Shown here: positions 1 to 64,000 of the stretch, piece after piece
Numbering within the stretch: the first letter of the stretch is position 1
Layout of the letters: each line of letters starts with the position of its first letter
Assembly (NCBI GenBank): GCA_947504045.1
Contig: CANNFY010000001.1
Coordinates: forward strand, 620,001-684,000
Length of the DNA: 64,000 nucleotides
DNA from: an uncultured Maribacter sp.
GTDB taxonomy: Bacteria > Bacteroidota > Bacteroidia > Flavobacteriales > Flavobacteriaceae
Reading direction: 5' to 3'
Notes under the pieces: generated by a model
Told to the model about the DNA's origin: nothing
What the model saw: the letters and a program-made list of their open reading frames with translations, nothing else
Databases searched by the model: none
Made by a program: the position numbers and the translations under genes

Positions 1-1331
1 TGCCAGAAAAATTTTTAGAGAACATACAATCAAATTTTCATGATGCTACTATCTCTTTCACAAGAGATACTAAACTTATATATTTTACTAGAAATTTTTT
101 AAAAAAGAATAAATTAAGTGCAAACGAGGATGGGCTTTCTAATATGCAAATATTAAAAGGAACTATTGTAGACAACCATATTGTTAATATTACCTCATTA
201 GATTTTAATAGTAAAGATTACTCTTGCGGACACCCTGCATTAACCCCTGATGGAAAATATATGTATTTTACATCAAATATGCCAGGCGGTTACGGAGAAA
301 CAGATATTTATGTTGTAGAATTAACAGCAGCAGGAGACCCAGTAGGCCCTCCATTAAACCTAGGAGCTACTATTAACACTAGAGGACGAGAAATGTTCCC
401 TTTTGTATTAAATAACGTACTCTCTTTTTCTTCCGATGGGCATTATGGCCTTGGTGGTTTAGATGTTTTTGGTTCCGTTATTTTATCTAAAACAGAATAC
501 TCCCTACCATTAAACCGTGGCATACCAATAAATAGTAATATGGATGACTTTTCTTATATAAGAGAAGTTGCAACCAATAATGGTTATTTTGCTTCTAATA
601 GAACAGGTGGTAAAGGAGATGATGATATTTATTATTTTGAAGGTATTAAGCCAACAGATTGTTTAGAATATTCTGGTAATGTATTAAATAGTAAAACAAA
701 CGAAACTATTGCAGATACTACTGTAGAAGTTTATGATTCTGAAGATGGTTTAATACTAGCAACAAAAACAGATGAAAATGGTTTTTACAGTTTTATTTTA
801 CCGTGTAATAATAAGAGTAGACTCGTATTTTCTAAAAATAAATATTCTAAAAAAACAGTTGAAATAGAAACTGGAGAAAACCCAGAAAAACCATCTATAA
901 ACAATAAGGTATTCTTAACCCCTTTTGAAAGTGTTATTGTAAAAGAAGGTACCATAGAAAAAATAATTGTAGAGCCCATCTATTTTGATTACGACAAATC
1001 TAATATTACTGCAAGAGCAGAAATAGAATTAGAAAAAGTACTTTTTGTACTTCGTGAGTTTCCTGAAATTAAAATAAAAATAGAATCGCATACAGACTCT
1101 AGAGGAAAAGATAGTTATAATTTAAAATTGTCCGATGCTAGAGCAAAATCTACACGTAATTATTTAATTTCGAAAGGAGTTGCCACAGAACGCATTACAA
1201 GTGCTAATGGTTATGGCGAAAGTCAGCTTAAAAACGAGTGTAGTAATGGGGTTAAATGTTCCGAACAAAAGCATTTAATAAACAGGCGCTCCGACTTTAT
1301 TATTGTAGAAAAAAAACTGGTACGACTATAA
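1..1331 (+). CDS. OmpA-family envelope protein with PD40 propeller, 5'-truncated by window edge
   Basis: The reading frame is open to the left edge (first whole codon at base 3), so the start lies outside; 442 residues are visible. In order they show PD40/WD40-like propeller blades (about residues 15-210; FTRDTKLIYFTRN, LTPDGKYMYFTSNMPGG), a carboxypeptidase-regulatory-like beta-sandwich (about 219-290), and an OmpA C-terminal peptidoglycan-binding domain (about 320-440; IYFDYDKSNI, HTDSRGKDSYN, NGYGE). This order matches the PorE-like OmpA proteins of Bacteroidota, which tie outer-membrane machinery such as type 9 secretion to peptidoglycan. Flavobacteria carry many paralogues, so a specific role cannot be assigned. 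A strong hairpin follows the stop codon. Confidence 0.88.
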   Translation, partial: PEKFLENIQSNFHDATISFTRDTKLIYFTRNFLKKNKLSANEDGLSNMQILKGTIVDNHIVNITSLDFNSKDYSCGHPALTPDGKYMYFTSNMPGGYGETDIYVVELTAAGDPVGPPLNLGATINTRGREMFPFVLNNVLSFSSDGHYGLGGLDVFGSVILSKTEYSLPLNRGIPINSNMDDFSYIREVATNNGYFASNRTGGKGDDDIYYFEGIKPTDCLEYSGNVLNSKTNETIADTTVEVYDSEDGLILATKTDENGFYSFILPCNNKSRLVFSKNKYSKKTVEIETGENPEKPSINNKVFLTPFESVIVKEGTIEKIIVEPIYFDYDKSNITARAEIELEKVLFVLREFPEIKIKIESHTDSRGKDSYNLKLSDARAKSTRNYLISKGVATERITSANGYGESQLKNECSNGVKCSEQKHLINRRSDFIIVEKKLVRL

Positions 1332-1359
1332 CACCAAAAAAACATATAAAAATTACTCC

Positions 1360-1390
1360 AAAGCCTTTGCATTTCTGCAAAGGCTTTTTT
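1360..1390 (+). terminator. Rho-independent terminator after the OmpA-family gene
   Basis: A perfect 12-bp stem (1360-1371 with 1376-1387) with a 4-nt TTTC loop is followed by T residues. It lies 28 bp after the stop codon. Confidence 0.8.
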
Positions 1391-1483
1391 ATGCTTTAAA
1401 TCTACCCTTAGTTTATTTATAAAATTCTAAAAATTGTAATATCTTATGAGAATTAATCACCTTTAAAAGAAAATAATAAACTT

Positions 1484-2347
1484 ATGACTTCTAAAATTAA
1501 CTTAATCCTCTTTTTATTAGTATGCACCGTAATTTCTTCTTGCAACTCACAAGAAAAAGTTGGTGGCTTAGCTCTGTATACCGTAAGGGATGCTATGGGA
1601 GTAGACGCAAAAGAAACTTTAAAACAAATAGCAAACACTGGCTATAAAAATATAGAAGCTGCAGGGTATAAAGATGGTAAGTTTTACAACATGACACCTG
1701 AAGACTTTAAATCCTTTTTAAAAGAAGTAGAACTAAACCCAATTAGTAGCCACCATAGTAGTGTAACACTTGAAAATGCTGATAAAATGATGGCAGACGT
1801 TAAAGCTGCAGGCTTTACTTATTTTGTTGTACCAATACCTCCAATGGGAATGTTTCAATACAACAATAAAAATAATACTATGAGCATGAAAGGTACTGCT
1901 CTAGAGTTGTCTAAAATTTTAGATATCTTGGGTAAAAAAGCAAATGCTGCTGGTTTAGAGTTACTATATCATAATCATGATTTTGAATTCCAAAAAAACA
2001 GTAATGGTGTAGTTATAATAGACTATTTATTAGAAAATTGTGACCCTAAATATGTAAATTTTCAAATGGACCTTTTTTGGGTTACAAAAGCAGGAGCAGA
2101 CCCACTAGACTATTTTAAAAAATATCCCGGAAGATTTATTATATGGCATGTTAAAGATATGGATGAGCAAGGTAGGTTTGCCCCAGTTGGCGAAGGAAGT
2201 ATCGATTTTGCGCGTATTTTAGCTCAAAAAGAAACCTCAGGAATGAAATATTATATGGTAGAACAAGATGCCACCTATGATGATTTAAAACCTTTGGAGG
2301 CTATAAAAATTAGTCATAAAGCACTAAATAAAATTGGTTTTAAATAA
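1484..2347 (+). CDS. Sugar phosphate isomerase/epimerase-like lipoprotein (AP-endonuclease 2 TIM barrel)
   Basis: 287 residues. The N-terminus is a lipoprotein signal: a hydrophobic stretch ending in ISSC with Cys20 as the lipidation site. The rest is a xylose-isomerase-like TIM barrel, with likely metal and substrate residues in LLYHNHDFEF, NFQMDLFWV, WHVKDMDEQGRF and VGEGSIDF. Family members isomerise or epimerise sugars, usually in the cytoplasm; exported lipoprotein forms are common in Bacteroidota and often accompany secreted GMC or Gfo/Idh-type enzymes. The substrate is unknown. It stands alone between two terminators. A second, cytoplasmic member of the superfamily is at 54610-55662. 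Confidence 0.85.
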   Translation: MTSKINLILFLLVCTVISSCNSQEKVGGLALYTVRDAMGVDAKETLKQIANTGYKNIEAAGYKDGKFYNMTPEDFKSFLKEVELNPISSHHSSVTLENADKMMADVKAAGFTYFVVPIPPMGMFQYNNKNNTMSMKGTALELSKILDILGKKANAAGLELLYHNHDFEFQKNSNGVVIIDYLLENCDPKYVNFQMDLFWVTKAGADPLDYFKKYPGRFIIWHVKDMDEQGRFAPVGEGSIDFARILAQKETSGMKYYMVEQDATYDDLKPLEAIKISHKALNKIGFK

Positions 2348-2372
2348 CCATAAATTACTTGGCTTAAAAAAC

Positions 2373-2404
2373 AAACAGCCTTTATAATATAGTAAAGGCT
2401 GTTT
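2373..2404 (+). terminator. Hairpin terminator after the isomerase-like lipoprotein
   Basis: A 12-bp perfect stem (2373-2384 with 2393-2404) and an 8-nt loop lie 25 bp after the stop codon. The T tract afterwards is short. Confidence 0.7.
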
Positions 2405-2592
2405 ATATAAAACATCTCCCCTTTTTTATAATAATAGGTTTCTTTTAATTTTATTAGATTACAATATTCTAATACAGTGTATTCTATTGTTAAGTGTTAA
2501 AACCTCCTATATTATAGTATAAGTACAATTATATTCCTTTAAATAAATTATATACAATGAAAAACATACAATTTATTTACTCTTAAAAATCA

Positions 2593-2624
2593 AAAAAGCC
2601 TCTACATTTCTGTAAAGGCTTTTT
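2593..2624 (-). terminator. Terminator downstream of tRNA-Asn
   Basis: A 14-bp stem with one mismatch (2593-2606 with 2611-2624) and a TTTC loop. Read on the minus strand it lies just after the tRNA and runs into a T-rich tract, so it probably ends the rseP/tRNA-Asn transcript. It resembles the hairpin at 1360-1390. Confidence 0.65.
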
Positions 2625-2633
2625 GTTTATCTG

Positions 2634-2707
2634 CTCCCCCTCTTGGGCTCGAACCAAGGACCCTCTGATTAACAGTCAGATGCTCTAACCAACTGAGCTA
2701 AGGAGGA
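2634..2707 (-). tRNA. tRNA-Asn (anticodon GTT)
   Basis: 74 nt. On the minus strand the acceptor arms TCCTCCT and AGGGGGA pair over 7 bp (one G-T wobble), followed by discriminator G. A D-arm TAGCTCAGTTGG, an anticodon loop CTGTTAA with GTT, and a T-loop GGTTCGAGCCC are all present. The 3' CCA is not encoded, as is usual in Bacteroidota. It lies 81 bp downstream of rseP on the same strand and may share its transcript. Confidence 0.96.
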
Positions 2708-2788
2708 GTGTTATTTTTGCTTTAGCAACCTAAAGCGGGTGCAAATATAAATGTTTTTTCAAATTCACCAAACAATTTTTTATTGTTT

Positions 2789-4144
2789 TTATTTAGTTAT
2801 CCATTTATACAAATCATTACCATTAGCAAACAATAATAAAGCTATTAAAATAAAAAAACCTGTCATTTGTGCATACTCCATAAATTTATCGCTTGGCTTT
2901 CTTCCAGTAATCATCTCATATAATAAAAACATAACGTGTCCACCATCTAATGCTGGTATTGGTAATATGTTCATAAATGCCAGAATAATAGATATAAAGG
3001 CTGTTGCACTCCAAAAAGCTGGCCAGTTCCAAGCGTCAGGAAAAATACCTGCAATTGCTGCAAAACCACCTACACCTTTATATGCACCTGTAGAAGGGTT
3101 AAATATTTTTTTCATCCCTTTTATGTAATCTGACAAAGTTTTTATTCCTTTATCTATTCCTGCAGGAATAGATTCTGCAAAAGAATATTTTACTTTTTCT
3201 ATTTTAAAATATCCTTTTTCTTGGTATTGCTGCATAGTCATTGCACCTAATGCTACTCCTAAAGTTGCTTCTGAACTTACTTTTGCTGCAATTGTCTCTA
3301 CAGTACCATTTTCTCTTTTTACGGTTACCTGTATATTTTTACCTTTATTTTCTTCTAATAAAGGCTTTACTTGATCTAAGTAAGTAACATCTGTATCGTT
3401 TATTTTTAAAACAACATCATTTTTACGAAAATCGGTATCTTTATTTACTGAACCTTCAGAAATTTCATTTACAATAAATGGTCTTCTTAAACTTAGAAAA
3501 TGCATTTTATCTTCGTCCTCTATTAACTTAGCAATAAAATCTTCAGGTATGTTTTGATCAAAAGTTTTTCCATCTCTTTCTATAGTAATTGTATTACCAT
3601 ATGCAATGGTACCAACCATAGTACTAAATCTTTCCACCTTAGTACCATCAATAGCTACAATTAAATCTCCTGTTTTAACTCCTAATTTATCTCCTATTGC
3701 TTTTTCTGTAACCCAAAAACCATCTTTTAAACTTGTAGCAGAAATATACTCATCGCCATAAGACCATGCCATACCTATGTATATAATAACGGCTAATATA
3801 AAATTAACAGTAACTCCGCCTAACATAATAATTAAACGTTGCCATGCTGGTTTGCTTCTAAATTCCCATTCTTTAGGTTCTTCTGCCATGGCTTCGGTAT
3901 CCATGCTTTCATCAATCATTCCAGAAATTTTAACATAACCACCTAATGGCAACCAGCCAATACCATATACCGTTTCTCCTATTTTCTTTTTAAATAAAGA
4001 AAACTTAACATCAAAAAATAAATAGAATTTTTCTACTCTTGTTTTAAATATTTTTGCAGGTATAAAGTGCCCCAATTCATGTAATACAATCAGCAAGGAT
4101 AGACTTAAAAAAAATTGGATAGTTTTAATTAAAATTGGACTCAT
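2789..4144 (-). CDS. rseP: RIP metalloprotease RseP (site-2 protease)
   Basis: 451 residues, the usual length. This is a membrane-embedded zinc protease that cuts transmembrane substrates, classically anti-sigma factors, within the inner membrane. The zinc motif HELGH is at residues 22-26 in the first TM helix. Next comes GWLPLGGYVKISGM, then two PDZ-like regions between TM segments (about 130-300), then the third zinc ligand in ALDGGH (about 398-403) before a final TM helix. A minus-strand -7 box lies 27 bp upstream. Read divergently from the SCO gene; tRNA-Asn follows on the same strand. Confidence 0.95.
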   Translation of the reverse strand: MSPILIKTIQFFLSLSLLIVLHELGHFIPAKIFKTRVEKFYLFFDVKFSLFKKKIGETVYGIGWLPLGGYVKISGMIDESMDTEAMAEEPKEWEFRSKPAWQRLIIMLGGVTVNFILAVIIYIGMAWSYGDEYISATSLKDGFWVTEKAIGDKLGVKTGDLIVAIDGTKVERFSTMVGTIAYGNTITIERDGKTFDQNIPEDFIAKLIEDEDKMHFLSLRRPFIVNEISEGSVNKDTDFRKNDVVLKINDTDVTYLDQVKPLLEENKGKNIQVTVKRENGTVETIAAKVSSEATLGVALGAMTMQQYQEKGYFKIEKVKYSFAESIPAGIDKGIKTLSDYIKGMKKIFNPSTGAYKGVGGFAAIAGIFPDAWNWPAFWSATAFISIILAFMNILPIPALDGGHVMFLLYEMITGRKPSDKFMEYAQMTGFFILIALLLFANGNDLYKWITK

Positions 4145-4170
4145 TTTATTTTATATAGTTAAAATCGGCT

Positions 4171-4178
4171 CAAAAATA
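4171..4178 (-). promoter_or_regulatory. -7 promoter box for rseP
   Basis: Minus-strand TATTTTTG matches the Bacteroidota consensus TANNTTTG. It would place the transcript start about 20 nt before the rseP ATG. Confidence 0.5.
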
Positions 4179-4262
4179 AGCCTTTACAAAGTCTTAAAAA
4201 AAGAAACTGCATTAAGCCCAACGAATTTATGATTTTATTAGTATCAATATAACAGCTTTTAT

Positions 4263-4294
4263 TTTGATAACTATTAACCACTAATGTACCTTTG
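4263..4294 (+). promoter_or_regulatory. Promoter (-33/-7) for the SCO gene
   Basis: TTTG (4263-4266), a 20-nt spacer and TACCTTTG (4287-4294) form a near-ideal Bacteroidota promoter. The start codon at 4306 lies only 11 nt after the -7 box, so the leader would be very short. Confidence 0.65.
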
Positions 4295-4305
4295 TATAAA
4301 AAAAT

Positions 4306-4980
4306 ATGCTTTCTTTTTTTAGCAAATACAAATTTTTTGGCATTGTTATGCTAGTACTGTCTAGTATAATAATATACTTGTTTTATACTGCGCTTACACC
4401 AAAAAAAACACTTCCTGTTTACCAGCCTTCTATGGTAAACGCAGAACTGGTAGATAGTACATTACAAAATGTAAAAAAATACCATACTATTGCCAACTTT
4501 TCTTTAACTAACCAAAATGGAGAAATAATTACACAAGAAAATTATAATGATAAAATATATATAGCCGATTTCTTTTTTACCACCTGCCCTACTATTTGCC
4601 CTATAATGACAAAAAACATGGCAGAAATACAGTCTAAAATACTAAATGATAGTAATGTTTTACTCTTATCACACTCTGTTACCCCAAGTATAGACACCGT
4701 TGCACAACTAAAAAAATATGCTATAGAAAAAGGCGTAATTGATACTAAGTGGAACTTAGTAACTGGTAATAAAAAAGAAATTTATGACTTGGCCAGAAAA
4801 TCTTATTTAGCTGTAAAAACAGATGGTGATGGTGGACCTTTTGATATGATACATACCGAAAATTTTATTTTAATAGATAAAGAGAAACGTATTCGTGGTT
4901 TTTATGACGGCACTAAAGCCAAAGACATAGAAAAATTACTAACCGACTTAGAGGTTCTTAAAAACACATACTTAGAATAG
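4306..4980 (+). CDS. SCO1/SenC family copper chaperone
   Basis: 224 residues. One N-terminal TM anchor (about 10-30) is followed by a thioredoxin-fold domain outside the inner membrane. The copper-binding CxxxC is in TTCPTICPIMT (Cys94 and Cys98), and the conserved distal histidine is His183 in MIHTENF. SCO proteins deliver copper to, or keep reduced, the CuA site of cytochrome c oxidase. No oxidase genes are next to it in this window. The adjacent downstream operon is for iron uptake. Confidence 0.92.
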   Translation: MLSFFSKYKFFGIVMLVLSSIIIYLFYTALTPKKTLPVYQPSMVNAELVDSTLQNVKKYHTIANFSLTNQNGEIITQENYNDKIYIADFFFTTCPTICPIMTKNMAEIQSKILNDSNVLLLSHSVTPSIDTVAQLKKYAIEKGVIDTKWNLVTGNKKEIYDLARKSYLAVKTDGDGGPFDMIHTENFILIDKEKRIRGFYDGTKAKDIEKLLTDLEVLKNTYLE

Positions 4981-5034
4981 TGCGCTTTCTAATAAATTTT
5001 ACAAATAGCCTTATTAAAATTCAGGTTTTTCCCT

Positions 5035-5042
5035 TATTTTTG
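5035..5042 (+). promoter_or_regulatory. -7 promoter box for feoA
   Basis: TATTTTTG matches TANNTTTG and lies 33 bp before the GTG start of feoA. No clear -33 box is seen. Confidence 0.5.
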
Positions 5043-5075
5043 CTTCTTACTTAAAATGAATCTAAATAAAAATTA

Positions 5076-5312
5076 GTGACAACAGTTGCAAACTTAAAAA
5101 GAGGAGAAAAAGGGATCATTAAACAATTTGCTTATGATGCTCTTCCTATAAAATTACTAGAACTTGGTTGTTTACCAGGTAATATTGTAGAGCTTGTACA
5201 GGTTGCCCCACTAAAAGACCCCATTTATATTAATGTAAATGGCTCTCATATTGCAATAAGACGTTCTATGGCTTTAAAAATAAAGTTAGATCTTATAGAA
5301 GAAACTAATTAA
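5076..5312 (+). CDS. feoA: Ferrous iron transport protein FeoA
   Basis: 78 residues, a small SH3-like cytoplasmic protein that works with FeoB in Fe(II) uptake. Typical features are VANLKRGEKGIIKQF at the N-terminus, LELGCLPGNIVELVQ in the middle and HIAIRRSMALKI near the end. The start is GTG: an in-frame TAA lies 7 bp upstream and there is no ATG nearby. feoB begins 3 bp after its stop codon. Confidence 0.95.
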   Translation: MTTVANLKRGEKGIIKQFAYDALPIKLLELGCLPGNIVELVQVAPLKDPIYINVNGSHIAIRRSMALKIKLDLIEETN

Positions 5313-5315
5313 ACT

Positions 5316-7553
5316 ATGAGTAAACAAATAAATGTAGCCCTCATAGGAAACCCAAATACTGGAAAAACCTCTGTTTTTAATCAATTAACTGGTCTTAACC
5401 AAAAAGTTGGTAATTATCCTGGTATTACCGTAGAAAAAAAAGAAGGCATATGCAAATTACCTAGAGGTGTAAAAGCGCATATAATAGATTTACCAGGAAC
5501 CTATAGCTTAAATACTACCTCTTTGGATGAGAGTGTTGCTGTAGAATTGTTATTAAACAAGAACGATAAAAATCATCCTGACGTTGCTATTGTTATTTCT
5601 GATGTAGAAAACCTTAAAAGAAATCTTTTACTTTTTACACAAATTAAAGATCTAAAAATTCCTGCTCTTTTAGTTATTAATATGGCAGATCAAATGACAA
5701 AGAAAGGAATTGTTGTTGATATAGAGCTTTTAGAGAAAAAATTAGATACTAAAATTGCACTAGTAAGTTCTAGAAAAGGAACCGGAATAGATAAATTAAA
5801 AGAACTAATAACAGATTATAAAAATTTATCTATAACACCTTGTTTAGATACTACAATAATTGATACCGATTACTTTACAAGCTTACAACAAGCTTTTCCT
5901 AAAGAAGATTTATACAAACTTTGGCTAGTTATTACACAAGATGTAAACTTTATGCCAATAGAAAAAAATATAATACCAGATACCTCATCTTTTTCCACTA
6001 AATCTAAACCTGAACTTAAAAGGTTACAGCAAAAAGAAACTATTTTAAGGTATAAATATATAAATGAGATTTTAAAAGAAGCTTACCATGTAGATGCCAA
6101 TGCCGCTACAGGAGTAAGAGCTACTTTAGATAAAATACTTACGCATAAAATATTTGGCTATATAATTTTCTTTCTAATACTTCTTCTAATTTTTCAAGCA
6201 ATTTATGATTGGAGTAGCTATCCTATGGATTTTATTGATGAGTCTTTTGCTGCTGCGAGCGAATGGATTAAAAATACATTACCAGAAGGTGCATTTACTA
6301 ATTTGTTAGCTGAAGGAATATTAGCAGGTATTGGAGGCGTTGTAATTTTTATACCTCAAATTGCATTTTTATTTTTATTTATTGCCCTGTTAGAAGAAAC
6401 AGGTTATATGAGCAGAGTGGTTTTTTTAACAGACCGTATAATGCGTCCTTTCGGATTAAGTGGAAAAAGTATAGTGCCATTAATTTCTGGTACTGCTTGT
6501 GCTATTCCGGCAATAATGGCAACAAGAACTATAGAAAATTGGAAAGAACGTTTAATAACCATCTTGGTAACCCCTTTTACAACTTGTTCTGCGCGCTTAC
6601 CTGTGTATTTAATAATTATCTCATTAGTAATACCTGAAGGAAGATTTTTAGGTTTAAGTTACCAAGCATTAATTTTAATGCTACTTTACTTAATAGGCTT
6701 TGTCGCATCTATACTATCTGCGATGATATTAAACAAAATATTAAAAATAAAAAGCAAGTCATTTTTTGTAGTAGAAATGCCAAATTATAAACTTCCATTA
6801 TTTAAAAATGTAGCATATACTGTTTGGGAAAAAACAAAAAGTTTTGTTTTTGGTGCTGGTAAAATAATTTTAGCAATTTCTATAATTATATGGTTTTTAG
6901 GATCTAACGGATTTACTAGTGATTATAAAAATGCGGATACTATTGTAGAAACCAAAATAGAAGAGCAAGGCTTATCTAAATTTAACCAAGAAAGTATTGT
7001 AGAAAATATTGCCATTTATAAAGAAGAATTATTACAGAGCAATAAAAAAGCACTTTACAAAACAAACCCAAATATCTTAAAAGACTCCCTTAAAGCAAAA
7101 GGTGTAGAGTTATACAAACAAGCTAAAAACCAAGAAATTGCTAGTTATAAATTAGAAAACTCCTATATGGGATATTTAGGAAAAGCAATTACCCCTATTG
7201 TGGAACCACTTGGTTATGATTGGAAAATAGGTATAGCGGTATTAACCTCATTTGCTGCAAGAGAAGTATTTGTTGGTACTTTAGCAACCATTTATAGTGT
7301 TGGTAGCGATGAAGAAAATACGATTAAAAACCGTATGGCTGCTGAGATTAACCCTAAAACAAAAAAGCCCTTATTCAATTTAGCATCTGGGGTTTCTCTA
7401 TTATTATTTTACGCTTTTGCTATGCAATGTATGAGTACATTAGCCATTGTAAAAAGAGAAACAAACTCTTGGAAATGGCCTGCTGGGCAATTAGTTTTTA
7501 TGAGCATTTTTGCATACATTGTTGCTTTAGCAGCGTATCAAATATTAAATTAA
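5316..7553 (+). CDS. feoB: Ferrous iron transporter FeoB
   Basis: 745 residues, full length. The N-terminal G domain shows G1 GNPNTGKTS (11-19), G3 in DLPGTYSL and G4 in NMADQ, followed by a helical regulatory domain. The remainder is the two-Gate polytopic membrane region, with SGTACAIPAIMATRTI and TSFAAREVFVGTLATIY as recognisable Gate motifs. It takes up Fe(II) across the inner membrane. It is the middle gene of feoA-feoB-Cys-rich protein; spacings are 3 and 5 bp, so the three are surely cotranscribed. Confidence 0.97.
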   Translation: MSKQINVALIGNPNTGKTSVFNQLTGLNQKVGNYPGITVEKKEGICKLPRGVKAHIIDLPGTYSLNTTSLDESVAVELLLNKNDKNHPDVAIVISDVENLKRNLLLFTQIKDLKIPALLVINMADQMTKKGIVVDIELLEKKLDTKIALVSSRKGTGIDKLKELITDYKNLSITPCLDTTIIDTDYFTSLQQAFPKEDLYKLWLVITQDVNFMPIEKNIIPDTSSFSTKSKPELKRLQQKETILRYKYINEILKEAYHVDANAATGVRATLDKILTHKIFGYIIFFLILLLIFQAIYDWSSYPMDFIDESFAAASEWIKNTLPEGAFTNLLAEGILAGIGGVVIFIPQIAFLFLFIALLEETGYMSRVVFLTDRIMRPFGLSGKSIVPLISGTACAIPAIMATRTIENWKERLITILVTPFTTCSARLPVYLIIISLVIPEGRFLGLSYQALILMLLYLIGFVASILSAMILNKILKIKSKSFFVVEMPNYKLPLFKNVAYTVWEKTKSFVFGAGKIILAISIIIWFLGSNGFTSDYKNADTIVETKIEEQGLSKFNQESIVENIAIYKEELLQSNKKALYKTNPNILKDSLKAKGVELYKQAKNQEIASYKLENSYMGYLGKAITPIVEPLGYDWKIGIAVLTSFAAREVFVGTLATIYSVGSDEENTIKNRMAAEINPKTKKPLFNLASGVSLLLFYAFAMQCMSTLAIVKRETNSWKWPAGQLVFMSIFAYIVALAAYQILN

Positions 7554-7558
7554 CACCT

Positions 7559-7714
7559 ATGAACACCATTATACAAGACATATTAGTATACGCTTCTTTA
7601 ACTATAGCAGTTGGTTTTTTGGTGAAAAAATTCTTTATTCCTAAACCAGTAAAAGCTACTAAAAAGAAGTTTACTAAATCTTGTAAGCAAGGTGGTAACT
7701 GCGGTTGTAGTTAA
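7559..7714 (+). CDS. FeoB-associated Cys-rich membrane protein (51 aa)
   Basis: Starts at the ATG 5 bp after the feoB stop; a longer in-frame extension would overlap feoB and is not credible. One TM segment (about 9-28) is followed by a Lys-rich stretch and the Cys-rich tail SCKQGGNCGCS. Small proteins of this build often follow feoB in Bacteroidota and Firmicutes, and fill the place FeoC takes in enterobacteria. The function is unproven; the Cys cluster suggests iron or redox sensing. This is inference. Confidence 0.88.
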   Translation: MNTIIQDILVYASLTIAVGFLVKKFFIPKPVKATKKKFTKSCKQGGNCGCS

Positions 7715-7872
7715 TAATACTTTTCTTTTTTCGTAACAAAAACTGCTTAAGTTCGTCTATAAGTTACTTGTTGTTCTTAAAAAAAATATAAAACTGTACT
7801 AAAGAAAATAAAAACAGCCCTTGTTTTTACTTCTCTTTGCTTTAGTTTGTAATACAGCCAACACTATTTTGT

Positions 7873-9405
7873 ATGGAAAAGATTACTTTTTGGGTTATTT
7901 CTATTATTATTTCTGCTATTTGTTCTAATAGCCACGCGCAATCTTTAACCGCTACTATTGTAGACTCTGCAACCCAAAAACCTATACCATATGTTACAGT
8001 TAAATTAAATAAAAAAGGCGTTATTACCAACGAAGAAGGCCGTTTTAGCTTTCAATTACATAGTAATATTAGGGAGACCGATTCTTTATTTATATCCTGC
8101 ATAGGTTATGAAACTCTTGGCAAGCCTATTAATCAATTTAAAGGAACAACTATTTCTTTAGCTGCAATGGCTATTGAGCTTAACCCTGTTATTGTTACTA
8201 ATAAAAATTACACTCCAGAAGAAATATTAGAAATTGTAGGAGACAGTATTTTAAAAAATTATAATCTAGGTTTAGCTAAAAAACGAGTATTTTTAAGAGA
8301 AACGTATACAAATCAAATATTAAAAACAGATTATAAATTAAAGAGGTCTACTATAAAGGCTTTAGACAAAGAATTTATAGATAATTTTATTAATCAAATA
8401 CCAAAAAACAGCACGGTTTATAACGAGTCTTTAGGAGATTTATATGGTGGCGGAGATAGTGAAGAGCAAAAACTAAATCTTATTAAAGCATCGGAACTAT
8501 ACGATAAAAGTATGGAGCTAGATTATGATATTCTAGAAGAAAAGTTTAATAAAATTATAAAAGAAAACGTAAAAACGGATTCTTACTTTAAAATTAAATC
8601 TGGGCTTTTTGGAACAAAAGTAGACGCCGATGAACTATTTGAATCAGAAGTAGACTCTACAGATGTAGCAGCGCTAAATAAAAAATTAGACGAAGAAAAA
8701 AAGAAAAAAGAAGATCGTAAAAAGTTTTTTGCCAAATACAAAAGAGAGACCATGGGTAACCTTTACAAGAATCTTCCTATATATGAAGACACTAATTATA
8801 ACGTGCTTTTTAAACCCGGAAGATATAATTTGGTTCTTGAAGACTTTACATATTTAGGTGATGCTGCCGTATATGTTATTAATTTTACCCCTAAAAGGTC
8901 TGAGGATTACCAAGGAAAACTCTACATAAATTCTGATGATTTTGCTTTAATTCGAATGGATTTTGAAAACGTAAAATCTTTAAGAGATTTTAGCTTACTA
9001 GGGGTTTCTATAAATGAATATTTAGCAAGTGGTAAAATTATTTTTACTAAAGGAAAAGATAAAAAATATCATTTAAGCTATTATGATATAGCTAAAGGCA
9101 TTAAAGCTGGTTTTAATAGACCCGTAAAAATTATTGAAAAAAACAAAAATGTAAGAGGCCGTAGAAAACAAAATGAGTTGTTTATGAAAGTTGATTTTGT
9201 TTTTGGAAATAAAAATAGATACGAACTTGTTGTTTTTGATGAAACTGCTCTAAGTAGTGCACAATACAATTCTTTTAAAGAAAATAATACTGTACTACCT
9301 ACTTATATGCCAAATTACAATCCAGAGTTTTGGAAAGGGTACAATGTAATAGAACCAAACCAGGCTATTAGAGAGTTTATTTCTAATACCGAAATTATAG
9401 AATAA
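7873..9405 (+). CDS. Exported carboxypeptidase-regulatory-like domain protein
   Basis: 510 residues. A signal peptide (cleavage near CSNSHAQS) is followed by a CarboxypepD-regulatory-like beta-sandwich at about 24-105 (LTATIVDSATQKPIPYVTVKL, read as several strands, then EEGRFSFQL and SCIGYETL). The long remainder has a Lys/Glu-rich charged stretch near 265-290 and beta-rich regions with LYINSDDFALIRMDFENV. Such proteins are common in Bacteroidota envelopes; some have a TonB-receptor-like N-domain but no receptor barrel, as here. No function can be assigned. The last 11 bp overlap the convergent DUF423 gene. Confidence 0.8.
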   Translation: MEKITFWVISIIISAICSNSHAQSLTATIVDSATQKPIPYVTVKLNKKGVITNEEGRFSFQLHSNIRETDSLFISCIGYETLGKPINQFKGTTISLAAMAIELNPVIVTNKNYTPEEILEIVGDSILKNYNLGLAKKRVFLRETYTNQILKTDYKLKRSTIKALDKEFIDNFINQIPKNSTVYNESLGDLYGGGDSEEQKLNLIKASELYDKSMELDYDILEEKFNKIIKENVKTDSYFKIKSGLFGTKVDADELFESEVDSTDVAALNKKLDEEKKKKEDRKKFFAKYKRETMGNLYKNLPIYEDTNYNVLFKPGRYNLVLEDFTYLGDAAVYVINFTPKRSEDYQGKLYINSDDFALIRMDFENVKSLRDFSLLGVSINEYLASGKIIFTKGKDKKYHLSYYDIAKGIKAGFNRPVKIIEKNKNVRGRRKQNELFMKVDFVFGNKNRYELVVFDETALSSAQYNSFKENNTVLPTYMPNYNPEFWKGYNVIEPNQAIREFISNTEIIE

Positions 9406-9772
9406 AGGAATATGCTAATATTCCCCACCCTACAACTAATAACAATCCGCCTAACGGAGTAATTGGTCCTAAAAATTTTAATTTTTTTCCTTTAGCTGCA
9501 CTAATACAAAGTCCGTAAATACTAAAAGAAAATAAAAATACCCCGGCAATTATTGCATATACCATTGTGTGCTCTAAAGCCGTATCTAATTTTAAATTAA
9601 AACCTATAAGTAACAATAATAATGCATGATACATTTGGTACTTAACACCAGTTTCAAAATTTTTTAGTTGATCCTCACTAAAACTTTTTTTTAAAGCATG
9701 TGCTCCAAAAGCACCAAAAATAATTGCAAACATGCCAAATAAGGCGCCAAAAAATTGTGCAGTAACTACCAT
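9395..9772 (-). CDS. DUF423 family small membrane protein (YgdD-like)
   Basis: 125 residues with four predicted TM helices. The family signature is clear: GALFGMFAIIFGAFGAHALK at the N-terminus, YQMYHALLLL in the middle and GPITPLGGLLLVVGW near the C-terminus. The function of the family is unknown. It starts 8 bp after the AraC gene on the same strand and is probably cotranscribed with it. Its stop overlaps the end of the convergent gene. Confidence 0.9.
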   Translation of the reverse strand: MVVTAQFFGALFGMFAIIFGAFGAHALKKSFSEDQLKNFETGVKYQMYHALLLLLIGFNLKLDTALEHTMVYAIIAGVFLFSFSIYGLCISAAKGKKLKFLGPITPLGGLLLVVGWGILAYSFIL

Positions 9773-9780
9773 ATTCTTAA

Positions 9781-10653
9781 TTATTTAACCAGTTTTTTTA
9801 AGTTACTTCTATATTTTGAAGCACTTTCCCCTGTAATTTCTTTAAATAGTTTATTAAAATGAGAAAAGTTGTTAAAGCCACACTCATAACATATATCTGT
9901 AATACTACTATCGCTTTCTTGTAAAAGTTTAGTAGCATGTACAACTCTATACTCATTTACCAATTTTGTAAATGTTTTACCTGTTACTTTTTTAAAATAT
10001 CTGCAAAAAGCAGGAACAGTCATACTGGCCGCATCTGCAACTTCTTCTAAAGGTATTTGATTTTTAAAATTACTATTTACATGTTTATAAATAATATCCA
10101 TTTTGGCAGTATCTTGTGGTTCTACTTCAAAACTAAATCCTTCAGGGTTTAAAACTCTATAATCGTCGGATAAAGACAGTTCATGTAAAACATCTAAAAA
10201 TTTAATTACTTTTTCATACCCTTCATACGTAACTAAAGCTTCAATTTTAGGGCCAATTTCTTGTTTAACTTTAGGGTTAAAGAGCAACCCTTTATTAGCT
10301 CTTTCAAAAAGGTTATTAATTTCTTTCATTTCAGGTAAATCAAAAAAAGTATCTCCTAAAAACTCTTTTTTAAATTGAATAATGGTTTCTTTCCCATTAT
10401 TAGTTATACCGTCTGTAAATCCTTTATGTGGAATATTAGCTCCTATTAATAAAAGCTGACTATTATTAAAATAAGATATATGGCTACCTACATGCCTTTT
10501 TCCATGTCCTTTATTTACATAATGTAATTCTATTTCTGGATGAAAATGCCAAAAAGCAGTTTTACTATCTAATCTTTCGGTACGTTGTACCATTAAAATA
10601 GAGCTTCCAAATTCTGAACTTAATTTTTTTAAAACTGGTTTTTTTATAATCAT
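9781..10653 (-). CDS. AraC family transcriptional regulator
   Basis: 290 residues. The N-terminal half is cupin-like (WHFHPEIELHYVNKGHGKRH), the usual sensor of sugar-type AraC regulators. The C-terminal 100 residues hold the two helix-turn-helix motifs (IPLEEVADAASMTVPAFCRY and DICYECGFNNFSHFNKLFKE). The ligand and targets are unknown. It has its own -7 box 18 bp upstream and DUF423 behind it. Confidence 0.92.
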   Translation of the reverse strand: MIIKKPVLKKLSSEFGSSILMVQRTERLDSKTAFWHFHPEIELHYVNKGHGKRHVGSHISYFNNSQLLLIGANIPHKGFTDGITNNGKETIIQFKKEFLGDTFFDLPEMKEINNLFERANKGLLFNPKVKQEIGPKIEALVTYEGYEKVIKFLDVLHELSLSDDYRVLNPEGFSFEVEPQDTAKMDIIYKHVNSNFKNQIPLEEVADAASMTVPAFCRYFKKVTGKTFTKLVNEYRVVHATKLLQESDSSITDICYECGFNNFSHFNKLFKEITGESASKYRSNLKKLVK

Positions 10654-10670
10654 AACAAAAAAATATTTTA

Positions 10671-10678
10671 CAAAGGTA
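10671..10678 (-). promoter_or_regulatory. -7 promoter box for the AraC gene
   Basis: Minus-strand TACCTTTG, a full match to TANNTTTG, 17 bp before the ATG. Confidence 0.55.
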
Positions 10679-10818
10679 CTACCTTCTTTTGTATTATTTA
10701 AAGAATTTTAACCCAAATGTATACTATATTAACCTGCGTTACAATAAGCAATAATTTAGTGGTTAATATAACATATAAATTGGTCAAATATGATGTTTTT
10801 AAAGCTCTAAAACGAACA

Positions 10819-10826
10819 TACATTTG
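10819..10826 (+). promoter_or_regulatory. -7 promoter box for the secreted protein at 10856
   Basis: TACATTTG matches TANNTTTG and lies 29 bp before the ATG, giving a leader of about 23 nt. Confidence 0.55.
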
Positions 10827-10855
10827 TACCATAATAAATATTAAAATTCTATATC

Positions 10856-11443
10856 ATGAAAAATATAATCAAAAACAGTTTAGTAGTAGTAATGTTATTA
10901 TCTACATTATTTGTAAGTGCAAATTCTAATTTAAGAGTTGAAAACGAAGATTTTAAAACAACAATATCTTTAAACAACCTTAAAGAAGGAAATAAAATAT
11001 TTATTAAAGATGCTTCTGGAAGTATACTTTATAGCGAAACAATTAAAACACCTGGAAATTATAATAAAAGTTTTGACTTAACTACACTTCCTAATGGAGA
11101 TTACTTATTTGAAATTAATAAAGGTTTAGAGATTAACACTATTTTATTTAATGTAAGAGAAACTGTGGTTGCTTTTGAAAAAGAAAATGAAAAAGTTATA
11201 TACAAACCATATGTAACTGTAGATAAAAATTTAGTGCGTGTTTCTAAATTATCTTTAGAAGAAAAACCTTTACAAATAGAAATTTTCTTTGATGATAATG
11301 GGTATAACCTAATACACACTGAAACAGTAGGTAAAACTAAAAGTATTAGTAGAGTTTATAGCTTAAATAAAGCTAAAAAAGGAAATTACAAAATAGTTAC
11401 AAGAACAGAAGGAAGAACTTTTGTAGACTATGTAAGCTTATAA
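10856..11443 (+). CDS. Secreted beta-sandwich protein, function unknown
   Basis: 195 residues. A signal peptide ends near LFVSANSN. The mature part reads as two Ig-like beta-sandwich units: about 30-95 (FKTTISLNN through LPNGDYLFEI) and about 115-195 (VRVSKLSLEEK through KKGNYKIVTR). Each ends with a G(D/N)Y motif of the kind found in C-terminal domains of exported Bacteroidota proteins. It is probably periplasmic or secreted. No catalytic motif is seen. It is monocistronic, with its own -7 box and a strong terminator. Confidence 0.75.
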   Translation: MKNIIKNSLVVVMLLSTLFVSANSNLRVENEDFKTTISLNNLKEGNKIFIKDASGSILYSETIKTPGNYNKSFDLTTLPNGDYLFEINKGLEINTILFNVRETVVAFEKENEKVIYKPYVTVDKNLVRVSKLSLEEKPLQIEIFFDDNGYNLIHTETVGKTKSISRVYSLNKAKKGNYKIVTRTEGRTFVDYVSL

Positions 11444-11471
11444 TTTAAAAATACCAACCAAATATATACCG

Positions 11472-11514
11472 ATCATGGTTAGAGGGGTAATACTTTCTAA
11501 CCATGATTTTTTTT
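11472..11514 (+). terminator. Rho-independent terminator after the secreted protein gene
   Basis: A 12-bp perfect stem (11472-11483 with 11496-11507), a 12-nt loop and a run of eight T residues. Confidence 0.85.
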
Positions 11515-11518
11515 AATT

Positions 11519-12031
11519 CTATTTAAAAGTATTTACTGCAACTACGTTGGGTTCTTTTTTTGTTAAGTATACTGGCGATGTTGTAAAAAGCTGTTCTACT
11601 TGGTTATCCCAGTCGCGAGCAATATTAAAATAACTGGTGTTGGTTACAGCCATTATCTCATTACAATCTTGACATGTGTGTTTATAATCTAAAAAATGAT
11701 GTGCAAACTCATGAAAAGCAACAACTTTTAAAATTTCGGGATCTAACATAGCTGCCCAATTAATTAAAATTTTATCTATTTCTCCTTCTTTATTACGAGC
11801 CACTTTGCCTAATACGGTATTATCTTCTTCTAATGGTAAATTAGTAACTATATCTATAGTGGTTAGTTGAAATAATTTAGAGTGGTAATCTATTCCGTAT
11901 TTTTCACATTCCTCAAAAAAATCGTTTAAAATAGGTTGTAAGCGGCCATCTATGTCTACACTCTTTTGCGCTTGTAAATAGGTAGTAATACTAAAAATAA
12001 ATACAAAAAAAACAGAAACGTACTTTTTCAT
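11519..12031 (-). CDS. Exported HExxH zinc-metallopeptidase-like protein
   Basis: 170 residues with a signal peptide (cleavage near YLQAQ). The zinc-binding helix is VVAFHEFAHHFLDYKH (HExxH at 107-111), followed by CQDC (120-123). Upstream, the text KILINWAAMLDPEILK is typical of small minimal metallopeptidases that survey for a buried helix. It is probably a periplasmic or secreted protease of unknown substrate. The third ligand is not certain: a histidine at 118 is one residue off the metzincin spacing. No clear promoter was found. Confidence 0.7.
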   Translation of the reverse strand: MKKYVSVFFVFIFSITTYLQAQKSVDIDGRLQPILNDFFEECEKYGIDYHSKLFQLTTIDIVTNLPLEEDNTVLGKVARNKEGEIDKILINWAAMLDPEILKVVAFHEFAHHFLDYKHTCQDCNEIMAVTNTSYFNIARDWDNQVEQLFTTSPVYLTKKEPNVVAVNTFK

Positions 12032-12168
12032 TGTAGGTGGTTTAAAAAGTTAGATTTGGTTGGTCTAAAAGATGTTTTTAGGGGAAGTATTTATCTTAAA
12101 GCCTTTTTATTCTAACGTTTAAACTCCTAAAATATTTCTAATTATCTGATTTTTAATTTTTTACAAAA

Positions 12169-12600
12169 TTAGTCTTCCAATAGCATTTTACTTTTAAAAA
12201 GAGACCATAGTGCTTGGGTTTCTAAACTATCTTTATGGTTTATGTATAATTTTAAAGAATCTTTATACACTAGTTTTATTTTCTGTTGCTCAAAATTATC
12301 AACAAATACATACACTTCTTTATCGGTAAGAGAGTCTTTAAACTCTCTATAAACACCTTTACCCTTAGAAAAAGCAGAAAAACCATTTAAACGTTCCATA
12401 GGAGGTATTCTATCAACAAAAGACACACTATCTACTTCTGTAAATTTTATTTTCTTATAATATATTCCAGAAACAATAGTAATACTATCTCCTTTTACTG
12501 TTGTCCAGTTTTTATAATGTACTGCAAAGGCTATACTACAAACCACTACAGTTAGTCCTAAAATTAAATTTCTTAACCAACTTGTATTTTTTAAAGCCAT
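12169..12600 (-). CDS. Hypothetical membrane-anchored protein
   Basis: 143 residues: one N-terminal TM helix (about 9-27) then a soluble, probably periplasmic, beta-rich domain (GDSITIVSGIYYKKIKF, VYVFVDNFEQQKIKLVYKD). The fold may resemble bacterial PH-like domains; that is a guess. It lies 97 bp downstream of the Pel-like operon on the same strand. Whether it belongs to that transcript cannot be told. Confidence 0.6.
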   Translation of the reverse strand: MALKNTSWLRNLILGLTVVVCSIAFAVHYKNWTTVKGDSITIVSGIYYKKIKFTEVDSVSFVDRIPPMERLNGFSAFSKGKGVYREFKDSLTDKEVYVFVDNFEQQKIKLVYKDSLKLYINHKDSLETQALWSLFKSKMLLED

Positions 12601-12697
12601 ACTAATTTTTTGTATTCGTTTTAATATACCTAATTGTTGTACAAATTAAATATTTAATTACGATGAATTTACTTTACAACTTTTAAACGTACGAATT

Positions 12698-15600
12698 TTA
12701 CTTAAAATTATAGGACAACCCTAATTGAATAACATTAGAAAAGAAATTTTCTATAGTATAAAACTCATAATTTACTTTAAGCTTGGTATAATCGGTAATT
12801 TTATAAGATACTGTGCCTAAATATCTTTCAAAATTACGTGCGTTTTTTTCAGCAAAAATTCCAACATCTGCAGATAAGTTAAATTTACTTTTTTCGGAAC
12901 CTAGAACAAAAAGTGCTCCGGCTCCGGCAAAAAATCTTTCTTTTGCTATCCAATAAGGAAAACCATTTCTACGATCTCTACTACCAACACCAAAGGCTCC
13001 TTCTATTAATGGAGATACTTTAAATTTATCAAATCCAATTAAATTATATTCTAGTCTTGCAGATAATGTATGATCATATTCCTCGTCTGTATAATAATTA
13101 GATTCTAAAGAAGTTATGGGCTTTAATTTTTTTCCTATTGGCATTTCTTTATAACCAGAAAATTGAATCCTATATATATTTAAATTATACCCAGGTCCTG
13201 ATTGTACCGGATAAGCATCTAGTTGAAAAGCGGTAAAATTCTTTTTCTTAGAATAGCTTACATTAGCCATACCTTGAAAAAAGAAATCTCCAAAATTATC
13301 TCTTTCTACTCTACCTAGTAAACCATATTTATATTTTTTACTAGACTTCTTGGTATATTGGTATGCTACTCCAAATAAGTTGTGGTCTACATTTTCAACT
13401 CTTCTTCGAAACCCAATTAATCTATTCATATTACTTTGGGTAATAGAAAAGCTATGCATATTTCCTTTTTGGTTGTGGGTATTATAGCTTAACATATTAG
13501 ATAAAGCTATGGGTCTAAATTTATCATTAATACTAAAAGAACCAAAACTAATAGAGGACCCTTTATCTTGTCTCATTTTTTTTTCAATTTCCTTTGCTAT
13601 ATCTGGGTCTAACAAATCTCCGTATTTTCTAAAAAGGTCTAGTTGGTTTTTTAAGTCTAAGCCCTTAACTTCTTTATTTAATATTCTTTTATATTTTTCA
13701 TCAATTTTATGATTAGGTATACTAAACGCTATTCTAGCAGATTCTTCCACTTCTCCTTCATACAGCATTAGGGTAGCCATAAAAGAACGTACTTCATAAT
13801 CTTTAGAGTTATTTGTAATGTAGCGTTTATATTCTTTTTTTAACTTGTGTATATTACTGGTTTCATATAACCAAGTCATTTTATCTTTTATCTTAATTTC
13901 AGTAGAACATTCTGCCCATTGCAGTGCTTTTTTATAATTGCCATAATCTGCAAAAGATGTTGCAATTTTAGTAGACAGTTGTTGTAGTTCTTTTGTACAA
14001 CTTTCTTTATTTTTAAGTTCTTGCACAGCTTTTCTACCGTCATTAGCTAAGAGCAAAGCTATATAATAAGGAAAGTCTTTCTCTTTCATTTTTTCAAAAT
14101 TTGACGAGCTTAACAACCAAAAATCTTTAGTTTCTTTAGAAATTTCATTTGCGCATTTTTCCCATTCTAGAGCTTTATCAAAACGTAAATTATCTGCAAA
14201 TGTCCAAGCTATTGTATTTGCTAAAGTTTTATACTCTTTATTACATGGTTGTATAGCCAACAACTCATCTATAGTATCATCATACTTATTTTCTAATAGG
14301 TGATTTATATACTGTTCTGCATTTTTAGAATTAGATTGAAGTGTAACTAACTTTTTTAAAATACTTCGTATCTGCTCATGATTTTCAGGTGTATTAAAAT
14401 AATCTACATATTCTTTTAAAACAGCAACATCTTTTGTTTTCCATTCTATTTGTCTAGTTAACCATTGCTTACGAACAATGTTATTAGGATACCCAGCTGT
14501 GGCTTGGATAGTTCTAGAAATATCTGCATTATTTTTAGATTTAAACCTTAAATAATATTTGTTTAAATTAACCCATACTTCTTTTTCTCTTTTTTGCCAA
14601 GCCATATATTTGGTGTATTCTTCCCATAAATCGGAGCTTGCATCTGGGTTTGTTTTAAAATTATCTTCTATTAAATCTGTAGCTTTTTTTAATTCACCAT
14701 CTGCCACATATCTGTTAACCAAATCTATCATAGGAGCCATTAATGCCTTATTTTGTAAATACAAACTATAGGCTTTATTAACCTCAGCTAAAACAACATT
14801 ATCTGGTTTATTTACGCCGCCATATTTGCCAAATAAATCTGGCACAGATATAGACGGGTTTCTTGTTTTTATAGAATATAAAAAACCATCTAACATTACT
14901 GTTTTTTTAACCTCTGCTTCCGTGTTTTTTAATAAATCATCTACTAGATTAGTATTGGTATTATCTACATACATTAACCAAAAGTTACTTTTATCTTTAT
15001 TTTTTGCGTTACTACTTTCCACCTCATATAAACCATCAAAATTAGAATGCCTATAGTATGTGTAACGCCAATCCATAGTTTGCTCGGATGCTTTTGTTGC
15101 ATTTAAAAACCTAGCGAAAGGATGGTCTCTTTTATACCTAGAAAGATAATCTTTAAAAGTATCTAACATTCCCTTTTTTCCATTATTAGAATACCAATTT
15201 AGCTTGTGTTTATTTCTATAACTAAAATGGCCACTTGTTGCAGCGTTAGATGCGTCTGGAATTTGGTATACATCATCTGGATGCACAAAATGTGTCCATA
15301 TTCCGGTGCATATATACATAGACTCTATTGCCCAAGTATTTGTTTTTTCAAGAACATAGCCACTGCTTATTCGTGGAAAATCGAAAAATTTATCATTATA
15401 CGGATCTGGACCAAATTCTCTATTTCCGCCTTCTTCTAAAGTTCCTAAATAAATACTTTGAATATATTTAATACTAGGCATTCCTTTATTTAATTTTGCT
15501 AAGCCAACACTATCTATATAATTAGATGGAGGCACATAAGAAATTGGTAAATTTTTAAAATCTAATACCTTCCATTTTTTTTCTGCAGCATCTAATCCTG

Positions 15601-16702
15601 TAACAATATATTCTGGATTTTTCCAGTCCGATTTTAATAACGAAACATGATTATAGCCATGAAAACCAAGTTCATGTCCACTCTTAATTATATCTCGTCC
15701 TATCCAAGCACTTAATTTTTGATTAGAGCCGTCTTTAACTACTGTGTTTCTATCCCACTCTTTAAAAGTAAATGGTGGTACTACTTCTGCATTATAATCA
15801 AAAGTTACGTATGCTGTGTATTCTATATTTTCTTGTGTAGCTAATTTTTTCATATCAGGCCACCATACATCTTTCACATAATCTGTAACTGTTAAATTTA
15901 GTTCCGACTTAATAGGCTCTTTGTAAATACTATAAGTTGGAGAAGGAAAATCATCTAAAAAAATAGTTGCAACATTTGCTATAGGATAAGGTATACCTTC
16001 TAACCCTTTAAGAATACTAGAAAACATAAAGCCACGCATGCTTTTATTTAGTAACGTAGAAGAGTTAAAAAACATAACCCTACCTTTTCCAATCTTATTT
16101 TCTAGTAATACCGGGTAATCTTTATTGTTAGTTGCACTAACTAAAACCTGTGCATTGTCTGAAAAATTACGTCCAGAAAACCCTAAATGTAAACCATCAT
16201 CTGTATACTTTAAACCCTGTTTGCCTGGAAAAATTGGAGCCTTTAAATGGTACCCTTGTGCGGTTAAATTAGTTTCCCAATTAGCATCCGGATTAAGACC
16301 TATTAAAAATGCTATACGTTCGTCTCTTATAGCTTTAGTAAGGTATAATGTACCTCCTTTAGCCACAAAATTTAAAATTGCTTTAAGTGCATCATCATTT
16401 AAATAGGTAGTTTCATAAACACATAAAACCCTAGTTGTAGGTGCTATATTTTGATTTTCATTAAAATTGGTAATATAAATATTCTGATAAGGTATTTTTG
16501 TATAGTCTAATGCTTGGTGCAAATTTTTGCTTTCTAAAGCATTAGTATATTCGTTTTTACTTATTAAAAATTGAACCAATGGTAGTTCTTTACTTTTTTC
16601 AGGAATACTAAACTCATGAGAAAACCTATATATATCTCTTTGGCAACTTAGTGTAAGCCCAAGTAATAAGAGTATAAATCCGAATTTTATTTTACACCTC
16701 AT
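12698..16702 (-). CDS. Pel-like fusion lipoprotein: Rossmann-like, deacetylase, TPR and outer-membrane barrel
   Basis: 1334 residues. A lipoprotein signal (LTLSC, Cys20) leads to four modules. (1) About 40-235: a Rossmann/amidotransferase-like domain. (2) About 240-530: a NodB-like polysaccharide deacetylase domain, with metal residues in IFLDDFPSP (Asp250-Asp251) and GHELGFHGYNH (His348, His352), and a late HFVHPDD. (3) About 655-1040: TPR-like helical repeats. (4) About 1048-1334: an outer-membrane beta-barrel ending in SYNFK. Modules 1 and 2 match the second and third domains of PelA; 3 and 4 match PelB. The likely role is partial deacetylation and export of a Pel-like polymer. Its ATG overlaps the upstream stop by 4 bp (ATGA), so it is the last gene of that operon. 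Confidence 0.82.
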   Translation of the reverse strand: MRCKIKFGFILLLLGLTLSCQRDIYRFSHEFSIPEKSKELPLVQFLISKNEYTNALESKNLHQALDYTKIPYQNIYITNFNENQNIAPTTRVLCVYETTYLNDDALKAILNFVAKGGTLYLTKAIRDERIAFLIGLNPDANWETNLTAQGYHLKAPIFPGKQGLKYTDDGLHLGFSGRNFSDNAQVLVSATNNKDYPVLLENKIGKGRVMFFNSSTLLNKSMRGFMFSSILKGLEGIPYPIANVATIFLDDFPSPTYSIYKEPIKSELNLTVTDYVKDVWWPDMKKLATQENIEYTAYVTFDYNAEVVPPFTFKEWDRNTVVKDGSNQKLSAWIGRDIIKSGHELGFHGYNHVSLLKSDWKNPEYIVTGLDAAEKKWKVLDFKNLPISYVPPSNYIDSVGLAKLNKGMPSIKYIQSIYLGTLEEGGNREFGPDPYNDKFFDFPRISSGYVLEKTNTWAIESMYICTGIWTHFVHPDDVYQIPDASNAATSGHFSYRNKHKLNWYSNNGKKGMLDTFKDYLSRYKRDHPFARFLNATKASEQTMDWRYTYYRHSNFDGLYEVESSNAKNKDKSNFWLMYVDNTNTNLVDDLLKNTEAEVKKTVMLDGFLYSIKTRNPSISVPDLFGKYGGVNKPDNVVLAEVNKAYSLYLQNKALMAPMIDLVNRYVADGELKKATDLIEDNFKTNPDASSDLWEEYTKYMAWQKREKEVWVNLNKYYLRFKSKNNADISRTIQATAGYPNNIVRKQWLTRQIEWKTKDVAVLKEYVDYFNTPENHEQIRSILKKLVTLQSNSKNAEQYINHLLENKYDDTIDELLAIQPCNKEYKTLANTIAWTFADNLRFDKALEWEKCANEISKETKDFWLLSSSNFEKMKEKDFPYYIALLLANDGRKAVQELKNKESCTKELQQLSTKIATSFADYGNYKKALQWAECSTEIKIKDKMTWLYETSNIHKLKKEYKRYITNNSKDYEVRSFMATLMLYEGEVEESARIAFSIPNHKIDEKYKRILNKEVKGLDLKNQLDLFRKYGDLLDPDIAKEIEKKMRQDKGSSISFGSFSINDKFRPIALSNMLSYNTHNQKGNMHSFSITQSNMNRLIGFRRRVENVDHNLFGVAYQYTKKSSKKYKYGLLGRVERDNFGDFFFQGMANVSYSKKKNFTAFQLDAYPVQSGPGYNLNIYRIQFSGYKEMPIGKKLKPITSLESNYYTDEEYDHTLSARLEYNLIGFDKFKVSPLIEGAFGVGSRDRRNGFPYWIAKERFFAGAGALFVLGSEKSKFNLSADVGIFAEKNARNFERYLGTVSYKITDYTKLKVNYEFYTIENFFSNVIQLGLSYNFK

Positions 16703-18678
16703 AAATCAAAAATTAAATCGTTTAATTTTGAAGAATTTTCTTTGTTTACAATTTCATAAACCGTTAAAAAATTGTCTTCAAAAAATACTTTTACTATACG
16801 CCCTCTTGCTTTAAGAACACTTATTTGAGATTTTATATTTAAAGTTGTTTCATCTTTAATTTTAAAGTTTTCATCTGTAGAGTTTTTATTGTTTTTAGGT
16901 AAAAAAACAAAAACACTATTAGGAAGTATACTGCTAGAATTTTTTTTCATTAATTCTTCATCATCTTTTATTATTTGAAAAACAGAATCTCTCTTGGCAT
17001 AGTGTTTTGCAAATATTTTATAGTTTATAAAGTGATGTTGACTCTTACTAATACTACGGCCATAATCTTGATTTACAACAGCATAAGAATACGGTAAGTA
17101 ATTAGTAGACAAATTATTATAAACCAATAAAATATCTGTCTTAAGTTCGTCTGTTTTTTTAAAATCATATTTAAAAAAACTATTTGTTACGTACGATATA
17201 ATAATTAACATTGTAAATATTAGTCCTATACTTAACCCTCTATACTTTCTGTTTTTAGGAATAGATAATCTAAAATAGTGTACTAATATTCCACTAAAAA
17301 TTCCTATTAAGAGTATGATTAATACAGATAGTGTTTGGTAATATAAATCTATATCTATCCAAGTCCATTGTGCCCATTTTAAACTTAAAACTAGGTTAAC
17401 AAAAATTATAAATACCATTGCTGGCTTCCACTTTATTTTATTTTTAAAATACAATGGCAACAATCCTAATAAGGTAAGAGCTCCAATAACTAGGTATACT
17501 AGTACTAACTGATCAATATTTATAATTAACTGTGGAAAATAGGTGTATACATCTACTAAAATCATGTTTTCTCTTAAAAAAGAGAATAAAGGTCTACCTG
17601 TATACCAACAGGCTATTGCATGAATACTAAAAACTAATAAAATTGCTAGCACATAACTTAGTATACTACTTAATACATACGGTTTAGTTTTTTTTGTAAT
17701 AAATACTAATGCTGTAACCAAAAATATAGGAAGTACTATTATTGCTGTAAATAAATTAATAAACCCTAGAGCAGTATAAATTATAAATAATAGTATAAAA
17801 TAATTACGTTTTTTATTTGATAATAAATTAGGTAGTACTGTAAACAACATTGCTGGCAATGCAAAGCAAATAGCCAAATACAACGCATTATGCTCTAATA
17901 ATAAGTTTATATTTATTGGTAAAAACTTATAACAGAACCCAAAAAATATAACCCCAATCATAGGTGCTAAAAATTTGGATTTAGTAATATTAACTATTAC
18001 CCAGTATACTATTAAGCTTACAGCAAAGGTTTCTAATAAGCCAAAAGAATGCACTGCCATTTCTTCACTTATACCAGTTATTTTACTGTAAAAATTTATA
18101 ATTGCATTTTCTCCTAAAAGATTAAAACCTGTTGTAAACCATTTGTTTTCGTTAAATTGTTTAACAAAATCTAAGTTTTGTACCCATAAACTAGAAAGGG
18201 TATATAAATCGTTTTTTAAGAAAAAGTATCTAGATATAAAGCAAGCCAATGAAACAGCAAAAGCTGTTACCATCATAAAATTAATTTTATTTGGTATAAA
18301 TACATTAACGCCATTTTTAAATTGTTTAAAGAAGTTTGGTTTTTCTTCCATAAACCTAAAAAAAGTAAGTAAAAAAGTTTTTCTTTTTTTCTGTATTTGA
18401 CTCGCAGAATTTTTAAGATCGCCTAATCCTAAATATAAGTACAGGAGTAGTCCAAAGAACAAAAATAGTAGCGAAAAAATATCGTACATATTAAGTTGAA
18501 CCAACACAAAAATTACCACTAATAAAACGCTTCCAAATAGTATAGACCGCCTAACAATATAATTTAAATTATAGGTTTTTGTAGGTTGCTTTGTTACAAT
18601 TTGGTGTATTATAAAAACTCCCAAAAAAAGGAAGAAAATTCTAATAGGCCCTAAAAGTACATTATCTAAAACTACCAT
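16699..18678 (-). CDS. Polytopic membrane protein of the Pel-like locus, GT-C-like build
   Basis: 659 residues with about 13-14 TM helices up to residue 500 and a soluble tail of about 150 residues (KTDELKTDILLVYNNL, KSQHHFINYKIF). The loop after TM4 (LWVQNLDFVKQFNENKWF) and the tail resemble GT-C membrane glycosyltransferases, but no diagnostic motif is visible. It sits where PelD and PelE would be expected, and I see no GGDEF, GAF or c-di-GMP-binding (RxxD I-site) pattern convincingly placed. It could add a sugar or lipid step, or form part of the synthase complex. It is 7 bp from the upstream gene and overlaps the downstream gene by 4 bp. Confidence 0.6.
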   Translation of the reverse strand: MVVLDNVLLGPIRIFFLFLGVFIIHQIVTKQPTKTYNLNYIVRRSILFGSVLLVVIFVLVQLNMYDIFSLLFLFFGLLLYLYLGLGDLKNSASQIQKKRKTFLLTFFRFMEEKPNFFKQFKNGVNVFIPNKINFMMVTAFAVSLACFISRYFFLKNDLYTLSSLWVQNLDFVKQFNENKWFTTGFNLLGENAIINFYSKITGISEEMAVHSFGLLETFAVSLIVYWVIVNITKSKFLAPMIGVIFFGFCYKFLPININLLLEHNALYLAICFALPAMLFTVLPNLLSNKKRNYFILLFIIYTALGFINLFTAIIVLPIFLVTALVFITKKTKPYVLSSILSYVLAILLVFSIHAIACWYTGRPLFSFLRENMILVDVYTYFPQLIINIDQLVLVYLVIGALTLLGLLPLYFKNKIKWKPAMVFIIFVNLVLSLKWAQWTWIDIDLYYQTLSVLIILLIGIFSGILVHYFRLSIPKNRKYRGLSIGLIFTMLIIISYVTNSFFKYDFKKTDELKTDILLVYNNLSTNYLPYSYAVVNQDYGRSISKSQHHFINYKIFAKHYAKRDSVFQIIKDDEELMKKNSSSILPNSVFVFLPKNNKNSTDENFKIKDETTLNIKSQISVLKARGRIVKVFFEDNFLTVYEIVNKENSSKLNDLIFDL

Positions 18679-18685
18679 TAAATAC

Positions 18686-19492
18686 CTATTTAAATTTTGG
18701 AATAAATTGTAAATTTATTTGCCCTACAAATGCTGACAATTTCATTTTTTTTAGTGCGCCTTCAATAACTTTTTTCATCTTAAAAGTTTCTGCATATTCT
18801 ATTACATAAAAAGGTACATTTACCTTTTGTTGGGCTAACTTAATATCGTTAATTCTTTGTTTTTTTGTTACAGCATCTCTTAATTCATATGTATTTGTAT
18901 TAAAATTATACGAACTAATTACAGATTCTACTACAACCGCATCTGTTATGTTTTGAAGCTCTTTTACCATAAAAAGGCCTGCATTTTGAACTAAATAAAG
19001 AGATTCATTTTCTTTTTTAAGGGCTTTTAAAAAATGTACTAAATCCTCTTTTTGATTATATAATTTCCCCCATTTAGAAACATTATCTAGGTTATCTAAA
19101 AATAAACCTTGAATGCCTTTTTTCTTTATTTTATAAATTAACTCTACAAGTACTTTTTGCGCTTTTTTGTCTTTTAAATTTATATAATGGCTATTCCATA
19201 TTTTATTTTTTCCAATAGTATATGGCTTAATATCTTTATAAAATGACGCGTTTTCGTTTACTTCGGATAAACTTATATAGGCAACAACTTTTTTATTATT
19301 CTGATTAAAAATTGCTATTTCAGATGCAGTATAGTGTTCAGACTCTAAAATTACAAGCTCATACCCTTTTACCAATTCTGGTTTTATTTTACCATAACAA
19401 ACAAACAACTTATCCATAGTATTATTGGCTAAATGAGTTTGAGATGTTCCCATAAAAGGAAGTAAAAAGTATAGTATTTTAATAAGCCGCAT
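18686..19492 (-). CDS. Exported PelA-hydrolase-like (GH166/GH114-type) glycoside hydrolase
   Basis: 268 residues. A signal peptide (1-19, ending near GTSQT) is followed by one TIM-barrel domain in canonical strand order: YELVILE (44-50), KVVAYISLSEV (68-78), QGLFLDNLDN (128-137), LYLVQNAG (165-172), VVVESV (186-191) and PFYVIEYAE. The acidic residues Asp133 and Glu189 sit where the PelA hydrolase and GH114 enzymes have theirs. PelA's hydrolase cleaves the GalNAc/GalN-containing Pel polymer; here it is a stand-alone protein. Its start overlaps the end of the PelG-like gene by 14 bp. Confidence 0.75.
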   Translation of the reverse strand: MRLIKILYFLLPFMGTSQTHLANNTMDKLFVCYGKIKPELVKGYELVILESEHYTASEIAIFNQNNKKVVAYISLSEVNENASFYKDIKPYTIGKNKIWNSHYINLKDKKAQKVLVELIYKIKKKGIQGLFLDNLDNVSKWGKLYNQKEDLVHFLKALKKENESLYLVQNAGLFMVKELQNITDAVVVESVISSYNFNTNTYELRDAVTKKQRINDIKLAQQKVNVPFYVIEYAETFKMKKVIEGALKKMKLSAFVGQINLQFIPKFK

Positions 19493-21086
19493 AATAGTGA
19501 TAGTCTAATTTTTTAAAAAATAAAATTGTTTCTCTAAGAGTTAAAATCATAAACAAACCTGCGCCAACTAACATACCAACCACACTATATTCATAACTTA
19601 TTGTTCTACTTAAAACAAACCCAACAATAAAATTAATAATACAAGCTATGGTAATTGCACGTAAAGGTCCTCTAGGCACATCTAGCGTAAATAGGTATAA
19701 AGAATTAAGCATTCCCCATGTAAGAAACAAGTAACCTATGCTTCCTATTATACATACTTTAATACTTATAAATTTTAGGCTTTCTCCAAAATTTGCTTGG
19801 TAACCCCAGGGCTGGGTAATTAATAAATAAATAAAGGTTGTAGTTAAAAGTGCTGTTAGCAACAATAAAGAAACATGTCCTAAATACATTTTAAATAAAC
19901 TTCTATTAAATAGCTTTTTATCTACTAATAAGGTATTGCGTTGTTTAATATCTAAAAACTTACTAAAAGAGGCTATTGCATACTCCAAAACACCCGCTAA
20001 CATAAAAAATATAAGAATGGCAATATCCATTCCTATTTCATAATCTTTTTCATAAAGGAAGATAAATTGATGCGTTAATTTTATATCTGAAGACCATGCT
20101 AAAATTCTATCTATAAAAATAAATACATAGATAAGCATGCCATAAAAAAAGTATCTGTAATTTTTATAAATTACCATTAACCTTTTGGGTCTTAATGTTT
20201 CTTGTGTGTAAGAACCTTTTTTCTTATTAAAAAAGAATTCTAAAAAAAGTTTAGATATAAGTATAGCTACTGTAATACCTATCCAATGTGTTACATATAT
20301 ATTTACTGTTGTATATAATTTAAGCACTAGAGCTATACCGGTAGCTAATAATATTGCTAAAGAAATTACCCAACGCTGCCTTATAGTATGAAACGGTGCA
20401 GAAACTAAAAGTAATAACCCTATTAAAAAAGCATAAATACTTGTTATTAATACAAATGAAAAAGGGTAAAGATTAAATAGAAAGTTTATTGTAGCAATAC
20501 CTAAAAAAGATACAAGCAACCCTTTTATACCAGATGAAATTAACTTATTAACCACCATTTTTGCTTGTTTATACTCTTGGTGGTGCCAATAAAAAGATGC
20601 TTGCCTACCAAGCACTTGAACATAGCCGCCAGAAACTATTAAACCTATAATTACACCAAATACTACAGAGGTAGATTGTACAATATTAAACCCAATAAAT
20701 GCCCATAAAGAATACCCAAAAACTATAATTGATGCTATTTGTAAAAATATTGGAAGTAAATGAAAAATACCTAAAGGGTAAAATTGTACTAGTAACTTTG
20801 TTTTTATCCATAAATAGCTAGAAACTGGTACAACAGTGTTTTTTTGTTTTTCTTTATTTAGTTCGTTTACATTTTTTAAAGTATCTATATGCCTACTTTT
20901 TAAATCTTCATATACATGTTTTGCTAGGTCTGAAATGGAAACAAAACCATAATCTGAAAAAACATCTTTATCTCTAATACCAAAAGATTCTAGTGTAGCT
21001 AAAACAACCATTACACTAACAGGGTTTCCTATTTTGTCTATTACAGAATTTGTAACATTTTCTAAATTTTTATGCAGACTTTTCAT
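19479..21086 (-). CDS. pelG: PelG-like exopolysaccharide transporter
   Basis: 535 residues with about 12 TM helices from residue 100 on, in the MOP-flippase style of PelG. Signature spots are the cytoplasmic SGGYVQVLGRQASFYWHHQ, FIFIDRILAWSSD, and YEIGMDIAILIFF followed by a charged helix, all like PelG. PelG with PelF forms the inner-membrane Pel synthase/transporter. Residues 1-100 form an extra cytoplasmic domain (GNPVSVMVVLATLESFGI, SISDLAKHVYEDLKSRH) that canonical PelG, as I know it, lacks. It follows pelF by 28 bp. Confidence 0.82.
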   Translation of the reverse strand: MKSLHKNLENVTNSVIDKIGNPVSVMVVLATLESFGIRDKDVFSDYGFVSISDLAKHVYEDLKSRHIDTLKNVNELNKEKQKNTVVPVSSYLWIKTKLLVQFYPLGIFHLLPIFLQIASIIVFGYSLWAFIGFNIVQSTSVVFGVIIGLIVSGGYVQVLGRQASFYWHHQEYKQAKMVVNKLISSGIKGLLVSFLGIATINFLFNLYPFSFVLITSIYAFLIGLLLLVSAPFHTIRQRWVISLAILLATGIALVLKLYTTVNIYVTHWIGITVAILISKLFLEFFFNKKKGSYTQETLRPKRLMVIYKNYRYFFYGMLIYVFIFIDRILAWSSDIKLTHQFIFLYEKDYEIGMDIAILIFFMLAGVLEYAIASFSKFLDIKQRNTLLVDKKLFNRSLFKMYLGHVSLLLLTALLTTTFIYLLITQPWGYQANFGESLKFISIKVCIIGSIGYLFLTWGMLNSLYLFTLDVPRGPLRAITIACIINFIVGFVLSRTISYEYSVVGMLVGAGLFMILTLRETILFFKKLDYHYYAAY

Positions 21087-21114
21087 GAAGAAAAAAAGGG
21101 GGATTTACTAATTT

Positions 21115-22626
21115 TTAATTTAGAATTAAATTGGTGGTTTTTTGACCTAAATTCTGATAGGTTTTTTCAAACGATTTTATAAAAGTTTCAATTGTAAAAT
21201 TGGCTGTTACTTTATTTCTTGCATTTTCTCCCATCCAACTTCTTAGTTGCTGATTTTCTAATAGTTTTACTACATTTTGTGCAATTTCTACGTAATCTTT
21301 TGGTTTGCAAACCAGACCACAGGTATCATCTATAGCTTCTGTAACCCCTCCAACATCTGTAGCAACAACAGGAATACCACAACTCATAGATTCTATTACT
21401 GTAAAAGGAAAACCTTCTGAAATGGAAGTTAATATAGATATGTCTCCTTCAGAATAAATTAGTTCTGGTTTATTATGAAATCCTTTTAAGAAAAAATTAT
21501 TTTCAACCTGTAGTTCTTTAATTAAATTTTCGCACTCAAGTGTATATTCTGGCACTGCATTTTTATTACCATAAATTAAGAACTGTACTTTGGGTATTTT
21601 TTTAACTACCTCTGCACAGGTTCTGATCATTGTTAAAATATCTTTTAAATCAAAAATTCTAGCTGCAGCTACTACCGTAGGTATATTTGTTAAATGCTCG
21701 GGTTTTGGTCTTGGTTTAAATAAATTTTCGTCTACGCCATTATATATAACTTCTATTTTAGATAACTCTGCTCCATAAAATTTTTCCCAAGAGACATTAA
21801 ATTTACTTACTGTAGTAATTTTTGACGCATGATAATAGACTAATTTTGTAATACATTCTGAAAAATTAATTAGCATCTTTTTTAAAAAATAAGAATAGTC
21901 TGCAGTGCTTATTGCAATTAAGCGCTCTCTAATAAAAACGCCATGTTCTGTTACTAAAATTGGTGTATTATATTTATACTTTAAAGCTAAAGCTGGTATA
22001 ACAGCAATTCCTGAAATAGTTATATGTGAAATATCCATTTTAGGAACTTCAATAGCCATTGGTATAAGAAAACGATATATCCAACGCATTGCGGTAGTCA
22101 TATCTTCTAACGGTATTCTATTTAATTCGTCTTCTGGTAAAACATTAGAAATTACTTCGCAGAATGTGTTCCAAACTGCTTCACTAGTCATTGTTTTTTT
22201 GTAGTCATATTTCTGAAAAAAACGCCACATTTTATAAAAACAAATATTTAAAGTTTTTAAAGAGTGTGTTTCTGCATAAATTTCTTCTATAAAAGATTTA
22301 AAATTAGGAACAAAAGAATTTACAATTATATCTTCCGATGTAAATTCTCTAGCCTTTAGTATTTTAGAATATTTTATGTTGTAGTTTACACAATCAAAAG
22401 GTTCTTCAGGAGACCACATTGGAACCTGAATAATGTTTTTTACATTATTGGTTAATGTATATCTAGGGGTTACTTCTACTCCTGCATTTATAGAATATAA
22501 AGTAAAATCTATCCCTTTTGTTTTAGAGCATAAATCATGAGCCCAAGTAGAAACCCCTCCTCCATTGTACGGATATGTACCTTCTGTAATTAGAAGTACA
22601 TTAATAGGATTTTTAGATTGTGTCAT
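21115..22626 (-). CDS. pelF: PelF-like GT4 glycosyltransferase
   Basis: 503 residues, close to the length of PelF. The N-terminal signature LITEGTYPYNGGGVSTWAH (13-30) is the PelF hallmark. A GT-B fold with a GT4 nucleotide-sugar site follows: EGFPFTVIESMSCGIPVVATD (about 403-424), read as the E-x7-E motif and glycine-rich end. PelF is the cytosolic glycosyltransferase that polymerises the Pel sugar from UDP-GalNAc/GlcNAc. 137 bp separate it from the upstream lipoprotein gene, so the five-gene run pelF to the fusion lipoprotein may have its own promoter, which I could not find. Confidence 0.9.
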   Translation of the reverse strand: MTQSKNPINVLLITEGTYPYNGGGVSTWAHDLCSKTKGIDFTLYSINAGVEVTPRYTLTNNVKNIIQVPMWSPEEPFDCVNYNIKYSKILKAREFTSEDIIVNSFVPNFKSFIEEIYAETHSLKTLNICFYKMWRFFQKYDYKKTMTSEAVWNTFCEVISNVLPEDELNRIPLEDMTTAMRWIYRFLIPMAIEVPKMDISHITISGIAVIPALALKYKYNTPILVTEHGVFIRERLIAISTADYSYFLKKMLINFSECITKLVYYHASKITTVSKFNVSWEKFYGAELSKIEVIYNGVDENLFKPRPKPEHLTNIPTVVAAARIFDLKDILTMIRTCAEVVKKIPKVQFLIYGNKNAVPEYTLECENLIKELQVENNFFLKGFHNKPELIYSEGDISILTSISEGFPFTVIESMSCGIPVVATDVGGVTEAIDDTCGLVCKPKDYVEIAQNVVKLLENQQLRSWMGENARNKVTANFTIETFIKSFEKTYQNLGQKTTNLILN

Positions 22627-22763
22627 TTATGTTTTCTTATTTGTCTACGTATTAAAACAAGCTCAAAGAAAACACTTAATTAAGGTAAGTTAATTTTTAT
22701 TAGCTAAAGCAATGCATTTAATCTATAAAACGACATATACATTGGCTTGATCGATATAATACA

Positions 22764-23783
22764 CTACTCGTTATAGTTCTCAAAATACTCAAAAGCATCA
22801 ATAATATCTAAATAAACACCATCAAAACCTGTAGAAATAATTCGGTCTAAATAAGCATCATCATTACCATAAATTACATTTTGCCATTCTTCTTCCCAAT
22901 AGCGAACTTTATAATTACCTGGCCAATTTTCATTCTCTTTATCTAACCAAACTGGTTCATTATCGTCCCAATCTGTATTCCAATAATATCTGTAATCTTC
23001 CGCCTCTCCAATAGACATGTAACAGAGCACTAACCTTTGGCCGCCATCTGGTTTTGATTTTAATTTTTCTATGTCTAATTTAGAAAATGGAGTGCCATCA
23101 TTAAAAAACAAATCTAAAAAAACTGCATCGTAATTAGAGTTACCTACCTCGGTTAACAAACTATTTTTTGTGTCATACTCTTCATAATTAAGCATAAATA
23201 AAAAATTCTCTGCTTTATGTAAAGAAGACACTTCTCTATTAGATTGTTTGTTTAAGCTAATTGGAGTGTCTGGTATTAGTGTTAGGTTTCTTTCTGTAGC
23301 TACAAAAGGTATATACCCTAATTGATAATTTTGTGCATAGGCATCTTCTACTTTAGAGTCGGAAGAACAATAATCTATAGTAAAAATAGAGTTTCCATAA
23401 TTTTTAGAAACATTTAGTAGCTCTACATAATAATTTGTTATTTCTTCATCTGTAGCTATATTATCTCTTTTGTAACCATAAAATAAATTTTCTTGGCCAT
23501 TACCATCTATAGCTTCTAAATATTCTTTACTTGGCACACCATCTGCATTACCGGTATTGGTTACTAATTCTATACCGTTTTGGGGTATTATAGAAAAATC
23601 TGAATTTATATCTTTTGCATGTTCGCTTAAGCCAATTACAAAAGAGCGCATATCTTCTCTAAAATCTCTATTTTCTATGGTAGAAACAGTATTTTCCTCT
23701 GTTTTAATTGTGGAATTAGTCGTGTTTTTTTCGCACCCTGCATTTAAAATAAATAAAAACAGTAGAAATTTTATAAAACTCAT
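22764..23783 (-). CDS. GH114/TM1410-type putative glycoside hydrolase lipoprotein with swapped half-barrels
   Basis: 339 residues from the ATG at 23783. A further in-frame ATG at 23822 is rejected because the -7 box lies between them; the chosen start gives a proper lipoprotein signal (NAGC, Cys17). Segments typical of the C-terminal half of the family come first: REDMRSFVIGL (42-52), FSIIPQNG (63-70), YLEAIDGNGQENLFYGY (88-104), IPFVATERNL. Those of the N-terminal half follow: NFLFMLNYEEY (193-203), MSIGEAEDYRYYW (256-268), NWPGNYKVRYW, GFDGVYLDIIDAFEY (319-333). The family (COG2342) is linked to endo-alpha-1,4-polygalactosaminidases. The role is probably trimming of the Pel-like polymer at the cell surface. 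Confidence 0.75.
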   Translation of the reverse strand: MSFIKFLLFLFILNAGCEKNTTNSTIKTEENTVSTIENRDFREDMRSFVIGLSEHAKDINSDFSIIPQNGIELVTNTGNADGVPSKEYLEAIDGNGQENLFYGYKRDNIATDEEITNYYVELLNVSKNYGNSIFTIDYCSSDSKVEDAYAQNYQLGYIPFVATERNLTLIPDTPISLNKQSNREVSSLHKAENFLFMLNYEEYDTKNSLLTEVGNSNYDAVFLDLFFNDGTPFSKLDIEKLKSKPDGGQRLVLCYMSIGEAEDYRYYWNTDWDDNEPVWLDKENENWPGNYKVRYWEEEWQNVIYGNDDAYLDRIISTGFDGVYLDIIDAFEYFENYNE

Positions 23784-23808
23784 ATTACGTATAGTTTGTA
23801 AACTACCA

Positions 23809-23816
23809 CAAATGTA
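23809..23816 (-). promoter_or_regulatory. -7 promoter box at the head of the Pel-like cluster
   Basis: Minus-strand TACATTTG, a full match to TANNTTTG, 25 bp before the ATG at 23783. It decides the start codon of the lipoprotein gene. Confidence 0.6.
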
Positions 23817-23867
23817 ATACATATTTATACTCCGTTTAAAAAAGTGATTTATTCGCTTTTATATTAT

Positions 23868-24689
23868 TTAACCCAATCCAACGTCTAAAGTCATCATTAC
23901 AATAAAACCACCAATAAAACCCATTACAGCAATATCTGTGTGTTTATCTTGTTGTGTTTCTGGAATAACTTCTTCTACTACAACAAAAATCATAGCTCCT
24001 GCTGCAAAGGAAAGTGCATAAGGCAATATGGGCTGAAAGGTAAGTACTGCCCATGCTCCAATTACTGCAGCAATTGGTTCTACTAGCGCAGATGCTTGCC
24101 CAAACATAAAACTTTTTGTTCTACTTAAACCTTGTCTTCTTAATGGCATTGCAACTGCAAATCCTTCAGGAAAATTCTGAAGTCCAATTCCTAATGCTAA
24201 AGCAACTGCGCCACCTATAGAGGCTCCATCAAAACCAGCTGCAACACCACCAAATAAAACTCCAACTGCTAAACCTTCTGGAATATTATGTAAGGTTATG
24301 GCAAGTGTTAATAGTACTGATCGGTGCCAAGGGGTTTTTAAACCTTCTTTTTCACTTTCTTTAAAATTTATATGTAAGTGTGGTAACACCTTATCTAAGC
24401 CAAATAAAAATAAAGCTCCTAATAAAAACCCTACTGCAGCAGGTATTACTTTTACAAAGCCTTCTCCAGGACTCATTTCTATACCGGGCGCCAATAAACT
24501 CCAAAAACTTGCGGCTACCATTACCCCTCCTGTAAATCCTAACATACCATCTAAGACGGCTCTATTCATGGTTTTAAATAAAAATACTAATGCTGCGCCT
24601 GCTGCAGTTAATACCCATGTAAAAACTGTAGCATAAAATGCTGCTAAAATTGGATCTATAGATTCTAAATATGCTATTACTTGTTCCAT
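23868..24689 (-). CDS. ZIP family metal transporter (GufA-like)
   Basis: 273 residues with eight predicted TM helices. The metal-binding motifs of TM4 and TM5 are LHNIPEGLAVGV and LQNFPEGFAVAMP, the GufA-subfamily pattern. ZIP proteins import Zn, Mn or Fe. It begins 2 bp after the DtxR-family gene, so the repressor and transporter form one operon; this suggests manganese, zinc or iron uptake under metal control. Confidence 0.93.
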   Translation of the reverse strand: MEQVIAYLESIDPILAAFYATVFTWVLTAAGAALVFLFKTMNRAVLDGMLGFTGGVMVAASFWSLLAPGIEMSPGEGFVKVIPAAVGFLLGALFLFGLDKVLPHLHINFKESEKEGLKTPWHRSVLLTLAITLHNIPEGLAVGVLFGGVAAGFDGASIGGAVALALGIGLQNFPEGFAVAMPLRRQGLSRTKSFMFGQASALVEPIAAVIGAWAVLTFQPILPYALSFAAGAMIFVVVEEVIPETQQDKHTDIAVMGFIGGFIVMMTLDVGLG

Positions 24690-24691
24690 TA

Positions 24692-25348
24692 CTATTCTAT
24701 TATTCTTAAATATAGGTTAGATGCTATTTGGTTAGATATTTGTATATCTACATCTCTAATTTTTATTTGTAAAGAACCATCAAACTCTTCTTTATCTACT
24801 ACAAAAATAGAATCTCCTAAAGCTATTTTATTTTTATCTAGAAATTTTAAAAATGCTCGTGAAGAATCTTTTACTCCAACACATATACCTTCTTTACCAA
24901 CTGGCACTTCATTTAATAATCTTTTAATAGATTTTTTAAACTCGCCATTTTTAGAGGGTATTGGGTCTCCATGAGGGTCTATTTGCGGAAATCCTAAATG
25001 TTTATCCAACATATCTATAAGCTTTTCGCTTTTTATATGTTCTAATTGCTCTGCTACTTCGTGTACCTCATCCCAAGAAAATTCTAACTTTTCAACCAAA
25101 AATACCTCCCAAAGTCTATGCTTTCGCACAATAGATAGTGCCACTTTTATACCATACTCCGAAAGAGTAACACCTTGGTACTTTTTATAATTTACAAGAC
25201 CTTTTTCAGATAATTTTTTAATCATATCACTAACAGAAGATGGTTTAGTTTCCATTTTTTCTGCAATAGCATTTGTAGAAACTGTTCCTTGCTCTCCTTT
25301 ACCTAAGTGGTATATAATTTTAATATAGTCTTCCTCTGAAAGCGTCAT
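24692..25348 (-). CDS. DtxR/MntR family metal-dependent repressor
   Basis: 218 residues: a winged helix-turn-helix (1-60; TNAIAEKMETKPSSVSDMIK), a metal-binding and dimerisation domain (about 65-140; RKHRLWEVFLVEKL, EVAEQLEHIKSEKL) and a C-terminal FeoA/SH3-like domain (about 150-218). With bound Mn or Fe such proteins repress uptake genes. It heads an operon with a ZIP transporter and is divergent from a TonB receptor gene. A DtxR-type inverted repeat lies between them. Confidence 0.93.
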   Translation of the reverse strand: MTLSEEDYIKIIYHLGKGEQGTVSTNAIAEKMETKPSSVSDMIKKLSEKGLVNYKKYQGVTLSEYGIKVALSIVRKHRLWEVFLVEKLEFSWDEVHEVAEQLEHIKSEKLIDMLDKHLGFPQIDPHGDPIPSKNGEFKKSIKRLLNEVPVGKEGICVGVKDSSRAFLKFLDKNKIALGDSIFVVDKEEFDGSLQIKIRDVDIQISNQIASNLYLRIIE

Positions 25349-25365
25349 TAAATTTTCATTTAAAA

Positions 25366-25395
25366 CAAAAATACATTTTTATTACTAAAAACAAA
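25366..25395 (-). promoter_or_regulatory. Promoter for the DtxR-family/ZIP operon
   Basis: Minus-strand -7 box TATTTTTG (25366-25373), an 18-nt spacer and a -33 TTTG (25392-25395). It abuts the DtxR-type inverted repeat at 25397-25414, so the operon is probably autoregulated. Confidence 0.6.
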
Positions 25396-25396
25396 T

Positions 25397-25414
25397 ATTT
25401 AGATTTGTCTAAAT
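25397..25414. promoter_or_regulatory. DtxR/MntR-type operator
   Basis: A perfect inverted repeat ATTTAGA-TTTG-TCTAAAT (7-bp arms, 4-nt spacer) of the general DtxR-family form TTAGxxxxxCTAA. It overlaps the -7 box of the TonB receptor gene and touches the -33 box of the divergent repressor gene. Occupancy would block both. Confidence 0.65.
25400..25407 (+). promoter_or_regulatory. -7 promoter box for the TonB receptor gene
   Basis: TAGATTTG matches TANNTTTG and is embedded in the inverted repeat. It rules out a TTG start at 25405 and supports the ATG at 25441. Confidence 0.6.
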
Positions 25415-25440
25415 TTAATTTTCCACTAATAAAAATATTA

Positions 25441-27729
25441 ATGCATATCCCATACAAATATCTAATAATTAGCATCTTATTTTTTTGTAATTCTATTACA
25501 TTAATGGCTCAAGATGGTCAAATAAATGGTGTAGTTTCTGAAAACAACCTACCTATACCTTTTGCTAATGTTCTTTTAAAAGGAACTCTAAAAGGAACTT
25601 CTACAAATGAAAATGGTGCGTTTACTTTACAAAATATAAGTGCTGGAGATTATATTTTACATGTTTCTGTACTTGGGTACCAAACCTTCTCTAAAAAAAT
25701 AACTCTTAAAGAAAACCAAACTAGAACAGTAGCTATAAATTTAATAGCTTCTTCTGAAGAATTGGAAGAAACCGTTGTTACAGGAACCCTAAAAGCAGTA
25801 AATAGATTAGACAGCCCTGTGCCTGTAGAAGTTTATAGTCCTACTTTTTTAAAAAAGAACCCTACAGCAAATATTTTTGAAGCTCTACAAAATGTAAATG
25901 GTGTACGGCCGCAAATAAACTGTAGCGTTTGTAATACTGGAGATATACACATTAATGGTCTTGAGGGACCTTATACTTTAGTTTTAATAGATGGTATGCC
26001 TATAGTTAGTGGGTTAGGAACAGTTTACGGACTTTCAGGTATACCTAATTCTCTTATAGAACAAATAGAAATTGTAAAAGGTCCTGCATCTAGTTTATAC
26101 GGTAGTGAAGCTGTTGGTGGATTAATAAATATTATTACAAAAAGTACCGAAGATGCCCCTATATTTTTTGCAGATGCTTTTGCTACAGGTTGGCAAGAGT
26201 ACAGCTTAGATTTAGGTACAAAATTAAGTGTTGGCAAAAAAACAGATGCATTAATAGGGGTTAACTACTTTAATTACGATAATCCTATTGATAATAACGG
26301 AGATAATTTTACCGATTTAACCATACAAGAACGAATTTCTATTTTTCAAAAATGGAATTTTAAACGTAAAGAAAATCGCATACTTTCTTTTGCAGGAAGA
26401 TTCTTTTACGAAGATCGTTGGGGAGGAGAATTACAATGGACACCAGAATTTAGAGGTGGAACAGAAATTTATGGTGAAAGTATTAAAACTAGAAGGTGGG
26501 AAGTATTAGGTAAGTACCAATTACCAATAAAAGAAAAAGTACTATTCTCTTTTTCTTATAACGATCATCATCAAGATTCTTTTTATGGAGACACGCCCTA
26601 TTTAGCAGACCAGCGTATTGGTTTTACACAACTTACTTGGGATAAAGCTATTGGTAAACATGATTTGCTCTTTGGAACTGCCATGCGTTATAATTATTAC
26701 GATGATAATACTTCTGCTACAGAAACAGCTAATGGTAATAACCCTGATGAAATAGTTATTCCTAGCCTTTTTATACAAGACGAAATAAAATTTAATAAAA
26801 AACACTCTTTATTAGTAGGTGGCAGATACGATTACGATAGCAGGCATGGATCAATATTTACACCTAGGGCTGCCTATAAATGGAAAGCTACTACCAATGG
26901 TATTTTAAGATTAAATGCAGGTACCGGATTTAGAGTGGTTAACCTATTTACCGAAGATCATGCTTCTTTAACAGGAGCAAGAGAAGTAGTTGTTGCTAAC
27001 GAGTTAAAACCAGAACAAACTTATAATGTAAACCTTAATTTTTTACAAAAATTCTATGGCAGTAATGGCACTTTTGCAACACTAGATGCATCCCTCTTTT
27101 ACACCCATTTTAGCAATGTAATTCTACCAGATTATGACACAAACCCTAATCAAATTATATATGATAATTTAGACGGAAAATCAGTATCTAAAGGAGCTAG
27201 TATAAATTTAGATGTCTCGTTTCCTAACCAATTAAAAGTTTCATTAGGCGCTACAATTATGGATGTTAGTAATACAGAAGATGGAATTACAGAAAGACAA
27301 ATACTAACCGAAAGTTACTCCGGAACATGGGGAATAACCTATACTATTGCCCCATGGAAATTAACCGTAGACTATACAGGAAATTTATACGGTCCTATGC
27401 GCTTACCTTTATTAGGAGAATTAGACCCAAGAAGAGAATATTCTCCTGTTTGGAGTATACAAAACATACAATTTACCTATAAAAGAATAAAAAATGTGGA
27501 ACTTTATGCAGGTGTTAAAAACCTTTTAGATTGGACACCTAACCGTGGTAACCCTTTTATTATTGCTAGAGCAAATGACCCTTTTGATAAAGAGGTAACT
27601 TTTGATGCGAACGGAGATGCCGTTGCCACAGCAGATAACCCTTATGCATTAACTTTTGATCCAACTTATATATATGGTCCCAACCAAGGTATTAGAGGTT
27701 TTTTAGGAGTTAGATATAAATTAAACTAA
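25441..27729 (+). CDS. TonB-dependent receptor, probably for metal complexes
   Basis: 762 residues from the ATG at 25441. A signal peptide (to about residue 23) is followed by a carboxypeptidase-regulatory-like domain (about 26-105), a plug (about 115-235; HINGLEGPYTLVLIDGMPIV, IEQIEIVKGPASSLYGSEAV) and the 22-stranded barrel. The plug carries Cys161 and Cys164 (NCSVCNTGDIHI) just before the first strand. Because the gene is divergent from a metal repressor and a ZIP transporter, and shares their operator, outer-membrane uptake of a metal ion or metal chelate is the best guess. Confidence 0.9.
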   Translation: MHIPYKYLIISILFFCNSITLMAQDGQINGVVSENNLPIPFANVLLKGTLKGTSTNENGAFTLQNISAGDYILHVSVLGYQTFSKKITLKENQTRTVAINLIASSEELEETVVTGTLKAVNRLDSPVPVEVYSPTFLKKNPTANIFEALQNVNGVRPQINCSVCNTGDIHINGLEGPYTLVLIDGMPIVSGLGTVYGLSGIPNSLIEQIEIVKGPASSLYGSEAVGGLINIITKSTEDAPIFFADAFATGWQEYSLDLGTKLSVGKKTDALIGVNYFNYDNPIDNNGDNFTDLTIQERISIFQKWNFKRKENRILSFAGRFFYEDRWGGELQWTPEFRGGTEIYGESIKTRRWEVLGKYQLPIKEKVLFSFSYNDHHQDSFYGDTPYLADQRIGFTQLTWDKAIGKHDLLFGTAMRYNYYDDNTSATETANGNNPDEIVIPSLFIQDEIKFNKKHSLLVGGRYDYDSRHGSIFTPRAAYKWKATTNGILRLNAGTGFRVVNLFTEDHASLTGAREVVVANELKPEQTYNVNLNFLQKFYGSNGTFATLDASLFYTHFSNVILPDYDTNPNQIIYDNLDGKSVSKGASINLDVSFPNQLKVSLGATIMDVSNTEDGITERQILTESYSGTWGITYTIAPWKLTVDYTGNLYGPMRLPLLGELDPRREYSPVWSIQNIQFTYKRIKNVELYAGVKNLLDWTPNRGNPFIIARANDPFDKEVTFDANGDAVATADNPYALTFDPTYIYGPNQGIRGFLGVRYKLN

Positions 27730-27817
27730 CCAATAAGAGCATTTGTAATACAAGGTATATTTAATTATTAGTTAGTTTAGTTACATATAACCGACTTAAT
27801 TGCTAAGTAATTTTACC

Positions 27818-28894
27818 ATGGCAAATTCTCTACTATTTATTCCAGATATTTCTGGGTTTACTAAATTTATTCAAACTACAGAAGTAGAACATAGCCAACA
27901 TGTTATAGCAGAATTGTTAGAGGTATTAATAGAGTCTAATACCGAAAATTTAAAATTGGCAGAAGTAGAAGGCGATGCCTTGTTCTTTTATAAAGAAGGT
28001 ATTATACCCTCACAAGAACGGTTATTGGCCCAAATAGAGTCTATGTTTACCGCTTTTTACAGTCATTTAAAATTATTAGAAAAAAATAGAATTTGCCCTT
28101 GTAATGCATGTGCCACTGCACCTAATTTACAATTAAAAATTGTTGCACATTGTGGAGATGTTCAATTTATTGAAGTACAAGGAAACAGAAAACCTTTTGG
28201 AAAAGAAGTTATTGAAGCACATAGAATGCTAAAAAACTCTGTAGAGAGTGATAATTATGTTTTAATAAGTAAATCTTTAGCTTTAGAAATAGGATTACCA
28301 GTTTATTATTACAGTAAATTATTTAAATTTAAAGAAGGTGTAGATGTTTATGATACTGTAGAAACAAATTATATATATGCTATAATTAACACAAATATTT
28401 TACAACTTAAAACTTTAAAAACAACCAAAAAGGTAAATTTACCAAACCCTCCTAATGTTATATATTCTAGAGATATTAATGTTTCGGCAGAAAAGCTATT
28501 AGAATATGTTTCCAGTTTTAAATATAGACACCTATGGATTAAAGGTGTAGATAAATTTGAATACAATGAAAACGAAATCAATAGAGAAGGTACAGAGCAT
28601 ATTTGTGTTATAAAAGACAAACATTTAAATATTACTACGGTAACAAAAGAGGCAAAAAAAGGACAGTTAATTTATGGCGAGTTTACTAAAAGTATGCCAA
28701 TGGTAAGTGCTTTTTATCAATTTTATATAATTACTCCTCTATCAAAAAATAAGTGTACTATAAAAACAGAAACCTACCTACAGAGCTCCTCTTTTTTTAA
28801 TAAAATAATGATTTTGTTTATGGTAAAAACAAAAATTAAAAAAGCGGTTATTGAAAACTCTACTCTTTTAGCTAAGTTAGTAGAAGCCCTATAA
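27818..28894 (+). CDS. DUF2652 protein with C-terminal SRPBCC-like domain
   Basis: 358 residues from the ATG at 27818; an upstream in-frame TTG (27800) is not needed. The N-terminal 190 residues match DUF2652, which looks like a class III nucleotide-cyclase fold: LLFIPDISGFTKFI, LAEVEGDALFFY, IVAHCGDVQFIEVQG. The C-terminal part (about 205-358) looks like a SRPBCC/polyketide-cyclase lipid-binding domain (RDINVSAEKLLEYV through KTETYLQSS). The function is unknown; no second-messenger activity should be assumed. Confidence 0.8.
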   Translation: MANSLLFIPDISGFTKFIQTTEVEHSQHVIAELLEVLIESNTENLKLAEVEGDALFFYKEGIIPSQERLLAQIESMFTAFYSHLKLLEKNRICPCNACATAPNLQLKIVAHCGDVQFIEVQGNRKPFGKEVIEAHRMLKNSVESDNYVLISKSLALEIGLPVYYYSKLFKFKEGVDVYDTVETNYIYAIINTNILQLKTLKTTKKVNLPNPPNVIYSRDINVSAEKLLEYVSSFKYRHLWIKGVDKFEYNENEINREGTEHICVIKDKHLNITTVTKEAKKGQLIYGEFTKSMPMVSAFYQFYIITPLSKNKCTIKTETYLQSSSFFNKIMILFMVKTKIKKAVIENSTLLAKLVEAL

Positions 28895-28895
28895 A

Positions 28896-29879
28896 TTATA
28901 CTTCTCTTTGCATTAAGCTATTGCCAAATTCTTTAAGTACGTTTTTATTTTCCTCTGTAATATCTAGCGCTTCTAAAACTTTAAAAGCTTTTAAAGTATA
29001 AGCTTCTATCTCTTCTTTTGCGTTATCTACTGCTCCAGTTTCTAGAAAAACTTCTTTAACTGTTTGTATTTTATGGTTAGCATCATTAGGTTGTATAGAA
29101 TATAAGTCTGTTAACTCTCTTATTTGTTCATTAGTTCCTAATTCTAATGCTTTTAAATACAAATAGGTCTTTTTATTTTCTATAATATCGCCACCAACTT
29201 GTTTGCCAAAAGTTTCTGGGTTACCAAAAGCATCTAAATAATCATCTTGTAATTGAAAAGCAATCCCTAAATTTCTTCCAAAATCATAAATTCTATTTTG
29301 GTCTTCTAGAGTTGCATCGGCAATTATTGCGCCCATTTTCATGGCTGCACCAACCAAAACAGCTGTTTTGTAATCTATCATTTTTAAATATTCAGAAATG
29401 GTTACATCATCTCTGGTTTCAAAATCCATATCATACTGCTGCCCTTCACAAACTTCAATAGCGGTTTTAGTAAATAGTTGTGCTAAAGCTCTAAATGTTT
29501 CGCTTTCATAATTTTCAAAAAGTTGGTAAGCGTTAATAAGCATTGCATCTCCAGAAAGAATACCTGTGTTTATATTCCATTTTTCATGTACAGATGGTTT
29601 TCCTCTTCTTAAAGGAGCATCATCCATAATATCATCATGCACTAAAGAAAAATTATGAAAAACTTCAATTGCTAAAGCTGCATCTAAACTTTTTTTATAA
29701 TCTGCACCAAAAATTTCAGCACTCATTAAAGTTAAAACGGGTCTTAAACGCTTACCACCTAATTCTAGTATATAAGATATAGGGGCATAAAGATTAATAG
29801 GTTCTTTAGTAAAAATCTTTTTTTCTAAATAAGAAATAAATTGGGTACGAAAATAATCTACAGAATGCATGCTTGCCAT
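28896..29879 (-). CDS. Polyprenyl diphosphate synthase (trans-isoprenyl transferase)
   Basis: 327 residues. GGKRLRP (41-47), the first aspartate-rich motif DDIMD (82-86) with RRGKPSVHE, and the second motif FQLQDDYLD are all intact. The enzyme condenses IPP units onto allylic diphosphates. Chain length (farnesyl, geranylgeranyl or longer) cannot be fixed from motifs alone. A -7 box ends 8 bp before this ATG, so either it is nearly leaderless or translation starts at the ATG three codons later (29870). It converges with the DUF2652 gene, with 1 bp between stops. Confidence 0.92.
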   Translation of the reverse strand: MASMHSVDYFRTQFISYLEKKIFTKEPINLYAPISYILELGGKRLRPVLTLMSAEIFGADYKKSLDAALAIEVFHNFSLVHDDIMDDAPLRRGKPSVHEKWNINTGILSGDAMLINAYQLFENYESETFRALAQLFTKTAIEVCEGQQYDMDFETRDDVTISEYLKMIDYKTAVLVGAAMKMGAIIADATLEDQNRIYDFGRNLGIAFQLQDDYLDAFGNPETFGKQVGGDIIENKKTYLYLKALELGTNEQIRELTDLYSIQPNDANHKIQTVKEVFLETGAVDNAKEEIEAYTLKAFKVLEALDITEENKNVLKEFGNSLMQREV

Positions 29880-29886
29880 TTTTTTT

Positions 29887-29894
29887 CAAAAATA
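29887..29894 (-). promoter_or_regulatory. -7 promoter box for the polyprenyl synthase gene
   Basis: Minus-strand TATTTTTG, matching TANNTTTG, 7 bp before the ATG at 29879. Confidence 0.5.
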
Positions 29895-30046
29895 CGTCCA
29901 TTTTATCAAAACATCTTTAACTTAAATTACAACATCTAAAAAGAAATAATTTTTCTCTTTTTTGTTATTTATAAAAAATAAATGCAATAGCTTTAAAAAC
30001 CTCCGTCTTTATAAACAACCAAGAAAGGTAATTTACCGCGTAAATA

Positions 30047-30583
30047 ATGCCCAATTTAGAAGAGGACAAAAATTTAAAGTTGTTTTTTAATAACGAATAT
30101 GTTTCGTTAAAGGCATATGTACAATCTAAAATTAAAGATACAACCGATCGTGATGCTGAAGATATTATACAAGAAGTAGCTTTAAAACTCTTTTCTAGAA
30201 AAGAAAACTCCTCTCCTATTACCAATATTGCTGGCTTTGTATACCGTGCTATAAAAAATAAAATTATAGACACTATGCGAGTAAATACCAAAAGACTCTC
30301 TTTTGAAGAACAAACAGAATTAAAGTTGCTAGAATTTTCTGAACTTTTTTATGAAAACTCTAATAATGTATATTCTGAAGCTATAAAAGCAGAATTAAAA
30401 AAAGCAATTAACGATCTAAAGCCAGAATACCAGAGTATTTTAATTGCTATAGATTTTGAAGGATATAATTATAAAGAAATAGCAAACGAAACAGGAATAC
30501 CTATAGGAACCTTAATGTCTAGAAGGCATAGAGCTCTAGCCATTTTAGCAAAAAAACTAGAAATTAAAAGACATATAAACTAA
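30047..30583 (+). CDS. ECF-type RNA polymerase sigma factor
   Basis: 178 residues. Region 2 spans about 15-85 (DRDAEDIIQEVALKLF, GFVYRAIKNKIIDTMR). Region 4 spans about 120-172 (LKPEYQSILIAIDFEGYNYK, IANETGIPIGTLMSRRHRA). It redirects RNA polymerase to a small regulon. The gene 10 bp downstream encodes a two-TM protein and may be its partner. No consensus housekeeping -7 box was found in front of it. Confidence 0.93.
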   Translation: MPNLEEDKNLKLFFNNEYVSLKAYVQSKIKDTTDRDAEDIIQEVALKLFSRKENSSPITNIAGFVYRAIKNKIIDTMRVNTKRLSFEEQTELKLLEFSELFYENSNNVYSEAIKAELKKAINDLKPEYQSILIAIDFEGYNYKEIANETGIPIGTLMSRRHRALAILAKKLEIKRHIN

Positions 30584-30592
30584 AATAAAATT

Positions 30593-31012
30593 ATGGAACA
30601 GTATATAAAACACAAAATTAGAAGCAAAAACATTGGAACAATAATTGGATGGGTAATTTTTGGAATATTTGCAGCAATAGCCCTTGCGTTACTCTTAGGT
30701 TTTGGTATTATGTGGCTATGGAACTGGCTTATGCCAGAACTATTTGGTCTTACTACCATAGGGTATTGGCAAGCAATTGGTCTATTTATACTTTCTAAAA
30801 TACTTATTGGCAGTATTGGTTGTGGTAGTAGTTCTAGCTCTAGTTCTTCTAAAAAAAGTAAAAAAAGAACCTCTTCTAATACTGATGATATGAATTGTAA
30901 TGATTTTTCTAAATGGAAACAGTACGATCAATTTTGGAAAGAAGAAGGAGAAAAAGCCTTTAATTCCTATTTAAATAAAGGTTCTGAAGAAAATAATAAC
31001 TTGTCAGAATAA
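30593..31012 (+). CDS. Two-TM protein with Ser-rich linker, partner of the sigma factor
   Basis: 139 residues. TM1 spans about 15-40 and TM2 about 57-78 (GYWQAIGLFILSKILIGSIG), then a Ser/Lys-rich linker (CGSSSSSSSSKKSKK) and an acidic, aromatic tail (CNDFSKWKQYDQFWKEEGEKA). Proteins of this build often follow ECF sigma factors in Bacteroidota. An anti-sigma or membrane-stress role is inferred from context only; there is no zinc or ASD motif. Confidence 0.72.
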   Translation: MEQYIKHKIRSKNIGTIIGWVIFGIFAAIALALLLGFGIMWLWNWLMPELFGLTTIGYWQAIGLFILSKILIGSIGCGSSSSSSSSKKSKKRTSSNTDDMNCNDFSKWKQYDQFWKEEGEKAFNSYLNKGSEENNNLSE

Positions 31013-31050
31013 TAATACAAATCTCATATGTTAAAAAAATGTAAAACTTT

Positions 31051-31078
31051 GGAAACTTTTAATGTTTTTAAAGTTTCC
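31051..31078. promoter_or_regulatory. Probable TetR operator of the efflux operon
   Basis: A perfect inverted repeat: arms GGAAACTTT (31051-31059) and AAAGTTTCC (31070-31078), 10-nt spacer. It sits directly upstream of the -7 box of the TetR gene, where binding would block RNA polymerase. Confidence 0.7.
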
Positions 31079-31084
31079 GTATTG

Positions 31085-31092
31085 TATATTTG
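31085..31092 (+). promoter_or_regulatory. -7 promoter box of the TetR-RND efflux operon
   Basis: TATATTTG matches TANNTTTG. The transcript would start only a few bases before the ATG at 31101, a nearly leaderless message. It excludes an in-frame ATG at 31062. Confidence 0.6.
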
Positions 31093-31100
31093 CACCTCAT

Positions 31101-31706
31101 ATGAAAGAAAAAATATTAGAAAAAGCGATTGACATGTTTTTAAACTACGGTTTTAAAAGTGTTACAATGGACGATTTAGCTCAAGAAATGGCTATTTCTA
31201 AAAAAACTATTTATTCTCATTTTAAGAATAAAACGCAATTAGTACAAGAAACAACTTCAGAAATGTTTACAAGTATTTCTGAAGGAATAGATGCTATTTG
31301 TGCTTTAGAAAAAAACCCAATTGAAGAACTTTACGATATAAAGAAATTTGTTTTACTTCATTTAAAAGGAGAAAAATCGTCTCCACAATATCAATTACAA
31401 AAATATTACCCAAAAATTCATAACACTCTTAAACAAAAACATTTTGAGGTAATGCAGAGTTGTATTGTAATAAATATTGAAAGAGGTATAGCTCTTGGAA
31501 TTTATAGACAAAACTTAAATATTCAATTTGTTTCTAGAATCTACTTTTATGGTGTAACCACAATAAAAGACCAAAATATTTTTCCTACAGAACTATTTCC
31601 TATTCAAACTCTTATGGATGAGTATTTAGAATACCATTTAAGAGGAATAGTAACTCCTAAAGGAAGAAAAAACTTAAATACAATCATCAATTCAAATCAA
31701 GATTAA
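31101..31706 (+). CDS. TetR family repressor of the efflux operon
   Basis: 201 residues from the ATG at 31101, chosen because the promoter -7 box and operator lie just upstream and would be inside the gene with the earlier ATG. The N-terminal HTH is clear (ILEKAIDMFLNYGFKSVTMD, LAQEMAISKKTIYSHFKNK); the C-terminal two thirds form the ligand pocket. It directly abuts the TolC-like gene (stop then ATG with no gap). It most likely represses its own operon, relieved by an efflux substrate. Confidence 0.92.
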   Translation: MKEKILEKAIDMFLNYGFKSVTMDDLAQEMAISKKTIYSHFKNKTQLVQETTSEMFTSISEGIDAICALEKNPIEELYDIKKFVLLHLKGEKSSPQYQLQKYYPKIHNTLKQKHFEVMQSCIVINIERGIALGIYRQNLNIQFVSRIYFYGVTTIKDQNIFPTELFPIQTLMDEYLEYHLRGIVTPKGRKNLNTIINSNQD

Positions 31707-33047
31707 ATGCAAATTAAACTCTTATTATTAGTAACAATAGTCTTTTGTAATATTGGGCTATCGCAAGAAAAAACATATAGCTTCACTTTAGAAGAGGCTG
31801 TATCTTTTGCTCTAGAAAACAACTACAGCGCAATAAATGCAAGTAGAGATATTATTGCAGCCCAAAAACAAAAATGGGAAACTATAGCAAGCGGATTACC
31901 ACAAATAAACGGGGCGGTTAGTTACCAAAACCAACTAAAGCAAGCAGAAACATTAATACCTGCAGAGTTTTTTGGAGGTGATGCCGGCACTTATTTACCT
32001 GTTATATTTAGCCAAGCACAAACTGCTTCTGCTTCTGCAACATTGTCGCAACAAATTTTTGATGGTTCCTATATTGTAGGAGTGCAAGCATCTAAGGTAT
32101 TTCTAAATTATAGCGCAAACTATAAAGAAAAAACAAGTTTAGAAGTTCGTAAAAGTGCAACAGAAGCTTACGGTAATGTTTTACTAGCACAAGAAAGCGT
32201 AGCTATTTTAGAAAAAAATAAAGAAACACTTGAAAAAACATTATTTGAGACTAGCAAAATATTTGAAAATGGCTTAGGAGACGAAGAAAGTGTAGAACAA
32301 TTACAAATTACTTTATCCTCTGTAGAAAACCAACTAAAAAATGCAATTCGCCTTAAAGGCATTACATTGCAAATGCTAAATTTAGTAATGGGTATTGCTA
32401 TAGATGCTCCTACGCAGTTAGAAGATACATTAGATGTACTTACACAAAACCAAATTAAATTTGATTTACTAGAAACAGATTTAAACATAGAAAACAATAT
32501 TGATTACAAATTAGCTACAAACCTAAGTCAACAACGTTTTTACGAACACAAGCTTGCCAAAAGTAGAGCCTTACCAACATTAAATGCATACATTAATTAC
32601 GGTACTACTGGTTATGGCGATGAGTTTAGTTTTTTAAAAGACGAACAAGAATGGTTTGATTTTTCTATACTAGGTTTTGATCTAAATATTCCAATTTTTA
32701 GCTCTTTAAAAAGAAGTGCAAGTACCCAACGTGCAAAAATAGAATTTGAAAAAGCTAAAACGCAATTACAAGAAGCAGAACAGCAAATACGCCTACAGTT
32801 AGAAAATGCTAAAAGCAACTATATTCTTGCTATAGAAAATTACCAAACCACAAAAGACAATCTAAACCTAGCAGAAAGAATAGAGAAAAAAAACCAGATT
32901 AAATATTTTGAAGGTTTAGCTACCAGTTTTGAACTTAGACAAGCACAAACACAACTTTATAGTATACAACAAGAGTATTTACAATCTATGATAGAAGTAA
33001 TCAACAAAAAAACCGAATTAGAAATTATTCTAAACACACAATCATAA
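31707..33047 (+). CDS. TolC-like outer-membrane efflux channel
   Basis: 446 residues with a signal peptide (to about residue 20). The paired OEP repeats are seen: YSFTLEEAVSFALENNYSA at the start and long helical stretches rich in Gln/Glu/Ala (about 330-440) at the end. It forms the outer-membrane duct of the tripartite pump with the next two genes, which follow in the same order as in many Bacteroidota RND operons. Confidence 0.93.
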   Translation: MQIKLLLLVTIVFCNIGLSQEKTYSFTLEEAVSFALENNYSAINASRDIIAAQKQKWETIASGLPQINGAVSYQNQLKQAETLIPAEFFGGDAGTYLPVIFSQAQTASASATLSQQIFDGSYIVGVQASKVFLNYSANYKEKTSLEVRKSATEAYGNVLLAQESVAILEKNKETLEKTLFETSKIFENGLGDEESVEQLQITLSSVENQLKNAIRLKGITLQMLNLVMGIAIDAPTQLEDTLDVLTQNQIKFDLLETDLNIENNIDYKLATNLSQQRFYEHKLAKSRALPTLNAYINYGTTGYGDEFSFLKDEQEWFDFSILGFDLNIPIFSSLKRSASTQRAKIEFEKAKTQLQEAEQQIRLQLENAKSNYILAIENYQTTKDNLNLAERIEKKNQIKYFEGLATSFELRQAQTQLYSIQQEYLQSMIEVINKKTELEIILNTQS

Positions 33048-33077
33048 TCAAAAAACAACAATAAAAAATAATCAAAA

Positions 33078-34247
33078 ATGAAAAAAATAATCTTCCTAAC
33101 AACCATTACAATACTCCTGTATTCTTGTGGTGGCAAAAAAGACCAATCTGTAGAAAATACTATTGCATCTAAAGATATTAAGGCTATAAGAGAACTAAAA
33201 AGCAGTATTTCAGAAAAGCAAAAAGCACTAGAAATAGATATGAGTAAATTAGACTCTGTAATTGCTCTTTTAGACAATGAAGAAAAACTACCATTAGTAA
33301 CTACAATTGTTGTTAAAGAAACTCCTTTTAATCATTTTCTAGAATTACAAGGTAATGTTAAAACAAAACAAAATGTTTTAATATACCCAGAAGCTGCTGG
33401 AACATTGCAACGTGTTTATGTAAAAGAAGGACAAAAAGTTAATAAAGGACAAATATTAGCTACTATAGACGATGGCGGAATGTCTAGCCAATTACAACAA
33501 TTAAAAACACAAAGCGAACTTGCTAAAACTACTTTTGAACGTCAAAAAAGATTATGGGAGCAAAAAATAGGTTCCGAAATACAGTACTTACAGGCTAAAA
33601 CTAATTATGAGTCTTCAGAAAGTGCCGTAAAACAAGCACAAAGCCAATTAGGAAAAACTACTATTAGAGCTCCTTTTTCTGGTGTTATAGATAATGTTTT
33701 TAAAGATCAAGGTACCGTTGTTTCTCCAGGACCAGGATCAGAGGTTTTTCGTATTGTAAATTTATCTAATATGTATATAGAGGTAGAGGTTCCTGAAAGC
33801 CATATAAGCAACATAAAGAAAGGAAAAGAAGCTATTGTATTTTTTCCTGTTTTAGGAGATACAACACATACAAAAATTAGACAAACAGGTAATTTTATAA
33901 ATCCTAGTAACCGTTCTTTTACAGTAGAAATTCCTGTTTCTAATAAAAATGGAAATATTAAACCTAACCTAACTGCAAAAGTTAATCTTAACGATTACTC
34001 TAAAGAAAATGCCATTTTAATACCGCAGAGTATAATTTCTGAAAACGCAGAAGGTAACCAATATGTATACATAGCAATGCCTAACGGAGAAAATAAAGCA
34101 AAAGCTACAAAACGTATAATAAATACTGGAAAAACTCAAGAAGGCTTAGTAGAAATTGTTAGCGGAATTGCAAAAGGAGAACACTTAATTAAAGAAGGTG
34201 CCAGAAACGTAAATGACGGGCAAAATGTACAAATCTTAAACAACTAA
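33078..34247 (+). CDS. RND efflux periplasmic adaptor (membrane fusion protein), lipoprotein
   Basis: 389 residues. Lipobox LYSC with Cys17, so it is lipid-anchored. An N-terminal coiled coil (about 35-70) precedes the first barrel-sandwich half, where YPEAAGTLQRVYVKEGQKVN is the lipoyl-like hairpin. A helical hairpin (about 130-185) and the second half (KTTIRAPFSGVIDNVF) follow, then beta-barrel and membrane-proximal domains. It joins the TolC-like channel to the RND pump. Confidence 0.94.
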   Translation: MKKIIFLTTITILLYSCGGKKDQSVENTIASKDIKAIRELKSSISEKQKALEIDMSKLDSVIALLDNEEKLPLVTTIVVKETPFNHFLELQGNVKTKQNVLIYPEAAGTLQRVYVKEGQKVNKGQILATIDDGGMSSQLQQLKTQSELAKTTFERQKRLWEQKIGSEIQYLQAKTNYESSESAVKQAQSQLGKTTIRAPFSGVIDNVFKDQGTVVSPGPGSEVFRIVNLSNMYIEVEVPESHISNIKKGKEAIVFFPVLGDTTHTKIRQTGNFINPSNRSFTVEIPVSNKNGNIKPNLTAKVNLNDYSKENAILIPQSIISENAEGNQYVYIAMPNGENKAKATKRIINTGKTQEGLVEIVSGIAKGEHLIKEGARNVNDGQNVQILNN

Positions 34248-34251
34248 GATT

Positions 34252-37200
34252 ATGAGCAAACAGGAAAAAAATATAAATAAAGAGTTTGGCTTATCCTCTT
34301 GGTCTATAAATAACCCTTCGGTAATTTATGTGATGATTGGCCTATTTTTATGGATTGGTCTTAAAGCATATTTTGCTATGCCTAGAGAAGATTTTCCAGA
34401 AATAGTAGAAACCAAAATATACATTAGTACACCTTACCCTGGTAATACAGCTGAAGATGTAGAACGTTTAATTACAGACCCTTTAGAGGACAGAATTAAT
34501 AATGTTAGTAATGTTGTAAAAGTAACCTCAACATCACAAGAAGATTATTCTATTATTACCGTAGAATTTGATGAGGAGCTAACTGTAGAACAAGCTAAAC
34601 AAAAAATTAAAGATGAAGTAGATGGTGAAAAAGCTAGCGAGGATTGGCCAACTTTTAATAACGCCAAAGTAGAACCAAATATTTTCGACTTAAACCTTTC
34701 GGAATCTTTTCCTATAATGAACGTTAATTTTACTGGCGATTATACAGTAGAAAAATTAAAAGAATTTGCCGAGTATTTAGAGGATGAGATTGAAGACCTA
34801 GAAGAAATTAAACAAGTGGATATTCTTGGTGCTCAGAAGAAAGAAGTAGAAATAGCAGTTGATGTGTATAAAATGATGGCTGCTAAAATTAGTTTTCAAG
34901 ATGTTTTAACTGCTATTAGCGGAGGTAACATGACCATGTCTGCCGGTAACATTAAAACAGGAGAACAACGCAGAACCATAAGAATTATGGGCGAAGTTGT
35001 AGACCCACAACAATTAAATAATTTTGTTGTAAAATCTGAAAACGGTGCTACTTATTTAAAAGACATTGCTAAAGTATCTTTCCATGAAGAAGAAAAAACA
35101 ACATTTGCTCGTGAGTTTGGAGAAAGTGTAGTAATGCTAGATATAAAAAAGCGATCTGGTAAGAACATGATCGAAGCAACTTCTAAAATTAGAGAAATTG
35201 TTAAAAAAGCAAAACAAAACTATTACCCTAAAGATCTAAACATTTCTATTGCAAATGACTCTTCTGGAAGAACCCTTAACCAAGTAGACGATCTAGTAAA
35301 TAATATCATATTTGGTATTCTACTTGTTGTTACCGTTTTAATGTTTTTCCTAGGTTTTCGTAATGCCCTTTTTGTTGGGTTTGCAATACCAATGTCTATG
35401 TTTATGTCTTTTATGATATTATCTCTTTTAGGGTATACTTTAAACACAATGATCCTTTTTGGAATGATTATGGGTCTAGGTATGCTAGTAGATAATGGAA
35501 TTGTAGTTGTAGAAAATGTTTATAGATTAATGGATGAAGGAATGTCTAGAACAGAAGCTGCTAAAAAAGGTATTGGCGAAATAGCATTTCCTATAATTAT
35601 ATCTACCCTAACAACTGTTGCAGCCTTTGTTCCCTTAGGTTTATGGCCTGGTATAATGGGACAATTTATGAAGTACTTTCCAATTACATTATCTGTAGTT
35701 TTAGGATCCTCATTATTTGTTGCAATTTTTATGAACTCTATGCTAGTTTCTCAATTTATGGAGCTAGGCGAAAAAGTGCTTAAAGTAAAGCAACTAATAA
35801 AAATTAGTGCTATTCTAGGAGGCTTTGGTCTATTTATATTAATTTTTGGAGGAGCCGTACGTGGACTTGGAACTGTAATGATTTTTACAGCCATTATGTT
35901 TTGGGTATATAAATACGCTCTTAAAAAATGGGCTATTAGTTTTCAAAGAAAAACTATGGTAAAGTTTGAAAACTGGTATGAAAGAAGAATACAACATGCC
36001 TTAAAAGGTAAAAACGTATACTGGTATTTTGGTATTACATTCCTTTCTTTAATTGCTGTTTTTATGCTCTTTGGAATGTCTGTAGGCTCTGGCAGAACCA
36101 AAATAGAATTTTTCCCAGACACTACCCCAAATGAAATTTATGCCTATATAGAATACCCACAAGGTACCTCTATAGAAAAAACAAATACCATAACTAAAGC
36201 CATAGAAGAAAGAATCTATGATATTATTAATAGTGATGAGTATATAAATGGCGAAACTAATTATTTAGTAGAATCTGCGGTTTCTAAAGTTGGTGAAGGA
36301 GCAGGTAACCCGCAAACAGATGGTGGTTCTTCTGCAGAAATGCCACATAGAGGAAAAGTTACCATTTCTATGAAAGAGTATAAATATAGAGGCGGAAGAG
36401 ATACCGAAGAACTTCGTGCAAAAATACAAAATGCACTAACAGGTATCTATCCTGGAGTAGCAATCTCTGTAGAAAAAGATGTCGCTGGACCACCAGCCGG
36501 ATATCCAATTAACATAGAAATTGAAGGAAAAGACTATGAAGAAATTATAAATGTTGCAGAAGACATAAAGACTTTTATAAACACTAAAAATATAGCTGGT
36601 ATAGAAGAATTAAAAATTGATGTTAACAAGAGTAAACCTTCTATGGAAGTTTCTGTAGACAGAGAAAAAGCAGGAGAATTAGGAGTAACCGTTGGTCAAG
36701 TTGGGCAACAATTAAGACGCTCTTTATTTGGTGAAAAAGCTGGAGTTTATAAAGTTAACGGAGAAGATTATGATATTAATGTTCGTTTTAACGAAGATAT
36801 ACGTTATAATAAAAGTGCTCTTTTTAACCAAAAGATAATTTTTAGAGACCCCTCTAACGGGCAAATAAAAGAAGTTCCTGTTTCTGCAGTTGCAAAACAA
36901 AGAAACACTTCTGGGTTTAGTGCTATTAAGCACAAAAACAAAAAACGTATCGTAACAATATATTCTGGATTAAAACCAGGGTTTACAGATGCTACCGTAA
37001 TTGTTGCTCAAATTCAGAAAGAAATGGAAGATTATAAAAAACTTCCAAAAGATATTAATATAGATTATACAGGACAAATAGAAGAGCAAAACAAACAAAT
37101 GGCCTTTTTAGTAGGCGCTTTCTTTTCTGGCCTTGGTTTAATTATGCTAATTTTAATATTCCAATTTGGCGGTATATCTAAACCATTAATAATCATGATT

Positions 37201-37743
37201 GCTATTTTCCTTAGCTTTATTGGTGTATTTGGTGGTTTAATGGCAACAGGTTGGCCTTTTGTAATTATGATGACCATGATGGGTATTATATCTTTAGCTG
37301 GTATTGTTGTAAACAATGGAGTAGTACTGTTAGATTATACCCAAATTCTAATAGATAGAAAAAAGGTAGAATTAGGTGTAGATGAGAAAGAACTACTTTC
37401 TATGGAGCAAGTAACAACCATACTTACCAAAGGTGGTAAAGCAAGGTTACGCCCTGTAATCTTAACAGCAATTACTACAGTACTTGGTTTAATACCACTA
37501 GCAATTGGTTTAAATATCGATTTCTTTTCATTGTTCTCAGAATTTAATCCTAAAATATATATGGGAGGAGATAATGTAATTTTCTGGGGACCATTAGCAT
37601 GGACCGTTATTTTTGGTTTAATTGTAGCAACATTCTTAACGCTAATTATTGTTCCAGTCTTATTTAATATTATATACCGTATTAAGATTGCAATTAAAAG
37701 AAAACCAAAAACAGATATAGAAGAGATAGGTCTAACAACCTAA
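34252..37743 (+). CDS. RND family efflux pump, inner-membrane subunit
   Basis: 1163 residues with the AcrB-type layout: 12 TM helices and two large periplasmic loops. The TM4 proton-relay region reads GMLVDNGIVVVEN: the aspartate equivalent to AcrB Asp407 is kept and the Asp408 position is Asn. Substrates are unknown; drugs, detergents or other hydrophobic compounds are likely given TetR control. It is 100-120 residues longer than AcrB, with extra length in the mid-region (about 510-580). It ends the operon before a strong terminator. Confidence 0.94.
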   Translation: MSKQEKNINKEFGLSSWSINNPSVIYVMIGLFLWIGLKAYFAMPREDFPEIVETKIYISTPYPGNTAEDVERLITDPLEDRINNVSNVVKVTSTSQEDYSIITVEFDEELTVEQAKQKIKDEVDGEKASEDWPTFNNAKVEPNIFDLNLSESFPIMNVNFTGDYTVEKLKEFAEYLEDEIEDLEEIKQVDILGAQKKEVEIAVDVYKMMAAKISFQDVLTAISGGNMTMSAGNIKTGEQRRTIRIMGEVVDPQQLNNFVVKSENGATYLKDIAKVSFHEEEKTTFAREFGESVVMLDIKKRSGKNMIEATSKIREIVKKAKQNYYPKDLNISIANDSSGRTLNQVDDLVNNIIFGILLVVTVLMFFLGFRNALFVGFAIPMSMFMSFMILSLLGYTLNTMILFGMIMGLGMLVDNGIVVVENVYRLMDEGMSRTEAAKKGIGEIAFPIIISTLTTVAAFVPLGLWPGIMGQFMKYFPITLSVVLGSSLFVAIFMNSMLVSQFMELGEKVLKVKQLIKISAILGGFGLFILIFGGAVRGLGTVMIFTAIMFWVYKYALKKWAISFQRKTMVKFENWYERRIQHALKGKNVYWYFGITFLSLIAVFMLFGMSVGSGRTKIEFFPDTTPNEIYAYIEYPQGTSIEKTNTITKAIEERIYDIINSDEYINGETNYLVESAVSKVGEGAGNPQTDGGSSAEMPHRGKVTISMKEYKYRGGRDTEELRAKIQNALTGIYPGVAISVEKDVAGPPAGYPINIEIEGKDYEEIINVAEDIKTFINTKNIAGIEELKIDVNKSKPSMEVSVDREKAGELGVTVGQVGQQLRRSLFGEKAGVYKVNGEDYDINVRFNEDIRYNKSALFNQKIIFRDPSNGQIKEVPVSAVAKQRNTSGFSAIKHKNKKRIVTIYSGLKPGFTDATVIVAQIQKEMEDYKKLPKDINIDYTGQIEEQNKQMAFLVGAFFSGLGLIMLILIFQFGGISKPLIIMIAIFLSFIGVFGGLMATGWPFVIMMTMMGIISLAGIVVNNGVVLLDYTQILIDRKKVELGVDEKELLSMEQVTTILTKGGKARLRPVILTAITTVLGLIPLAIGLNIDFFSLFSEFNPKIYMGGDNVIFWGPLAWTVIFGLIVATFLTLIIVPVLFNIIYRIKIAIKRKPKTDIEEIGLTT

Positions 37744-37760
37744 AGCATTTAATAGTATAT

Positions 37761-37800
37761 AAAAAGCCCTTACAAGTAATTCTTGTAAGGGCTTTTTTTT
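37761..37800 (+). terminator. Rho-independent terminator of the efflux operon
   Basis: A 16-bp perfect stem (37761-37776 with 37782-37797), a 5-nt loop and a T run. Confidence 0.9.
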
Positions 37801-37871
37801 AAACACTAATTAAAAAGAGCTTACTTAAATGATAAAGTAAACTCTTTATATTATAGGAGTTAGAATTCGTT

Positions 37872-38222
37872 TTATTTAGTTAAAACCACAGCTTCTGCAT
37901 TATTCCACTCAATAACTTTTGCAATTTGGTTATTAGCAAAGTCTACTTCACTAAGCCCTGCATCTTTCCAAAAAAACCATTTTCCAGTTTTAACACCATT
38001 CTCATATTGCCCCATAGCAATTTTTTTTCCACTCTCATTATACATTTTCCATTCCCCATGTAATTTTTTATCTACAAAAAATCCAGTTTGAGAAACTTCC
38101 CCATTATTATGGTAAAAAGTTGCTTTTACAATTTCTCCTTCTATTTCATAAGAAGGGCTTTTTTCTTGTGCGTACACACCAACGGAAGCTATAAGTGCTA
38201 TAAAGAAGACTATTTTTTTCAT
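37872..38222 (-). CDS. Exported MORN-repeat protein (YwqK-like)
   Basis: 116 residues with a signal peptide (ending VGVYAQE). The mature part shows MORN-type repeats: ATFYHNNGEVSQTGFFVDKK, LHGEWKMYNESGKKIAMGQY and KTGKWFFWKDAG. Such repeats bind other proteins or membranes; related YwqK proteins act as immunity or antitoxin-like factors, but nothing here supports that role. It has a full -33/-7 promoter with a palindrome in its spacer. Confidence 0.8.
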   Translation of the reverse strand: MKKIVFFIALIASVGVYAQEKSPSYEIEGEIVKATFYHNNGEVSQTGFFVDKKLHGEWKMYNESGKKIAMGQYENGVKTGKWFFWKDAGLSEVDFANNQIAKVIEWNNAEAVVLTK

Positions 38223-38264
38223 ATTTTTTATATTTTAATAAACATTATACTAACATTAACGTTA

Positions 38265-38294
38265 CAAATATATAATTATTTTACGTAAAATCAA
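38265..38294 (-). promoter_or_regulatory. Promoter of the MORN-repeat gene with an embedded palindrome
   Basis: Minus-strand -7 TATATTTG (38265-38272), a 19-nt spacer and a -33 TTG (38292-38294). The spacer contains the 14-bp perfect palindrome ATTTTACGTAAAAT (38278-38291), a possible repressor site. Palindromes of this size occur by chance in AT-rich DNA, so only the position is notable. Confidence 0.5.
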
Positions 38295-38446
38295 CAAATA
38301 CGTAACATTTAGTTTACATTAAATTAACATTAGAACAGCATATATTTGATTATCAACGTGTTAAAAAATAAAACAATGTTAACATTAGTCGTTATATTTA
38401 ATTAAAAATCCGATGTAATAAAGCCAACTAAATTCATGATACTTCT

Positions 38447-38454
38447 TAAATTTG
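38447..38454 (+). promoter_or_regulatory. -7 promoter box for aspS
   Basis: TAAATTTG matches TANNTTTG, 19 bp before the ATG. A second match, TATATTTG, lies further upstream at 38341-38348. Confidence 0.5.
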
Positions 38455-38473
38455 CCTTCAAAAGTAAAATATC

Positions 38474-40228
38474 ATGTATAGGAGTCATACTTGTGGAGAA
38501 TTAAGAGAAGAACATATAGAAAAAAACATTACACTATCTGGTTGGGTACATAAAACAAGAGATAAAGGTTTTGTTGTTTGGATAGATTTACGTGATCGCT
38601 TTGGAATAACCCAACTTATTTTTGATGAAGAAAGAACTTCTAAAGAACTTTTAGAGCAAGCTAGAAGCCTTGGAAGAGAATTTGTAATTCAAATACAAGG
38701 AACTGTATTAGAAAGAGCTTCTAAAAATGCAAATATTCCAACAGGTAATATAGAAGTACTAGTAAAAGAGTTAACTGTTCTTAATAAATCTAAAACCCCT
38801 CCCTTTACAATTGAAGATGATACTGATGGTGGAGAAGATATACGTATGAAATATCGATATTTAGATATTAGAAGAAACATAGTTAAAAACAATCTTATTT
38901 TTAGAAGTAAAGTTTCTATGGAAGTACGCAAGTATTTATCCGATAAAGGTTTTATAGATGTAGAAACTCCTTATTTAATAAAATCTACACCAGAAGGTGC
39001 TAGAGATTTTGTTGTTCCAAGCCGTATGAACGAAGGGCAGTTTTATGCCTTACCACAATCTCCACAAACCTTTAAGCAATTACTTATGGTTGGTGGTTTA
39101 GATAAGTATTTTCAAATAGTAAAATGCTTTAGAGATGAAGATTTACGTGCAGATCGCCAGCCAGAATTTACACAAATAGACTGCGAGATGGCTTTTGTAG
39201 AACAAGAAGACATCTTAAACATGTTTGAAGGTTTAACAAAACATCTTTTAAAAGAAATTAAAGGAATAGAAATTACCTCTTTTCCAAGAATGACTTTTGA
39301 TGATGCCATGGCAAAATATGGTAACGATAAACCAGACATTCGTTTTGGAATGGAGTTTGGAGAACTAAATACTGTTGCGCAACATAAAGAATTTAATGTT
39401 TTTAACTCCGCAGAATTAGTAGTAGGTATTGCAATACCAGGAGCTGCAAGTTATACTAGAAAAGAAATAGATAAGCTTATAGATTGGGTACGCAGACCAC
39501 AAGTAGGTGCTAAAGGAATGGTGTATGTTAAATGTAATGAAGATGGCACTTATAAATCTTCTGTAGATAAATTTTATGACCAAGAAGATTTAGCAAACTG
39601 GGCTAAAGCTACTGGAGCTAAAGCTGGCGATTTAATATGTGTACTTTCTGGAGACACTAATGCTACAAGAGCACAATTAAGTGCTCTACGTATGGAAATG
39701 GCAGAACGTTTAGGCTTACGTAACCCAGAAGAATTTGCACCATTATGGGTAATAGATTTTCCTTTATTAGAATTAGATGAGGAAACAGGAAACTACCATG
39801 CAATGCACCACCCGTTTACATCGCCAAAACCAGGGCAGATAGAATTATTAGATACCAACCCTGGAGCTGTAAAAGCAAATGCATATGATTTAGTACTTAA
39901 TGGAAATGAAATTGGTGGAGGTTCTATTCGTATTCACGATAAAGAAACGCAAGCTATTATGTTTAAGCATTTAGGGTTTACACCTGAAGAAGCAAAAGCA
40001 CAATTTGGATTTTTAATGGATGCTTTTCAATATGGTGCACCACCACACGGTGGCCTTGCATTTGGTTTAGATAGATTAGTTTCTATTTTAGGCGGACAAG
40101 AAACTATTAGAGATTTTATAGCATTCCCCAAAAACAATAGCGGACGAGATGTTATGATAGATGCTCCTGCCCCTATTGATGAGGAGCAACTTAAAGAACT
40201 ATACTTACAACTAAACCTAGAATCTTAA
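38474..40228 (+). CDS. aspS: Aspartyl-tRNA synthetase
   Basis: 584 residues, the bacterial length. An N-terminal OB-fold anticodon-binding domain (about 1-110; [20 protein letters not shown]) is followed by the class II catalytic core: motif 2 [18 protein letters not shown], and motif 3 [16 protein letters not shown]. The bacterial GAD insertion lies between. It charges tRNA-Asp. A terminator hairpin follows. Confidence 0.97.
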
Positions 40229-40234
40229 TATTAT

Positions 40235-40264
40235 AAAATCCTGCTAATTAGCAGGATTTTTTTT
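40235..40264 (+). terminator. Rho-independent terminator after aspS
   Basis: A perfect palindromic stem (40235-40247 with 40248-40260) whose central bases form the loop, followed by a T tract. Confidence 0.85.
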
Positions 40265-40292
40265 AATACTTTTAAGAAAGGATTTTTTATAA

Positions 40293-42077
40293 ATGCCAAC
40301 CCAACAAAAAACATTATTTACCAAACTTCTTAAATGGAGGTATAAACATATTTCTGATAAGAACTTTACTCATATTTTAAGTATACTAGTTGGTTTACTT
40401 GCTGGTTTAGCATCTGTAACCCTAAAAAACCTTACCTACTTTATTAGTTCATCTTTAGAAAAAGGAATCGTATTTTCTAGTAATCAGCTTTACTTTATAC
40501 TACCAATAATAGGATTAACCTTAGTATACCTTTATGTAAAATATATATATAAAGAAAAAATAGAGCATGCAGTATCTTCTATTTTATTTGCCCTTTCTAG
40601 AAAAAAAAGCCTTATAAAACTAAAAAAAATATACAGTCCGTTAATAACCGCACCACTTACTGTAGGTTTTGGGGGCTCCGTAGGTTTATTAGGTCCTGCA
40701 GTAGCTTCTGGAGCAGCTATAAGCTCTAACCTTGGGCGCATATTACATGTAAATGCCAAAACACGTTCTTTATTAATAGCTTGTGCATCTGCAGGGGCAA
40801 TTGCATCAATATTTCAGTCTCCAATTGCAGCTATTATCTTTGCAGTTGAAGTTTTTAGCCTAGATTTTACTATGCTATCCGTACTGCCTTTACTCTTAGC
40901 ATCTATTTCTGGAGTACTAACATCGTATTTCTTTTTAGGTAATGAAGTATTGTTTAAATTTTCATTAACCGACAATTTTGAAATTAAAGACACTCTTTTT
41001 TATATTTTATTAGGGGTAGGTACTGCTATTGCGTCTATCTACTTTACCAAAATGTATTTTGGAATTTTACATCTTTTTAAACCATTAAAAAGTCCGAAAT
41101 ACAGGCTTTTAGTTGGCGGTATAGCAATAGGTATTATGTTATACTTTATTCCTCCACTGTATGGAGAAGGATTTGGTTTTATTAACAACCTACTAGAAGG
41201 AAATCATTTAAAAGCAATAGGCACAACTCCTTTTGATACTTATAAAAATAATATATGGGTTATAATAGCACTTCTTTTTGGACTTACTATTTTTAAAGCA
41301 GTAGCCATGACAACTACTTTTGCTGCAGGGGGTTCTGGCGGAATTTTTATTCCTACTATGGTTATGGGTAGCGCACTAGGAAATGTTGTTGCTAAGGTAA
41401 TTAACAATCTTGGTCTAGGCTTTTCTGTATCGGAAAGTAATTTTACCTTAATAGGAATGGCAGGACTAATTGCAGGCGTTTTACACGCACCATTAACCGC
41501 TATTTTTTTAATTGCAGAAATAACTGGTGGGTATGAGCTATTTGTTCCTTTAATGATCACTGCATCTATATCTTACTTAATAACAAAAAATGCTATAGAC
41601 CACTCTATATATACAAGAGAGTTAGCAGAAAGTGGCAACCTTTTAACCCATAATAAAGACCAAACGGTATTAACTTTAATGGAGATAGATGATGTTATAG
41701 AAGATAATTTTAAAGTAATACACCCAGAAATGACTTTAGGGGATATGCTACATAAATCTGTAGCAAAATCTACAAGAAATATATATCCTGTAGTAGATGA
41801 TAAAAAAGCCTTAGTTGGTATTGTTTTATTAGATGATATTCGCGAATTTATGTTTGATAGAGGTTTATATAAAACCACCAAGGTAGAAACCTTTATGCAC
41901 CAAGCTCCAGATTATATTTTTTATGGTAAAGACAATATGCAAAGAGTAATGCAAAAATTTCAGGATAGTGGCGCATGGAATTTACCCGTAATAAAAAACG
42001 GAAAGTATATGGGTTTTGTTTCTAAATCTAAACTACTAACTGCGTATAGACGTAAACTAATTAACTTTACCGAATAG
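40293..42077 (+). CDS. ClC-family chloride channel/transporter with CBS domains
   Basis: 594 residues. The ClC membrane domain covers about 25-435, with the second anion motif FGGSVGLLGPAV (127-137) and a third GGSGGIFIPTMV. Two CBS domains make up the tail (about 455-590). The normal GREGP is GLLGP here, so the gating glutamate (E148 in E. coli ClC-ec1) is Leu133. A transporter lacking this residue would not be expected to couple protons in the usual way. The internal Glu (FAVEVF) is present. Confidence 0.92.
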   Translation: MPTQQKTLFTKLLKWRYKHISDKNFTHILSILVGLLAGLASVTLKNLTYFISSSLEKGIVFSSNQLYFILPIIGLTLVYLYVKYIYKEKIEHAVSSILFALSRKKSLIKLKKIYSPLITAPLTVGFGGSVGLLGPAVASGAAISSNLGRILHVNAKTRSLLIACASAGAIASIFQSPIAAIIFAVEVFSLDFTMLSVLPLLLASISGVLTSYFFLGNEVLFKFSLTDNFEIKDTLFYILLGVGTAIASIYFTKMYFGILHLFKPLKSPKYRLLVGGIAIGIMLYFIPPLYGEGFGFINNLLEGNHLKAIGTTPFDTYKNNIWVIIALLFGLTIFKAVAMTTTFAAGGSGGIFIPTMVMGSALGNVVAKVINNLGLGFSVSESNFTLIGMAGLIAGVLHAPLTAIFLIAEITGGYELFVPLMITASISYLITKNAIDHSIYTRELAESGNLLTHNKDQTVLTLMEIDDVIEDNFKVIHPEMTLGDMLHKSVAKSTRNIYPVVDDKKALVGIVLLDDIREFMFDRGLYKTTKVETFMHQAPDYIFYGKDNMQRVMQKFQDSGAWNLPVIKNGKYMGFVSKSKLLTAYRRKLINFTE

Positions 42078-42200
42078 AAAAATGAGGTATTACATTTGTT
42101 TTTTATTTATTTACTTTTAAATAGTAGCCACTATTAGGTAAAACATAAGAGCTATTACAAGCGTTTTACAATTACTATTTTTTAAAAACTTAAGTTTATT

Positions 42201-42452
42201 TTGAAATATATTATAACACTAATTACATTAGCTTCATTTGCGTCTATTATTTATGGATTTTCTTTGGAAGAGAACAATACCCAAATATCTCATAAATATA
42301 TTGGAGCCGGCACTGTTGGAATATTTTTGGTAGCAATGCCTTTATTTTTAATAAAAGAAAGTAAAGGAAAAAAGCTAAATGATTATATGATTACAGAAGA
42401 AAGTCTTCGTAAAATGCAAGGCAAAAAGTCTAAAAAGACTGACAGTCAATAG
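42201..42452 (+). CDS. Small two-TM membrane protein, function unknown
   Basis: 83 residues from a TTG start; no ATG or GTG precedes the first TM helix in frame. TM1 is about 3-20 and TM2 about 34-51 (GTVGIFLVAMPLFLIKE), followed by a Lys-rich tail (LNDYMITEESLRKMQGKKSK). I know similar small proteins from flavobacteria but none with a role. It lies between the ClC and cold-shock genes on the same strand. Confidence 0.75.
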   Translation: MKYIITLITLASFASIIYGFSLEENNTQISHKYIGAGTVGIFLVAMPLFLIKESKGKKLNDYMITEESLRKMQGKKSKKTDSQ

Positions 42453-42536
42453 TTTCCACATCACTTTATTCTAAAATTAAAGAGTTTTTACACAAAAAAA
42501 TTATAAATTAGAGTATTAATTTTAATTTATATTGCA

Positions 42537-42728
42537 ATGACTGGTACCGTAAAATTTTTTAATGGATCCAAAGGATATGGGTTTATAACTAATGATGAAA
42601 CAGGGAAAGATATTTTTGTTCATGCAACTGCGCTTAACGGATTACAATTAAATGAAGGAGATAAAGTACAATATGAAGAAGAGGAAGGTAGAAAAGGAAT
42701 AGTTGCAGGACAAGTTCAAGTCCTTTAA
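42537..42728 (+). CDS. Cold-shock protein (CspA family)
   Basis: 63 residues, a single OB-fold. RNP1 KGYGFIT and RNP2 DIFVHAT are intact (TGTVKFFNGSKGYGFI at the start). It binds single-stranded RNA/DNA and acts as an RNA chaperone. Its leader is short, with no room for the long cold-sensing 5' UTR of E. coli cspA in the 84-bp gap before it. Confidence 0.95.
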   Translation: MTGTVKFFNGSKGYGFITNDETGKDIFVHATALNGLQLNEGDKVQYEEEEGRKGIVAGQVQVL

Positions 42729-42737
42729 TAATTATCT

Positions 42738-42766
42738 AATGCCTTCAATGCTAATTTGAGGGCATT
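42738..42766. terminator. Hairpin between the cold-shock gene and tadA (bidirectional)
   Basis: An 11-bp stem with one wobble pair (42738-42748 with 42756-42766), lying between convergent genes; T-rich DNA follows on the plus strand. Confidence 0.55.
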
Positions 42767-43209
42767 TATTTTCTTTTTTTATTAAAAAAGCGTTTCAAAA
42801 TTTCTGAAGCCTCATCTGCTAATAAACCACCTTCTATTTTTGTTTTTGGGTGTAATTTAGTGCCTAATACACCACAACCTCTTTCTGCATCGGTAGCAGC
42901 AAATACTATTCTAGAAATTTGACTCCAATATAAGGCTCCTGCACACATTTGGCATGGTTCTAAAGTAACATATAAAGTACAATCTTTTAAATATTTACCT
43001 CCTAAAAAATTAGATGCAGAAGTAATAGCTTGCATTTCTGCATGTGCAGTAACGTCATTTAAGCGTTCTGTTAAATTGTGTGCCCTAGCTATAATTTTGT
43101 CTTTTATTACAATTATTGCGCCTACAGGAACTTCGCCTTTTTCATACGCTTCCTCTGCTTCTTGCAAAGCTTTTTTCATGTAATAAGTATCATCAAAAGG
43201 TTGTATCAT
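42766..43209 (-). CDS. tadA: tRNA-specific adenosine deaminase (TadA)
   Basis: 147 residues. The zinc and catalytic motifs are HAEM (56-59, with Glu58 as proton shuttle) and PCQMC (85-89). TadA makes inosine at the wobble base of tRNA-Arg(ACG). The length and the LYWSQISRIVFAATD segment fit TadA rather than other nucleoside deaminases; guanine deaminase-like relatives are the alternative. Confidence 0.9.
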   Translation of the reverse strand: MIQPFDDTYYMKKALQEAEEAYEKGEVPVGAIIVIKDKIIARAHNLTERLNDVTAHAEMQAITSASNFLGGKYLKDCTLYVTLEPCQMCAGALYWSQISRIVFAATDAERGCGVLGTKLHPKTKIEGGLLADEASEILKRFFNKKRK

Positions 43210-43307
43210 TTGGTAAAGTTAATTCAAGAAAATTAAAAATAGTCTAGTTTATATAACAAACAAGAATACAAGCTAATTCTATATTTAATAATCAAACCTA
43301 AAAATCG

Positions 43308-43315
43308 TAGTTTTG
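43308..43315 (+). promoter_or_regulatory. -7 promoter box for dxs
   Basis: TAGTTTTG matches TANNTTTG, 20 bp before the ATG. Confidence 0.5.
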
Positions 43316-43335
43316 CCATTACAATTATTGCGGGC

Positions 43336-45111
43336 ATGCGTACTTCTTTATTATCTTCTATAAACTCTCCAAATGATCTTAAAAGATTATCAGAAGAACA
43401 GTTACCACAATTAGCACAAGAAATACGAAATTTTATAATTACTATTGTTGCAGCAAAAGAAGGCCACCTTGGGGCAAGCTTAGGAGTTGTAGAGCTAACT
43501 ATTGCTTTACATTATGTTTTTAATACTCCAACAGACAATTTAGTATGGGATGTTGGTCACCAAGCATATGGCCATAAAATACTTACTGGAAGAAAAGATA
43601 TTTTTGAAACTAATAGGCAATTAAACGGTATTAGTGGTTTTCCTAAAATTAAAGAAAGTATTTATGATGCATTTGGAACAGGACATAGCTCCACCTCTAT
43701 TTCTGCAATACTAGGTATGGCAATTGCTTCAAATATTAAAGGAGATACCACAAAAAACCATATTGCGGTTATTGGAGACGCCTCTATTGCTAGTGGAATG
43801 GCTTTTGAAGGCCTTAATCATGCAGGGGTTACCAATGCCAATGTATTAATTATTTTAAATGATAATGCAATTGGTATAGACCCAAGTGTTGGTGCTTTAA
43901 AAAAATATCTTACTAATGTTAAAAAAGGAACCGCAAAAGATGAAAATATTTTTGAATGTTTAAATTTTAAGTATTCTGGTCCTATTGATGGTCATAACAT
44001 ACCACATTTAATAAAAGAATTAAATAGATTAAAAAAAGTAAAAGGTCCTAAATTACTTCACATTATTACTACAAAAGGAAAAGGACTAAAACAAGCAGAA
44101 GAAAACCAAGTAACCTACCATGCCCCTGGAAAATTTGATAAATATACTGGAGATTTAATCCGTCCAAAAAAAGAAGAGCAACCCCCAAAATACCAAGATG
44201 TTTTTGGATATACAATAGTAGAATTAGCACTTGATAACAAAAATATAGTTGGTATTACACCTGCAATGCCAACAGGTAGTTCTTTAAAATATATGATGCA
44301 GCAAATACCTGATCGTGCTTTTGATGTTGGTATAGCAGAGCAACATGCTGTTACATTAGCGGCAGGAATGGTAAAAGAAGGACTTATACCTTTTTGCAAC
44401 ATCTATTCTACTTTTTTACAAAGAGCTTACGATCAAATAATACATGATGTTGCATTGCAAAATTTACCTGTTATCTTTTGTTTAGATCGTGCAGGTTTAG
44501 TTGGTCAAGACGGTGCTACACACCATGGAGTTTATGATATAGCTTACCTAAGATGTATACCAAATCTTATTATTTTTGCACCATTAAATGAAATAGAGTT
44601 ACGAAACATTATGTATACTGCGCAATTAGGTTTAAAGCAACCTATAGCAATTAGATACCCAAGAGGAAGAGGTAATACTATAAACTGGAAACAAGAATTT
44701 AAAAAAATTAACATTGGAAGTTCCCAAGAATTAAAAAAAGGCACAAAAATTGCTGTAATTTCTACCGGAACTATTGGAAATACTGTTTCAGAAACAATAC
44801 ATAAATTAGAAAATAACGTAGAAGTAGGACATTATAACATGCCTTTTATAAAACCTTTAGATATAAATAGACTTAAATCTATATTTTCATCTTATGAAGC
44901 TATAGTAACTATAGAAGACGGTTGTATAAACGGCGGATTTGGTAGTGCAATTGCAGAATTTGCACAACAAAATAATTTTAAACATACCATAAAAATACTA
45001 GGCATTCCAGATAATTTTATAGAACATGGCACAATAGAAGAATTACACTTAATTGCTAAAATTGACCAAAAATCCATAAAAAATAGCATAAATGAATTAC
45101 GCTTATCTTAA
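43336..45111 (+). CDS. dxs: 1-deoxy-D-xylulose-5-phosphate synthase
   Basis: 591 residues, slightly shorter than the E. coli enzyme. A thiamine-diphosphate enzyme, the first step of the MEP isoprenoid pathway. Seen: KEGHLGASLGVVEL (41-54), WDVGHQAYGHKILTGR, the ThDP motif GDASIASG...LNDN, the pyrimidine-domain DVGIAEQHAVTLAAGM, and the C-terminal transketolase domain. DUF3078 starts within its last 20 bp. Another isoprenoid gene, the polyprenyl synthase, is at 28896-29879. Confidence 0.96.
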   Translation: MRTSLLSSINSPNDLKRLSEEQLPQLAQEIRNFIITIVAAKEGHLGASLGVVELTIALHYVFNTPTDNLVWDVGHQAYGHKILTGRKDIFETNRQLNGISGFPKIKESIYDAFGTGHSSTSISAILGMAIASNIKGDTTKNHIAVIGDASIASGMAFEGLNHAGVTNANVLIILNDNAIGIDPSVGALKKYLTNVKKGTAKDENIFECLNFKYSGPIDGHNIPHLIKELNRLKKVKGPKLLHIITTKGKGLKQAEENQVTYHAPGKFDKYTGDLIRPKKEEQPPKYQDVFGYTIVELALDNKNIVGITPAMPTGSSLKYMMQQIPDRAFDVGIAEQHAVTLAAGMVKEGLIPFCNIYSTFLQRAYDQIIHDVALQNLPVIFCLDRAGLVGQDGATHHGVYDIAYLRCIPNLIIFAPLNEIELRNIMYTAQLGLKQPIAIRYPRGRGNTINWKQEFKKINIGSSQELKKGTKIAVISTGTIGNTVSETIHKLENNVEVGHYNMPFIKPLDINRLKSIFSSYEAIVTIEDGCINGGFGSAIAEFAQQNNFKHTIKILGIPDNFIEHGTIEELHLIAKIDQKSIKNSINELRLS

Positions 45112-46210
45112 ACAGCTACCAAAAAAAATAGTTATAGCTTTATTTTTAATAGCTTTTACCTTACCATCTTTTTCTCAAGACTCTATTGTTAGCACCTCAG
45201 AAATAGACACGGCTATTATTAACACTATAGTAATTAGAAAAACACAAGAAAAAATTAAACACATACCCAGAGGAGCAAAATTAACTAACCCTTATGTTTC
45301 ATTTAAAAAAACGAAACCATTATCTAAAAAATTTAAAAAATTTAGAGTTCCATCTTTTTGGGAAAAAACAAATAAACTTGGTGTACAAATTAGCGAAGTT
45401 GCTTTTGTTAACTGGAATGCTGGTGGTAACAACTCTATAAGTGGTATTGGAAGTCTATATTTTGAAAGAAATTACAAATTTAGATACGTACAATGGGATA
45501 ATGAATTGGAATTAAAATATGGTTTAAATGCACAAGAAGACCAAAAATTAAGAAAAACTGATGATAATATAAGAATGAGTTCCACATTTGCTTACAGAAG
45601 AGATACTATAAGTAATTGGTACTATTCTGTAAAAGCAAACTTAAAAACACAATTTTCTAACGGTTACACCTATCCAGATAGAACCACACCTATTTCAAGA
45701 TTTATGGCTCCTGGTTATTTCTTTTTAGGGGCAGGAACATCTTATATAACCCCTGATCAAAAGTTTAATTTATACATATCTCCACTAACCGCAAAAGCTA
45801 CTTATGTATTGGACCAAAGGCTTGCAGACAAAGGTTCTTTTGGGGTAAAAAAAGCAGTTTTAGATACTAATGGTAACATAATTGAAGAGGGCGAAAATGT
45901 ATTTGCAGAACTAGGTTTTTTAGTTACAAATAATTGGGAAACCAATATTTCTAAAAATGTAAAAATGACCCATAGGCTATCTTTATACACCGATTATCTT
46001 ACAAGTTTTGGTAATGTTGATGTTGATTGGGAATTAAATTTTAATCTAATAGTTAATAAATACATTAAAGCAAATATTGGCACACATATACTTTATGATG
46101 ATGACATTCTTTTTGATGAAATTGTGGAGAATGATGTTGTTATAAGCGAAGGTGTTCCTAGAATACAGTTTAAACAATTATTAGGTGTAGGTATATCGTA
46201 TGATTTTTAA
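45092..46210 (+). CDS. DUF3078 outer-membrane-like protein
   Basis: 372 residues with a signal peptide (cleavage near PSFSQDS). The central block matches DUF3078: VAFVNWNAGGNNSISGI, LKYGLNAQEDQKLRKTDDN and FMAPGYFFLGAG. Alternating hydrophobic strands and the terminal GVGISYDF suggest an outer-membrane beta-barrel. The function is unknown. It overlaps the end of dxs by 20 bp, so the two are translationally coupled, and its last 4 bp overlap convergent dgt. Confidence 0.85.
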   Translation: MNYAYLKQLPKKIVIALFLIAFTLPSFSQDSIVSTSEIDTAIINTIVIRKTQEKIKHIPRGAKLTNPYVSFKKTKPLSKKFKKFRVPSFWEKTNKLGVQISEVAFVNWNAGGNNSISGIGSLYFERNYKFRYVQWDNELELKYGLNAQEDQKLRKTDDNIRMSSTFAYRRDTISNWYYSVKANLKTQFSNGYTYPDRTTPISRFMAPGYFFLGAGTSYITPDQKFNLYISPLTAKATYVLDQRLADKGSFGVKKAVLDTNGNIIEEGENVFAELGFLVTNNWETNISKNVKMTHRLSLYTDYLTSFGNVDVDWELNFNLIVNKYIKANIGTHILYDDDILFDEIVENDVVISEGVPRIQFKQLLGVGISYDF

Positions 46211-47553
46211 TACAACTGTTTACCCATTATTTTATTATGTATGTGTACCGCAGCACTATCTGATAAGCTTGCAACATAACAGCAGGTATTTAATAAAATA
46301 GAATATATAGATAAATCTGTACGTTGGTAAAATTTTGGTAGAGTACTTATCATTAACGTATCATAATTAGACGCCTTACCTTCTTTTTCGTTTATAAGTG
46401 CAGCCGAATATACCTCTAATATATCCGATATTATTTTATAACCTGCAATCTCTTTTTCTATAACTTCTTGTGCTTTATATACTTTATTTACACTTAAAGT
46501 TATTATATCTTTTATCTGAGCTGCATAAGCACTTTTATCTAATAAAGACACATGAAAATCGCCATTAAGTATAGCCTCCTCATTAGCTATAAAAATAGAA
46601 ACAGCATCTGTAATTAAAGTATTTATTGCTAGTGCACGTAAATAACTTAAACGGTCCTGCTTGTAAGCTAAAGAATTATACTTTTTGGTATTAATACTAT
46701 CTTTTACTAATTTAATAAGGTATTCTAATGCGTAATCTTCCGATATTAATCCTAGATTAATACCATCTTCAAAATCTATTATAGTATAGCATATATCATC
46801 TGCAGCTTCAACTAAAAATGTTAAAGGGTGTCTAACATAAGAAATATCTTGCCCTTCTCTAGTTTGCTTTAATCCTAATTCGTTGGCAATCTCTATAAAA
46901 GCATCTTTTTCGCTCTGAAAAAAACCAAATTTTTTATCTGCAATATGTTTACTAGGCTTTTTTGGAAGCGACTCTTTCGGGTATTTCATAAAAGCCCCCA
47001 AGGTTGCATAACTAAGACGTAACCCACCAGAAACACCTTCTCTAGATTCTGTTAATAGTTTAAAACCATTAGCGTTTCCTTCAAAATCTATAATATCTTG
47101 GTATTCTTTTTTAGACAAAACCGATTGGTATTTTTTTCCTTTTCCTGTCTTAAAATACTCTCCAATAGATTTTTCACCACTATGTCCAAAAGGAGGATTA
47201 CCTATGTCATGAGATAAAGCTGCGGCAGCAACAATAGCACCAAAGTCGTTAAACTTATAGCCATGTATTTCACTTAAGTAAGGGTGTTTTTCTACTATTT
47301 TTTTTCCAGCAATTCTACCTAAACTTCTACCAACTACAGATACTTCTAAACTATGCGTTAATCTTGTATGAACAAAATCTGTTTTAGAAAGTGGTATTAC
47401 CTGTGTTTTGTCTTGCAAACTTCTAAAAGCAGCAGAAAATATAATACGGTCGTAATCTACCTCAAAGCCAAGTCTGGTTTCATCCTGTTCTTTACGTAAT
47501 CTTTTAAAATTATCTCCTTGTCTTTTTAACGATAATAATTGCTCCCAGTACAT
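46207..47553 (-). CDS. dgt: Deoxyguanosinetriphosphate triphosphohydrolase (dGTPase)
   Basis: 448 residues. An HD-domain enzyme: metal ligands in HTRLTHSLEVS (His62 and His67) and LSHDIGNPPFGHSGE (His115-Asp116), and FLVEAADDICYTIIDFED further on. It splits dNTPs, chiefly dGTP, into nucleoside and triphosphate, and shapes dNTP pools. Nothing links it to a defence role here. Confidence 0.94.
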   Translation of the reverse strand: MYWEQLLSLKRQGDNFKRLRKEQDETRLGFEVDYDRIIFSAAFRSLQDKTQVIPLSKTDFVHTRLTHSLEVSVVGRSLGRIAGKKIVEKHPYLSEIHGYKFNDFGAIVAAAALSHDIGNPPFGHSGEKSIGEYFKTGKGKKYQSVLSKKEYQDIIDFEGNANGFKLLTESREGVSGGLRLSYATLGAFMKYPKESLPKKPSKHIADKKFGFFQSEKDAFIEIANELGLKQTREGQDISYVRHPLTFLVEAADDICYTIIDFEDGINLGLISEDYALEYLIKLVKDSINTKKYNSLAYKQDRLSYLRALAINTLITDAVSIFIANEEAILNGDFHVSLLDKSAYAAQIKDIITLSVNKVYKAQEVIEKEIAGYKIISDILEVYSAALINEKEGKASNYDTLMISTLPKFYQRTDLSIYSILLNTCCYVASLSDSAAVHIHNKIMGKQLY

Positions 47554-47847
47554 TTCTACTTTTTATAATGCAAGTTACATTTTACAAGATTGTAATACTA
47601 ATAAAAAAGTAGCATTAATTTAGTTTTTATACTAAGATGTATCTTAAAATATATACTAGTAATTGCTTTTAAAAATTAATTTTAGTTACAAAATTGCACT
47701 TCTTAAGAAGAACATCTTTTTTTGTTCTAATATTGACAAAATTTAAAGATAATAGCAGGTATTCTATATTTAGAGAAAATATAACCTTTAGGTAACACAA
47801 TAGACTAACTTCTTATAGATATTTGCCGACTAATTTTTTATTAAATT

Positions 47848-50157
47848 ATGGATAACATATACTTGATTATGATTATTGCTCTTGCTGCTTTAGCAATTGC
47901 AGATTTAGTGGTTGGAGTAAGTAACGATGCCGTAAATTTTTTGAATTCGGCCATTGGCTCTAAAGCTATTTCTTTTAAAACTATAATGATTGTAGCAAGT
48001 GTTGGTATTGCTTGTGGTGCAATATTCTCAAGTGGTATGATGGAAGTTGCTCGTAAAGGTATTTTTAACCCTGGTGAATTTTACTTTAACGAAATCATGT
48101 TCATTTTTATGGCGGTAATGATTACTGATATTCTATTACTAGATTTCTTTAATACCCTAGGAATGCCTACTTCTACAACTGTATCTATTGTTTTTGAACT
48201 ATTAGGTGCAGCAGTTGCAATGGCTTTAATAAAAATTGCAAATGATAATGGAAGTTTTTCTGACTTAGTAAATTATATAAATACAGACAAAGCGGTTTTA
48301 ATTATTGCGGGTATATTACTATCTGTATTAATTGCGTTTTCTATTGGAGCTCTTGTACAATGGATTACAAGGCTATTATTATCTTTTGATTTTGATAAAA
48401 AACCAAAATGGGTTGGAGCAATTTTTGGAGGAACTGCACTAACTGCTATTTCTTATTTTATTTTAATAAAAGGAATTAAAGGAACCGCATTTTCTCAACA
48501 AAACATTGAATTTCTTGGAGGAAATACAATTCAAAATTTCTTAGAGCAACAGTCCTTTTTAATACTATTGTCCATATTTCTTATTTTAACTTTACTATCT
48601 TATTTATTAATTAATGTTATTAAAGTTAATATATATAGGCTAATTATTGGGGTTGGTACATTTGCTTTAGCACTTGCCTTTGCTGGTAACGATTTGGTTA
48701 ACTTTATTGGTGTACCTATTGCAGCATGGCAATCTTATGAAGCTTGGCAAGTTTCAGGAACTTTAGCTAACGAATTTAGTATGGAAATTTTATCAGAAAA
48801 AGTTCCTACACCAAATACACTTCTTTTTATTGCTGGTATGATTATGGTTGTTACACTATGGTTTTCTAGTAAAGCAAAAGCTGTAGTTAAAACTTCTATA
48901 GATTTATCTAGCCAACAAAGTACAAAAGAGCGTTTTCAACCAAATTTTATTTCTCGTTCTTTAGTAAGATTTGCGGTAAACATTTCTCAAAGTCTTACTA
49001 ACATGATGCCTAAAAACATACAAGACAAAATAGAAACTCAGTTTACCAAAACTGCACCTATAATTTCTAAAGATAAACCACAAGATTTACCGGCTTTTGA
49101 TATGGTTAGAGCTGCAGTAAACCTAATGGTTGCAGGAATATTAATATCTATAGCAACTTCATTTAAACTACCATTATCTACTACATATGTAACTTTTATG
49201 GTAGCAATGGGTACATCTTTAGCAGATAGAGCTTGGGGAGCAGAAAGTGCGGTATACAGAGTAGCTGGTGTATTAAATGTTATTGGTGGTTGGTTTGGTA
49301 CTGCCCTTATTGCTTTTACTGCTTCTGCAATTATTCTTACTATAATAAGCTTTGGTAAAGGTGCTGCTATTGCTGTTCTACTTTTTGCTGCTATATTTTT
49401 GCTAGCAAGAAATTATATTTCTTATAATAAAAAGACTAAAATTCTTAAGGCAGAAGATAGTTTAAGTAGAGCTGAAAGTAGTTCTATACAAGGTGTTATT
49501 GAAGAAAGTGCTCATAACGTTGCAAGAGTTGTAAAAAGAACAAATAAAATATACACAACTAGTTTTAATGGTTTGGCCAAACAAGAACTAGAAACATTAA
49601 AAAAGAATAAAAAAGGTGTTGTAAAACTATCTGAAGAAATTGACGATTTAAGAGATCAAATTTTTTACTTTATTAAAAATTTAGATGAAGCCAGTGTTGG
49701 CGCTAGTAACTTTTACATTAATATTTTAGGGTATTTACAAGATATGGTACAATCTTTAGAATACATAACTAAGATTACCCATAAACATATTAGTAACAAC
49801 CATAAAAAATTAAAATACAACCAAATTAAAGAGCTTAAAGAAATTGATATTGAATTAGAAAAATTACTAACAGATACACAGCTTGTTTTTGAAAATAGAT
49901 CATTTGAAGAAATTGAAAGTATTGTTAGGCACAAAAACAACCTATTTAACTTGGTTTCTGATAAAATTGAAAAACAAGTAGCTAGAACTAGAACAGAAGA
50001 ATCTAGTCCAAAAAATACCACTTTATACTTTACTCTATTATTAGAAACTAAAGATCTAATAACTGCTACTATGAACTTATTAGAAGCATACTACAAAGAA
50101 CACGATAGTTCTATAGAGCCCGCAAGATTAGACTCTAATTATAGCAGCAATAATTAA
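47848..50157 (+). CDS. PiT-family inorganic phosphate transporter with PhoU-like tail
   Basis: 769 residues. Paired PiT signatures are present: GVSNDAVNFLNSAIGSKAIS near the N-terminus and AFAGNDLVNFIGVPIAAWQS in the middle, plus LPLSTTYVTFMVAMGTSLAD. About 12-14 TM helices run to residue 530. The last 240 residues form a helical cytoplasmic domain like PhoU/DUF47 (KLSEEIDDLRDQIFYFIKNL). Phosphate uptake with an attached regulator is likely. The 294-bp gap upstream holds no gene that I can see. Confidence 0.9.
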   Translation: MDNIYLIMIIALAALAIADLVVGVSNDAVNFLNSAIGSKAISFKTIMIVASVGIACGAIFSSGMMEVARKGIFNPGEFYFNEIMFIFMAVMITDILLLDFFNTLGMPTSTTVSIVFELLGAAVAMALIKIANDNGSFSDLVNYINTDKAVLIIAGILLSVLIAFSIGALVQWITRLLLSFDFDKKPKWVGAIFGGTALTAISYFILIKGIKGTAFSQQNIEFLGGNTIQNFLEQQSFLILLSIFLILTLLSYLLINVIKVNIYRLIIGVGTFALALAFAGNDLVNFIGVPIAAWQSYEAWQVSGTLANEFSMEILSEKVPTPNTLLFIAGMIMVVTLWFSSKAKAVVKTSIDLSSQQSTKERFQPNFISRSLVRFAVNISQSLTNMMPKNIQDKIETQFTKTAPIISKDKPQDLPAFDMVRAAVNLMVAGILISIATSFKLPLSTTYVTFMVAMGTSLADRAWGAESAVYRVAGVLNVIGGWFGTALIAFTASAIILTIISFGKGAAIAVLLFAAIFLLARNYISYNKKTKILKAEDSLSRAESSSIQGVIEESAHNVARVVKRTNKIYTTSFNGLAKQELETLKKNKKGVVKLSEEIDDLRDQIFYFIKNLDEASVGASNFYINILGYLQDMVQSLEYITKITHKHISNNHKKLKYNQIKELKEIDIELEKLLTDTQLVFENRSFEEIESIVRHKNNLFNLVSDKIEKQVARTRTEESSPKNTTLYFTLLLETKDLITATMNLLEAYYKEHDSSIEPARLDSNYSSNN

Positions 50158-50167
50158 CAAACAAACA

Positions 50168-50197
50168 GAAGACACTTTTACTAAAAAAGGTGTCTTC
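50168..50197. terminator. Hairpin between convergent PiT and helical-repeat genes
   Basis: An 8-bp GC-containing stem (GAAGACAC with GTGTCTTC) extended by A/T pairs with one bulge. The T tract is short on both sides, so this is a moderate terminator. Confidence 0.55.
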
Positions 50198-50213
50198 TAT
50201 TTACAACTATGCT

Positions 50214-51677
50214 TTATACGCAAACCATTTCTAATGTAGTTGCATACAAATCTTTAGTATACATTTTTGCTTTTAACCAAGCATAAAAACTCATTACATA
50301 AATATCTTCTTCTTTATTTTCTCTCCAATCAAAAGAGATTTCAACTTTTTCTTTAAAAGCTTCTGAAACTACTTTTTTAGGAGATTCGTAATATGCTAGT
50401 GCTAACTGAATAAAGGTTATCACTCTTTCTTCTTTAATCTGTTTTAATTTATTGGCAAACTTTATTTTAAAGCTTTTTACCCGTAATAAAACAAGGTCCA
50501 ATTCATCTAACTCTATTAGTAATAAAATTTCCAATATATTCTTTTTTAAAACCCATATCCAGCCAGCTTTTTTTTCATACCAAATATCGCTATGATATAA
50601 TTTTTTAAAAATACCATAAGCATCTTTATACTTATTTTGTTGAAAAAGACACATAATATGTATTAACTCTATATCTAACCGTTCTGTTCTGTTTTTACTT
50701 AATATCTGCAGGGCTTTTACATAGTTTCCGGTATAGTTATAGTTTAAAACTTTTAAGACTGTTAAATCTCCTAAAAATCGTTTATAATATAGTTTATTGT
50801 TTTTTTGCATTTCGGTTTCCATTTTTTCCATAAATGCTACGGATTTGGTAAAATTTTTATTTCTAAAATAAACCATTGCCATTACTTGTAAAATACCAAT
50901 ATGATAGTACAAATGTTTATATGCTAATGTTTTTTTACTACTTACAACCGCATAGGCCTCTTCTATAAAAGGAGTAATCCTATAATAATTACGTTGTAAC
51001 TTGGCAGTTATAGAGGTTAAATTCATTAATTGATATAAAGATTTATACGATAACGAGGCGTGTATAGAAACTTCAAATTTTTTAAATGTACTTTCTACAA
51101 TAGTATTTATTTGGGTAAAAGAATTAGTTTTTAAAATTTTCTCTTTAATTTCTGCATAAGCCATATTTAGTTTAAAGTCTTTTTGAAAAGCCTTCATATT
51201 TACATTCGCACTATTAAAAGTAGCATTAAGATCTAAAGATGAATTACAATGTGCATATTGTATTTTGGTATGATAAATTTCATTTAAAAGAGAATAATGA
51301 TCTATAAAAATGGCTAATCTTTCTGCTTTAGCAAGTGTAGCATACCCTAGCTTATACTCCTTTTGTTCAAGAAATAAACGACTAACTACCAATAACTTTA
51401 AAACATTTAGTTCCTCCGAACTTTCGCCTTCAAAACTTTTAGTAGCTATAAAATCTAACAAGCTATCTTGTAATCTTTTACATAAAGCATGAAAAGCGTT
51501 CTTATTTGGCTTACCGTATAGTTTACTATCTAAATTACTTGTTTCTCCTTTTAATAAATAATTAAATAAAGTAATGTTTTTAACATCACCTCTACGGTTT
51601 TTATTTTTTAACCATAGCACAAAATTCTGCCTACTTTCTACAGACAAAGAGTTTATTATTAAAATAATTTTATTCAT
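50214..51677 (-). CDS. Helical-repeat (TPR-like) protein, function unknown
   Basis: 487 residues, almost wholly alpha-helical, with no signal peptide, so probably cytoplasmic. Repeats of about 35-40 residues with TPR-like pattern (e.g. LGYATLAKAERLAIFIDHYS, FQQNKYKDAYGIFKKLYHSD) span about 95-400. I do not recognise a family function; similar long helical proteins are widespread in Bacteroidota. It is monocistronic and convergent with the PiT gene. Confidence 0.7.
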   Translation of the reverse strand: MNKIILIINSLSVESRQNFVLWLKNKNRRGDVKNITLFNYLLKGETSNLDSKLYGKPNKNAFHALCKRLQDSLLDFIATKSFEGESSEELNVLKLLVVSRLFLEQKEYKLGYATLAKAERLAIFIDHYSLLNEIYHTKIQYAHCNSSLDLNATFNSANVNMKAFQKDFKLNMAYAEIKEKILKTNSFTQINTIVESTFKKFEVSIHASLSYKSLYQLMNLTSITAKLQRNYYRITPFIEEAYAVVSSKKTLAYKHLYYHIGILQVMAMVYFRNKNFTKSVAFMEKMETEMQKNNKLYYKRFLGDLTVLKVLNYNYTGNYVKALQILSKNRTERLDIELIHIMCLFQQNKYKDAYGIFKKLYHSDIWYEKKAGWIWVLKKNILEILLLIELDELDLVLLRVKSFKIKFANKLKQIKEERVITFIQLALAYYESPKKVVSEAFKEKVEISFDWRENKEEDIYVMSFYAWLKAKMYTKDLYATTLEMVCV

Positions 51678-51833
51678 TTAATCATAAGTTTTTATGCTAT
51701 TTATAAACCAAATTACGTGTAAAATAGTTAAAATATATAATTTTTAATCGTAAGTAATATACATATTTCGAATATTAAATTGCTTTTTACTATTGCACCT
51801 TTGTACCATACTAAACATCAAAAAAAATATAGT

Positions 51834-52301
51834 ATGGAAAATCAAATGTTTACGGAGACAAAAAAAAATACGTCTGTAGAAAAAGAAAAAAAAGAATTAG
51901 ATTATGGTTTAAAACCTACACCAGCATTTATATCTGCATCATGGAGCGCTTTGCTCTTAGGTATGGTTTCGTTCTGTATTGGGTTATGGAATGCAGATAT
52001 GTTATTAAATGAAAAAGGCTATTATTTTACGGTGCTTTTATTTGGCCTGTTTTCTGTAATATCTGTCCAAAAGAGTGTACGTGACAAAAAAGAAGGGCTT
52101 CCTGTTACCGAGGCTTACTATGGCATTAGTTGGTTTACCACCATAGTATCAATAGTTTTATTAGTTATTGGGCTTTGGAATGCAGATTTACTACTAAGTG
52201 AAAAAGGGTTTTATGGTATGGCCTTTACCTTAAGTTTATTTTCTGCTATTGCAGTACAAAAAAACACACGTGATATTAAATATTTAGATGAAATAGAATA
52301 A
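51834..52301 (+). CDS. YiaA/YiaB-type inner-membrane protein, two tandem repeats
   Basis: 155 residues from the ATG at 51834; upstream in-frame TTG at 51780 is rejected because a likely -7 box (CACCTTTG, one mismatch, 51796-51803) lies between them. Two repeats, each with two TM helices, carry the family motif: [16 protein letters not shown] and [16 protein letters not shown], each followed by VQK(S/N)xRD. Function unknown. A pair of hairpins follows. Confidence 0.87.
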
Positions 52302-52326
52302 AATATTTAATTTAAAATAAAGCATA

Positions 52327-52356
52327 AAAACGTAATATTATAAATTACGTTTTGAT
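52327..52356 (+). terminator. Terminator after the YiaA-type gene
   Basis: A 10-bp perfect stem (52327-52336 with 52344-52353), a 7-nt loop and T residues. Confidence 0.6.
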
Positions 52357-52364
52357 GTTTAACT

Positions 52365-52396
52365 AAAGGTCGTCTTATGTAAAGACGGCCTTTTTT
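52365..52396. terminator. Terminator between YiaA-type gene and nadD (probably also ends the nadD operon)
   Basis: A 12-bp stem with one wobble (52365-52376 with 52382-52393), a 5-nt loop and a run of six T residues on the plus strand. Confidence 0.7.
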
Positions 52397-52979
52397 ATCT
52401 ATAAAAATTCATTTCATCTATATATTTCCAAACTACTTTAGGAAGTAAAGGTTTAATGTTTTTACCCAATTTATAGTTCTCCCGAATAAAGGTTGAAGAA
52501 ATTTCCATTATAGGAGCCTCTACTTTATGTATTTTAGGATGATTCTTAAATTTATGTTCTACTTTACCACTAGAAACTCTAGGATATACATATAAAGAAT
52601 ACGCCTCTAAGATAAACTCATAATTTTTCCATTTATGAAAGCCTTTTAAATTGTCTTCTCCCATAATTAATGAAAACTCATACCCTTTTGGGTATTTTTC
52701 GGAAAGTACAGCTAGGGTATTTATGGTATAATTAGGCTGTGGCAAATTAAACTCTATATTACTAGGTTTTAATTTGGGATATTCTTCAACAGCATCATAT
52801 ACCATTTGGTATCTTTGATTATTGTCTAATAAAGTTTTCTTGGTTTTAAAGGGGCTTTGTGGTGTTACTACAAACCAAACCTCATCTAAACTTGAAAACT
52901 CTACCATATGGTTAGCTATTACCAAATGCCCTATGTGTATTGGGTTAAAAGTACCAAAGTAAAGCCCTACTTTTTTCAT
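52395..52979 (-). CDS. nadD: Nicotinate-nucleotide adenylyltransferase
   Basis: 194 residues. The nucleotidyltransferase signature GTFNPIHIGHLV (9-20) and SSTFIRENYKLG near the C-terminus are both intact. It makes nicotinate adenine dinucleotide in NAD synthesis. It follows gmk by 7 bp and is the last gene of yicC-gmk-nadD. Confidence 0.96.
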   Translation of the reverse strand: MKKVGLYFGTFNPIHIGHLVIANHMVEFSSLDEVWFVVTPQSPFKTKKTLLDNNQRYQMVYDAVEEYPKLKPSNIEFNLPQPNYTINTLAVLSEKYPKGYEFSLIMGEDNLKGFHKWKNYEFILEAYSLYVYPRVSSGKVEHKFKNHPKIHKVEAPIMEISSTFIRENYKLGKNIKPLLPKVVWKYIDEMNFYR

Positions 52980-52986
52980 ATGTACT

Positions 52987-53562
52987 TTATTCTTGCTTTA
53001 CAAAATTAGCTACAAGATCATAGGCTTCTTTTAAAGCTACTTCTAAATCGTAATTTTTAATAACCTTATCAAACTGAGGAGCCGTAGCAAGTTCTACACC
53101 AGCTTTTGCAATACGCATATTTATTTTATCCTCACTTTCGGTACTTCGTTTTTTTAGTCTAATTTTTAATTCATCTATACTTGGTGGTTTTACAAAAACA
53201 GCCAAAGTTTGGTCTGGAAATTTCTTTTTAATACGTAATCCGCCTACAACATCAATATCAAAAATTACATTTTTGCCTTCTGCCCATAGGCGTTCTACCT
53301 CGGTTTTTAAAGTTCCATAAAAATTATCTCTATACACTTCTTCCCATTCTAAAAAATCGTCATTTTTTATGTGCTTTTTAAACTCGGAAACTGTCATAAA
53401 ATAATAATGCTCTCCGTTTTTTTCTTTTCCGCGTCTTGGCCTAGATGCAGCTGAAACCGAAAAAGCTAAATTTAATTCTGGGTGTTGTAGCAAATGTCTA
53501 ACTATGGTAGTTTTACCGCTACCAGATGGTGCCGAAAAAATTAATAGTTTACCTCCTGCCAT
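52987..53562 (-). CDS. gmk: Guanylate kinase
   Basis: 191 residues. P-loop APSGSGKTT (11-19), then SRPRRGKEKNGEHYYF and DVVGG, the GMP-binding region. It turns GMP into GDP. Its ATG overlaps the yicC stop by 1 bp (TAATG), a sign of translational coupling. Confidence 0.97.
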   Translation of the reverse strand: MAGGKLLIFSAPSGSGKTTIVRHLLQHPELNLAFSVSAASRPRRGKEKNGEHYYFMTVSEFKKHIKNDDFLEWEEVYRDNFYGTLKTEVERLWAEGKNVIFDIDVVGGLRIKKKFPDQTLAVFVKPPSIDELKIRLKKRSTESEDKINMRIAKAGVELATAPQFDKVIKNYDLEVALKEAYDLVANFVKQE

Positions 53563-54419
53563 TATAATACATTCAACATTTGTTCTTTAATCTTTTCTAA
53601 CTCATCTTTCATTTGCACTACTATTTGTTGCATAGGCGCAAAATTGGCTTTAGAGCCAATGGTATTAATTTCTCTACCTATTTCTTGACAAATAAATCCT
53701 AATTTTTTTCCATTACTATCTGCAGAATTTAGCGTTTTTTCAAAATACTCTAAATGGTTTTTTAAACGAACTTTCTCTTCTGTAATGTCATATTTTTCTA
53801 GATAATATATAAGTTCTTGTTCAAACCTATTGGCATCTAAATCTACAGTTAAATCTGCAACCGCTTTTTCTAATTTTTCGCGTATTGCTACTTGTCTGTC
53901 TGGATCTATTTTTTTTACTTCTTCAAGTAAATTTTTTAGTTTATTTAGTCTATGATTAAAATCGGTTTCTAAAACGCTTCCTTCCTCTGATCTAAATTTA
54001 TTTATTTCTTGTAAAGCTTCAATTAGTGCTTCTTTAATAGATACATATTCTTCTTCATCTATATCTTCTTTATCCGTTTTCATAGCATCTGGCAAACGTA
54101 ATGCCATTTCTAATAAACGTAAAGAATCGCCATCTGCTATAGATTTTAATTGCTGCATATATTGCTTTACAGTAACTTCATTAACCTGAGCAGAGGTGTT
54201 ATCTCCTGTATTTTCTATATACAAGCCAAAATCTACTTTACCACGAACCAAAGAGCTTGCTATTACTTTTCGTAATTCTAATTCCTTTTCTCTGTATGCA
54301 GAAGGCATTCTTGCATTTAGATCTAAGTTTTTGCTATTTAAAGATTTTAGCTCTACAGTTATTTTTTTTGAGGGAAGTTGTATTACGTGTTTCCCAAACC
54401 CGGTCATGGATTGAATCAT
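53562..54419 (-). CDS. yicC: YicC family protein (endoribonuclease-like)
   Basis: 285 residues from the ATG at 54419, which gives the standard MIQSMTGFGK start; an upstream in-frame start at 54440 lies inside the -7 box. Conserved blocks are ELKSLNSKNLDLNARMP, EELIYYLEKYDITEEKVRLK (as ELIYYLEKYDITEE), and FICQEIGREINTIGSK. E. coli YicC cleaves RNA; its partner and substrates in Bacteroidota are unknown. It heads the yicC-gmk-nadD operon. Confidence 0.93.
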   Translation of the reverse strand: MIQSMTGFGKHVIQLPSKKITVELKSLNSKNLDLNARMPSAYREKELELRKVIASSLVRGKVDFGLYIENTGDNTSAQVNEVTVKQYMQQLKSIADGDSLRLLEMALRLPDAMKTDKEDIDEEEYVSIKEALIEALQEINKFRSEEGSVLETDFNHRLNKLKNLLEEVKKIDPDRQVAIREKLEKAVADLTVDLDANRFEQELIYYLEKYDITEEKVRLKNHLEYFEKTLNSADSNGKKLGFICQEIGREINTIGSKANFAPMQQIVVQMKDELEKIKEQMLNVL

Positions 54420-54437
54420 ATATAGATTATTTGCCTG

Positions 54438-54445
54438 CAAAGATA
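54438..54445 (-). promoter_or_regulatory. -7 promoter box for yicC-gmk-nadD
   Basis: Minus-strand TATCTTTG, a full match to TANNTTTG, 18 bp before the yicC ATG. It fixes the start codon. Confidence 0.6.
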
Positions 54446-54609
54446 ATTAAAGGATCTTATTAAAAAGTAATTGCCTAATTTTTAATAAGCATAACGTTCT
54501 TAGTTTAAAGTAAACTGTATTACTATAAAATTGCCAAATACATTTTTAGTTAAAGCCAGATTGTTACTATTCTAATAAGTTCCCTTACATACATAATGTT
54601 GTTATGGCT

Positions 54610-55662
54610 TTAAATTCCTAAAATATTTTTTAGCATATTTTTATCTATTTCACCACCTGCAAAATCATCAAAGGTTTTTTGCGTAGCTTCTATAATATGC
54701 TTTTTAATAAAAGGAGCTCCTTCTCGCGCGCCTTGTTCTGGGCTTTTCATACAACACTCCCACTCCATAACTGCCCAAACATTACAATTGTATTGTGTAA
54801 GTTTAGAAAATATACCACTAAAATCTACCTGTCCGTCTCCTGGAGACCTAAATCTACCTGCTCTGTCTATCCAATCTGAATACCCCCCATAAACACCTTG
54901 CTTACCTGTTGGGTTAAATTCTGCATCTTTTACATGAAAAGCTTTTATAAAAGAATGGTAATGATCTATAAATGTCAAATAATCTAAATGTTGTAAGACA
55001 TAATGACTTGGATCATATAACATATTTACACGTTTGTGGTTATTTGTTGCTTGTAAAAAACGTTCAAAAGAAACCCCATCGTGTAAATCTTCTCCTGGGT
55101 GTATTTCATAACAAACATCTACCCCTTGATCATCAAAATGGTTAAGAATAGGCAACCATCTTTTTGCTAACTCTTCAAAACCCATTTTTACCAATCCTGC
55201 AGGTCTTTGCGGCCATGGGTAAACAGTATGCCAAAGTAATGCTCCAGAAAAAGTTGCATGTGCATTAATACCTAATCTTCTACTTGCTGTTCCAGCTTTT
55301 TTTACGGTTTCTATTGCCCATTCTGTTCTTGCTTTTGGATTATTTTTTACAGCATCTGGAGCAAAACCATCAAACATAGTATCATACGCAGGGTTAACTG
55401 CTACCAATTGCCCTTGTAAGTGTGTAGACAGTTCTGTAATTTCTAAACCATAAGAGTTAATTTTACCTTTTAACTCATCACAATACGTTTGGCTTTCTGC
55501 CGCTTTATCTAAATCTATTAAAAAAGATTCCCAGGTAGGTATTTGTATACCTTTGTACCCTAAATCTGATGCCCATTTACACATACCATCTAGAGTGTTA
55601 AATGGTGCTTTATTATCTACAAATTGTGCTAAAAAAACAGCAGGCCCTTTAATTGTATTCAT
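54610..55662 (-). CDS. Sugar phosphate isomerase/epimerase (xylose-isomerase-like TIM barrel)
   Basis: 350 residues, no signal peptide, cytoplasmic. The likely metal ligands are the Glu in CYEIHPGEDLHDGVSF, the Asp in MLYDPSHYVLQHLD, the His in AFHVKDAEF and the Glu in VMEWECC. Members of this group act on keto- and inosose-type sugars, often with Gfo/Idh/MocA dehydrogenases. One such dehydrogenase and an MFS transporter lie downstream of the opposite-strand ASCH gene, so a shared catabolic pathway is likely, but its substrate is not visible. Confidence 0.88.
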   Translation of the reverse strand: MNTIKGPAVFLAQFVDNKAPFNTLDGMCKWASDLGYKGIQIPTWESFLIDLDKAAESQTYCDELKGKINSYGLEITELSTHLQGQLVAVNPAYDTMFDGFAPDAVKNNPKARTEWAIETVKKAGTASRRLGINAHATFSGALLWHTVYPWPQRPAGLVKMGFEELAKRWLPILNHFDDQGVDVCYEIHPGEDLHDGVSFERFLQATNNHKRVNMLYDPSHYVLQHLDYLTFIDHYHSFIKAFHVKDAEFNPTGKQGVYGGYSDWIDRAGRFRSPGDGQVDFSGIFSKLTQYNCNVWAVMEWECCMKSPEQGAREGAPFIKKHIIEATQKTFDDFAGGEIDKNMLKNILGI

Positions 55663-55839
55663 ATAAAAAATATTATGTTTCTTTTTTTAGTAAGATACGC
55701 CATATTTACCTATATATAAAGAGATAAGGCTTTTTAGTACTAAAACTTTACTAAAAAAATTAAGTCGTTTTCTTAAAATAATTTACCTTGTAGGTTCTTA
55801 TTTAACAATATCATAATAAATAAACACGTTTACTATACC

Positions 55840-56304
55840 ATGGACAACTCTTCGGCAAGAAATATGTGGGGCGATTATCTGGATCAGCATTTAGAAGATG
55901 CTTTTCATGAAGCTCCAAAAACTATTCATTTTTGTGATAACGAAAAAGATGCGAATGAATGTGCTAATCTTGTAAAATCTGGCATAAAAAAAGCCACTAC
56001 AGACTCTTTAATTGGTATTCAAAAAAGAGAAGAAAAATTACCTAAAATAGGTGATTTTACAGTAATTACTAACTGGGAAGGAGAAGCACAATGTATTGTA
56101 GAAACAACTAAAGTTACTTTAAAACCTTTTTTTAGTGTTGATGATGCTTATGCTAGTAAAGAAGGAGAAGGAGACAAATCTTTAGCCTATTGGAGAAAGG
56201 TACATTGGGATTATTATTCTAGAGAATTAAAAAACTATAATAAAAAACCTAGCGAGAGTATGATTGTAGTTTGTCAAGAATTTAATGTTGTATTTAAACG
56301 ATAA
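55840..56304 (+). CDS. ASCH-domain protein
   Basis: 154 residues. The ASCH fold has a GxKxAT-like start (GIKKATTDSLI) and a conserved sheet (PKIGDFTVITNWEGEAQCIV) with YWRKVHWDYY later. ASCH domains bind RNA or modified nucleosides; some are amidohydrolases that act on N4-acetylcytidine. It is read opposite to its sugar-gene neighbours and has its own terminator. Confidence 0.85.
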   Translation: MDNSSARNMWGDYLDQHLEDAFHEAPKTIHFCDNEKDANECANLVKSGIKKATTDSLIGIQKREEKLPKIGDFTVITNWEGEAQCIVETTKVTLKPFFSVDDAYASKEGEGDKSLAYWRKVHWDYYSRELKNYNKKPSESMIVVCQEFNVVFKR

Positions 56305-56322
56305 TCAAAAACTAATAAAAAC

Positions 56323-56356
56323 AAAATGCTGCTTAAATTAAGCAGCATTTTTTTTA
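56323..56356 (+). terminator. Rho-independent terminator after the ASCH gene
   Basis: A 12- to 14-bp palindromic stem (AAAATGCTGCTT with AAGCAGCATTTT) and a T tract. Being palindromic, it may also end the convergent Gfo/Idh/MocA transcript. Confidence 0.8.
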
Positions 56357-56374
56357 TTCTATAAAAAATATGGT

Positions 56375-57514
56375 TTATGACTCTAAAGTAACCCAAGTAT
56401 TACCCGCTTTATGAGATTCTACGGTTGCTTCTATAAAATTCATACCACGAACCCCATCTAACATTGTAGGAAACTCTCCATCATTATAATCCTCTCCTCT
56501 TATTGCTTTTGCTGCTCCTAGGTAAATATTTGCCATAGAATCAAAAATACCTTCTGGGTGCCCTGGAGGTAGTTTAGTGCCTCCTAAAGATAATTCTGAG
56601 TTATACGCATGCCCTGGCTTATATACTTGCATTGGTTCTGTATCGCTTAACTTATATAAGTAATTAGGATTCTCTTGTTCCCATTTAAAAGCTGCTTTTT
56701 CCCCGTAAATTGCAATAGATAAGCCATTTTCCTCTCCTGTAGCTACTTGGCTAGATCGTATTAGCCCTTTTACATGATCACTCATACGAACTAAAACAGT
56801 ACCATCTACATCCATCTGGTTATCTTCATACAAATAATTAAAATCGGAAAGAATAGAATTTATTTTTAATCCTGTAGTATACTCAATAAGATTAAATGCA
56901 TGTACACCTATATCTCCAATACAAGAACTAATTCCTGCTTTTTTAGGGTCTAACCTCCAAACAGATGAGCGCTTTTCTTGGTCATGAATTATAGTGTTTA
57001 TCCAACCTTGGTAATACGCTGCATCTACCTTATGTATTTTTCCTAACACTCCAGACTTAATCATTTCGCGCATTTGGCGTACCATTGGGTAACCTGTATA
57101 CGTATGCGTTAAAGCAAAAACAACTCCAGATTTTTTATGTGCTTCTTGTAATATTTTTGCTTCTTCTAAACTAGTTGTCATTGGTTTTTCGCAAATAACA
57201 TGAAAACCATTATCTAGTAACTTTTTAGCCATTGGAAAATGAAGAAAATTTGGCGTAAGTACAGAACAGACCTGTATACGCTCTTCTTTAGGCAACTTCA
57301 TTTCTTCTTCAATAAAAGTATCAAAGTCTTTATATACTCTATTTGTAGGTATATCAATTTCTTTTGCAAAAGCAATATTGGTATCAAAATCTGGGTTAAA
57401 TACCGCTCCTGTTATTTGGTAATTGTCATTTATATATGATGCTACTCTATGTAATACTCCAATAAGTGAATCTCCGCCTCCACCTAAAATTCCTAATCTA
57501 ATTTTTTTACTCAT
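56375..57514 (-). CDS. Gfo/Idh/MocA family oxidoreductase
   Basis: 379 residues. N-terminal Rossmann fold with GILGGGGDSLIGVLHRVA; the conserved CEKPMT with the catalytic-site Lys at about 110; and a C-terminal alpha/beta domain (DIGVHAFNLIEYTTG). It oxidises or reduces a sugar or inositol with NAD(P). It follows the MFS gene by 26 bp in the same operon. Confidence 0.9.
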   Translation of the reverse strand: MSKKIRLGILGGGGDSLIGVLHRVASYINDNYQITGAVFNPDFDTNIAFAKEIDIPTNRVYKDFDTFIEEEMKLPKEERIQVCSVLTPNFLHFPMAKKLLDNGFHVICEKPMTTSLEEAKILQEAHKKSGVVFALTHTYTGYPMVRQMREMIKSGVLGKIHKVDAAYYQGWINTIIHDQEKRSSVWRLDPKKAGISSCIGDIGVHAFNLIEYTTGLKINSILSDFNYLYEDNQMDVDGTVLVRMSDHVKGLIRSSQVATGEENGLSIAIYGEKAAFKWEQENPNYLYKLSDTEPMQVYKPGHAYNSELSLGGTKLPPGHPEGIFDSMANIYLGAAKAIRGEDYNDGEFPTMLDGVRGMNFIEATVESHKAGNTWVTLES

Positions 57515-57540
57515 CTACTTCTATTTAACTTTTAAACAAT

Positions 57541-58773
57541 TTATGCCATAGCATCTTCTACATGTCCAATTCTATTTTTTTCAATCTTGTTTCGCATAAA
57601 AAATAAAATTCCGAATAAAATTACTAAAGCTATTGGAAAATATACCACTATTCCTAAAACAGCTTTTCCTGCTGCAATTTCTGCTAAAGCTCCAGATAAC
57701 CCAGATGCTAATGCATTATTTTTTTCTTCATCTAACCAAGAACCAATTACCGGATTCCATACCGATGTTGCAAACATTCCTGCACCACCTACAAGAGACA
57801 TTCCTAAAGCCCCTGTTTTTGGCAGATATTCCGATACAAAACCAATCATAGTTGGCCAAAAATAACATACTCCTAATGCAAATAATGCTGCTGCAACGTA
57901 AATCATAGAACCATCTACTACGCTCATAAGATAAATGGCAAGACTTGTAATTATTGCAGACATCCAAAGTACTCCTGTTGGGTTTAATTTATGTACTATT
58001 GGGCCAGCAAAAAACCTTCCTAAAGCCATAATACCTGTAACTAATGCTAGTACTAACATTGGGCTTGCTCCTGAGCTTCCTAAAATAGTTTCTATCCACT
58101 GTTGTGGTATAAATTCAGAAACTGCTGTTAAGGTCATACAAAGCGCTATAAAAATAAATAAAGGGTTTGCTAATGCTTTAATATTACTAGAAGTGTTAGA
58201 TGCTATATTCTTACGTTCTGGAAACTCTTGGGTAAATACTAGATAACCATATATTAAAGTAGGTATTAACATGGTTGCAATTAGAGTTTGCCAACCCATA
58301 CCAGCATCTGTTAAAAATTTAGTTACCAATGCCCCTATTACTAAACCTCCAGGAAACCATACATGAAACTTGTTTAGCATAGCGGTTCTATTATTGGTAT
58401 ACATTTCGGCTATCATTGGGTTACATGCCGCTTCTACAGAACCATTTGCAAAACCAATAAAAAAGGTAGATATAATTAAAGTCCAAAAGCCTCCTGCAAA
58501 AATGGTTAGTAATAATCCTAACATGTGACATACAAAAGCAACAATCATTAATTTTTTTGCTCCAACAGTATTATAAAGTAATCCTCCTAAAATCATAGCT
58601 AATGGAAAACCTAAAAAAGCCATACTGTTTATCCATCCTAATTCTTTATTAGATATTTCAAAATCTATACCTAATTGTGTTAAGATACCTGCTCTAATAG
58701 CAAATGTCATGGAGGTTACAATTAGCGAAATACATGCTGCTAAAAATATCTGATTTTTCTTTACTTCTTTCAT
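57541..58773 (-). CDS. MFS transporter, probably for a sugar
   Basis: 410 residues with 12 TM helices. Between TM2 and TM3 the loop GGLLYNTVGAKKLMIVAF has the G-x4-D/N-x-x-G-x-R/K-K pattern of the major facilitator family. Its neighbours point to uptake of a sugar or related compound. The DinB gene 38 bp upstream is on the same strand and may share its promoter. Confidence 0.88.
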   Translation of the reverse strand: MKEVKKNQIFLAACISLIVTSMTFAIRAGILTQLGIDFEISNKELGWINSMAFLGFPLAMILGGLLYNTVGAKKLMIVAFVCHMLGLLLTIFAGGFWTLIISTFFIGFANGSVEAACNPMIAEMYTNNRTAMLNKFHVWFPGGLVIGALVTKFLTDAGMGWQTLIATMLIPTLIYGYLVFTQEFPERKNIASNTSSNIKALANPLFIFIALCMTLTAVSEFIPQQWIETILGSSGASPMLVLALVTGIMALGRFFAGPIVHKLNPTGVLWMSAIITSLAIYLMSVVDGSMIYVAAALFALGVCYFWPTMIGFVSEYLPKTGALGMSLVGGAGMFATSVWNPVIGSWLDEEKNNALASGLSGALAEIAAGKAVLGIVVYFPIALVILFGILFFMRNKIEKNRIGHVEDAMA

Positions 58774-58811
58774 TTATTATAATTTATTTGGTTGTTGCAT
58801 TGTTAAAAAAA

Positions 58812-59255
58812 TTACCTCTTATACAAGGCAAAATCTAGTATTAAAGGGTCTACACCTATTTTATTAAAATCTACTTCAATTTTCCCTCTGTGTTGTGTAG
58901 AAAAATTTATTATGTGGAATAGCATGTCTTGAAGGGTATTAGTAAATAGCCTTCCTTCAGAATTTTCATAATCAATCCTATCTTCAAAATCATCTGCATT
59001 ACTAGTTATTTCAAAAGAACTCCTTTGGTTTTCATAGTGTATATCTCCCCATTCCTTTACAGAATGTATTTGTTTTAAAGTATAGGTTGGAGCAACCTTT
59101 AATATTCTACTATTCCAGATATGATGTGTATTTAAAATACAACTAAACAAAGAAATTGTTTCCTCTGAAACTGTTTCCATTGCAATACACTGGTCTATTA
59201 TTTTTTTATTACAGTAAAAATTATAATCAAAAATTTGATTAAAAAAAGCCTTCAT
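58812..59255 (-). CDS. DinB-like protein
   Basis: 147 residues of four-helix DinB/YfiT type. Possible metal-binding histidines are in NTHHIWNSRI and in NFSTQHRGKIEV near the C-terminus. The family includes metal-dependent thiol transferases and many proteins without known role. It lies upstream of the MFS gene on the same strand; any shared pathway is inference. Confidence 0.8.
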   Translation of the reverse strand: MKAFFNQIFDYNFYCNKKIIDQCIAMETVSEETISLFSCILNTHHIWNSRILKVAPTYTLKQIHSVKEWGDIHYENQRSSFEITSNADDFEDRIDYENSEGRLFTNTLQDMLFHIINFSTQHRGKIEVDFNKIGVDPLILDFALYKR

Positions 59256-59786
59256 AATTCTCTTTTATTACTTAATCCCCTTAATATTTAAAACTAGTAT
59301 TGTATTAGAAGTAATTATTTGTTCCATTTTTTAGCTGGGGGTTTTACAAATTTTTACAGTCCTAAATAATTATATATACTCCAAAAATAACGGTAATTAT
59401 CGTATTGCACAATTATAAATTACTACAACGTTATAGTAAATCTTTCGTAATAATTATACCAAATAAATGTAAAAAATTAATTTTATAATACTTAATTTAA
59501 GAATTAAATAATTACACGAAAAGGAAATTTTTAGGATGTAATTGTAGTTGAAAACGAAAAAAATGATGGTTGATACACTAAAGAAATATGTGAAAATGGA
59601 CTTACTATTTCTTGATTACTAAACTTCTGAATATGTTGAAAAAAATTTTACCCTATATTCAAATTATCTAGAAAAAAACAAAGAATGCACCCTTTAATTA
59701 ATAGATTAACAAATTTTTAATACTATAATTTGTAATTTTTTAGCCCCAACAACGTTCTAATTGTATATTAATAAAATTTTACAATC
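59256..59786. other. Long AT-rich intergenic region, no gene seen
   Basis: 531 bp without a convincing gene, tRNA or strong hairpin. A 19-codon frame at 59563-59622 has no support. No perfect TANNTTTG box sits near the small frame at 59787. Confidence 0.5.
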
Positions 59787-59873
59787 ATGGACAACTATTA
59801 TATTTTTCTTGCTTTGTACGTGATGGCATATATATTCTCATTAGTATTTAAGCCACACATTAAAAAACAATAG
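59787..59873 (+). CDS. Possible 28-residue single-TM small protein
   Basis: An ATG frame encodes MDNYYIFLALYVMAYIFSL and a short tail KPHIKKQ. One TM helix (about 5-22) and a basic tail fit the class of membrane microproteins. It is followed 39 bp later by a strong terminator. No Shine-Dalgarno is needed in this phylum, and no clear promoter is seen. It could also be chance; homologues in relatives would settle it. Confidence 0.35.
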   Translation: MDNYYIFLALYVMAYIFSLVFKPHIKKQ

Positions 59874-59912
59874 TTTTAGTGTAGCCTAAAACTATATTTA
59901 AATATTTTATAC

Positions 59913-59948
59913 AAAAAAGCCCTAGTAATGGATTACTAGGGCTTTTTT
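59913..59948. terminator. Strong bidirectional terminator after nrdA
   Basis: A 17-bp perfect stem (59913-59929 with 59932-59948) around GG; A and T runs flank it, so it can work for minus-strand nrdA and for plus-strand transcription. Confidence 0.85.
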
Positions 59949-59965
59949 ATATTATTTCTTATAAT

Positions 59966-62461
59966 TTAAGAACCGCACATTAAACAATCGTCATCTGCTT
60001 GACCTTCTTTAGCTCTTGCTATCATTTCCTTCATTTCTTCAGGAGTTAAAGGTTGCACATCTAATTCTTGTTGTACAGGTGTTGCTTTTACCTCCATAGA
60101 AGCTGCTTCTTCAGCAGATGGTGCCGCCTGTGGTGTAGTAGCTGCCGCTACTTCTGCTTCTGCAGCAACACTAACTGGCACTTCTTTTTTCTTTGTATTA
60201 TCTAATGTAAATTTAATAGCGTCTACTGCTGCCTTAGTACGTAGGTAATACATACCTGTTTTTAAACCGCTCTTCCATGCATAAAAGTGCATTGAAGTTA
60301 ATTTAGAGTAGTTCGCATTTTCCATGAATAAGTTTAAAGACTGGCTTTGATCTATGAAGTAGCCTCTATGGCGACTCATATCAATAATATCTTTCATACT
60401 TAATTCCCAAACCGTTTTATATAAGTCTCTAATATCTTGAGGTATAGTTTCTATATGTTGTATAGATCCATTAGCACGCATTAGCTCTTGCTTCATGTTT
60501 TCATTCCACATTCCAAGCTCTACTAAATCTTCTAATAAGTGTTTATTTACAACAATAAATTCTCCAGAAAGTACTCTTCTTGTATAAATATTAGATGTGT
60601 ATGGTTCAAAACACTCATTGTTTCCTAATATTTGAGAGGTAGAAGCTGTTGGCATAGGGGCAACTAATAAAGAGTTACGAACACCGTTCTTTACTACGTC
60701 TTTTCTTAATTTATCCCAGTTCCATCTTCCAGAAAGTTCCTCATCTTTAATTCCCCAAAGGTTATATTGAAATTCTCCTTTTGACATTGGAGAACCTTCA
60801 TAAGAAGAGTAAGCACCTTCTTCTTTTGCCATTTCCATAGAAGCGGTTACGGCTGCAAAATAAAGGGTTTCAAATATTTCTTGGTTTAATTTTTTTGCAT
60901 CATCACTTGTAAAAGGCATACGCAACATAATAAATGTATCTGCAAGACCTTGCACTCCTAACCCAATAGGTCTATGACGCATATTAGAATTTTCTGCTTC
61001 TTTTACAGGGTAATAGTTTCTATCTATTACTTTATTTAAGTTTCTGGTTACTCTTTTTGTAACTTTAAATAGTTCTTTATGGTTAAATTCTCCATTTTTA
61101 ACAAACATTGGCAATGCAATAGATGCTAAATTACATACTGCAACTTCGTCTGGAGAGGTATACTCCATTATCTCTGTACATAAGTTTGAAGAACGTATTG
61201 TTCCTAGGTTTTTTTGGTTACTCTTACGGTTAGCTGCATCTTTATACAACATATAAGGTGTTCCAGTTTCTATTTGAGATTCTAATATTTTTTCCCAAAG
61301 TTCACGAGCTTTAACTGTTTTTCTTCCTTTACCATCCGCTTCATATTTTAGGTATAAAGCTTCAAACTCTTCGCTGTGTTTTGTAAAAAGACCAGGGCAT
61401 TCGTTAGGACACATTAAAGTCCAATCCTCATTAGCTTCTACTCTTTTCATAAATAAATCAGAAATCCACATAGCATAGAATAAATCACGAGCACGCATTT
61501 CTTCTTTACCATGGTTCTTTTTTAAATCTAAAAATTCGAAAATATCGGCATGCCAAGGTTCCATATAAATAGCAAAACTACCTTTACGTTTACCTCCTCC
61601 TTGGTCTACATACCTTGCTGTGTCATTAAAAACTTGCAGCATTGGAACAATACCATTAGATGTACCATTTGTACCAGCAATATAGGACCCTGTAGCTCTT
61701 ATGTTATGAATAGATAAACCTATACCTCCTGCAGATTGCGAAATTTTAGCAGTTTGTTTTAAGGTATCGTAAATACCATCTATACTATCATCTTTCATTG
61801 CTAATAAAAAGCAAGAAGACATTTGTGGTTTTGGTGTTCCAGAATTAAAAAGAGTTGGTGTAGCGTGTGTAAAATATTTTTTAGACATTAACTCATATGT
61901 TTCTATGGCTGCATCTAAATCATTTAAATGTATTCCTATAGAAACACGCATAAGCATATGCTGTGGACGTTCTGCAATTTTCCCGTTTATTTTTAATAAA
62001 TATGAACGTTCTAGTGTTTTAAAACCAAAATAGTCGTAGCCAAAATCTCGGTTATATATTATTGTAGAGTCTAGTTTTTCTGAATTTTCTAGTATTACAT
62101 TATAAACCTCATCAGACAACAACGGAGCTTCTTTATTTGTTCTTGGGTTTACATACAAGTACAAATCTTTCATTGTTTCTGAGAAAGATTTTTTTGTGTT
62201 TTTATGTAGGTTAGAAACAGATATACGAGCTGCTAGCTTTGCATAATCTGGATGCGTTGTGGTCATTGTTGCTGCAATTTCTGCTGCTAAATTATCTAGC
62301 TCAGAAGTTGTAACACCATCATACAATCCTTCTATTACTCGCATAGCCACTTTTAAAGGGTCTACTAAAGCGTTTAATCCGTAACAAAGTTTACGAACTC
62401 TTGCTGTAATTTTATCGAACATTATTAGTTCTTTTCTTCCGTCTCTTTTTACTACATACAT
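59966..62461 (-). CDS. nrdA: Ribonucleoside-diphosphate reductase, large subunit (class Ia)
   Basis: 831 residues. An ATP-cone (1-95; [15 protein letters not shown]) precedes the catalytic barrel: [11 protein letters not shown] with the active-site Cys, [20 protein letters not shown], and the redox tail DDCLMCGS at the extreme C-terminus. An Ala/Glu-rich linker of about 60 residues before the tail is longer than in E. coli NrdA. It makes dNDPs from NDPs and is read 135 bp after nrdB in the same direction, likely as one operon. Confidence 0.97.
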
Positions 62462-62596
62462 ATTGCTACAAAGGTTTTAATGTGTGTTAAATATTAGGGT
62501 CAGCCGGTCATTAAACCAACTTAAATTAGTTTTTAACTAGTAGGTTACTATTAAATAATGGGGTGTAAAACAATAATTAAATTATTGTTTTAGCCT

Positions 62597-63583
62597 TTAA
62601 AAATCAGCATCAAAGCTTATTTTTTGAGAATCTTCATCATCATCCGTATTTAGAACACCAGCTTTTTGATATTCTGAAACTCGTTTTTCGAAGAAATTTG
62701 TTTTTCCTTGTAAGGAAATCATATCCATAAAATCGAACGGATTTGTAGAGTTGTATACTTTTTCGCATCCTAATTCTACTAACAAACGATCGGTAACAAA
62801 TTCTAGATACTGGGTCATTAACTTAGCATTCATTCCTATTAAACTAACAGGAAGAGATTCTGTTATAAACTCTCTTTCTATATTAAGAGCGTCTACTAAA
62901 ATTTCTTTTATTCTTTCTTTTGGTACTTTATTTACAATGTGGTGGTTGTGTAAATGCACAGCAAAGTCGCAATGCATACCTTCATCTCTAGAAATTAATT
63001 CGTTAGAGAATGTTAATCCAGGCATAAGACCTCTCTTTTTTAACCAATATATAGAACAGAAAGAACCTGAAAAGAAAATACCTTCTACTGCTGCAAAGGC
63101 AATTAAACGTTCTGCAAAACTTGGAGACTCTATCCATTTAAGAGCCCAATCTGCTTTTTTCTTAATTGCTGGAAAGTTTTCTATAGCCTGAAAAAGTTTG
63201 GTTTTTTCTTTATCATCTTTTACATAAGTATCTATTAAAAGAGAATATGTTTCAGAATGAATATTTTCCATCATTATTTGAAAACCATAGAAAAATTTAG
63301 CTTCTGAATATTGCACTTCATTCACAAAATTTTCTGCTAAGTTTTCGTTTACTATACCATCTGAAGCTGCAAAAAATGCAAGAATGTGTTTTATAAAATA
63401 ACGTTCATCATCACTTAACTTATTATTCCAATCTGTTAAGTCTTCATGCAAGTCTATTTCTTCTGCAGTCCATATACATGCCTCTTGTTTTTTATACCAA
63501 TCCCACAAATCATTATGCTGAATTGGAAAAATTACAAACCGATCTTTATTTTCGGCTAAAATAGGCTCTATGGATACAGACAT
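62597..63583 (-). CDS. nrdB: Ribonucleoside-diphosphate reductase, small subunit (class Ia)
   Basis: 328 residues. Metal and radical residues are present: Asp75 (AASDG), Glu106 and His109 with the radical Tyr113 in [10 protein letters not shown], then FAAVEGIFF and [10 protein letters not shown]. The presence of Tyr113 argues for a tyrosyl-radical enzyme. The gene precedes nrdA. Confidence 0.97.
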
Positions 63584-64000
63584 AATATATTGTTTAAAAA
63601 AATGAATTCTAAAAGTTTAATAGAAAATTACATATTTCTATGGACTAACAAAGATGTAAAAATAACCTCAAATTTTAAGATGCATTTAAGAAATATGCTT
63701 ACAAAGTTTTTAACACACAATGTTGAAATGTATGTTTAGCAGTAATGTTTATAAGCCCTAACAAAGAATTGCTTTTTTGAATAAAAAAAGGGCTAAAAAA
63801 AATAAACCAAAAAGTATTAAAACATATACTTTTTGGTTTATTTAAAATAGTTATAATTTTAACATAAAAGCCTAATACACAGCATTTACCAACATACGGT
63901 TCTCCAATGCCCCCTAATGAAAGGTAATTACTACAGTTTAGATGATTTAGGTAGTTCCCCCGAAACCTATAATCAAAAAAAATCCAATTTCCAACTGGTT
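63584..64000. other. Intergenic region to the right edge
   Basis: 417 bp. No gene with a start codon is seen. It holds a strong hairpin at 63801-63842 and, to its right, DNA that may be the 3' end of a minus-strand element cut by the window (see findings). Near the nrdB side, CATCTTTG on the minus strand (63646-63653) is a one-mismatch -7 candidate for nrdB. Confidence 0.45.
63801..63850 (-). terminator. Terminator for a minus-strand transcript from right of the window
   Basis: A 17-bp perfect stem (63801-63817 with 63826-63842) and an 8-nt loop. On the minus strand it is followed by a long T tract, so it ends a transcript entering from the right. Confidence 0.7.

Follow-up and report, generated by a model that had tools for sequence, protein, structure and literature searches.

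The pelABCDEFG locus of Pseudomonas aeruginosa encodes a PelF family synthase, a PelA-type hydrolase, a de-N-acetylase and an exporter built of TPRs and a 16-strand barrel. Based on P. aeruginosa structures, coupling between PelA and PelB has been proposed, and the requirement for PelC was termed puzzling in these structural papers (PMC12022489, PMC12141448). The locus discussed here, from an uncultured Maribacter sp., lies in a window of 64,000 nucleotides (the whole stretch of DNA that was analysed). It has the synthase, hydrolase and de-N-acetylase in common with the P. aeruginosa system, and the exporter by fold. It differs in that PelC, PelD and PelE were not found in the locus, the hydrolase is separate, the deacetylase is CE26-like rather than CE21 and is fused to the exporter, a protein with a predicted GT-C fold is added, and the PelG-like protein is very diverged.

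In the Gram-positive pelDEA_DAFG systems of Bacillus cereus and Streptococcus intermedius, the CE26/CBM114 de-N-acetylase belongs to the same family as the Maribacter fusion protein (DATB), and the hydrolase of bacilli is separate, as in Maribacter. The B. cereus PelA_DA, described as a single-pass membrane protein of ~610 residues without a barrel, de-N-acetylates alpha-1,4-GalNAc with the catalytic set D262, D263, HxxxH, P405, R458, H488 and D491 (PMC13254593). Pel that is not controlled by c-di-GMP is already on record for streptococci, where the published descriptions have it without c-di-GMP binding (PMC12345266, PMC7112168). Unlike the Maribacter locus, however, the Gram-positive systems retain PelD and PelE.

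Two further groups of loci are informative. A plasmid locus of Cetobacterium somerae (Fusobacteriota; L065) carries a DUF2194 deacetylase, GH114, PelF and PelG, as here, but its DUF2194 protein is unfused (609 aa), its PelG is canonical (420 bits), a GAF protein occupies the place of PelD, and a relative of the 659-aa membrane protein of Maribacter was not found. The Deinococcus, Streptomyces and Thermus loci (L061, L062, L147) have a PelF of the same branch and a PelG-like protein whose N-terminal domain is related. As here, PelC, PelD and PelE were not found in them and GH114-type genes are annotated. They differ in that the deacetylase of Deinococcus and Thermus is Agd3-like (CE18/CBM87), its Streptomyces counterpart falling below the Agd3 cut-off, and in that neither a 659-aa relative nor a DATB match was found. 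In Bacteroidota, no description of such a system was met in the titles and abstracts of our literature search, and no experiment on a GalNAc polymer was met in the literature consulted.

Gene order and distribution of the run

The locus is a compact run of six ORFs, all on the minus strand, at 12698-23822 (Table 1). The initial annotation had placed it correctly on one strand, with an end at 23783, but the ATG-started ORF of the first gene extends to 23822. The genes for DATB and the 659-aa protein overlap by 4 nt, the latter follows H2 after 7 nt, and H2 overlaps the PelG-like gene by 14 nt; gaps of 28 nt and 137 nt separate PelF from PelG and H1 from PelF.

Table 1. Features of the Maribacter run (window coordinates).
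Feature	Position	Strand	Assignment and basis
H1	22764..23822	-	GH114 (MJ1477/TM1410 type), putative lipoprotein endo-alpha-galactosaminidase; accessory
Noncoding stretch between H1 and PelF	22627..22763	-	Conserved; possible promoter/operator
PelF-like GT4 synthase	21115..22626	-	NF038011, DUF3492, invariant E404/E412, tree
PelG-like inner-membrane transporter	19479..21086	-	PF16933 below cut-off; extra N-terminal domain
H2	18686..19492	-	PelA-type hydrolase domain as its own, probably exported protein; GH114, 5tcb
659-aa polytopic membrane protein	16699..18678	-	Predicted GT-C fold plus C-terminal alpha/beta domain
DATB (1334 aa)	12698..16702	-	Lipoprotein-like deacetylase, TPR and outer-membrane beta-barrel fusion
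DATB residues 58-486	15245..16531	-	CBM114/CE26-like de-N-acetylase region; 9zau alignment
DATB residues 634-1047	13562..14803	-	TPR-like helical superhelix; AF2 helices
DATB residues 1050-1332	12707..13555	-	16-strand beta-barrel; AF2 and Foldseek

In a neighbourhood survey, as the initial annotation had proposed, the five core genes had the same order in each of the 70 named loci in which the run lies wholly on one contig; this includes one locus in which the DATB gene is split (L139). The same order was seen in 29/29 loci of a second set, nine of which also belong to the named set, with H2 split in one (L040). The constancy of this order across loci indicates that the run is not due to chance. 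In one genome of another family (G243) the genes occur in a different order. Among 296 sampled Bacteroidota genomes, those with PelF above the cut-off and those with a strong match to a fused DUF2194 are the same 23, all of which carry the 659-aa gene and have DATB as a single frame (1268-1349 aa). The carriers are Maribacter and many of its relatives, including Flavobacterium and Cellulophaga species; the source genome is 99.7% complete.

The surroundings are more variable. Relatives of the 143-aa gene at 12169-12600 occur in 18/80 loci at variable distance, and relatives of the ZIP transporter and of the neighbouring regulator, which we take to be DtxR-like, lie near the run in 15/80 loci each; none of the three belongs to the core.

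Protein families and predicted folds

The families, fold classes, fusion and conserved active sites are read directly from sequences or models, and they agree with the earlier view of the locus as Pel-like. The PelF-like protein scores 157 bits with NCBIfam NF038011 (cut-off 100) and 211 bits with DUF3492, and its residues E404 and E412 are invariant in 14 sequences. In the tree it shares a branch with PelF of Deinococcus, Streptomyces and Thermus, apart from the proteobacterial PelF compared, and in the loci of these relatives PelD is neither annotated nor matched by the model. This grouping suggests that the run may represent a second Pel-type lineage rather than a reduced pel operon. The description "rearranged pel" in the initial annotation is sound as to the Pel-like character but undersells the difference, since the PelF and PelG-like proteins are nearest to those of Deinococcus, Streptomyces and Thermus and the deacetylase is of the CE26 kind. 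Equating a second lineage with the lack of PelD is not clean: annotation, model and Pfam alike show no PelD in a Sulfitobacter locus (L066), yet its PelF falls on the proteobacterial side. In the loci of two other families (f23 and f12), a second GT4 was found in 19/19.

The initial annotation had looked to profile searches for PelF and PelG homology. PelF passes its cut-off but the PelG-like protein does not, reaching 10.5 bits with PF16933 (cut-off 29) across most of the model. Scanned singly, two of the 15 proteins in the alignment pass (33.2 and 29.4 bits). A model of seven canonical PelG gave 1/62 hits and does not tell the PelG-like proteins from unrelated ORFs. In hhalign, the PelG-like set matches the Deinococcus/Streptomyces/Thermus set over 147 columns (E 2.8e-6) and canonical PelG over 407 columns (E 0.016, probability 2.8%). 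Among the sequences compared, the Deinococcus, Streptomyces and Thermus proteins are the nearest, and the extra N-terminal domain is common to them. Collectively, these comparisons hint at a PelG-like, very diverged transporter.

H2 matches GH114 (55 bits), the PelA structure 5tcb (E 1.3e-12) and a canonical PelA model (E 1.2e-21), and its residues D133 and D136 are conserved in 92/92 distinct sequences. H1 matches Pfam GH114 (65 bits) and TIGR01370 (185.3 bits; cut-off 181.25), and the best matches of a model of five H1 proteins in the plasmid loci are the GH114 proteins of Fusobacterium (E 3.5e-62) and Cetobacterium (E 6.5e-58). It is present in 33 of the 70 spanning named loci, in nine of these on the opposite strand and in two downstream. 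In the noncoding stretch between H1 and PelF, TAGATTAA and the TTTT-TTTG columns are conserved in 9/9 aligned sequences (the window, seven from the same genus and one from the same family). Rfam gave zero matches over 9000-26000, and a promoter scan was uninformative, sigma-70-like sites being rarer than in shuffles.

The 659-aa protein, to which the initial annotation gave no name, has no match in Pfam or NCBIfam, where its relatives give only chance-level ones, nor in a PDB sequence search. Its AF2 model has a pLDDT of 86 and a pTM of 0.86, and Foldseek ranks 1-16 are GT-C enzymes or complexes containing one, with query TM-scores of 0.25-0.40 and E<=0.001 for ranks 1-10 only. On this fold evidence, a GT-C glycosyltransferase is predicted; the likeness to the superfamily (DPY19, STT3/PglB, AftD, ArnT) is one of predicted fold, sequence similarity not being detectable. 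GT-C glycosyltransferases typically have an acidic residue in the first extracytoplasmic loop. Residue 157 is D in 77/77 distinct Flavobacteriaceae-type sequences and N, H or S in the 20 others, 17 of which have E168. Comparisons with single sequences, which are weak comparisons, revealed no similarity to PelD or PelE, nor to the 716- and 715-aa proteins of Deinococcus and Streptomyces, the Deinococcus counterpart being Agd3-like. No GT-C-fold protein is annotated in the canonical pel loci examined, and the term GT-C is absent among the literature matches listed.

DATB matches DUF2194 with 245 bits. Its residues 58-486 align with B. cereus PelA_DA (PDB 9ZAU; E 6.9e-44), all of whose catalytic residues (DD, HxxxH, P, R, H, D) have counterparts; D250, D251, H348, H352, P391, P392, R444, H474 and D477 are kept in 98/98 distinct sequences. 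The region is therefore a predicted deacetylase of the Gram-positive CE26 kind, and through the 9ZAU match DUF2194 acquires a likely function as a Pel-type de-N-acetylase. The TPR region has profile matches to PPR/TPR proteins in the PDB (best E 9.1e-7). The AF2 model shows a barrel of 16 long strands, and Foldseek ranks 1-5 for the C-terminal part are EPS exporters; matches include BcsC (2.6e-11), 4y25 (6.1e-8) and the PelBC chain 9h80_M (6.8e-7). With a pTM of 0.52, the arrangement of TPRs and barrel in the model is uncertain. A two-sequence PelB model was insensitive, matching neither DATB nor any control, so the likeness to PelB is one of fold only. The C-terminal part is a predicted PelB-type TPR and 16-strand barrel exporter, and DATB apparently combines deacetylase and outer-membrane export pore in one protein. 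The changed split of PelA and PelB that the initial annotation had inferred is borne out, with deacetylase and exporter in one protein and the hydrolase in another.

PelC, PelD, PelE and c-di-GMP

As had been claimed, PelC, PelD and PelE are not visible: with E<=0.01 as the threshold, their models matched nothing in the window, nor in any of 111 fetched stretches (nine of these repeat a locus already counted). All three models found a held-out Azospirillum locus. The Cetobacterium counterparts likewise escaped the canonical PelD and PelE models, which are thus of limited reach; a Cetobacterium-type PelD model was silent in the loci. PelD_GGDEF matched in 0/30 host genomes and in 2/2 control records. 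GGDEF had zero matches in the Maribacter genome, the control search matching in 8/14, and none in 27/29 other hosts. It is present in both f12 hosts and absent from 17/17 f23 hosts. The f23 and f12 loci encode an HD_5-domain protein, with HDIG in 19/19 and an HHE..G.G.P motif in 16/19. A role for this protein as a c-di-GMP sensor replacing PelD is unsupported for f23, because GGDEF is absent from its hosts.

Among the genes of the operon, none was identified as a regulator. A control mechanism other than c-di-GMP, as the initial annotation had proposed, may operate here. In the absence of PelD and PelE, synthesis would probably be governed by gene expression.

Proposed pathway and alternatives

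The run probably encodes a trans-envelope machine for a Pel-like (alpha-1,4-GalNAc-based) polysaccharide, which it would make, trim, partly de-N-acetylate and export in a host without detectable c-di-GMP synthesis. We infer the identity of the polymer, the activity of the GT-C-fold protein, the control and the order of events as follows. The PelF-like GT4 would polymerise UDP-GalNAc in the cytoplasm (galE lies elsewhere in the genome, 406 bits), and the PelG-like protein would carry the chain across the inner membrane. Beside it, on the periplasmic side, the GT-C-fold protein would most simply transfer a lipid-linked sugar to the chain. The chain would then enter the periplasmic end of DATB, be de-N-acetylated by the CE26-type domain, and move along the TPR groove and out via the barrel; H2 (and H1), as separate hydrolases, would cut it. 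DATB would thereby do both jobs in a single polypeptide, compared with PelA, PelB and PelC in P. aeruginosa. A bolder version, which we put forward tentatively, is a second, ancient Pel-type lineage that never used PelD or PelE and that, in Bacteroidota, would link GT4 polymerisation in the cytoplasm to a periplasmic GT-C step with a lipid-linked sugar. The product would be a galactosamine polymer with branches or caps, for which a single bifunctional outer-membrane protein would serve as both deacetylase and exporter.

A different amino-sugar polymer, such as a heteropolymer to which the GT-C-fold enzyme adds branches or caps, or a chain attached to lipid or protein, would make the export Pel-like but not the product. 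The GT-C-fold protein, present in 23/23 sampled Bacteroidota carriers and unannotated in canonical pel loci, speaks for this, as do the second GT4 of the f23 and f12 loci and the PelF branch shared with Deinococcus and Thermus, whose Agd3-like deacetylases suggest something galactosaminogalactan-like. Nevertheless, the tested members of the H2 and CE26-type families are reported to act on alpha-1,4-GalNAc (PMC12022489, PMC13254593), and we regard another product as rather unlikely.

That the run is an ordinary pel operon with the PelC, PelD and PelE genes elsewhere in the genome is highly improbable, even though pelA and pelB have been reported to rearrange, and pel loci to be gained or lost (PMC7112194). 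A GGDEF-type PelD elsewhere is largely refuted by the host-genome searches above and the lack of GGDEF in the Maribacter genome; the PelC, PelD and PelE models were silent in a search at the level of loci, and PelF does not branch with the proteobacterial PelF sequences included in the tree. Degradation and uptake of foreign galactosamine polymers, which two GH114-type hydrolases, a deacetylase, a TonB-dependent receptor 1.6 kb past H1 (25405-27729, other strand) and the habit of Flavobacteriaceae as polysaccharide degraders might recall, is very unlikely, given that the core includes a GT4 of synthase type, together with a PelG-like transporter and a barrel resembling EPS exporters, and that relatives of the receptor lie near the run in just 10/80 named loci.

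For a Pel-like polysaccharide machine, c-di-GMP-free synthesis as such has precedent; the new elements are the fusion of deacetylase and exporter, the GT-C partner and the distribution in Bacteroidota. For the coupling of PelA and PelB that was proposed on the basis of the P. aeruginosa structures, this natural fusion is a "Rosetta stone", and it also suggests that export is workable when the locus has no PelC. The run offers a concrete candidate for a biofilm-matrix machine in Bacteroidota, species of Flavobacterium, Maribacter and Cellulophaga among them, and a model for studying Pel synthesis without PelD and without c-di-GMP.

Composition and spread of the gene run

From PelF to DATB (a predicted deacetylase-TPR-barrel fusion protein), neighboring genes overlap or are separated by at most 28 nt, and a gap of 137 nt lies between PelF and H1 (Table). 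PelF scores 157 bits with the NCBIfam PelF model (cut-off 100). H2 matches PDB entry 5tcb (molecule name PelA; E 1.3e-12) and is found at E 1.2e-21 by a profile built on two canonical PelA, and hence, as judged from sequence, it is a PelA-type hydrolase. H1 belongs to the TM1410-type GH114 proteins; among the plasmid loci, the best match to a profile of H1 proteins is Fusobacteriota GH114. The noncoding block upstream of PelF is conserved in nine of nine aligned sequences and is a possible candidate control site.

Features of the run and of related loci, with positions in the window or in the locus named
Feature	Length (aa)	Position	Strand
H1, GH114 putative lipoprotein	352	upstream end at 23822	-
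PelF-like	503	in run 23822-12698	-
PelG-like	535	in run 23822-12698	-
H2, PelA-type hydrolase	268	in run 23822-12698	-
Membrane protein	659	in run 23822-12698	-
DATB	1334	downstream end at 12698	-
Noncoding block		22627-22763	
DUF4874/DUF4832 protein		L094:13901-15526	
HD_5-domain/HDIG protein and G243 sites		L036:5579-7135, L045:10820-12451, L160:4983-8559	

The 659-aa protein was detected in 22 of 296 sampled Bacteroidota genomes at first search, and a profile added a 23rd carrier (G243, the family f30 genome). PelF over the cut-off and strong DUF2194 matches (193 bits or more; a match of 30.8 bits, barely above the cut-off, and 13 that fall short of it are left out) each occur in 23/296, and the carriers of all three are the identical 23 genomes. 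Among the best 80 of 154 confirmed named loci, which were kept, record titles give Flavobacteriaceae genera, Flavobacteriaceae/Flavobacteriales bins, unclassified Bacteroidetes, and one Sphingobacterium-labelled bin. The order PelF-PelG-H2-659-DATB is found in all 70 both-ended loci of this set, the remaining 10 being on short contigs or close to contig ends, and in 29/29 loci of a second set (nine of them shared with the 80), 19 of which have one gene between PelG and H2. G243 is an exception: H2 precedes PelF, and two genes separate the 659-aa gene from DATB.

Of these 70 loci (among the best 80 of 154), 33 carry H1 and 29 encode a DUF4832/DUF4874 protein; the two never co-occur, and eight loci have neither. 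Species kinship may lie behind much of this exclusion. In loci without H1 (L094 and 28 others), the DUF4874/DUF4832 gene is convergent to DATB, and its product in L094 has a type IX sorting tail. This protein may likewise hydrolyse the polymer made by the run.

A predicted deacetylase-exporter fusion and its candidate membrane partner

DATB carries DUF2194, and its residues 58-486 match PDB 9zau (E 6.9e-44), the B. cereus PelA_DA, which is described in PMC13254593 as the founding member of CE26 and CBM114 and as a de-N-acetylase acting on alpha-1,4-GalNAc. The residues named there (D262, D263, H350, H354, P405, R458, H488, and D491) correspond to D250, D251, H348, H352, P391/P392, R444, H474, and D477 in DATB, and these are kept in 98/98 distinct DATB sequences (107 alignment rows minus nine repeats). 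Moreover, the two proteins have the same spacing from R to H (30) and from H to D (3).

From residue 572 onward, AlphaFold2 predicts a helical superhelix followed by 16 long strands (mean pLDDT 89, pTM 0.52). In a Foldseek search of the PDB with this C-terminal part, ranks 1-5 are filled by three entries of BcsC (the best at 2.6e-11), by 4y25, which is titled "polysaccharide outer membrane secretin" and which we take to be PgaA (6.1e-8, TM-score 0.71 on target), and by PelBC chain 9h80_M (taken as PelB; 6.8e-7). Because of these exporter matches, and because a 16-strand barrel is common to PelB, BcsC, and PgaA (PMC12141448), the modeled DATB appears to combine in one chain the roles of P. aeruginosa PelA (deacetylase) and PelB. 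All 23 of the 296 sampled genomes in which DUF2194 matches strongly have it in a single open frame of 1268-1349 aa, whereas in Cetobacterium the DUF2194 domain stands alone in a 609-aa protein. In the Fusobacteriota loci, L065 (the Cetobacterium one) and L151, DUF2194 looks like the so far unrecognised Pel-type deacetylase. In PMC9848294, an F. nucleatum DUF2194 gene tops the table of genes down-regulated when P. gingivalis is grown alongside (log2 -6.0).

The 659-aa protein has no match in Pfam or NCBIfam, its 17 relatives gave chance-level Pfam matches only (best E 0.058), and a profile search of the PDB returned nothing except one match at E 1.4. Its AlphaFold2 model (pLDDT 86, pTM 0.86) likely has a GT-C fold: Foldseek ranks 1-16 are all GT-C enzymes or complexes containing one (DPY19, oligosaccharyltransferase/STT3, PglB, AftD, ALG12, AftA, ArnT, ALG3, and AftB, some represented by several entries), with E 6.8e-5 to 0.045, ten at E≤0.001, and low query TM-scores (0.25-0.40). 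From rank 17, the matches listed are unrelated membrane proteins with a probability of 0.20 or less. D157 directly follows helix 134-156, ahead of two short helices, the position of an acidic residue typical of GT-C enzymes. It is D in 77/77 distinct Flavobacteriaceae-type sequences; among the 20 others it is N in 17, H in two, and S in one, and 17 of these 20 have E at 168. GT-C action of this protein is putative.

Kinship of PelF and the PelG-like protein, and the search for PelC, PelD, and PelE

In a PelF tree of 27 rows (7 of the 70 named loci, nine other loci or the window, ten plasmids, and one second GT4), Bacteroidota group with Deinococcus, Streptomyces, and Thermus, separate from proteobacterial and Cetobacterium PelF (support 99/100, branch 2.67). 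Since some branches are long (Thermus, Cetobacterium, and the second GT4) and composition is uneven, the kinship is a strong lead, not proof. The Sulfitobacter locus has no visible PelD, yet its PelF lies on the other side of the tree, which counts against a simple rule that equates lack of PelD with the Bacteroidota-side branch.

The PelG-like protein of the window scores 10.5 bits with PF16933; in an alignment of 15 such proteins, seven match at E≤1 and two exceed the cut-off (33.2 and 29.4 bits). A profile of seven canonical PelG retrieved just 1/102 PelG-like rows (E 0.069) among 62 matches. With three Deinococcus/Streptomyces/Thermus proteins as profile, 76/102 were found among 83 matches, and all 12 matches below 1e-3 are PelG-like; an N-terminal region is common to these three and the PelG-like proteins (E 2.8e-6). 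On the Deinococcus, Streptomyces, and Thermus plasmids (L061, L062, and L147), PelF is accompanied by a PelG-like protein and by GH114-type genes; PelC/D/E are neither annotated there nor found by profile. An Agd3-like deacetylase (CE18/CBM87 kind) is present in the Deinococcus and Thermus loci, with a sub-threshold match only in Streptomyces. These are bacterial galactosaminogalactan-like clusters.

Profiles of PelC, PelD, and PelE built on four canonical loci gave no match at E≤0.01 in the window, in the second set of 29 loci, among the 80 best of the 154 named loci (nine of them repeats from the 29), or in two overlapping G243 stretches. Each detects its held-out Azospirillum gene; they fail on the Cetobacterium counterparts. 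Cetobacterium-based PelD and PelE profiles, which detect those of Fusobacterium, were silent in the window and target loci. PelD_GGDEF was absent from 30 host genomes (2/2 control records positive) and from the 296 sampled Bacteroidota, G243 included, a scan with no control positive. GGDEF was absent from the window's own Maribacter genome (control positive in 8/14 genomes) and found in 2/29 other hosts, G243 being outside this set. Loss of c-di-GMP control is already known from streptococci, whose PelD lacks GGDEF (PMC7112168 and PMC12345266).

Additional genes and the proposed mechanism

All 19 loci of families f23 and f12 have three additional operon genes, encoding a response-regulator-domain protein (first in the operon), a second GT4, and, between PelG and H2, an HD_5-domain protein with an HDIG motif. 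With a profile of the HD protein, none of the 80 best of the 154 named loci gave a match at E≤1e-5. Because GGDEF is absent from 17 of the 19 hosts, f23 carriers of HD_5 among them, home-made c-di-GMP is an unlikely ligand of the HD protein in these 17. G243 likewise encodes a second GT4, together with two adjoining proteins, one with GAF and HD_5 domains and one with GAF and SpoIIE-phosphatase domains.

Sequence and models show the families, the predicted folds, and the conserved sites; we infer the identity of the polymer, the GT-C step, and how synthesis is controlled. UDP-GalNAc supply is plausible within the host, because galE matches at 406 bits. Separate PelA_DA and PelA_H are already known in Gram-positives (PMC7112168). 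No description of a deacetylase-exporter fusion, of GT-C in a Pel system, or of Pel in Bacteroidota was found in the open-access literature searched; the fusion, the predicted GT-C partner, and the occurrence of a Pel-type system in Bacteroidota are apparently new.
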